From: a virus
Reading direction: 5' to 3' (one strand)
Length of the DNA stretch: 29,138 nt
Virus record (IMG/VR): IMGVR_UViG_3300034104_002713
Span: 1-29,138 of that record
In this document: positions 1 to 29,138 of the stretch, piece after piece
Layout of the letters: each line of letters starts with the position of its first letter
How positions within the stretch are numbered: position 1 is the stretch's first letter
Made by a program: the position numbers and the translations under genes
The notes under the pieces: model-generated
Database searches by the model: none
The model's input: the letters and a program-made list of their open reading frames with translations, nothing else
What the model was told of the DNA's origin: nothing

Positions 1-178
1 AGCCTCCGGGGATGGACTTCACCGACCCATCCGCCGACTTGTAGAGCATTTTCCCGTCGGCCGAGTTGAGCGCGACCTCGCCCGTCCGAAGGCCGGCAGC
101 GCCGATCGACTCAAGTGGCGTCGCGGAGTGCTTCAGCCGCACTTTGCCGCCATTTGTCGATGAGTCTTTCCATGGCAT
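1..178 (-). CDS. Tail fibre / receptor-binding protein N-terminus (partial, cut by window edge)
   Basis: This reading frame starts at an ATG at 178 and stays open to base 1, so only the first 59 residues are visible. An AGCCGGAGAA stretch ends about nine bases before the ATG and supplies a GGAG Shine-Dalgarno. The stop of the upstream membrane protein gene lies three bases away. Residues about 28-50 contain LRTGEVALNSADGKMLYKS, which matches the widespread phage fibre motif of the form 'L.xGElAiN.aDGklyyk' found near the N-terminus of tail fibre and receptor-binding proteins. A shorter ORF in another frame (ATG at 173, stop at 111) overlaps it and is a shadow. The function is assigned from the motif and the position at the end of the tail module; the receptor-binding part lies outside the window. 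Confidence 0.7.
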   Translation of the reverse strand, partial: MPWKDSSTNGGKVRLKHSATPLESIGAAGLRTGEVALNSADGKMLYKSADGSVKSIPGG

Positions 179-181
179 CGG

Positions 182-427
182 CTAGTTCTCCGGCTTCGTG
201 TGGCTCTTGGGCTGAAGGGCGTACAGGAGCCTCGTCTGCTCGTTGACCGCCTCGGCGATCTCTTTCTGACTGTCGGCGATCGTCTTCAGGAACGTCGCGT
301 GCTGTTCGACAAGAGGCACCAAAACGTCCTGACGCAAAACGTAAAATGCCGCCAGCGCCACGAGGGTCGGGAAACCCCACCTCTCGATGATCGTCTTGAG
401 CGTCTCGCTCACCTCTGCGCCACTCAT
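182..427 (-). CDS. Small one-span membrane protein, holin candidate
   Basis: An 81-residue protein with a short N-terminus, one hydrophobic stretch at about residues 18-38 (GFPTLVALAAFYVL followed by a second hydrophobic patch) and a polar helical C-terminus rich in E, K and Q (about 42-70). The ATG at 427 is three bases after the stop of the upstream gene. Size, single membrane span and position next to the tail fibre gene fit a class III-type holin, a spanin-like protein or simply a small virion-associated membrane protein. No endolysin is visible in the window to support a lysis cassette. The membrane span is seen in the sequence; the holin role is inference. Confidence 0.55.
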   Translation of the reverse strand: MSGAEVSETLKTIIERWGFPTLVALAAFYVLRQDVLVPLVEQHATFLKTIADSQKEIAEAVNEQTRLLYALQPKSHTKPEN

Positions 428-430
428 CGG

Positions 431-787
431 TCAGGTCTTCATCGTCACGATGCACACCGCCGCCGTCGCGGCAGCCTGACCGGCGACCAGCCGGATCGCC
501 CCGGCGCCGTAGCAGGCATCCGGCAGGGCGTAGACCCTCGCCTCCGTCGCGGACGGGGCCAGGGTGATGTCGGCCGCCGACCCGCTGGCGTCGTACAGCC
601 GGCCGAACGTGCCGGCCGTGGCGTCGGAGGCCCAGACCTGAATGCTGGTGGCGGCCGTCGAGACGGTGCCCATCTCCAGCGTCCCGCCGGCAACGTCGTC
701 CCAGCGGAGGGTAGTGGCGGCGGCTACGGCCGTCGAGAGCGTGACGCCGATCGCCTTGAACTTACGTCGAATCTTCGGTTCGGACAT
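431..787 (-). CDS. Small beta-rich virion structural protein
   Basis: A 118-residue protein that starts at an ATG at 787 behind a very good Shine-Dalgarno (AAGGAGGTG at about 796-804), the strongest ribosome site in this part of the window, so high expression is likely. After a basic N-terminus (residues 1-12) it is rich in A, T, S and G with alternating hydrophobic residues, as in small beta-sandwich virion proteins. It has the same flavour as the 148-residue protein next to the capsid gene (19129-19575), but I see no convincing alignment. It sits between the dNMP kinase and the holin-like gene. It could be a decoration, fibre-associated or tail protein; I cannot name the family. Confidence 0.6.
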   Translation of the reverse strand: MSEPKIRRKFKAIGVTLSTAVAAATTLRWDDVAGGTLEMGTVSTAATSIQVWASDATAGTFGRLYDASGSAADITLAPSATEARVYALPDACYGAGAIRLVAGQAAATAAVCIVTMKT

Positions 788-838
788 GGCTGCGCACCTC
801 CTTGTGCGTTGCGGGCCTCTGGGGCCACTCGTGGCGTG

Positions 839-1384
839 TCACCCTCTCATTGTAGCACTGAGTAGCCTATCGTAAGCGGCATCCACGGCCGCCGCGAGGT
901 CGCCCATGCTCCCGGAGTTCACGATCTCTGCAGAGACATACTTGCCGGCCACGCCGGCCTCGCTGGCGTGCCGAGACGCGTCGCCAATCTCAGCCGCCCG
1001 CCCCGTGATCCGCCACACTTCGCCCCCGCGAGCCAGGATCGCCTCGGCCTCGTTGTTGAATCGAACGTCTGTAACCACGGCATCGGCCGCGCCCTCGATC
1101 CGCCGCAGCGTCGCCATGATCCAGATTTCCGGATGAATCATGTCCCGGCCCCACTCTGTCCCCAGGGACTGCAGCAGGCGCCGGGGGGAGTAACTGATCC
1201 AGCCGAGCGTGTTTTCTTTCCGGCTCCGGTCTTTCAACTCGTCGATCGTCAGGCCCGTAATGGCCGAGACGGCCTCGTACAGCGGATCGGCGAAGGCGAA
1301 CTTCGCAAAGCCGTGCCTCGTGGCCAGGATTTCCGCCGCACTGTCTTTTCCGGACCCTGCGGCCCCGCACAGACCGATCAGCAT
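839..1384 (-). CDS. Deoxynucleoside monophosphate kinase
   Basis: A 181-residue P-loop kinase. The N-terminus has a beta strand followed by the Walker A loop GAAGSGKDS (residues 7-15). Further on are an FADPLYEAV segment and a TDVRF segment (about 124-128) typical of the phage dNMP kinase family (phage T4 gp1-like), which phosphorylates dNMPs to dNDPs with ATP in the host cytoplasm. The ATG at 1384 lies two bases after the stop of the deaminase gene, so the two are co-transcribed. Together they would feed pyrimidine nucleotides into the dNTP pool during infection. The kinase fold is clear from the P-loop; the dNMP substrate is inferred from overall resemblance and neighbourhood. Confidence 0.8.
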   Translation of the reverse strand: MLIGLCGAAGSGKDSAAEILATRHGFAKFAFADPLYEAVSAITGLTIDELKDRSRKENTLGWISYSPRRLLQSLGTEWGRDMIHPEIWIMATLRRIEGAADAVVTDVRFNNEAEAILARGGEVWRITGRAAEIGDASRHASEAGVAGKYVSAEIVNSGSMGDLAAAVDAAYDRLLSATMRG

Positions 1385-1386
1385 GA

Positions 1387-1863
1387 CTACAACTCCAGAA
1401 CCCTGCCGTCGAACAGAATGGGCACACCCAGGCGGCCGGCGAGCCAGCGAATGCTGACGCCGCCGTCCCGCAAGATTGCCTCGCCGTCTCTAATCAGTGG
1501 CCGCCACCGCTCCGGCGTCGCGTCGACCGTGACCACGCTGCCGACGACTTCTCGGATCCCGCAGGCTACGATCGCCCGAGCGCAGTCCGGGCAGGCGAAC
1601 CACGGGCAGTAGAGCCTCGCGCCCAGCGTCCTGTGGCCGTCGCGGGCGGCGGCGTAGATCGCGCCTCTTTCGGCGTGTTCGATGACCTTGTATTTCTCGG
1701 GCCGGTCGTGCCTGATCGGAGAGCCGGGCGAAAACCTGTTCGCCGCCATGACCAGAACATCGCCATTACGGACGAGGACTGCCCCGTTCTGCGTACTCTT
1801 GTCCTGGGAGTACGAGACGCCGTAGACCGCCGCGAGCCGCAGGAACTCAAGGTCGCTGATCAT
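1387..1863 (-). CDS. dCMP/cytidine deaminase family protein
   Basis: A 158-residue zinc-dependent deaminase. The catalytic HAE motif is at residues 63-65 (HAERGAIY). The second zinc motif is CPWFACPDC at 86-94, so the likely ligands are His63, Cys91 and Cys94, with Glu65 as the proton shuttle. The central part has the N-G-A-V-L-V strand typical of the family. dCMP deaminases convert dCMP to dUMP for dTTP synthesis and are common in phages. The usual P-C-x-x-C is here A-C-P-D-C. The ATG at 1863 overlaps the TGA of the phosphoesterase gene (ATGA), indicating translational coupling. The same frame is open much further upstream, but that part overlaps the phosphoesterase and is not coding. Activity on free nucleosides or other substrates is possible. 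Confidence 0.82.
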   Translation of the reverse strand: MISDLEFLRLAAVYGVSYSQDKSTQNGAVLVRNGDVLVMAANRFSPGSPIRHDRPEKYKVIEHAERGAIYAAARDGHRTLGARLYCPWFACPDCARAIVACGIREVVGSVVTVDATPERWRPLIRDGEAILRDGGVSIRWLAGRLGVPILFDGRVLEL

Positions 1864-2867
1864 GACACGAACACCGGGAGGACTTTTGTGACCCTGTCGT
1901 GGTCGTGATCGACGATGATCAACGACTGCGATGGCGGCTGGTATTCCGCCTTGATTCTGTCGGCGAACGCGTTGTGGCCGATCAGGCTCCCGTTGGCCAC
2001 GAAGCGATACGGGAGCCACGAAAAGCAGTGCCAGTGGCCGAATACGTCGAGTGACACTCGCCTGGAGATATTCCAGTTCGCGATGGCTTTGTTGGCCGGA
2101 ATGGTCAGCCCGCCGACGCCGCCGCCAAACCGGATCGCGTGACCGTGGTGAAACCTGACCAGAAAGCCGTCGAGATCGACGACATTGAGATACCCCTTGC
2201 CGACCTGCCACTGAACGTGCTTGCGTTTCTCGGACGCCGCCATCGTCAGGTAGAGGTGCTGCTCGAACGAATGCTCGTTCTCGGTGGCGATGCGGGGCTT
2301 GTGTGTCGTTCTGCCGTGATTTCCGCTGGCCGTCGGCACCAACACCGGCGCGATTTCGGCCATGGCGTCGATGACGCCGCCCAGCCGCTCGCCGGCCCAC
2401 CGCGTTGCAGCCAGCGGCGCCAGTTGCGTCGTCTCGACGAGGTCGTCGTGGATGTGGCCAGTGATGAAGTCCCCGAGGGCGGCGACTACGATCCGTCGGA
2501 TGTTGGTCAGAGACTTCTCGTGCTCAATGAGCATCGACGCCCGCTGCACGAGTTGCTGGATCCGGCGCTCGGCGATTTCGAGGGAGTAGTCGTTCCCCGG
2601 GACGTTCGTCGCCGGGTCGACTCGTTCCTCAACGTGCCAATCGGAGCAGACGAGAATGGCCGTGGCGTCGGGCCGGCCGCCTCCGGACTTGGCCCTGCCG
2701 ATTTTCTTGGGCCGCACGCCAGCCAGCGCCGTCAGGCTTTCGTGGGCCTGCTTCTCGCGTTCGAGTTGCCCGAGGGCCGCCTCGTATTTCTTGCGGAGGG
2801 CCGACAGTTCGCCGCGCAGTCGCGAGGCTTCTGCGTCCGCCGCAACCGCGATGACTCGATCTTTCAT
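1860..2867 (-). CDS. Calcineurin-like metallophosphoesterase
   Basis: A 335-residue protein with an N-terminal helical/coiled-coil part (residues 10-50) followed by a complete set of calcineurin-like phosphoesterase motifs: DWH (Asp76, His78), GDF (Asp133), GNHG (Asn183, His184), HHGH (around 240-243) and GHWH (His278, His280). These residues bind two metal ions in phosphodiesterases and nucleases such as Mre11/SbcD. The start chosen is the ATG at 2867, which overlaps the preceding TGA as ATGA; an in-frame ATG-like start at 2906 would overlap the upstream gene. Phage homologues are often annotated as DNA-repair exonuclease-like, but the substrate cannot be read from the sequence. It sits in the accessory cassette with two nucleotide enzymes. 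Confidence 0.85.
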   Translation of the reverse strand: MKDRVIAVAADAEASRLRGELSALRKKYEAALGQLEREKQAHESLTALAGVRPKKIGRAKSGGGRPDATAILVCSDWHVEERVDPATNVPGNDYSLEIAERRIQQLVQRASMLIEHEKSLTNIRRIVVAALGDFITGHIHDDLVETTQLAPLAATRWAGERLGGVIDAMAEIAPVLVPTASGNHGRTTHKPRIATENEHSFEQHLYLTMAASEKRKHVQWQVGKGYLNVVDLDGFLVRFHHGHAIRFGGGVGGLTIPANKAIANWNISRRVSLDVFGHWHCFSWLPYRFVANGSLIGHNAFADRIKAEYQPPSQSLIIVDHDHDRVTKVLPVFVS

Positions 2868-3205
2868 TTTCCGGATATCCACAGGCGAAGGGTGTCCAGG
2901 CCGCATGGCTTGATGCCCCGGCTGGACTGCAGGTCGGCGAGGATGGCGCGAGACAGCGACATCGCGGTCACGCCCGTTCCGCCGGCCTGAAACTCTGCCC
3001 GGATCTCGACGAGGTCATTTCGGACCTCTTCCGGCAGGGTGTCAAACCATGTCTGCCTGCGCTGCCCCGCCCTTGCCGCATCGAAGACGCGATCACGAAG
3101 GCGGCTTGCGATAGCCGAGCGACCAGAGGACGCGGGCGATGTCTCTGGCGGCCTCGGTGATGGTTTCTTCCGACATCTGGGGGAAGCAGGCGTGGAGGCA
3201 CTCAT
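2864..3205 (-). CDS. Small conserved-looking phage protein, start uncertain
   Basis: The C-terminal 75 residues (RQTWFDTLPEEV ... LRLWISGK) look like real protein: amphipathic helices with conserved-type Trp, Leu and Pro positions and a WL/WI-type ending as in small helical, possibly DNA-binding, phage proteins. The stop overlaps the phosphoesterase start as ATGA. The start is a problem: between the stop of the metallopeptidase gene (3093) and the first conserved-looking residues there is no in-frame ATG, GTG or TTG. The nearest ATG is at 3205 behind a GGAG site, which forces a 113-base out-of-frame overlap and a low-complexity N-terminus of about 35 residues. A non-standard start near 3110 is the alternative. 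Function unknown. Confidence 0.55.
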   Translation of the reverse strand: MSASTPASPRCRKKPSPRPPETSPASSGRSAIASRLRDRVFDAARAGQRRQTWFDTLPEEVRNDLVEIRAEFQAGGTGVTAMSLSRAILADLQSSRGIKPCGLDTLRLWISGK

Positions 3206-3383
3206 GAATAATGGTCTCCAGAAGAGCGCGGCCCTTGAGCCGCTCGTCGACAAGAATCTTCCGCTCAGTCAGCGGATTCTTGGGGTCGGGCCAGTTCGCC
3301 CAGCCGGCCGCAGCGCCACGCAGCCGCGTGAACCGCAGGAGCCACTTGACTCCGGCCAACGTGAAGTGGTGGTCGGTCGGCAT
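3093..3383 (-). CDS. Small putative zinc metallopeptidase-like protein (HExxH)
   Basis: A 96-residue protein with LLETIIHECLHA, which contains the zinc-binding HExxH signature (HECLH, about residues 60-64), followed by an acidic stretch MSEETITEAARDIARVLW in which a Glu could serve as the third ligand. It resembles short SprT/WSS1-like or ImmA-like phage metalloprotease domains. The N-terminal half (LAGVKWLLRFTRLRG) is basic. The ATG at 3383 has no convincing Shine-Dalgarno and lies 24 bases after the stop of the zinc-ribbon gene. It could cleave a host protein or act in virion maturation; catalysis is not demonstrated by the motif alone. It overlaps the following gene in another frame. Confidence 0.65.
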   Translation of the reverse strand: MPTDHHFTLAGVKWLLRFTRLRGAAAGWANWPDPKNPLTERKILVDERLKGRALLETIIHECLHACFPQMSEETITEAARDIARVLWSLGYRKPPS

Positions 3384-3407
3384 TCTGTTAGTGTCACTGG
3401 GTAGCGT

Positions 3408-3860
3408 TTAGGAGTCAATGCTTGTTTTTCTGGCGTTCGAGATTGCCTTCCTTACCAACACAGCGGCGGCGACCTTGATGAACGGCAGACCCTTCCTGGC
3501 CGCCTCCTCGCCCATCCACGCGACGATCTGGTCGATCTTCCTCTCGCACTCATCCGGCCCCCAGAGGTTCATCTGGATCGCGTGCGAGTTGCACTGGCAG
3601 TTCGCGGACGCCTTGATGCCGAGTTTCGCGAGCAGTTTTTTGAGTTCTGTCCCAGGCCCGGTCAGCATCCGCGAGAAGTTCACCGGGTCGCGTTTGGCGA
3701 GGGCGACCTCGCGAAACGGGACTCCGTTCCGCTCCGCGCCGACACGGCAGGCCGCGAATGGCCGCTGCGGGACGGCTGATTTTGGGACGTTCGCCCCGCA
3801 CTGAGAGCAAGTCCACGAGTCGTCCGATTCGACCCACTGGCAGAACACAGATGCACTCAC
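3408..3860 (-). CDS. Zinc-ribbon-like phage protein with CxC motif
   Basis: A 150-residue protein starting at a GTG at 3860 that overlaps the TGA of the large spike gene (GTGA). The N-terminus has CxxC (CSQCG, about residues 18-21) and a later Cys, suggesting a small zinc-binding knuckle. The C-terminal half has LGI....NCQCNSHAIQMN followed by WGPDECERKIDQIVAWM and a basic helix ending in RKAISNARK. This combination, a 'PGTELKKLLAKLGI' segment followed by CxC and the W-G-P-x-x-C box, is one I associate with proteins repeatedly found in planctomycete genomes and phage-like regions next to tail genes. The role is unknown; a tail-tip or assembly partner of the upstream spike protein is possible from the coupling. 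Confidence 0.65.
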   Translation of the reverse strand: MSASVFCQWVESDDSWTCSQCGANVPKSAVPQRPFAACRVGAERNGVPFREVALAKRDPVNFSRMLTGPGTELKKLLAKLGIKASANCQCNSHAIQMNLWGPDECERKIDQIVAWMGEEAARKGLPFIKVAAAVLVRKAISNARKTSIDS

Positions 3861-6800
3861 GGGCTCGTCCTCCCATCGTCCTTGTCGGGGCAGTTCGGGT
3901 ATACGGGAATGGTTGCGGCGACGCTGACCGAGTAGCCATGCTCGATCACGACGTAGTCGCCGACATTCGCCGTCGGGCCGTTGAAGGGCTGCCGCCACAG
4001 TTCATAGTTGAGCGAGTCGCACTCGACTCCTTCCGGCCCAGGCGCGTAAACCTCCGAGACTTTGCCCTTCAGCCGGTAGAGCCCGAACGGCCCCTTTGGG
4101 TTGCCGTTGACGAACTGGCTGCCGGACGGCAGCGGCGACAAGGAGTTTAGTCCTTGCCCCTGGTCGCACAGGTTGGTGCTTTCGACCCTGTCTGGAGTTC
4201 CTATCGCCCCCGGCGCGCCGCCTTGACCGTATGGCCCGTTCACAGACATCCCCGTCCACAGGCGATACATCGGGTACGACCTGTTTAGGAGCGAGTGGTA
4301 GCACTCATTGAGGGTGCAATGTTCGGCGCGGCGGTGAAACGGCGGGTGGCTTCCTTGGATGAGGTCGTGCGTCGAGTTTTCCGGGTGATAGGCGTCGTAC
4401 ACCCACCCGTGCCAAGGGACATACGAGAGCATGGTTGCCGGCGAGCCGCCGAACGTGCTGCCGACCTCGATGTTCTCCATCTCCCACATCATGCCTGACT
4501 TGGGGTTGGCGTAGTCCCGACCGCCGAGGGGGATGGCGACGGGGTTCTGTTGTGTCGAGTGGAGCGGGTCTTGGGATTCCTCTATCGGTATTTGCACGAT
4601 GGTGCATGATGTCACCTCGCCGAATGTCGCACTCGTCTTGTCAGTGTTGATCGCGACAGTCGCCCTGGCGCCGAATCCGGTGTCGCTTCCGGTGTAGACC
4701 GAAACATCAGGGTGCCTTACGCCGTTGGCCCATACCGTCCTATACATGAGCCCGCCGGAAAGAACCTGAAGTTCTAGGATCGCTCCGTTTTCGTCAACGT
4801 CTGTGATCAAGACTCGACACACGCCATCGCGATGCGCGAACGCTTCTTGAATGACCGAGTTTCCGTTGACAACCAGTTCAAGCGGAACGTGGCCGTTTGA
4901 GTTGAGGTTCTGCCCTTCGTACCACGCGCCGTTTGGGTTTGCGTCTGGGTCGTCGCCGCCGCTTCTGCCCCAGGCGTTTGCGTACTGCTGGCCGCCCTCG
5001 GGCTTCACCTCGAACTCCTGGCCTGCTTCGTACCCGCTGCCGCCGTTCGCGATCGTGACATCGGTGACTCTGAAATACGAGAACCTGTCGGCCGCCGGCT
5101 CGTGCAGTTCCCCGTCGGCATAGTCTGGCCTCGGAAATCCGAGGACTTGCTGAAGCACGAACAGGCCGATCACCCCACCGGAGCCTTCGCCGATGTCTGG
5201 CACTGCCTTCGGCAAGATCGGCGCGACGTGCCGCTTATCGACAAATGCGTAGTAGCCGCCGCCAGACTTCACCTGACCGCCAGCCAAAGGCCCGCCGATG
5301 GCGCTCTCGTTGGCGCCGTCCGCACCGATGATGGGGGTGATCTGAGCCCCGCCGCCTGGGCATTTGGGGTACGGGCGGTACTTCTTGAGCAGTTTGGTTT
5401 TCTGGTCGGCCTCCTGGGAGGATGCAAACACCTCGAACGAAATCGACTCGTACTTGTAGGGATTGACGATGACGCTGATCGTCGTCCGGCACGGCACTCG
5501 CTTCACCGTGACGCTCACCTGCGTCAGTCCGCCCGTATTGACATGGAAGCCTGCAATTTCGCTGACATCTGCCTGCCGAACCGGCACCCCCACGCCGTGC
5601 CAGTGCAAATAGCACAGGTCGGTCTTGTCTGCCCATCGGTATGCCCCCCGCTCGTCCGGGGTGGCGAGGTAGCAGAACATATTGCCCATGCCGAACCCGT
5701 ATCGCCAAATGTCGGAGCCGTTGATCTGCCAATCCAGAACCGCTCCGTCGTCATCAATGTCGACGACCTTGGCAATCGCATCAGCGTACACCTCGACGCC
5801 CGGAGAAATCGGCGTGAACGTGATCGTGTCGTCGATCTCGTAGCCGGTTCCTCCGATGTCCACGCTGTTCGGGTGGCAGATCACTCTCGCGTAGGACGGG
5901 TAGTTCTTGGTCTTGTTGCCCGCAGAAACTGGAACGAAACACGCTCCGGGGACGAACTCCGGATCGCGAAACCACGGGACGATTTCCAGGTCGACTATTC
6001 CGCCAAACTCGTCAACCTTCACGACGCGGAGGCTCTGGTAGTACCGCTTGACGCCGAAGCCATCGACTTCAGGGCCTGCGCCGTACTTGTCTCGCCATGT
6101 GATCGGAAAGTTCAAGCACCCTGCGTCGAGGTCGGGGAAGGTGAGCAGTATCTCGCCACCACTGAGCGAGTTCATCCAGAACGGGTCGAAGTCAACCTTG
6201 AAAGACTGCCCCACCTCGTACCCGCTGCCAGGATTCAGAATCTTGACCATCCCGACTCGCCAACTGATAGGCTTCTGCGGCTTCGCCGCTTGATACCCGT
6301 ACTCGGTGTTGCTGTAGAGTTTGTCTGGAACGAGGATTAGACGCAGATTGGCGGTGAAGTTCTCCTCTGGCGGTATCGCGATGAGATGCGGCCACACGGT
6401 CCCTTCGTGGGCGGTGCATTTGTACTGCTCGCAGATGCCCGGCTCTTCGGCGTTCGCCGGCTGCCTCGGCCCGCATCGGTAGTCGATGCAGTACCACGAC
6501 CCTTCAGGCGGGTTCTCTGGCGGCGTGTCGGAGACGGCACACGACAGGCTCTGAATGATGTAGTTGTTGCAGTTGGCCGAGAACTGCCAGTTCCTGCGGC
6601 AGAACACATCGAACACGATGCGAGCGTCGATGTCATGCGCTGCCGAAGAAGTCGATCGGTTGACAGTCGCCGTGAACTCCGGGCGCATGTCGCTGGTCAG
6701 GCGATGGCAGATGTAGGAGTTGTTGTAGTCGGGGAGCCACGTTTTTCGGCCCGGATACCTTGAATGCGCGCCGGCGGGCCCATACACGATGCTGTCCATT

Positions 6801-7303
6801 CCGCCGGGAGGTCTTTGGCACAGGAGTGCAGTTCCTTCCTCCTCGCACTTTTCGGCGAATGCCGCGTCGGCGTTGAATCCGGTGACGTACACCTGACCCT
6901 CAAGGCCAGACGCAGCGGTTTGCCCTGGCGGGCATGTTCCAAACTGGAAGTCGGTGAACGGAATCATTTGGGGGAACGCGATCGAGGGCCATAGCGTCTG
7001 GTAGCAGCCCAGGTAGATAGAGTCACCCGAAACCACCAACTTCGTGCCGTCCCACACCAACTGATACTCAACCTGACACCCCAGTGCGTTGAGTTCGTAG
7101 GCGCAATCAAGGTCGCCGATGTAGGCGTCAGCAAAGCCTTGCTCCAGCGGTTCGGGAGCAGAGTCTCCGGAAATTCGCTGCACCCAGATAGGGATACTCG
7201 TCCCGGCCCAGCCGGAAGGGGTCACAGCGATTGACTGCGGCGCGCAGCACCGCATCTCGGGGCAGCAACACTGGCTCGTGTTGTTCGTCAAGAACGCGGG
7301 CAT
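3857..7303 (-). CDS. Large cysteine-rich tail spike / distal tail protein with GxGYE repeats
   Basis: A 1148-residue protein, the second largest in the window. It begins at ATG 7303, which overlaps the stop of the upstream gene by one base; the frame is open 45 codons further up, but that part lies within the neighbour. The N-terminus is strikingly Cys-rich (QCCCPEMRCCAP, residues 9-20) and many more cysteines follow. Three copies of a short beta motif, NPGSGYEVGQ, GGTGYEIDD and GGSGYEAGQ, lie at about bases 6199-6237, 5825-5858 and 5010-5050, each followed by a hydrophobic strand, as in beta-rich extracellular or virion proteins. Position after the tape measure and two distal tail proteins supports a baseplate, tail tip or host-recognition role. 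Oxidised cysteines may stabilise it outside the cell. No enzymatic motif seen. Confidence 0.7.
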   Translation of the reverse strand: MPAFLTNNTSQCCCPEMRCCAPQSIAVTPSGWAGTSIPIWVQRISGDSAPEPLEQGFADAYIGDLDCAYELNALGCQVEYQLVWDGTKLVVSGDSIYLGCYQTLWPSIAFPQMIPFTDFQFGTCPPGQTAASGLEGQVYVTGFNADAAFAEKCEEEGTALLCQRPPGGMDSIVYGPAGAHSRYPGRKTWLPDYNNSYICHRLTSDMRPEFTATVNRSTSSAAHDIDARIVFDVFCRRNWQFSANCNNYIIQSLSCAVSDTPPENPPEGSWYCIDYRCGPRQPANAEEPGICEQYKCTAHEGTVWPHLIAIPPEENFTANLRLILVPDKLYSNTEYGYQAAKPQKPISWRVGMVKILNPGSGYEVGQSFKVDFDPFWMNSLSGGEILLTFPDLDAGCLNFPITWRDKYGAGPEVDGFGVKRYYQSLRVVKVDEFGGIVDLEIVPWFRDPEFVPGACFVPVSAGNKTKNYPSYARVICHPNSVDIGGTGYEIDDTITFTPISPGVEVYADAIAKVVDIDDDGAVLDWQINGSDIWRYGFGMGNMFCYLATPDERGAYRWADKTDLCYLHWHGVGVPVRQADVSEIAGFHVNTGGLTQVSVTVKRVPCRTTISVIVNPYKYESISFEVFASSQEADQKTKLLKKYRPYPKCPGGGAQITPIIGADGANESAIGGPLAGGQVKSGGGYYAFVDKRHVAPILPKAVPDIGEGSGGVIGLFVLQQVLGFPRPDYADGELHEPAADRFSYFRVTDVTIANGGSGYEAGQEFEVKPEGGQQYANAWGRSGGDDPDANPNGAWYEGQNLNSNGHVPLELVVNGNSVIQEAFAHRDGVCRVLITDVDENGAILELQVLSGGLMYRTVWANGVRHPDVSVYTGSDTGFGARATVAINTDKTSATFGEVTSCTIVQIPIEESQDPLHSTQQNPVAIPLGGRDYANPKSGMMWEMENIEVGSTFGGSPATMLSYVPWHGWVYDAYHPENSTHDLIQGSHPPFHRRAEHCTLNECYHSLLNRSYPMYRLWTGMSVNGPYGQGGAPGAIGTPDRVESTNLCDQGQGLNSLSPLPSGSQFVNGNPKGPFGLYRLKGKVSEVYAPGPEGVECDSLNYELWRQPFNGPTANVGDYVVIEHGYSVSVAATIPVYPNCPDKDDGRTSP

Positions 7304-7818
7304 CAGCACTCCGCAGCGAGAAGAAGCCAAAGCGTGGTGTACGGACGCATCACGGGAACGTCCTGCCCTTCCACGTTGTCGTAGGCGCCCGTCCAATACT
7401 CGCCATCCACCGACGAGATCGGCAGGACGGCGCACCACATATACGAATCATTGCCGCTGCGCGTCGGGATGTACGAGAACAAGTTCATCGTCACGGCGAC
7501 GACTTCTTCTCCGTTGGCGTCAAGTTCTGGCACCCAATCGTTTGGCGTGCTGGCGTTTGAAGGTTGGACGTAGAGTTTGACCAACTTGAGATTGTCGGAG
7601 CCGGTCTGTCCCGGCTCGTTGTACCAGGCGCCTGTGAACTGCCCGAGGCGGATTGTGGTTCCACCGCCGCCCCGGCGGGGGGCCATCGTCTGCAGTCGCA
7701 CGGGCACCCTGGCGGCCCCACCTGACCCGAGCGGCGTTCCGTCAACACGCGCGATGACATCGCGAAGTTTGTCGCGAAGCCCGGGGCCGATCAAGTATCG
7801 CTCTGGCCTCTGAGCCAT
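7303..7818 (-). CDS. Distal tail / minor tail structural protein
   Basis: A 171-residue protein. The basic, helical N-terminus (residues 1-30, RPERYLIGPGLRDKLRDVIARV) is followed by a Gly-rich link (APRRGGGG, about 46-53) and a beta-rich domain with LGQFTGAWYNEPG. Its ATG at 7818 overlaps the previous TGA by one base, and its own TGA overlaps the start of the spike gene, so the three genes form a coupled unit downstream of the tape measure. I do not recognise a named family, but the layout (helical clamp plus beta domain) suits an adaptor joining the spike to the tail tip. Assignment rests on position. Confidence 0.6.
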   Translation of the reverse strand: MAQRPERYLIGPGLRDKLRDVIARVDGTPLGSGGAARVPVRLQTMAPRRGGGGTTIRLGQFTGAWYNEPGQTGSDNLKLVKLYVQPSNASTPNDWVPELDANGEEVVAVTMNLFSYIPTRSGNDSYMWCAVLPISSVDGEYWTGAYDNVEGQDVPVMRPYTTLWLLLAAEC

Positions 7819-8912
7819 CAGAACAGCCTCAGTCCGAGCGTGTTGAAGTCGTATTCCCTGTAGATCCGATACCGCCAGACGAGAACCTTTGGGTTGGCGC
7901 TCTCGGACAGCGGGTATCCGTCTGATGTGAGCGGGACAGGCTGCGCAGAAGGAACCTGCGAGGCGCCGCCATTTTCGTACTCGAACACCCTGACCATGGC
8001 TCTAACTTTTTCGTTGGGGTCGATCCCCTCCGGGAGTGCGAGCGGGGTCTTGATTTTTCCATTCTCGTGACGGAGCGGCTGGCCAAAGCGGTCGATGAAC
8101 GCAGCGGCGGCGTTGGGATTGAAAGACTTGACGTTGAAACCCGTGACAGGGATGGCAACATCCCAGCCGATGTCCACTTCCCGCATTACGCCGCTTTCGC
8201 CAGTAATGAATGCTGGGTTCTCTTTGTAGAGAAACTCGTAGGTCGCCGACCAGCCGCGAAAGATCCCACTGCCCCACGCCTCGACGACAGGCGACGACTG
8301 AATGGACCGCAGCAAGACGGTGGCCCTTGGGAATGTCCGGCCGCCGATCCTCATTTCATTGCTATTGATTCGCCCCACGGCGTAGGTTTTCGCCAGCGGA
8401 TCGAGTGTTTGCGGCTGCACGACAGAAATGGTGACAATCGGCTCAAGCCGCACGACGCCGTCGTACATATCTCCGACGGGGTTCGCCGCAGCCGTTGCGC
8501 CATTTAGCGTCTCATCGTCGTTCACGAACCGCCACGTTCGGACGGGCGACTCGTAGGTGGCGACGCTCGTCGTCCAGTTGGCGGGCCTGATCTCCGGCGC
8601 GCCTCCTCCACCCCCCCCGCCGCTGCCACCCCCACCCCCGCTCGAAGCCCTGGTCGCGTAGTTGAACGTGGCCAGCAGAACCATGCGGCTCTCGCCGTCA
8701 AATCTGCCCTCGAACGATTGGCAGAAGATCCCGGGATTCGACGGGTGCTGGTCGCCGACATAGACACCACAGGCGCCCTGGAAATCGACGTACTCGCCCG
8801 GCTCATCGAGAACGATCCGAAAAACCCTGGTCAGGGAGTCGGCAATCGCCCCCTCGTTGGACGAGCGGGTAAACTGTGCGCCTGTGGCTAGTTCAGATAC
8901 TGCCTGCGGCAT
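7818..8912 (-). CDS. Minor tail / tail-tip protein with poly-glycine linker
   Basis: A 364-residue protein made of two beta-rich parts joined by a linker that is nearly all glycine (residues about 91-104, SGGGGGSGGGGGGG). The first part contains YVGDQHPSNPGIFC and ends with a strand LLATFNYATR; the second contains WRFVNDDETLNG, FRGWSATYEF and a C-terminal VLVWRYRIYREYDF. The general pattern (a 'HP..PGL/IFC' segment followed by a 'VTxxYxTR' strand) resembles tail proteins I associate with planctomycete phage regions, but I cannot give a family name. ATG at 8912, two bases after the previous stop. Likely a structural element near the tail tip. Confidence 0.6.
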   Translation of the reverse strand: MPQAVSELATGAQFTRSSNEGAIADSLTRVFRIVLDEPGEYVDFQGACGVYVGDQHPSNPGIFCQSFEGRFDGESRMVLLATFNYATRASSGGGGGSGGGGGGGAPEIRPANWTTSVATYESPVRTWRFVNDDETLNGATAAANPVGDMYDGVVRLEPIVTISVVQPQTLDPLAKTYAVGRINSNEMRIGGRTFPRATVLLRSIQSSPVVEAWGSGIFRGWSATYEFLYKENPAFITGESGVMREVDIGWDVAIPVTGFNVKSFNPNAAAAFIDRFGQPLRHENGKIKTPLALPEGIDPNEKVRAMVRVFEYENGGASQVPSAQPVPLTSDGYPLSESANPKVLVWRYRIYREYDFNTLGLRLF

Positions 8913-8914
8913 GA

Positions 8915-9283
8915 TCAGCCCTCTGTGATGTCGACGCGAAGCCTGGCGCCTGTCGTTCCCTTGGCTTCGTACTCAGTGCCGCTGGCGAGCCTGAGCAGCG
9001 CGGCCTCGCCGGCTCGCAGCGTTGCGAAACTCAGGAACGACCCGCCAGCGTCGATGCCGATGGCGCAGGTCGACGCGGTGTGCGTGGAGAGGTTTCTCAT
9101 GTACGCCAGACCTACGGCCCCAAGGTTTGCCGTGCTTAGGCCAACGGCCGTGGACGAGAGCGTGTAGGTCTCGCTGCGGAGACCCGTCAGGTTCATGTTC
9201 GCGGTAACGCCGCTGACGCTCACCGTGTTGTCGAGGTTGTCCTTCGAGACGCGAAGTGATACTGAATAAGTGATGTCTGCCAT
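8915..9283 (-). CDS. Small beta-rich structural protein, possible paralogue of 16511-16999 and 17003-17488
   Basis: A 122-residue protein starting at ATG 9283 behind AAGGAAG. The C-terminal 70 residues follow the pattern LG...YMRNLS......IG.D.GG.F.....LRAGE..LLRL...T...A....RLRV.I.EG. The same order of elements (an N-L-S or N-T-G turn, a G-x-D/A-G pair, an R-x-x-L-x-x-G strand, a P or S turn and a final short strand) occurs in the two tandem proteins at 16511-17488. This suggests a shared small beta-sandwich fold, possibly a decoration or tail-attached domain. It follows the tape measure directly. The family is unnamed and the paralogy is my visual judgement. Confidence 0.6.
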   Translation of the reverse strand: MADITYSVSLRVSKDNLDNTVSVSGVTANMNLTGLRSETYTLSSTAVGLSTANLGAVGLAYMRNLSTHTASTCAIGIDAGGSFLSFATLRAGEAALLRLASGTEYEAKGTTGARLRVDITEG

Positions 9284-9292
9284 GCTGCTTCC

Positions 9293-12200
9293 TTACAGGT
9301 TCAGGACACCGGGCGGTGCGCCGTTTTCTCGTGCGATCCGAACAAGTTCTTCCAGGCTGGACGACTGCTTCTGCAGTTCGACGAGGTCTTGGTTCCTGGC
9401 CGAATCGTCGCCACGCAGGAGCCGGTTGAGTTCGGCGGCCCCCTGAGCCGTAGTTACGTCGCTGGCCTGGAGCGCCGCTCGCGACGGCCCTTGCAGGACG
9501 GCGTTCTGGACTTGGTCGGCGAGGCCGAAGATGGCGGGGGCTGCGGATCGAAACGATTCACCTATCAACCGCTGCTGGTCTGCGGCGAGGTCTTGCGGGT
9601 TGCCGATCTGGCCGGCGTCGAAAGCGGCCTGAAGATCGCGGAGGCTCCGGCCAAGTTCTCGGCCAGCCCTCTCGGATGGACTGAGGGCGAGTTCGCGGCC
9701 ACGGGCCTCGGCATTTTGCCGCTCCGCAATCGCGTTGGCTTCGTCTCTCGCCGCGATCGCCGAAGGGTCGGCCTGCGCGGCGGCGTCAACCTGATCCTGC
9801 AGACGGCGTCGCTCCGCAATCAGCGCGTCGCTGTTTGCGGCATTGCCTGCCAAGAGCGACTCGTTGATCTCTCTGATTCGGCGCAGAGACTCCGAGTTCG
9901 GGTCGACATCCCGCTCGATCCGCGTCCTGGCTGCGGTAACGGCATCCTGAACGCGAGCATCGGCAGCCCTCTGCTCGTCAAGGTCTCGGCGTGCCCTGTC
10001 GGCGTCAATCCGGTCGGCGTTGGTAGCCCCAGGCGCGGCGACCGCACGACGGGCCTCTTCCTCTCGCTGGGCGGCGGCCTGCACGTTTGCAGCCGACTCC
10101 TGAGTGGCCTTGTCGAGAGCCTCGGCAAAACGAGACAGCGCAACTGTGGCGGCCTCGACGGCAGCGGCCTGCTCGGCCAGACTCTGCAGTTGGGCCTGGG
10201 CCGCCTCCCTGACGACAGCATCCCTCGGGGACGCCTTCAGCGATTCTTCGACAGTCGTCCTCTCGGCCTCGATCTCCCGGAGCCGTCTGGCGAAGGCGCC
10301 GGAACCGAAACCGCTTGACTGAAGCGCTGCCGCAGCACGTTCAGCGATAGCGGCTGGAGTGCCCTGCGGATCGACCGTTGACCTGATGCGGAGAGCCCTG
10401 GCGGCCTGTGTCGCTGCGTCCCGATCGGCACGGCTTGCGTCAATCTTTGCCGTCTCTTCGGCGACGATGCGGTTCCGCTCCGAGTCGTCGATCCTGCCCC
10501 TCGACAGGTCTTCGTTTGCCCTGGAGATTCGCTTCTCGGAGGCCTGAATGCCTTCGGCGAGGGCGTCGAGAGACCCCTGAATGGCGACCGCCTCGGGGAT
10601 TCCGCGCTGAAGTGCGTCTGCGGCGTTCTCCTGCGCGGTGGCCAAGGACTGCGACGCGCTCTTGAGCGACTTGAAGAAGTCCGCAAGATCGCCTTCGCCT
10701 TGCAGCCTGAGCCGAAGTTGCTCAAGTTCGAGAATCGCCTGATTGGCCGCCTGCGCGGCGGCCGTCTCAAAGCCAAATGCCGTCTGGTTGCCAATTGGCG
10801 ACAGTTGGTCGATGAGATCCTGAATGCCGCTGGACTGCGCGGCGCGGTCGGCTGGCGAGTCCCCGAGCGGAAGCCCACGGGCGATGATCTGCGCCCGGCC
10901 GGCTGCCGCCCGAAGCAGCGGGCTCGCGTCGTACCCGAAGGCGGCGCCGGCCGACTCGCCGAGCCTGCCGGTCGCGATGGCGTCGACGGTCCCGGTGATG
11001 CCCTGAATGTTCCTTCTCGCCCGATCAAGGGCAGTGCCGACTCCGGCTACTGCGCCGGAAACGTCAGCGCCTGACGGCTGGCCGAGCGAAAGAAGCCTTT
11101 CTTCATCTTGCGAAATGCGCCTCGCGAGTAGCGCCCGTTGGCGCCGGATGGCGATGGCCCTGCCCGGCGAGGAGGCCTCTTCCTGCTGCTGCGCAAGCCG
11201 CTCGTCCTGCGACAGTCGGCGGACGCCAGCAATGTCCGTCGTCAGGAGGGACGCGCCCTGGAGTTCTCGCTGCTGACGAACGATCTTCTCAAGCGAATCC
11301 GCGAACTCGCTGGCCGATCGCGCTGCCTCAGAGAAAGCCGCCGACCCGAGGTTGCCAAAAGACTCTACGCTCTGCGCGACTTGCGATGCGAGGTTCTTCT
11401 GACGCTCAAAAGCCTTGCCAAGCGCCTTGCTCGTCTCCTCCGCTTCCTTCGCCGCCGTGACGTACCGGAGCAGCGCGCTGACAACCTGACCGCCAATGAC
11501 AACGCCAAGGCCGATTGCAAGGCCGGTGGTTGCCGAGAGTCCGGGGATGATTCCGGACTGCCCGAGAAGCAGGCCGAGTTGCGTGATGTTGTTGCCGATC
11601 GCACGAAGGCGGTACTCAAGCCCGCCCGTCGCCGAAATCAGATCGTCGATGGCGAAAAGCCCCTGCTGCGCCGCCAGTTGCGCCACGGCGGCGCTGCCGA
11701 CTCCAAAAGAACCCCTGTTCTTTAGCCCTCTTTCGGCTATGGCCCTGGCGCGGTCACGGCTAATGCCAATCGCGCCGCCCTCTCGGGACGCATCAGATAC
11801 CGTGTCAATAAATGCATCACTTCGCTGCCTTGCCGCGAACTCGACAGCGCGCCTGGCGCGGTTCCTGCTTTCCTCGCTCTTGAACTTTCCGTCGGCGATC
11901 TTCTGCTGCTTGGCGGCGAGTTTCTCAAAGAACTTCAGGTCTCGGTCGATTGCCTGCTCGACTGTTCTGCGGCCAGAAATGTTTCCTGCCTCGAAGTTTC
12001 CGGCCAACTGTCGCCCGGTAGAGATGAAACTTGCCGCGCGCTCAAGGTCGGCGCCGAGTTTGTCGCTGCGGCTGCCGGAGATGGAGAGAAACTGGTCGAA
12101 CCGCTTTCTGGCAGTCTCCGCTGACTTGAGTTTTGACTCAAATGCGTCGAGTTCTGGAAGCAGCGCTGCCAGTTTTGCTCTGTAGTTGTCTAACCCCTGC

Positions 12201-13648
12201 GCGCCTGCGGCCGTCGTCTTTGCATCGAATGCTGAACGGAGTGTCGAGTTTGCGTCGGCGGCCAGTTTCCTGATTTTGTCGAACTCTCCGGCTACGCCGG
12301 CGCTCTTGAGGTCTTTGACCCTCGAAGAAAGATCATCGAAACGCCCCGCGACGCTTCTGTTGAACTCCTCTCGCGACAGGGCGATGTCTTCCCGAAGGTT
12401 CACTGCGGCAACGGACGCCTGTCGCCTTCTGCCGAGGATCGGGCTAGCGCCGATGATGTTGTTTCGCTGAGTTTGGGCGTCGCGCCTGATCTTGTCGATC
12501 GTCCTTTCTGATTCAGTTCTGATCAGCGCGTCAGCCTTGTCGAAACCGCTTCTCCCGAAAGCCTTCGTCGCGTCTGCGGCTGCCAGCGCCTCGATGGCCT
12601 GCTTCGCCCGCTTCGCCGAGACCTCGCTGCGGTTGAGTTGCTCGATGACCCGGCCGACAGATGAGATCAGCCCGTCAAACCTCTGATCGTCGCCGTCTCG
12701 AAGTTTTGCCGACAGCGAGGACAACTTTTCGGTGAGTTTGTCGACCTGAGACGCGGCCTGCGGGGAGACAATCTGGCGGATGCTCGCGCTGCGGAGTTCT
12801 CGGTCAAAAAGGCTATTGATCGTCTCCTGGCGAGAGACCTCGCTGTCGAGCCTCTGCTGGGCGATGCCGCGAAACTGCAACTGTCGCGGCGTGACAGCGC
12901 GTCCGTTTCGCTCGGTGTTCGCGATAATCAGTTGCGCCCGGGCCACCCGGGCCGCAGCCCTGGCCACTCGCTCGGCGCTCTCCTCGGCCTGCACGGCGAG
13001 GTCGGCGAATACATCCGACCGGAAGGCCGCCGGCACGGCCTGGGCGCGGTTTCGCAGGTCAAGCGACCGCTGGAGCGAGTCTCTTGCCCTGGCCTGGAAG
13101 AACGACCCACCCGTATTGTTGGCATTGAGGGCGTCGGCCAGCCGGCCAAAGTCGCCTGCGGCTGCCGTCGCCCGGCCGAGAGCCACGATTCTGGCACGCA
13201 GGTTGTCGATCCGCTGCTCGGCGGCCGAGATCGTCGTCGTGCCAGAGCCGATTTCACGATACAGCCGCTGAAACCCTCCCTGAATCCGGTTGAGTTCCGG
13301 CGTCAGTTGGGACTGCAGGGCGTTCGACAGCCGCTCGACCTGATTTTTGACATCGGTCAGCGGCCTGCCGACATCCTCGAACGCTCGCAACTGCTGCCGC
13401 AGCCGGCCCGGATCTGGAAGGCCAGCGCCGAGCCCCTGCCGCTGGAGGTTCTGAATCTCCCGCAGCGTCCGCTGGAACCGCTGGAGTTGCGTCAGCGTGC
13501 CGTTTAGGGCACGGTTGTCGAGATTGAACTGCAGCCCACGAGCCTGCTGGGCGAACTGATTCAGTTCACGGCGTGCTGTGCCGATCTGGCGACTGAAGTC
13601 CTGCGTGTTCGCAGTCAGGACAGCCGAGATTTTGCCGAGCAGTGCCAT
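9293..13648 (-). CDS. Tail tape measure protein
   Basis: A 1451-residue protein, by far the longest gene, located directly after the tail assembly chaperone pair, the standard siphovirus position. The N-terminus (ALLGKISAVLTANTQDFSRQI) is the typical tape measure opening. Most of the chain is helical with high Q, R, E and A content and long coiled-coil stretches. A glycine-rich hydrophobic segment lies around residues 675-735 (LGLLLG, GLAIGLGVVIGG, VVSALLRYV), suitable for membrane insertion during DNA ejection. It sets tail length and occupies the tail lumen; at the usual rule of about 1.5 angstrom per residue the tail would be near 200 nm. ATG at 13648 sits five bases after the stop of the chaperone T frame. 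Confidence 0.95.
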   Translation of the reverse strand: MALLGKISAVLTANTQDFSRQIGTARRELNQFAQQARGLQFNLDNRALNGTLTQLQRFQRTLREIQNLQRQGLGAGLPDPGRLRQQLRAFEDVGRPLTDVKNQVERLSNALQSQLTPELNRIQGGFQRLYREIGSGTTTISAAEQRIDNLRARIVALGRATAAAGDFGRLADALNANNTGGSFFQARARDSLQRSLDLRNRAQAVPAAFRSDVFADLAVQAEESAERVARAAARVARAQLIIANTERNGRAVTPRQLQFRGIAQQRLDSEVSRQETINSLFDRELRSASIRQIVSPQAASQVDKLTEKLSSLSAKLRDGDDQRFDGLISSVGRVIEQLNRSEVSAKRAKQAIEALAAADATKAFGRSGFDKADALIRTESERTIDKIRRDAQTQRNNIIGASPILGRRRQASVAAVNLREDIALSREEFNRSVAGRFDDLSSRVKDLKSAGVAGEFDKIRKLAADANSTLRSAFDAKTTAAGAQGLDNYRAKLAALLPELDAFESKLKSAETARKRFDQFLSISGSRSDKLGADLERAASFISTGRQLAGNFEAGNISGRRTVEQAIDRDLKFFEKLAAKQQKIADGKFKSEESRNRARRAVEFAARQRSDAFIDTVSDASREGGAIGISRDRARAIAERGLKNRGSFGVGSAAVAQLAAQQGLFAIDDLISATGGLEYRLRAIGNNITQLGLLLGQSGIIPGLSATTGLAIGLGVVIGGQVVSALLRYVTAAKEAEETSKALGKAFERQKNLASQVAQSVESFGNLGSAAFSEAARSASEFADSLEKIVRQQRELQGASLLTTDIAGVRRLSQDERLAQQQEEASSPGRAIAIRRQRALLARRISQDEERLLSLGQPSGADVSGAVAGVGTALDRARRNIQGITGTVDAIATGRLGESAGAAFGYDASPLLRAAAGRAQIIARGLPLGDSPADRAAQSSGIQDLIDQLSPIGNQTAFGFETAAAQAANQAILELEQLRLRLQGEGDLADFFKSLKSASQSLATAQENAADALQRGIPEAVAIQGSLDALAEGIQASEKRISRANEDLSRGRIDDSERNRIVAEETAKIDASRADRDAATQAARALRIRSTVDPQGTPAAIAERAAAALQSSGFGSGAFARRLREIEAERTTVEESLKASPRDAVVREAAQAQLQSLAEQAAAVEAATVALSRFAEALDKATQESAANVQAAAQREEEARRAVAAPGATNADRIDADRARRDLDEQRAADARVQDAVTAARTRIERDVDPNSESLRRIREINESLLAGNAANSDALIAERRRLQDQVDAAAQADPSAIAARDEANAIAERQNAEARGRELALSPSERAGRELGRSLRDLQAAFDAGQIGNPQDLAADQQRLIGESFRSAAPAIFGLADQVQNAVLQGPSRAALQASDVTTAQGAAELNRLLRGDDSARNQDLVELQKQSSSLEELVRIARENGAPPGVLNL

Positions 13649-13652
13649 TTTG

Positions 13653-13949
13653 TTACTTCAGTTTCGCCAGTTCAGCCCACATCTCTTCCTGAGTCTGGTG
13701 CGGCCGTACCACTGACGGGACGAAGATTTTCTCTTCAGGCACCCGCTTGTAGTTGCCGCTCGCCGCCATGATGGTTCGGCAGATTCGTGCCGTTTGCCAC
13801 CAATGGTCAGGGAGCGGCCACCTCTGGTCGTAGGCGAACCACTCGCTCAGTTCTTCGGAGTCAATCTCACTCAACAGCCTCTTGACGGTCATGCCAAGCG
13901 CGAGCGCTAGGCGGAAATAGAATCTCCGCTCAGGTCGCTCGGTGAATCT
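13653..13949 (-). CDS. Tail assembly chaperone, T-frame (made as a -1 frameshift fusion)
   Basis: This frame is open from the slippery site at 13949-13955 to TAA at 13653, giving 98 residues after the shift. The first residues after the shift (RFTERPERRFYFRLALALGM) and the following TVKRLLSEI and ELSEWFAYDQ match the lambda gpT / minor tail protein T pattern, in which a hydrophobic R-x-x-L-A-L-G-M segment is followed by S-x-E-L-x-E-W. Only the part from 13892 has its own ATG and it has no good Shine-Dalgarno, so production as a G-T fusion of 111 + 98 = 209 residues is the better reading. It would bind the tape measure during tail assembly and be absent from the virion. Confidence 0.85.
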   Translation of the reverse strand, partial: RFTERPERRFYFRLALALGMTVKRLLSEIDSEELSEWFAYDQRWPLPDHWWQTARICRTIMAASGNYKRVPEEKIFVPSVVRPHQTQEEMWAELAKLK

Positions 13950-14281
13950 TTTCCCAGGCCTTCCACAGCCTCCTGCGTAAAGGCGTTGTGTGCCCAGGCC
14001 TTCTCGAACAGCCGGTTGATGACGACGCTCGACTTCTTGCCAAGCGCGTCAGTGTCGTCGTCCGAGAACAGGCGTTCGCCGGAGTCGTCGCACAGCGTCA
14101 GGACGAGGAACCGGACGCGGAACGACTTCATCTTCTGCTCGGCGTAGGACTCCTCGAACGCGTCTCGCTCAAGGCCGGAGAGCGTCTTGACGAACACATC
14201 GCCCTTCCATTCCGGCACCGGAATGGCATCACTGAGTCGAACGTCCTTCGCAGCGAGGATTGCAGTCTTGCTGAGAGCCAT
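13907..14281 (-). CDS. Tail assembly chaperone, G-frame
   Basis: A 124-residue acidic/helical protein between the tail tube genes and the tape measure. It starts at ATG 14281 behind AAGGAA. The middle (residues 25-90) with GDVFVKTLSGLERDAFEE, FRVRFLVLTLCDDSGERLF and LFEKAWAHNAF is the pattern of short phage tail chaperones (lambda gpG analogues): 'L.g.ER..fE....' followed by 'R..L...t..dedG..lF'. The last 13 codons after the slippery site are read only when no frameshift occurs. It is predicted to coat the tape measure with the G-T fusion and recruit tail tube subunits. Confidence 0.88.
   Translation of the reverse strand: MALSKTAILAAKDVRLSDAIPVPEWKGDVFVKTLSGLERDAFEESYAEQKMKSFRVRFLVLTLCDDSGERLFSDDDTDALGKKSSVVINRLFEKAWAHNAFTQEAVEGLGKDSPSDLSGDSISA
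13949..13955 (-). other. Programmed -1 ribosomal frameshift site (G_GGA_AAA)
   Basis: On the minus strand the heptamer reads GGGAAAA. In the chaperone G frame it is divided as G GGA AAA (preceded by CT), which is exactly the X XXY YYZ form, and differs from the lambda G-T site (GGGAAAG) only in the last base. A shift of -1 here avoids the TAG at 13907 and continues without a stop into the T frame. Shift and frames were checked codon by codon. Confidence 0.9.
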
Positions 14282-14298
14282 GGGATTCCTTTTGTCGC

Positions 14299-14664
14299 TT
14301 AGTCTGTGAGGTTGATCAAAAAAGACGCCTGCCCGCGAATAACGTCACCAACAGCCATCTCGTGCGTGAGGGACTCCACGGCGGCCAACTTGGTGATGTT
14401 GATACTCGGAGACGATATTGAGAGGGTCCCGGTGGCCCCCTGCATGAACAGCGGGGCAGGCGTGGTCGCAGTCCGGATGAACTCGATCGACACCTTGGGC
14501 GCCGTGAGGATGGCACCGGTGGCAACCAGCCGCCGGTAGCCCACGGGGTCGGCGATGGCCGTCATGTCGACGACCTCGCTCTGCGCCTCCTCTATCGAGA
14601 TAGAGGTGACGTTCGCGGAAAACCCGCTGAACGAAAAAGTCGTGCCATGCGACGAGATCGCCAC
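14299..14664 (-). CDS. Tail tube protein candidate, copy 2
   Basis: A 121-residue protein starting at a GTG at 14664 with a strong GGGAGG site five bases upstream. Its N-terminus (SSHGTTFSFSGFSANVTSI) and its 'VDMTAIADP' and 'GTLSISSP' strands align by eye with the neighbouring 110-residue protein at 14688-15020, so the two are tandem paralogues. The layout, a short beta hairpin followed by T-S-I, then a V-D-x-T segment, is that of siphophage major tail tube subunits. The position just upstream of the chaperones supports this. Which copy builds the tube, or whether the tube is mixed, cannot be decided from the sequence. Confidence 0.75.
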   Translation of the reverse strand: MAISSHGTTFSFSGFSANVTSISIEEAQSEVVDMTAIADPVGYRRLVATGAILTAPKVSIEFIRTATTPAPLFMQGATGTLSISSPSINITKLAAVESLTHEMAVGDVIRGQASFLINLTD

Positions 14665-14687
14665 TGCCGCCTCCCGTCACGCATTGA

Positions 14688-15020
14688 TCAAGCGAGCCGG
14701 AAGGTGGCAGAGCCTCGCACGAAGTCGCCCACCGAGCCGCCGATGCTGGCCGTCGAGCAGGTCGCGGTGCCACTGATCGAAAACGGCCCCGAGATGCTGA
14801 GTTGCCCAGACACGCCGGCAGTGAGGATCGTGGTCGAGATGTAGTCGATCTGCACCTCGCGCTCGGTGGCGAAGCCGCCGATAAACACACGCCGCGCGTT
14901 CGGGGCGATGCCAAGGTGGGTCGCGTCGAGGAGGTCTTGCGAGTCATTGACCTGCACAGAAGTCACGGTGATGGTGCTGCCACCGAACGTGAACGTCATT
15001 CCCTGTGACGAAACGGACAT
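14688..15020 (-). CDS. Tail tube protein candidate, copy 1
   Basis: A 110-residue protein at ATG 15020 behind an AAGGAGG site. It shares with the downstream neighbour the start 'SS.G.TF.F.G', a 'VTSV/I' strand, a 'D.T.L/I' segment, an 'R.V..GG/ATG' turn, 'GQLSIS.P' and a final 'VGDF/VRG.A.F'. Both copies are short compared with typical tail tube proteins (about 130-250 residues), which fits a single tube domain without an added Ig-like domain. The strong ribosome site suggests high expression, as expected for a repeated subunit. Confidence 0.75.
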   Translation of the reverse strand: MSVSSQGMTFTFGGSTITVTSVQVNDSQDLLDATHLGIAPNARRVFIGGFATEREVQIDYISTTILTAGVSGQLSISGPFSISGTATCSTASIGGSVGDFVRGSATFRLA

Positions 15021-15049
15021 TTGCGTGCGCCTCCTTGCGCGAGAGAGTG

Positions 15050-15478
15050 TTAGCCGGTAGCCTCAGTCCAACGAATCTGAAACAGTTGCCGCACTTCGTA
15101 GGCTGGGGGCAGTTGCGCCCCGACCGCCGTGGGATCGAGGAAGTCGTCGACCTCGGACACCAGCCTCATATCGTGTATTGTAACCCCAGATAGTGTGCCA
15201 GTGTGGCCATCCAAGGCCAGCCGGACCTCGTCGGCCAACTCCTTCGCGCCGTCGTAGGACAGCGACCACGAGGCCACCTGCATGGAGACCTCGGGCATGA
15301 AAAGCGGGGTGTTCGAGAGCGTGCCCTCGCGACGGACGTTCGCCCGCTTGTAGATGATGAACGGCATGGCGGCCCCCTTGGGCACGGCGATCGGGTAAAT
15401 CTGGAACCCGACCAGCCGGGCCACGCCCGGGGCCGAAGTCAGCCGCGTGTAGATATGCCGTTCCGGCAGCAGAAGCAT
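15050..15478 (-). CDS. Tail terminator / tail completion protein (DUF3168-like)
   Basis: A 142-residue protein with the order expected for the tail completion family: an N-terminal helix with L and V positions (RLTSAPGVARLVGFQIYPI), a strand PFIIYKRANVRREG, a strand MPEVSMQVASWSLSYDGAKELADEV, a loop with L-D-G-H-T-G and a C-terminal strand YEVRQLFQIRW. In this family the protein caps the tail at the head-proximal end and sets its length with the tape measure. The ATG at 15478 overlaps the previous TGA by one base (TGATG). The same frame is open for another 300 codons upstream, but that part overlaps two other genes and is not coding. Confidence 0.75.
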   Translation of the reverse strand: MLLLPERHIYTRLTSAPGVARLVGFQIYPIAVPKGAAMPFIIYKRANVRREGTLSNTPLFMPEVSMQVASWSLSYDGAKELADEVRLALDGHTGTLSGVTIHDMRLVSEVDDFLDPTAVGAQLPPAYEVRQLFQIRWTEATG

Positions 15479-16200
15479 CAGAGAGCCCCCGAGACTGCGG
15501 CGTTGATCGCGTCGATCAGCCCGTTGCGGATGATGCCCTGAACCTGGGTCCGCCGGGCGTTGATGGTGTTTTCCATGAGGTGATAGGCCGGCATGGCACC
15601 GTAGTCCTCGCCCGGGTGCAGGGTGAACGGCCGGGGGCCGTCTCCGGCGTCCGGAAGGAAGTCGTGGGTGTACCCACGGCCGGCACGGGCCTGCCTCGTC
15701 GGCTCCCGCCACGAGGACATCAGGAAGTAGTACCCACGGCCGCGCCTCGAAAAATCGTCGCTGTCTTCGAGTTTGGCCACCTTGGTCATGCGGCGATTGA
15801 TGATCTGGTGGACGTTGACGTAGGTCTTGCGGGTTCCGCGAGACTGCGGTCGGCGGCGGCCGTTTGACCCAAATTCCACCAGCCAACTGTGATTCCCGCT
15901 TGCAACCTCGCCGGTGGCCCCCTGGTTGCCGGTGTGCCTTGGGCCGGCGATGGCGACAGTGACGCCGGGGCGGTAGGTCCGCACCTTGCTCGTGGTGCTG
16001 CGGGCGAGGTTCCCGGTGGCGTCGTGCCTCGCCGCTGCCGCCCGGTAGGTGTTGACGATCGGCCGAGCCGCCCGGCTCATGATGGCTTCGAGTGTCGTGC
16101 CGGCGGCCAGGATGCCGGCGACGTTCTCCAGTGTGTCGATGACGGGCTCGACCCCTCGAACGTCGATCCGAACGAAAGCGCGTGCGGCTGCGAGAGACAT
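15478..16200 (-). CDS. Head-tail joining / HK97 gp10-like protein
   Basis: A 240-residue protein. The N-terminal half has the HK97 gp10-type pattern: an AR/R-x-x-V-R-x-D-V-R-G strand, a long helix (TLENVAGILAAGTTLEAIMSRAARPIVNTYRAAAARH) and TGNLARSTTSKVR, followed by a beta strand with GPRHTG and the typical 'HSWLVEFGS' box. The C-terminal 100 residues, with GRGYTHDFLPDAGD and a final amphipathic helix, are longer than in the usual family (about 130-150 residues in total). It is thought to act at the head-tail neck. ATG 16200 overlaps the previous TAA by one base (TAATG). Confidence 0.72.
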   Translation of the reverse strand: MSLAAARAFVRIDVRGVEPVIDTLENVAGILAAGTTLEAIMSRAARPIVNTYRAAAARHDATGNLARSTTSKVRTYRPGVTVAIAGPRHTGNQGATGEVASGNHSWLVEFGSNGRRRPQSRGTRKTYVNVHQIINRRMTKVAKLEDSDDFSRRGRGYYFLMSSWREPTRQARAGRGYTHDFLPDAGDGPRPFTLHPGEDYGAMPAYHLMENTINARRTQVQGIIRNGLIDAINAAVSGAL

Positions 16201-16514
16201 TACTGCACCTCTTTGGCGAGGATTTCCAGCGCGGTGCTGTTGTCCCTGGACACGACGCTGGCAATCTCCATCGTCTTGCCGTCGCAGATGAGCCTGTCGG
16301 TGTGGACAACGTCACTGCGGTAGCGAATGCGGATCTTGTGCGTGGCCACGACGTTTGCCTGCTGGGCCTGGAGGATGTCCCTTGAAGACAGCCCGTCAAC
16401 GCTGCCCCAGACAGTCGCGACCGTGACCCACGACAGCGTGGTCTCGCCAGACGGGCTGCGAGACTCCGACGGCCGCTGAATGGTCACTCTGTCGCGGAGT
16501 TTGCCAATGTTCAC
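16200..16514 (-). CDS. Head closure / head-tail adaptor protein
   Basis: A 104-residue protein with the typical start 'IGKLRDRVTIQRP' and 'VTVATVWGSVDGLS', followed by 'VVATHKIRIRYRSDV' and 'RLICDGKTMEIASV'. This is the head-tail joining family (SPP1 gp16-like, Phage_H_T_join). It plugs the portal after packaging and provides the docking surface for the tail. It starts at a GTG at 16514 overlapping the TGA of the upstream gene (GTGA). Length matches the family. Confidence 0.85.
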   Translation of the reverse strand: MNIGKLRDRVTIQRPSESRSPSGETTLSWVTVATVWGSVDGLSSRDILQAQQANVVATHKIRIRYRSDVVHTDRLICDGKTMEIASVVSRDNSTALEILAKEVQ

Positions 16515-16999
16515 GAGACTGTGCCCTCGCCAATGAGGACGATTTCGTATGAGCCGGCAGTTTCAGTTGCGTTGAAGACGGCAATCCCGGCGGTGGTGCC
16601 TGCGGTCGACCATCCTGCGGCCCCCGGGGCGACCAGCGCGACCGCGCCTCCAGGGGGCACAAGGACGCCTCTTTCAGCGACGAATGGGCCGGAATACCAA
16701 TCGCCGGCCCTCCCGAGTTCAAGTTCGACGGTGCCGGTGTTCTTGAAATAGACAGCCTTGAGGGCTGCCATCGCGATCGTCCCGCGATCGTCAGCGAAGC
16801 CGGAGAACGCATACACCTCGTCGCCGTTATCCTGAACAGTCGCGGACGCGCTGAACGCAACCTGCGCCTGGTTCGCTCCAGTGCCGTCCGAGAACGCGAC
16901 GGCGTAGGTGGCGGGAGTTACTCGCATCTGCCTGGACAAGTCTCCACTCGACGACTCGTGGGCGACCATGGATAGGAGGACTTGGGCTGAAAGCGGCAT
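16511..16999 (-). CDS. Small beta-rich structural protein (tandem copy B)
   Basis: A 162-residue protein, rich in A, V, G and T. It carries 'AALKAVYFKNTGTVELELG', 'LVPPGGAVALVAPG' and ends with 'AGSYEIVLIGEGT'. The gene just before it (17003-17488) has the same order of strands and a near-identical ending, 'SSYEIFVMGN'. The two probably arose by tandem duplication and then diverged. ATG at 16999, three bases after the neighbour's stop. Position between connector and closure proteins points to a virion surface or neck decoration role; there is no enzymatic motif and I cannot name the family. Confidence 0.65.
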   Translation of the reverse strand: MPLSAQVLLSMVAHESSSGDLSRQMRVTPATYAVAFSDGTGANQAQVAFSASATVQDNGDEVYAFSGFADDRGTIAMAALKAVYFKNTGTVELELGRAGDWYSGPFVAERGVLVPPGGAVALVAPGAAGWSTAGTTAGIAVFNATETAGSYEIVLIGEGTVS

Positions 17000-17002
17000 C
17001 GG

Positions 17003-17488
17003 TCAGTTCCCCATAACGAAGATTTCGTAGGACGAGCCGCTCACGCCGCCGATGCGCAGGCGGCTGCCGCCCGAGGTGGTGGCAAATCCGCTGGAGTTCG
17101 GGCACGACAGAAGATACGAGCCGCCGGCCCGGATAGGCATTCCCCGCAGCGTCAGGCTGCCGAGGTTGATCATTGGGGCGAAGTTCCACGCCAGCGTGTC
17201 AACAATGAAGTTCCGAAAATCCACGCCGTTGTAGCCAGCCGAAAGCGCCATGTCCGACGACGACAAGTTCTTGACGCACAGGAGTTTGACGGCCGAGACG
17301 CCGAGCGTGGAGAAGTCGATGTCGTCGAAACCAAAGGCACCGACGGCCCTGCGGTCGCTCCAGACCTTCGAGCAGTCGCCGACGGAGACGGAAATACTGA
17401 GCGGGTGCTGATCGACAGACGACGTAAGCCCAGACTGAGCCGTCTTCGTCGCCTTGATGTCGACAACAACCTGCGCGGCCAGCGTCAT
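17003..17488 (-). CDS. Small beta-rich structural protein (tandem copy A)
   Basis: A 161-residue protein starting at ATG 17488 overlapping the connector stop (ATGA). The N-terminal part is a strand-rich stretch (AAQVVVDIKATKT, HPLSISVSVGDCS). The C-terminal part has 'SAVKLLCVKNLSSSDMALSAG', 'LRGMPIRAGGSYLLSCP' and ends in 'GSSYEIFVMGN', similar in layout to copy B and to 8915-9283. The frame is open 271 codons further upstream, but that part lies on top of the connector gene and is a shadow. Probably a virion-associated beta sandwich; the family is unknown. Confidence 0.65.
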   Translation of the reverse strand: MTLAAQVVVDIKATKTAQSGLTSSVDQHPLSISVSVGDCSKVWSDRRAVGAFGFDDIDFSTLGVSAVKLLCVKNLSSSDMALSAGYNGVDFRNFIVDTLAWNFAPMINLGSLTLRGMPIRAGGSYLLSCPNSSGFATTSGGSRLRIGGVSGSSYEIFVMGN

Positions 17489-18135
17489 CGGTATCCGCCC
17501 CACCCTGACGCGGCCATCAGGGTGTCGAACGTCGTCGGGATCGGGAGGATCTGCGAGTAGCCGGCGACCACGGGCTGCCGGGTCTCGTACCAGTGCGCCA
17601 CGAGAAGCAGGATGGCGTGCTTGAGCGTGTTTGGCGCGCTGGCGCCGGAGGCGCCGTACCCGGCCGACCAGCGGACGGTGACGCTGTTCTCGTCGCCTCG
17701 AACCGCCGGCCAAGTCTCCTGATAGTTGGGATAGATCCTGCCAGGGGTCGCGTAGTGGTCGATCTGGAAGGCCGACGCCGCGCTGGTGATCGTCCGATTC
17801 GTCCCGGCCTCGTCGCGATAGATGACCGTGACGGTACCGCTCTGCATCGGCGGCCTGGGCAGGACAATCTCCCACAGCGGGAAGCAGTCGTAGCGCGCCT
17901 CCCAGACGGTCGTGATGATCGAAATGTCGAGGATCTCCTCGACATACTGCCTCGCCGTCGAGATCAGCGTCGTCAGGTACGAATCCTCGTCGCTGGAGTC
18001 GACGCGGCACTGAACCTTCGCCTCCGCAAGCGTCACGGGCTCGACGGCCGGCGCAGTGTGGCGAACGAGGCTGCGGTACGGCGTGACGCTCGACGACGGC
18101 TCGCCGGGGATGCCGTAGCGGATAGTGATGGTCAC
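17485..18135 (-). CDS. Head-tail connector protein (gp6 / gp8-like)
   Basis: A 216-residue protein. The core has the typical connector order: 'APAVEPVTLAEAKVQCRVDSSDEDSYLTTLISTARQYVEEIL' (helical bundle, with the common 'P.tL.eaK.h.rvd...eD..l..li..Are..E' pattern), then beta strands ('YDCFPLWEIVLPRPPMQSGTVTV'), and a C-terminal helical part 'LKHAILLLVAHWYETR' with the common H-W-Y-E-x-R box. It would form the ring below the portal. It starts at a GTG at 18135 overlapping the upstream TGA (GTGA), and its TGA overlaps the next ATG (ATGA). Confidence 0.88.
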   Translation of the reverse strand: MTITIRYGIPGEPSSSVTPYRSLVRHTAPAVEPVTLAEAKVQCRVDSSDEDSYLTTLISTARQYVEEILDISIITTVWEARYDCFPLWEIVLPRPPMQSGTVTVIYRDEAGTNRTITSAASAFQIDHYATPGRIYPNYQETWPAVRGDENSVTVRWSAGYGASGASAPNTLKHAILLLVAHWYETRQPVVAGYSQILPIPTTFDTLMAASGWGGYR

Positions 18136-18326
18136 TTGAACCTCTTCTTTCCTTGCGGCTGGACAGCCCGTTCCGCCTGCCGCTCAACGGCCGCCACCTC
18201 GACCGCGCGGTCCTCGACCTGGGCGACGAGGCCTCTCGCGACCAGCACGCGGGCCATGCCGTCGCCCCACTCGAACTCGCTGCCGACCTTGTAGCCGCCA
18301 AACGGCTTGACGATGCGAACTCTCAT
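18132..18326 (-). CDS. Small phage protein of the 'K-P-F-x-x-x-K-x-G' type
   Basis: A 64-residue protein, ATG at 18326 overlapping the glycosyltransferase stop (ATGA) and TGA overlapping the connector start (GTGA). The first 35 residues (VRIVKPFGGYKVGSEFEWGDGMARVLVARGLV) show the pattern of small proteins often found next to phage connectors, 'K-P-F-r-g-y-k-x-G ... a-x-x-L-v-x-r-G-x-a', probably a small SH3-like beta barrel. The tail is charged (E, R, K). Role unknown; position suggests a virion or neck accessory factor. Confidence 0.65.
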   Translation of the reverse strand: MRVRIVKPFGGYKVGSEFEWGDGMARVLVARGLVAQVEDRAVEVAAVERQAERAVQPQGKKRFK

Positions 18327-19051
18327 TTCATGAACCCCCAGGCGTCTTCGGGCGGGGTCTTGTCCAGATTCCAGAACTCGGTGCAGTGCTGCTGAACCTT
18401 GCCGTCCGGGACCGACCGCGACGGCCAAGTGATCATCAGTTCGGCGTGACCAACGCTGATGTTGGTTGCGATGCCCAACTTGTTGCCAGAGGAGCAGAAC
18501 TTCTTCCAGAAGTAGATGTCCTCGTCAATATGCCCACCGCGATAGTCGCCGCTGTCGCTGGCCTGGGCCAGAAAGAACGGCTTGCCCATCTTCTTGATGG
18601 CTGACGTTCGGATGAACGTGCAGCCGAAGTGGGCCGTCTCGACGGGCTGCACCGGCTTCGAGAACCAATCCGCCTCGACGGTCGCCTTGTCCTCCGGGCT
18701 GACGCCCGGCAGGGCGAACATGACCGTATTGGCCTCGCGCTTGGTCTGCAGCGGGGCGATTGCGTCGTACCCCGAATACATCATCAGCGTGAGGAGCGCC
18801 TCGACGGTCCTCGACGTAAAGATCGTGTCGTAGTCGATCGTCAGAATGACATCGTGCGACTCGATCGTGTCTTCCATGCACCGCTGCAGGCACTGCCCCC
18901 AGAACGCGCCGGTGTATTTGATCGGCGAGATCCGGTGTGGTGCCAGCGCTGCGGTGACGCAGAAGAAATTATCAGTGAAGCCGAGGCGGGGGCAACTCAT
19001 CAGAGCGGCCACCTTGACCTCGGCTTCACACTGACCTACACGAACCAGCAT
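18323..19051 (-). CDS. GT-A fold glycosyltransferase-like protein
   Basis: A 242-residue protein. The centre contains a strand plus D-x-D motif, VILTIDYDTIF (Asp73, Asp75), the metal and sugar-nucleotide binding signature of GT-A glycosyltransferases, and 'GGHIDEDIYFWKKF' (about residues 195-208), a typical acidic 'EDxxF' acceptor-side box. The N-terminus (EVKVAALMSCPRLGF) is the first Rossmann strand. There is no membrane span. It lies between the capsid-associated gene and the connectors, unusual for an enzyme, and its Shine-Dalgarno (AAGGAG, six bases before the ATG at 19051) lies in a hairpin. It may modify a virion protein, a host surface glycan or modified DNA; the sequence does not decide. 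Confidence 0.75.
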   Translation of the reverse strand: MLVRVGQCEAEVKVAALMSCPRLGFTDNFFCVTAALAPHRISPIKYTGAFWGQCLQRCMEDTIESHDVILTIDYDTIFTSRTVEALLTLMMYSGYDAIAPLQTKREANTVMFALPGVSPEDKATVEADWFSKPVQPVETAHFGCTFIRTSAIKKMGKPFFLAQASDSGDYRGGHIDEDIYFWKKFCSSGNKLGIATNISVGHAELMITWPSRSVPDGKVQQHCTEFWNLDKTPPEDAWGFMK

Positions 19052-19055
19052 CTTT

Positions 19056-19073
19056 CGCTCCTTGTAAGGAGCG
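19056..19073 (-). promoter_or_regulatory. Hairpin sequestering the Shine-Dalgarno of the glycosyltransferase gene
   Basis: The bases 19056-19063 and 19066-19073 are exact inverted repeats (CGCTCCTT and AAGGAGCG). As RNA they can pair in at least six base pairs with a six-base loop. The 3' arm on the transcript contains the AAGGAG that serves the ATG at 19051. Such a structure would lower translation initiation until it is opened. Confidence 0.6.
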
Positions 19074-19112
19074 GGCGCGCATCCTTGCGCCTTGACCGGC
19101 CGTCACTGGCCG

Positions 19113-19128
19113 TCCCGCTTGTACGGGA
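19113..19128 (-). other. Small hairpin after the capsid-associated gene
   Basis: A five base pair stem (TCCCG at 19113-19117 with CGGGA at 19124-19128, six-base loop) lies just after the TGA of the 148-residue gene. It has no T-run, so it is not a good terminator, but it may protect or separate messages. With the hairpin at 19056-19073 it makes this 77-base gap the second most structured in the window. Confidence 0.35.
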
Positions 19129-19575
19129 TCAGCCCTTGACCAGACCGATGACGTTGGTTTCCGCAGCCGTCACGGGTGCTTCTTCGGCGCGGCCGAGCCG
19201 CGCGACGATGCCAACCGTGGCGGTCGCACCGGGCGAGTAGGACACCTTGAGGTATCGCTTCTTCGCCTTGGTGTCGACATCCATCTTCAGCACAGCCGCC
19301 GAGGCGGTTCCTGCCACAGAGATGGCCGGAATGCTGAAGCCACCGGTGCCGCCTCCGACGAGGGCAGTGACGTTCGAGAAGTTGGCGTTGCTCTCGTCCG
19401 ACTCCTCGACCTTGACGGCGGTGGCGAACACGGTCGACGCGTTCGAGGCACGCACAACCGTGATGCTGGCGTGGTCGTAGCCAAGGGTGTCAATCGTCAT
19501 CGTGGCCGTGGCCGTGGCGCCCACCGCAGCGGTGGGCAGTTCGGCGACGATCCGTTCGTTCTGGGAGTGAATCAT
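19129..19575 (-). CDS. Capsid-associated beta protein (decoration candidate)
   Basis: A 148-residue protein directly downstream of the major capsid gene. It starts at ATG 19575 behind AAGGAG (spacing about ten). It is rich in A, T, V and S with alternating hydrophobic residues: 'AVGATATATMTIDTLGYDHASITVVRAS', 'ANFSNVTALVGGGTGGFSIP', 'KKRYLKVSYSPGATATVGIVARLGRAEEAP'. This looks like a small beta sandwich (head decoration or fibre base). Position next to the capsid gene and its good ribosome site suggest a high-copy virion part. I know similar unnamed proteins from phage structural modules but cannot name this family. Confidence 0.65.
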   Translation of the reverse strand: MIHSQNERIVAELPTAAVGATATATMTIDTLGYDHASITVVRASNASTVFATAVKVEESDESNANFSNVTALVGGGTGGFSIPAISVAGTASAAVLKMDVDTKAKKRYLKVSYSPGATATVGIVARLGRAEEAPVTAAETNVIGLVKG

Positions 19576-19593
19576 GCTGTCATGGCTCCTTTA

Positions 19594-20931
19594 TCACGAG
19601 GCGGCCGAACGGAGGGCAACCACGGGGCCGACCTCGCTGTTCGTGCCAAGGGAGTGGTGGTTCACATCGAATCGCATCGTGCCCTGGAGGAGCAGTTGAT
19701 CGGTGGTCGCGTAGACCTGATCGAACAGCCGCACCGAGAAGTCCCGACGACGGGCGTAGATGCTGGACAGGCCCATGTTGCCGAACAGAACCTTCACCTT
19801 GCTGGTGTCGGCACCGAGCGTGCTGTTGAGGACATGCACCATTCGCACTGGGTATCCCAGGAACGTCTCGCCAGCGTCGCGGCCGAGGTTGTCGACCGTG
19901 TTGCCGCCAGCCGCGTACTTCAGGCGGCTGATGCTGGCCGCGTAGCCGGCCGGAGAGACGTACCACGCGGCGCCCTGGCGGGCGTACAGCGGCAACTTGC
20001 CCATGGCACCGAGGAAGTCCTCGATGTCGAGGGTCTCGAACGAGGTGTTGCCCGACGCGGCGGAATGCACCGACGCCGTATGCGTGCCGTCGTTGATCTT
20101 GTTCACGACGCCGTTGATGCCGCCGAACTGGCTGGTGCCGTCGCCGAGCCAGCCGCAGGTGTCGATCTTGTACGCCAGCGAGGTGGCGAACTCGGCAGCC
20201 ACGGCGTCGGCCAGCGACACCAGGGCATCCTCGACAACCTCGCTCGACATCCGGCAGGACACCGCGAGTTTCTTGGCCGTCAGCGAGACGTTCGCATAGG
20301 TCGGCTCGCTCTCGGTCACGCTCGACCCCTCGCCCACAAAGTAGGCGGTGGTGCCCGAAATCCGCTTGGGCACCACGAGGGTGTCGCGGTTCATCGACAC
20401 GTTCTCGGCGGCGCCGGGGAAGGTGCCGAAGGTCTCGACCAGCCGGATGACCCGGTTGGCGAACTCCTCGGGAACCAGCGCGCCGCCGGCCGAGTTGCTG
20501 CCCTCGTTCAAGGCGCGGCTCTCGACGCCGTGGTCACGGCACCACCGGAGATCGTCCTCGCTGCGGAACACCGTGGCCCGGAGCCAGCGGCCGCAGCGAT
20601 AGGCCGACTCAACCGCTTCGGCCGAGTCGTTGAAGGCCCGAAGGGTCGTGTGATGCGGGTGGATCGCCCGGATCTCGGCCTTCTTCGGCGCCTCGGCCGG
20701 GGCCGGCGTGGGGGCCGGGGCGGCCCGCTCGACCACCGAGCGAAGTTCCGCCTCCTTGGCGGCCAGCCTCTGCTCGAACTCCAGATCGGACTTGACCTTG
20801 TCCGCCTCGTCCGTCAGCCGACGGAGTTCTGCGGTCTGCTCCTCCGACCGCTCCTCGATGTCGGCGAGTTCGTTGAGGCGAGCGGCGATGGCCGCGGCAC
20901 GATCCTGAAGACGCTTGAGGTTGGAAGCCAT
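19594..20931 (-). CDS. Major capsid protein, HK97 fold
   Basis: A 445-residue protein starting at ATG 20931 behind AAGGAG; an in-frame upstream start at 21054 lies in the structured leader and is unlikely. Residues 1-85 form a charged coiled coil (LKRLQDRAAAIAARLNELADIEERSEEQ and on), the scaffolding 'delta' domain found in HK97-type capsids, followed by a Pro/Ala linker (about 68-80) that probably includes the cleavage region near residues 85-110. The mature part has the usual HK97 features: 'GGALVPEEFANRVIRLVETFGTFPGAAENVSMNRDTLVVPK', 'ELVSRMSSEVVEDAL'-like region with 'SCRMSSEVVEDALVSL', and 'GWLGDGTSQFGGINGVV'. The upstream prohead protease is the expected processing enzyme. Confidence 0.95.
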   Translation of the reverse strand: MASNLKRLQDRAAAIAARLNELADIEERSEEQTAELRRLTDEADKVKSDLEFEQRLAAKEAELRSVVERAAPAPTPAPAEAPKKAEIRAIHPHHTTLRAFNDSAEAVESAYRCGRWLRATVFRSEDDLRWCRDHGVESRALNEGSNSAGGALVPEEFANRVIRLVETFGTFPGAAENVSMNRDTLVVPKRISGTTAYFVGEGSSVTESEPTYANVSLTAKKLAVSCRMSSEVVEDALVSLADAVAAEFATSLAYKIDTCGWLGDGTSQFGGINGVVNKINDGTHTASVHSAASGNTSFETLDIEDFLGAMGKLPLYARQGAAWYVSPAGYAASISRLKYAAGGNTVDNLGRDAGETFLGYPVRMVHVLNSTLGADTSKVKVLFGNMGLSSIYARRRDFSVRLFDQVYATTDQLLLQGTMRFDVNHHSLGTNSEVGPVVALRSAAS

Positions 20932-20963
20932 TTGGCTGTTGCTCCTTGTCTGAGCCAGCCAAA
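20931..20963 (-). promoter_or_regulatory. Hairpin enclosing the Shine-Dalgarno of the capsid gene
   Basis: Bases 20931-20938 and 20956-20963 are an exact 8-base inverted repeat, and 20941-20944 with 20952-20955 add four inner pairs with a seven-base loop and a two-base bulge. The transcript's AAGGAG lies in the loop and inner stem, and the last base of the outer stem is the A of the capsid ATG. The structure may hold the ribosome site in a fixed form, delay translation or protect the 5' end. Confidence 0.6.
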
Positions 20964-20966
20964 CGC

Positions 20967-21009
20967 AAAAAAGCGGCGGCTGGCGGGGTGTTTCCCGCAA
21001 GCACGCCGC
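20967..21009 (-). terminator. Terminator-like hairpin in the capsid leader
   Basis: On the minus strand an outer stem GCGGCG (21004-21009) / CGCCGC (20973-20978) and an inner stem GCGGG (20994-20998) / CCCGC (20983-20987) with a six-base loop are followed at once by six T residues (20967-20972). This is the form of a Rho-independent terminator with an interior loop. It sits only 36 bases before the capsid start, so it may act as an attenuator or as a partial stop rather than a full terminator. Confidence 0.5.
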
Positions 21010-21039
21010 GACAAGAATCCTCAAGTCGCTCGCACTGCT

Positions 21040-21061
21040 CTCCGCGAAATCCATCGCGGAG
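21040..21061 (-). other. Strong 8-bp hairpin in the capsid leader
   Basis: CTCCGCGA at 21040-21047 and TCGCGGAG at 21054-21061 are exact inverted repeats with a six-base loop. There is no T-run. It is the first of three hairpins between the upstream gene and the capsid gene and could be an RNA-processing or stability element. Confidence 0.55.
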
Positions 21062-21073
21062 CAATATGTCTAC

Positions 21074-21107
21074 CTGTAGCCTACAGAGCCGCCGCAGCGC
21101 GGTGCAA
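21074..21107 (-). promoter_or_regulatory. Weak candidate promoter with palindrome upstream of capsid gene
   Basis: On the minus strand TTGCAC (21102-21107) and TAGGCT (21078-21083) are 18 bases apart, a poor match to a sigma-70 type promoter. The -10-like hexamer lies within a 13-base palindrome CTGTAGGCTACAG (21074-21086) that could be an operator. Evidence is weak and rests on position in the only sizeable gap of the head module. Confidence 0.25.
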
Positions 21108-21123
21108 GTCAGTCGGCGGGCGG

Positions 21124-21513
21124 CTACGAGACGATCGTCGCCTTGACGCCCCACTTGGCAAGAAACGCCACAGCGTCTTCGTACAGTTCAGCGCGAGTCT
21201 TGTCGGAGTCGATGTATTCCTTGATGCGGCTCTCGCCGAACTCCTCGCGGAGCATCCCCAGCGGCGCCGACTCGTCGTCGGCCTCCCACCCCATCGTGTC
21301 GTAGTCGAACCACGCGTACCAGCCGCTGCCTTGGATGAACTGGGTCGACGGCGGAAGCGCTGCCACGGCGGCGTCGAGGTCCGCCTGCGTGTCCGGGGTC
21401 TGCTTCGGCCAATCGGCGTTGTCGAGGTCGTCATCCGGCGACGCGTCGCCGTAGTCCCACCCCTCTTCGTCGCTCCCCGTTGGGTTGAGCGCGTACTCGT
21501 CGTCGGCTGTCAT
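21124..21513 (-). CDS. Small acidic protein of unknown function
   Basis: A 129-residue protein; the start chosen is ATG 21513, seven bases after the stop of the ADP-ribosyltransferase-like gene, with a weak TAGGTG site. The first 45 residues are very acidic (TADDEYALNPTGSDEEGW, DDDLDNADW). The second half is a mixed alpha/beta part with WYAWFDYDTMGWEADDES and a C-terminal helix 'RAELYEDAVAFLAKWGVKATIVS'. The acidity is notable since the neighbour upstream is strongly basic, so the two may interact or one may mask the other. It is unlike known scaffold proteins in length. Function unknown. Confidence 0.6.
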   Translation of the reverse strand: MTADDEYALNPTGSDEEGWDYGDASPDDDLDNADWPKQTPDTQADLDAAVAALPPSTQFIQGSGWYAWFDYDTMGWEADDESAPLGMLREEFGESRIKEYIDSDKTRAELYEDAVAFLAKWGVKATIVS

Positions 21514-21520
21514 TTTGCAC

Positions 21521-23119
21521 CTACCACTTTGCCCTGTTGTCGACCAGACGACCGCGAACCACACCGCCGAGTATAACGATCTCCTGCTCGTGCATACATC
21601 CGAAGCCGGTCGTACACATGGACAAAACCTTGTTGGCCGGGATGGTTGTCGTCAAGTGTCTGGCCTTCTTTCCTGTGCCGGCAAATCTCTCCGCGACCGC
21701 CTTGCTCATCGAAAAACTCGACGCGGGCTGAAGCGGTACGTCCTGGTCCCCGCCCTGGTTGACCCTGGCGCTGCTTTCGTAGCCCCGCACAAGCGTCAGT
21801 TCTGTTATCCCCTTGCTCTTGAGGTCTGCCTGCGTTGCCTCATGATGCGACTTCAGGACGGCATGAACGACCTTGTGCTTTCTGATTTTCTCGACCGTCT
21901 CTTTCCAGGCTGGAAACTTCTTCAACTGGTCTGTGAGTTTGCGCGTGTGTGCGCGCTTGATTTTGAATACGTCCGACGCGGCGTATTGAACCCCAATGGC
22001 CGGAGCGCCCTTGCTTGAGGTTGCCGCCCATCCGGTGACCATGGCGGCCGAAATCGCATACCTCCTGTGCAGGCTTTCGGGGATGCCTGCTTTGATAAGT
22101 TGCTCGGCATTTGTAGGCCCAAGGAAATCGCCGGCCCTGAACAGGCTGAATATCTCGTCGTCTACGTCGGACTCCTTTATCCCCATCTTGTCGAGCCGCA
22201 TCGCAGCCTGATGGGAGATGAACCGCTTCTGCTCGCTGCGGATTTTCGTGCCGTCCGACACCGCACCGGAACCGTAGTACCAGCCGGCCTTGAGGTGTTC
22301 GCCGAACACCAGCGACCGGTCTTTGCTGAGGGCGTCTTCCTGTGCGATGGTCGTGCTGTTTTGCTTGAGCATGAGCGTTTTGCCCACGCTGACGGCTGGC
22401 TTCTCGGGCTCGCTCTCGGCTTTTTTGACAGCCGCGATGGCCTTCTTTTGGGCCGCCAACTTTGACTTGAGTGCGTCGAGTTCCTTCCTGATACTCGGCG
22501 CAGACGCCACCTTCAGGGATTCGCTGGCTTTCCTCAGTTTGAGTTCTTCGATCTCCTGCTTGATGCTTTTGGGAGTTCCTGCAACAGTCAGCCGTGCTGT
22601 CGCCTTCTTGATGCGGATTTTCTGCAGCAGCGCGGCGCGCTTCTTGTCGGCAGCCTGCTTCGCCGCCTTCTTTTCCGCCGCGTCCCGCTGGTCTTTTTGG
22701 GCTTTTCGTTCCGCCGCCTTGCGACGCAGGTACTCGATCTTCTTCGCTTTTGCCTTCGCCTCTCGCTGCGGCTTCGCGGCCTCGGACTTCTTCCGATCGA
22801 GCGCCTCCTTGCGGGCCTTCCTGGCGGCCGCCTTCTCGCGGAGTTTCTTCGCCAGCGCGAGGTCAGCCTTGGCGTCGGCTTTCTTCAGGCCGCCGCCTTG
22901 ACCAAGGGGGCGCTGCGGGATGCCGTCCTCCTTGGCGCACTGGTTGCCGGCCTTGAAGCCCCCCTTCCCGGTCCCGCAGCCAACCGACGGCCCGCCCTTG
23001 CCGGCGACGCGGGCGACCGCCTTGACCTTCTTGTTCTTGCCAGGGGCACGCCGGCCGCCGCCGCCCATCCTCGCGCGGGCCTCGGCGATCGCCGCAATCA
23101 GTCTTGCGATGGCGTCCAT
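21521..23119 (-). CDS. Lys-rich head protein with C-terminal ADP-ribosyltransferase-like domain
   Basis: A 532-residue protein. Residues 1-70 include the phage motif GCGTGKGGFKAGNQCA (47-62), seen near the N-termini of other phage head proteins. Residues 75-250 are a long K/A/R/E-rich coiled-coil region, residues 250-435 are mixed helical. The C-terminus matches the R-S-E class of ADP-ribosyltransferases: LVRGY (Arg445), an S-x-S box SFSMS with Ser468-Ser470, a 'IPANKVLSM' strand and HEQEIVILGG (Glu511-x-Glu513). ADP-ribosylating domains transfer ADP-ribose from NAD to proteins; the E-x-E form is typical of arginine-directed members. It overlaps the serine protease gene by 22 bases. It may be packaged and injected, like phage T4 Alt, but that is inference. 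Confidence 0.75.
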   Translation of the reverse strand: MDAIARLIAAIAEARARMGGGGRRAPGKNKKVKAVARVAGKGGPSVGCGTGKGGFKAGNQCAKEDGIPQRPLGQGGGLKKADAKADLALAKKLREKAAARKARKEALDRKKSEAAKPQREAKAKAKKIEYLRRKAAERKAQKDQRDAAEKKAAKQAADKKRAALLQKIRIKKATARLTVAGTPKSIKQEIEELKLRKASESLKVASAPSIRKELDALKSKLAAQKKAIAAVKKAESEPEKPAVSVGKTLMLKQNSTTIAQEDALSKDRSLVFGEHLKAGWYYGSGAVSDGTKIRSEQKRFISHQAAMRLDKMGIKESDVDDEIFSLFRAGDFLGPTNAEQLIKAGIPESLHRRYAISAAMVTGWAATSSKGAPAIGVQYAASDVFKIKRAHTRKLTDQLKKFPAWKETVEKIRKHKVVHAVLKSHHEATQADLKSKGITELTLVRGYESSARVNQGGDQDVPLQPASSFSMSKAVAERFAGTGKKARHLTTTIPANKVLSMCTTGFGCMHEQEIVILGGVVRGRLVDNRAKW

Positions 23120-23865
23120 GCCAAGTCGCCTCCGGTGGTTACAGCCTCAATCCAATCGAGGTACTCGGAGACGTTCGTGTGCCCGCTCTCCTGCCCGTTC
23201 GTGCTTTTGACGGCGCCGCGGCCCTCTCGCATGACGATCGAGTGAATCCCCGCCAACCGCCCCCGAACGAGCAGCGGCCCGCCGGAGTCCCCCGGAGCCG
23301 TGAGCATCTCCCTCGGAGACGTTCCGGCCGCGCCGTGGCACACCCACAAGTTCCGCTCGCGGCGGCAGATCGTGTTCGTCCCGGCCCGCAGCCGGCCGTC
23401 GAACGCCTTCCATCCGGCGTCGAGCGTCCCCTCCGCGCCGTAACCCACCACGACCGCGTCGTCGCCGACCGCCTCGGTGCCGTCAGCCAGTGGTGGGTAG
23501 GCCTCCAGGCCCAGCGGCTCGCTGACTTCGAGGAGGGCGATGTCGTGCTGCCCCATCATCGCGTGCTGGAAGCCGCTGTGGCAGACGATGCGGCGGATCT
23601 TCCACGAGCGCCGGCCGTTCCGGACGGTGGCTTCTTTGGCCTCGTGGACGATATGCGCAGCGGTGATCGCCCACGAGTCGGAGATGGCGACCGCCGTGCC
23701 GACCCCCAGGTCGCCGCCCTCACGGGTGGCTTCGATGGTCAGCGTGTATTCGGCGTGCGGCTCGGCGGCGTCGAGGTACTCAGAGTCCTCGACGTTCGGG
23801 TCGCGAGTGCCGGCGAGAGACATCAAGGCGGCGACTAGAACCAGAAACCTAGCGACGGACCCCAT
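23098..23865 (-). CDS. Predicted exported trypsin-like (chymotrypsin-fold) serine protease
   Basis: A 255-residue protein. The first 19 residues (MGSVARFLVLVAALMSLAG) look like a signal peptide. The catalytic triad is complete and well spaced: TAAH (His71), HDIALLEV (Asp108) and GDSGGP (Ser194). The residue six before Ser194 is Leu, not Asp, so trypsin-like Arg/Lys specificity is not supported. There is 'VGYGAEG' and a C-terminal helix 'VSEYLDWIEAV', both standard for the fold. ATG 23865 lies inside the end of the prohead protease gene (17-base overlap) and its own end overlaps the next gene. A chymotrypsin-fold enzyme with a signal peptide is unexpected in a head module; export to the periplasm or envelope is predicted. 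Confidence 0.88.
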   Translation of the reverse strand: MGSVARFLVLVAALMSLAGTRDPNVEDSEYLDAAEPHAEYTLTIEATREGGDLGVGTAVAISDSWAITAAHIVHEAKEATVRNGRRSWKIRRIVCHSGFQHAMMGQHDIALLEVSEPLGLEAYPPLADGTEAVGDDAVVVGYGAEGTLDAGWKAFDGRLRAGTNTICRRERNLWVCHGAAGTSPREMLTAPGDSGGPLLVRGRLAGIHSIVMREGRGAVKSTNGQESGHTNVSEYLDWIEAVTTGGDLAWTPSQD

Positions 23866-25372
23866 GAGCGGCAGTCTCCAGTGACTTGGCCTTCAATCGA
23901 GCCGCCTCGGCCGCCGGATCGACGGCCCGCTGGCTCTCGGTGGCCGGCTCCGACAGCCGCTCCTCCGGAATCACCCACAACTTGCAGACCGCGTTGGGGT
24001 CGATCTCGCCGGAAACAACGTCGCAGGAGCCGCCTTCGTTCCAGAACACGCAGTTCTCACACCGAATCCCCCGCTCGGCGAACGGGCTTTCGTTCATGTA
24101 GTGGGCGCCGTCGGGGCCGCCCTGCGGCCACTGGCCGTTCTCGACAGCGACCTGGGCGATCGCCTCGTAGAGCGCGAAGTTCGCCGGGGACAGCGACTCG
24201 GCGTCCTCCTGATTCTCCGGCTCGGGGTCGACGGCGCGGCCCTCCATGGCCTTTGCCTTGCGGGCGGACCAGTTCTTCGCCGGCGTGCCGCCCCACAGGA
24301 GCCACGCGACGAAGCCGGGCTTTTCCTCGCCCGGCTTGTCCCAGCCCTCGGACTTGCTGGCCGACTCGTGCCTCGCAAACCACGCGTTCATTTCGCGAAC
24401 GTGATCCTCGGTCAGTTCCTCTCGGCGGGCGATCTTGTTCGCCCTGGCCACGGTCTCGGGCTTGAGCCCGTCGCCGGACTTGCCTTCCTCGTGCAGCCGC
24501 AGCCCGCGCTTGGCCGCCGCCGCCATGCCGGCCGTCGGCTTGAGGCTGCCGGCGGCACGCTCGTCGGCCGGCTCGTCAGTCATGACGCCGGCGGCGACGA
24601 GGTCGGACATCGGCTTGCCGATGAACTTGTCGGTCTCTTCCCAGACGCCCTCTTCGGACTCCCAGATCCGAACGAGCGCCGCCGGAGACTCCGGCGTAGC
24701 CTCGATCGAATACTCGGAGCCATCCATGCCAAGGCGACCCTCGGTCATGACATGCTCGACGCGGCCCACCCCGCCGTCCCACGCTACGAAGTCACCGACA
24801 TCAAGCATGGCTCGCGTCTCGCCGCGAGCGATCTCCATTGCTCGCCGGCTGACGAACGTCTCGGTGGCTGGGTACGCGGGCCGAAGCACGGGGCCGACAT
24901 CAAAGAGACCGTCGAAGTCGACGATTTCCCTGAGTTGCCGGCCGTCCTGCATCTTGCTCCAGCGCTCGCCCTGCCCCTTCACCTTGAAGGCGAACGAACT
25001 TCCGCGAACATCCCCGCGCTCGATCGCCTCGACAACGTCAGCGCGGCTCTCCGGGGCGTCGATTTCGTACCGCAGGCCGCGCTCGTCGACCGACAGCCGC
25101 AGCGTGCCGGCCGACTCGCGGCCGAGCAGGAACATTGGCTCGTGGTTGTAGAGGGCGACGACATCGGTGCCGCGACTGATGACGTTGTCGAAGGCGCCTG
25201 GGAGAATCCGCTCCACGAACCCGCCCAAGTCCTGCGAGTCGGACTGAAACAAGGCCGCGTAGCCACGAATTGTGACCTTCTTCTTGCCGGTCTTGTCGCA
25301 CAGGCAGCGTTCGACGGCCGTGTCGGACTCGATCAGCCGGCGTTCAATGTCTTCTCGACCCTGTCCGTCCAT
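23849..25372 (-). CDS. Prohead protease (HK97 type) with extra C-terminal domains and a Cys4 motif
   Basis: A 507-residue protein, much longer than the usual 150-230 residues. Residues 30-180 are the HK97 prohead protease domain: 'IRGYAALFQ', 'GGFVERILPGAFDNVI', catalytic-type His77 in ALYNHEP and Ser125/126 in RGSSFAFK, and 'DVGPVLRPAYPAT'. Residues 190-240 form a small SH3/Tudor-like part (VGDFVAWDGGVGRVEHV). Residues 283-370 match a domain seen in other phage protease fusions ('AKRGLRLHEEGKSG ... FARHE ... WLLWGG'). Residues 435-470 carry Cys438, Cys441, Cys450 and Cys463 in a 'C-x2-C-x8-C-x12-C' spacing followed by KLWVIP, reminiscent of a HiPIP-like iron-sulphur or zinc site. It processes the capsid during maturation; the extra domains are of unknown role. 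It overlaps the portal gene by 40 bases. Confidence 0.9.
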   Translation of the reverse strand: MDGQGREDIERRLIESDTAVERCLCDKTGKKKVTIRGYAALFQSDSQDLGGFVERILPGAFDNVISRGTDVVALYNHEPMFLLGRESAGTLRLSVDERGLRYEIDAPESRADVVEAIERGDVRGSSFAFKVKGQGERWSKMQDGRQLREIVDFDGLFDVGPVLRPAYPATETFVSRRAMEIARGETRAMLDVGDFVAWDGGVGRVEHVMTEGRLGMDGSEYSIEATPESPAALVRIWESEEGVWEETDKFIGKPMSDLVAAGVMTDEPADERAAGSLKPTAGMAAAAKRGLRLHEEGKSGDGLKPETVARANKIARREELTEDHVREMNAWFARHESASKSEGWDKPGEEKPGFVAWLLWGGTPAKNWSARKAKAMEGRAVDPEPENQEDAESLSPANFALYEAIAQVAVENGQWPQGGPDGAHYMNESPFAERGIRCENCVFWNEGGSCDVVSGEIDPNAVCKLWVIPEERLSEPATESQRAVDPAAEAARLKAKSLETAAHGVRR

Positions 25373-26952
25373 GTCTCAAGCGCCTCTTCGTAGGGGCGGC
25401 CGCTGCGGTGGCACGAAAGCAGGAGATCCCGCGTTTCGTTCATCCAGCCGGCCGTCAGTTCCTCAATCTGTCGCCCTGCCGCCTGTGCGGCGTCACAAAG
25501 TTCCGTCCGCATCCGCTTCTCGTGCGCCTCCAGCCACGCCGCCAACTTGGCTGGCTTCGTTCGCCGTTCGCGAATCCCGTCCGCTTCGACGGCGGCCAGT
25601 TTCCGCAACGTCTGCTTGAGGAGAACCTCGGCCGCCGAGCGAGCGGCGTCCGCCGGCATCTCTTCCTCTGGCGCTGGCGCTGGCTCCGCTTCCTCCTCGG
25701 GAGCGGCGGGCTCCTCTTCGGGGTCGGTGGGCGGAACCTCGGGCTCAGGCGGCTGCACCACAAAGGATTCGAGCAGGGCCATGTTGACCTGCACGAACCG
25801 CTTGTCGCCGCCCTCGATCGGGTTCATGCCTTCGGCGGCCCGGATTTCGTTTATAGAAAGAACGCCAAGGTTCCAGAGTTCCCGGAAATACTGGGCGCGA
25901 CCAGCGTTGTCCCCACGGAGCAACCCGCGAACGTCGAACTCGGCAAAGTAGTTGTCGTCGTCGGCGATCAAGTCCCGGCGAACGGCGCTTTCCCAGCGAC
26001 GCAGCCACGGCACAAGCGTGAACGTGACGAAGTCCAGCCCCTGCTGCTCGACCGACGAATACGACGATTTCGTCAGGTCGCCGATCATGTAGGCCGGCAC
26101 TCGGTAGGCGCGGGCGATTTCCTCGACTTGGTAGCGCCTGGTCTCAATCAGTTGGGCTGACTCGTTCGACCCAGAGAGTTCCCGAACCTTGATGCCATGG
26201 GGGAGGACGGCTGTCTTGGACGAGTTGTGCGGGCCTCGGCCGTGGATGTCGTCCCACGACTGCCGTAGCCGCTGGGCCGTCTCGGGCTTCAGAGGCTGGT
26301 CCGATTCGAGGACGATCCCCGGCCTCGCGCCGTTGCCAAAAAATGCCCCAGAGTGTAGTTCTGTAGCCCGCGCTAGCGCGATTGCCTCGCGAGAGATGGT
26401 GGTGGGGACGTAGCAGTTCACGCCGTCTTTCGTCATCCACGGGATGCGAAAAATCTGATCCTGGCTGTACGGCGTCGGGGTGGCCTTGTCGGGTTCCTGA
26501 TACAGAAACCGCAGGCGGCCGTTCTTGATTCGCTCGACCGTCATGCGGCTGGGGTGCAGAGGCCAGAGTTCTGTCACGGCCCCGAACTTGCCCGGCCGAA
26601 TCTCGGCGTAGGCGGCGCCCCAGAGCATCGCCCACGACTGCATGAGTTCCCGGAACTCGAAACTCGTCATCCACGAGTTCGGCTGTTGAGACAGGACGCG
26701 GTTCAGGGGCATCCCGCCGGCGATTTCCTTGCCGCCGGCCGTCAGCGCCCGGTAGAGCGAGAAGGGCAGGGACGCGACCGACTCGGAGACCACCCGGACG
26801 CAGGCCAGGACGGCGCTGCACTGGAGGGCTGTTTCAGGTGAGACATAGACGCCGGAGACAGTTTTGTTGCTGTCGGTGATTTCCTCGAACACGCGGGACA
26901 GCCCGCTGCGGACTTCGAGGATGTCGTCGATCGCGGCGTTCTGTGATTCCAC
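25333..26952 (-). CDS. Portal protein (HK97 type)
   Basis: A 539-residue portal. The typical segments are 'VSPETALQCSAVLACVRVVSESVASLPFSLYR' (residues 37-68), 'LMQSWAMLWGAAYAEIRP' (103-120), 'LWPLHPSRMTVE' (129-140), 'RAYRVPAYMIGDLTKSSYSSVEQQGLDFV' region (281-309) and 'LGVLSINEIRAAEGMNPIEGGD' (362-383). A Pro/Glu-rich linker (400-435) leads into a helical C-terminal part of about 100 residues with 'RKLAAVEADGIRERRTKPAKL' and 'WMNETRDLLL', an extension beyond a minimal portal. The GTG at 26952 overlaps the terminase stop by one base (TAGTG). It forms the dodecameric DNA gate at one capsid vertex. Confidence 0.95.
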   Translation of the reverse strand: MESQNAAIDDILEVRSGLSRVFEEITDSNKTVSGVYVSPETALQCSAVLACVRVVSESVASLPFSLYRALTAGGKEIAGGMPLNRVLSQQPNSWMTSFEFRELMQSWAMLWGAAYAEIRPGKFGAVTELWPLHPSRMTVERIKNGRLRFLYQEPDKATPTPYSQDQIFRIPWMTKDGVNCYVPTTISREAIALARATELHSGAFFGNGARPGIVLESDQPLKPETAQRLRQSWDDIHGRGPHNSSKTAVLPHGIKVRELSGSNESAQLIETRRYQVEEIARAYRVPAYMIGDLTKSSYSSVEQQGLDFVTFTLVPWLRRWESAVRRDLIADDDNYFAEFDVRGLLRGDNAGRAQYFRELWNLGVLSINEIRAAEGMNPIEGGDKRFVQVNMALLESFVVQPPEPEVPPTDPEEEPAAPEEEAEPAPAPEEEMPADAARSAAEVLLKQTLRKLAAVEADGIRERRTKPAKLAAWLEAHEKRMRTELCDAAQAAGRQIEELTAGWMNETRDLLLSCHRSGRPYEEALETWTDRVEKTLNAG

Positions 26953-28457
26953 TACAGCACCAGAATTTCGGGTTCTACTTGCTTGCCGTAGACCTCGCCG
27001 CTGGCGAGCGAGAGCGCCATGCAGCAGGCGACGATGCCGTCGATGCGGCCGATGTCGTGAGTTGACTTTTTGACAGGCTTGATGAGTCCTTCGTCGTTGG
27101 TTTTCACTTGGACGTTACTCGCCTGCCATGTCAGGACCGGATTTCCGGCGTGTCGAAGTTTGCCCGAAGTCACAAGGTTTTCGAGCAACTTCGTCGGCCC
27201 GTTCATCGGGCCAAAACCCTGCCCGAACGGGTGAACTGTCACCCCTTCGGCCGAGAGTTGGGTCATGAGATGGACCGCATTCCAGCGGTCAATCGCCACG
27301 CCCTTCACCCAGTTCTTCTCGCAAAACGCGAGAATGTAGTCCCGAATCTCGTCGTAATCAGTGATGTCGCCATCAGTAAGTCTAACAAAACCGTCCTTGG
27401 CCCATTGGGTATACGGCACCCGATCCGCCTTGTCGCGCTTGTCAGCGTTCTCTTCGGGGATCCAGAACATCGCCTCGATGTCGACGCTGCCGTCCTCGTC
27501 AGGCCACACGGCCACGAACGCGGTCGTGTCGTAGGTACTGGCGAGGTCGAGGCCGCAGTAGCACGGGCGGCCGGCGCGATTGCGGAGCGGGCCGTCGCAG
27601 GACTCGAAAATGCCGTGCCGGAAGAACTTTTCCTCCGAGTTCGTCCACTGATTCAAATGGAGGCGACGAAAGGTCATTTCGTCGCTGGTCGACGTTCGGG
27701 CCTTGGCGGCCATCTCCCGGAAGTAGTCGTCCTTGATGGTCACGCCGTAGTTCGGATTAGCCATCCGCCAAGTAGTTTCATCGAACGGGTCTGCGTCACT
27801 TGGGGCCGCAAATATGCAGGGCAGGAACGTCGGGTCGTCGATGATGCCGTCTCGCACTTTCTCGGCGTACTGCCAAATCTGATAGCAGATGCTCTGGCGG
27901 TCGAAACCCGCAGTCGTGATCAGAATGGTCAGCGGCTGGCGCCTGGCGCCGGTACTCGTGGTCAAAACGTCGTAGAGTTCCCTGTCCCGCTGAACATGGA
28001 ACTCGTCGAACAGGATCATCGAGCATCCGTAGCCGTGCTTGCTCGCGGCCTCGCTGGAAATGACCTTCAGAACACTGTTGGTCGACGGAACTGCGAGGGC
28101 TTTGCGGTAGGGCTTGATGATGGCCGAAAGGGTCTCGTTGCTCTCGACCATCTGCTTCGCGGCGTCGAAAAGAATGGACGCCTGCTCTCGGTCGCCGGCC
28201 ACGCAGACGATCTCAGCCCCGGGTTCGCCGTCGGCAACGAGGCCGTACAGCCCGATGCCGGCCGACATCTGGGTCTTTCCGTTCTTGCGCCCAATGGCCA
28301 GGAGGGACTGCCGGTACTGCCTCGCCCCGTCGGGGCGCTTGGTGTTGAACAGCCGGTGCAGGTAGTCGCCCTGCCACGGGAACAGTTCAAACGGTTTGCC
28401 GGCGAACTCGCCTCGCGAGTGCCGCAGACAGGAGATGAAATCGCGTATGTCAGCCAC
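26952..28457 (-). CDS. terL: Terminase large subunit
   Basis: A 501-residue packaging motor. The ATPase domain has Walker A GRKNGKT (residues 56-62), Walker B MILFDE (Asp151, Glu152) and a coupling motif around TILITTAG (177-184). The C-terminal nuclease domain shows the expected acidic residues: CGLDLAST (Asp304), GVAIDRW (Asp390) and GRIDGIVA (Asp473). The start is a GTG at 28457 that overlaps the small subunit gene by eight bases. The family is of the type that accompanies P27-like small subunits and HK97 portals. It docks on the portal, hydrolyses ATP to move DNA and cuts the concatemer. Confidence 0.97.
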   Translation of the reverse strand: MADIRDFISCLRHSRGEFAGKPFELFPWQGDYLHRLFNTKRPDGARQYRQSLLAIGRKNGKTQMSAGIGLYGLVADGEPGAEIVCVAGDREQASILFDAAKQMVESNETLSAIIKPYRKALAVPSTNSVLKVISSEAASKHGYGCSMILFDEFHVQRDRELYDVLTTSTGARRQPLTILITTAGFDRQSICYQIWQYAEKVRDGIIDDPTFLPCIFAAPSDADPFDETTWRMANPNYGVTIKDDYFREMAAKARTSTSDEMTFRRLHLNQWTNSEEKFFRHGIFESCDGPLRNRAGRPCYCGLDLASTYDTTAFVAVWPDEDGSVDIEAMFWIPEENADKRDKADRVPYTQWAKDGFVRLTDGDITDYDEIRDYILAFCEKNWVKGVAIDRWNAVHLMTQLSAEGVTVHPFGQGFGPMNGPTKLLENLVTSGKLRHAGNPVLTWQASNVQVKTNDEGLIKPVKKSTHDIGRIDGIVACCMALSLASGEVYGKQVEPEILVL

Positions 28458-28938
28458 CGGCCAGCAGCGCCTTCATCGGGTCTGCCGACTTGGCCTGACG
28501 GTCGACGACGGCCATTCCTAGGCGCGTCCTGTCGGCGGGCGTGAACCCAAGAACCGACTCCAGTTGCCGCAACTGCTCATGGCAGGCGGCTGACTGTGCG
28601 AAAAACGGCGACGGCTTTGCAGCCTTTTCCTCGCCCTGCCGGCCGACCATGGAGTGAAAGTGGATGGCCGACTTGGCCAGTTCTTCCTCGGCCGAATACC
28701 AGCGATCCAGCGTCACGGCGTACCGCAGAACCGAGTGCTTGTCGGTCTTGGCCAGGACGCCCATGTTGTCGAGGTGGCGGCAGGCCTCTCGAAACAGTTC
28801 GGCGGCCCGCTCCCGAACGAAGTCAGGCGGCTCGGGCAGAGTTTCGTAAAACTCGCCGAGTTCCTCGCGGTGGTCAGCGCGCCACGAACCACTCATGGCG
28901 AGAACGTGCTTCGGCTTCGGGGGCGGGCCTGGACGCAT
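28450..28938 (-). CDS. terS: Terminase small subunit (P27 family)
   Basis: A 162-residue protein. The N-terminus MRPGPPPKPKHVLAMSGSW is the typical P27 opening with a G-P-P-x-K-P stretch, and residues 30-60 with 'LPEPPDFVRERAAELFREACRHLDNMGVL' and 70-85 with 'LRYAVTLDRWYSAEEELAK' are family features (a W-Y-x-A box in the helical domain). A start at ATG 28938 is preferred over the upstream TTG at 28944 because an AGGAG site lies eight bases before the ATG and only two before the TTG. It recognises phage DNA and regulates the large subunit. Confidence 0.9.
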   Translation of the reverse strand: MRPGPPPKPKHVLAMSGSWRADHREELGEFYETLPEPPDFVRERAAELFREACRHLDNMGVLAKTDKHSVLRYAVTLDRWYSAEEELAKSAIHFHSMVGRQGEEKAAKPSPFFAQSAACHEQLRQLESVLGFTPADRTRLGMAVVDRQAKSADPMKALLAGG

Positions 28939-29138
28939 TGACAATGCTCCTACTATTCATAGGATACCCAGTACCACTTGGTCGGCGCAGGGAGTCGCCG
29001 GAACCGGGGGAGTTAGCCGTGCGCGACAGAAACCCACGAGAACCCTACATGAATCCCGCGAGGGTCGCGTGCGCGCGCGTTGGCGTCCCGTGCGCACGAG
29101 GTCTTTTTCCGCTGATCCCGTGAACGCGCACGGGGCGT
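28939..29138. other. Gene-free right edge upstream of the terminase genes, with weak inverted repeat
   Basis: These 200 bases contain no supported gene. An inverted repeat CCCGTGCGC (29087-29095) / GCGCACGGG (29126-29134) with a 30-base spacer lies near the edge; it has no T-run on either strand next to it. A leader to the terminase operon must lie here, but I could not find a convincing promoter, and no tRNA or attachment site is visible. Confidence 0.4.

Follow-up and report, generated by a model that had tools for sequence, protein, structure and literature searches.

Near the end of a short tail gene on the minus strand of an IMG/VR virus record, a second frame opens in the −1 register and runs on to the gene that follows. 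The record, 29,138 bases in all, is the window referred to below. Are these two genes, or is this one gene with two products that are joined by a slip of the ribosome? A −1 slip near the end of a tail-assembly gene is a feature of λ and of many other tailed phages. An earlier note on this DNA had proposed that a λ-type programmed −1 frameshift joins the two frames at GGGAAAA; the heptamer of λ G-T is GGGAAAG.

Predicted slip site and protein families of the two halves

The coordinates of the features are collected in Table 1.

Table 1. Features of the G-T locus and its neighbours (positions in the window).
Feature	Position	Strand	Basis
Slippery heptamer GGGAAAA, read G_GGA_AAA	13949–13955	minus	Register in ORF; same register in relatives
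G gene, tail assembly chaperone, 124 aa; ATG at 14281, TAG at 13907–13909	13907–14281	minus	phrog_344
T frame (−1), 98 residues past the slip plus stop, Phage_tail_T domain	13653–13949	minus	PF06223, phrog_337
Predicted G-T frameshift fusion, 209 residues	13653–14281	minus	Translation across the slip; phrog_14766 with both halves in order
Next gene, 1451 aa, probable tape measure protein	9293–13648	minus	Position and length; very weak phrog_1535 (E = 0.28) and phrog_22829 (E = 0.5)
Preceding gene, probable major tail protein	14299–14664	minus	Position and weak similarity to Dubu major tail protein
First start codon (ATG) of the T frame in the window; probably internal, not a start	13890–13892	minus	AAA in 3 of 19 clusters
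T-frame Leu codon CTA holding the G-frame stop TAG	13908–13910	minus	Codon counts, 19 clusters
SD-like AGGAGG, candidate stimulator, 13 nt upstream of the heptamer	13969–13974	minus	Anti-SD pairing
Possible hairpin, from 7 nt past the heptamer	13901–13941	minus	z = −3.8 for the window, 53-nt stretch

The heptamer lies near the end of G in the phase that the earlier note had given it, with its first G at the third position of a G-frame codon. The G-frame TAG starts 46 nt past this first G. After the heptamer the −1 frame reads RFTERPERRFYFRLALALGM... and continues to a stop at 13653. Translated across the slip, the fusion has 209 residues plus the stop; thus the frame, the peptide and the fusion length that had been put forward were all right on retranslation. 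GGGAAAA occurs twice in the window, against a mean of 2.87 expected from shuffles. Because this is not above chance, the presence of the heptamer alone is no evidence. What goes beyond chance is how the heptamer is phased, how near it lies to the G stop and how well it is conserved. A chance heptamer is rejected on phase and place, both conserved in 134 of the 138 sequence-distinct loci listed below.

G matches phrog_344, a tail assembly chaperone family, over residues 1–120 (E = 4.6e-28). Its score against PF06222 (Phage_TAC_1, λ gpG) is 20.2 bits, under the gathering cut-off of 25. T matches PF06223 (Phage_tail_T, λ gpT) at 27.9 bits, over the cut-off of 25.9, through residues 32–99 of the T-frame ORF P0002, and it matches phrog_337 from residue 8 of that ORF (E = 5.2e-11). 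The expectation that the T-frame product is gpT-like is borne out by the PF06223 match. The term λ-type thus suits the architecture and the T protein better than it suits G: the logic is that of the λ G/GT pair, G scores under the cut-off of its λ family, and the heptamer, GGGAAAA, is not the GGGAAAG given for λ. The profile phrog_14766 (224 aa) takes in both halves, with the end of G at profile positions 62–120 (weak, E = 0.042) and T at 123–189 (E = 5.3e-05). The top match of the G profile is a solved tail assembly chaperone, the HK97-type protein 2ob9, at a non-significant E = 0.063. NCBIfam yielded no match to either protein at E values up to 1. Taken together, the matches support the assignment of both halves, as judged by sequence, to the kinds of protein expected of a tail chaperone frameshift pair.

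The two frames in relatives

Three scans gave 202 listed loci, of which one scan contributed the best 80 of at least 583 confirmed. The sample leans towards close relatives, and the counts that follow are counts among the loci listed. Both halves are found in 193 of the 202; the other 9 have no T match. A profile scan of genome contigs confirmed 43 of 259 pattern matches; the genome-contig scan with a single protein confirmed no relatives among 73. Removal of exact duplicates around the G stop leaves 138 loci, many of them still closely related. T lies in the −1 frame of G in all 138. A strong heptamer occurs in the slip phase in 134. The remaining two phases over this stretch have one in 3 and 2 loci, and the slip phase of a stretch further upstream in G has one in a single locus of the 138. 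The strong set consists of GGGAAAA/C/G, GGGGGAA and AAAAAAA/C/G, and was partly chosen after the data had been seen. Measured against the T profile, none of the 134 sites is more than 6 nt from a common position. Four of the 138 loci have no motif of the strong set, and one locus, L208, has no motif of any kind.

One listed relative (L148/L169), 61% identical in G, is found on an IMG/VR contig of 14,043 bases. The same match comes from a contig of equal length in a bin that carries the label Planctomycetaceae and was assembled from a metagenome, which hints weakly at the host group.

The close set starts from 80 listed IMG/VR loci. Three of them (L045, L079 and L081) were left out for lack of a T match, and the set comes to 78 with the window. 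All 78 carry a heptamer in the same register: GGGAAAA in 52 and GGGGGAA in 26. Removal of the short loci L008, L077 and L078 and of exact duplicates gives 49 loci, which form 19 clusters at 93% identity. Across these clusters the most variable codon position is the third position of G before the heptamer and the third position of T after it. Within the overlap, from +7 to +45, the second position of G varies most (mean entropy 0.89) and the second position of T least (0.25). With positions counted from the first G of the heptamer, the breakpoint scores for the switch of frame are 49.89 at +16/+17 nt, 49.57 at +13/+14 and 49.14 at +4 to +7, as opposed to 35.74 at the T-frame ATG (+63). That is, the variability changes from the G pattern to the T pattern no more than about 20 nt from the heptamer, well ahead of this ATG. 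The T-phase signal in +7 to +62 was reached by 1 of 20,000 column permutations, a test that ignores phylogeny. Thus, the T frame is under selection from near the heptamer onward.

This result bears on the main rival, namely that T is a separate gene of 79 aa that starts at the ATG at 13892, the heptamer being incidental. In the window, T-frame start codons begin with this ATG, and 16 of the 19 clusters keep it. The Phage_tail_T match lies wholly past it, a fact that is neutral between the two readings. Against a separate start, the T frame is conserved ahead of the ATG, the phrog_337 match begins 14 residues ahead of it, no SD-like sequence is seen by eye close before it, and in 3 of the 19 clusters (L026, L028 and L046) its place is taken by AAA. 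Furthermore, from its upstream stop to the heptamer the T frame of the window has no start codon. As none precedes the ATG, the conserved segment between heptamer and ATG is reachable only by a change of frame. A start at 13892 is accordingly rejected on T-frame conservation, the breakpoints and the loss of the ATG in 3 of 19 clusters, and we consider a separate T gene in the window very improbable.

The relatives are not uniform in this respect. A stop shuts off the T frame no more than 9 nt upstream of the heptamer in 7 of the 19 clusters; in 11, the window included, whatever stretch lies open upstream of the heptamer has no start codon. A T-frame start (ATG, GTG or TTG; the nearest 42 to 162 nt away) lies upstream of the heptamer in 8 of 19 clusters, and a TTG lies between the heptamer and the ATG position in 4 of 19. 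In some relatives, then, a separate T start would be allowed by the codons alone.

The G stop leaves its own mark on the T frame. The T-frame Leu codon at the G stop is CTA in 18 of 19 clusters. Elsewhere CTA accounts for 7 of the 170 remaining Leu codons of the T frame and for 2 of 234 Leu codons in G. In the clusters of L054 and L057 the G stop has shifted to 3 nt past the heptamer, and the codon there is again CTA. We read the rare CTA as a probable sign of selection to keep the short product as well. Since the G stop is found 3 nt past the heptamer in the IMG/VR relatives L054–L078, the tail of G after the slip is dispensable. The remaining rival holds that transcriptional slippage joins the frames, or that they are a single gene broken by an indel error. 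It is less probable still: GGGAAAA is a run-like sequence, but a short one; the two-frame layout recurs in cultured phages and, across many samples, in 138 sequence-distinct listed loci; and the G stop is retained by means of the rare CTA.

Known systems and candidate stimulators

A megablast search of window positions 9000–18000 against cultured phages gave no match. At the protein level the nearest parallels are the Streptomyces phages Dubu (gp13/gp14) and phiSASD1 (gp35/gp35.1), in which, as in the window, G is followed by T in the −1 frame ahead of the tape measure position. Their G proteins are 32% and 37% identical to that of the window, respectively. The T frames of both include RPER-FYFRLA--LGM, like that of the window, and in both phages the two pieces are annotated as joined chaperone genes. 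They differ from the window in having GGGAAAC at the same place, with the G stop immediately past it. Among five cultured phages, GGGAAAC is found in Dubu, Yara and phiSASD1 and GGGAAAG in HK542; in Rhodococcus phage Madraxi the scan found no heptamer. The annotation of Yara, Madraxi and HK542 keeps the two genes separate. HK542, an HK97-type E. coli phage (F864_gp11/gp12), has the gene order of the window, with the first base of its heptamer 10 nt before the G stop and a −1 frame of 99 aa; it differs from the window in T, where the identity is 28%.

The layout, place and logic of the chaperone frameshift were already known, as parts of two papers attest (PMC5009743 and PMC10885494). In experiments reported in PMC3711429, frameshifting came to 6% and 7% for two genes from a cluster that resembles an HK97 protein. 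A passage of PMC4066793 calls G_GGA_AAA inefficient in earlier E. coli tests, and the same paper places V_VV.A_AA.R motifs on its efficient list. For corynephage phi16, a section of PMC5506516 proposes an internal SD (GAGG) together with a slippery site, similar to the arrangement in the window. The site of phi16 is GGGGGAA and is followed by a proposed pseudoknot, unlike the window, with GGGAAAA and no conserved structure. GGGGGAA is also found among the window's relatives, and in a passage of PMC10885494 it is the only sequence reported for the 'fivetwo' motif class of PRFect in SEA-PHAGES genomes.

The AGGAGG zone has the strongest anti-SD pairing between −120 and +60, both in the window and in the mean of the 19 clusters. 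This element may raise slippage at the heptamer; its spacing of 13 nt exceeds slightly the 8–11 nt stated for stimulatory SDs in part of PMC6321510. The zone was compared with 12 control zones per locus in 61 loci thinned to less than 85% identity. It is stronger than all 12 in 23 of the 61, against about 5 expected from rank alone, and in two loci (L202 and L203) it exceeds none of the 12. Kinship ignored, the mean anti-SD energy by heptamer is as follows: GGGGGAA, −8.7 (13 loci); GGGAAAA, −7.1 (12 loci); GGGAAAC, −6.2 (18 loci); AAAAAAC, −5.9 (13 loci); AAAAAAG, −5.7 (1 locus); and AAAAAAA, −2.7 (4 loci), with controls at −3.1. The zone is thus not above the control mean in the four AAAAAAA loci. 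As for codon choice, the Glu codon at the SD-like site is GAG in 18 of 19 clusters vs. 149 of 175 Glu codons across G. This synonymous test of GAG against GAA gives no clear independent signal. The Glu there is mostly conserved, and constraint on the protein may instead account for the AGGAGG. A tentative and rather unlikely proposal is that, inside a single chaperone family, the heptamer changes among GGGAAAA, GGGGGAA, GGGAAAC and A-rich forms at a fixed place, while the strength of the SD-like element shifts along with it and so would keep the G:GT ratio steady.

Single-sequence folds past the heptamer lean modestly to structure. Over three stretches the mean z of the 19 clusters is −1.5, −1.8 and −1.7, and that of the window −3.8, −3.0 and −1.5; a hairpin in the window is a possibility. 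A downstream stem conserved as a consensus of the 19 clusters was not found (energy −0.73, compensatory change in 1 of 9 pairs). Among pseudoknot-free folds of the 19 clusters, a conserved stimulatory structure of the dnaX kind is therefore rejected.

Proposed products and gene neighbourhood

A programmed −1 frameshift at GGGAAAA, by which the locus would yield the 124-aa G protein and a minority of the 209-aa G-T fusion, is almost certainly the right reading. The joining of two tail assembly chaperone frames that the earlier note proposed is supported by the register, the open fusion, the families and the 138-locus comparison. The reading rests on T in −1 and the slip-phase heptamer across the loci listed; on the switch of variability near the heptamer, the CTA at the G stop and the joined annotation of Dubu and phiSASD1; and on the family matches of both halves along with one PHROG that spans them. 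Counted against it are the verdict of inefficiency on G_GGA_AAA, the motif-less loci, the two-gene annotation of Yara, Madraxi and HK542, the lack of a conserved downstream structure, and the T-frame starts upstream of the heptamer in relatives.

We infer from sequence the slippage itself, its rate and the functions of the proteins in this phage, as follows. Most ribosomes would read G to its TAG and make the chaperone. In a minority, the tRNAs paired with GGA in the P site and with AAA in the A site would move back one base to GGG and AAA, and these ribosomes would go on to make the fusion. By analogy with λ, G would bind the tape measure protein, the T part would recruit the major tail protein, and the ratio of the two products would matter. 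For λ, a G:GT ratio of 30:1 is given in a passage of PMC5009743.

For this phage, the result fixes the annotation: one gene, two products. The mechanism is textbook, and nothing here goes beyond the known kind except the size of the natural series. The uncultured relatives share the two-frame layout but differ in heptamer, in the spacing between it and the G stop, and in the SD-like element; such a large series could teach which parts set the chaperone ratio.

The minus strand also carries genes for the terminase small and large subunits, portal, head maturation protease, capsid and a tail completion/terminator domain, followed by the probable major tail protein, G, T and the probable tape measure gene. 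The nearby genes, from terminase to tail completion, are counted in favour of the frameshift. In order and lengths, the flanks of G-T fit a major tail protein and a tape measure protein, as in Dubu; the sequence matches of both neighbours are weak. The product of the upstream neighbour is 33% identical to the Dubu major tail protein over 45 aa (E = 4e-05 in a single comparison) and has no family match in Pfam or PHROGs.

Four other minus- or plus-strand frames of the window deserve mention. In the 449-aa ORF at 15050–16399 (minus), the tail completion/terminator domain occupies the last third only (residues 315–419); its start has perhaps been placed too far upstream, unless the protein carries an additional N-terminal part. 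The 1193-aa protein at 3857–7438 (minus) has no PHROG match at E 0.01 and a sub-threshold Pfam match. Within the structural region, the 242-aa ORF at 18323–19051 (minus) matches a glycosyltransferase below threshold, with 21.2 bits against a cut-off of 27. Lastly, a 701-aa open frame at 19471–21576 (plus) is antisense to the capsid gene and is probably a shadow ORF of high-GC coding sequence.
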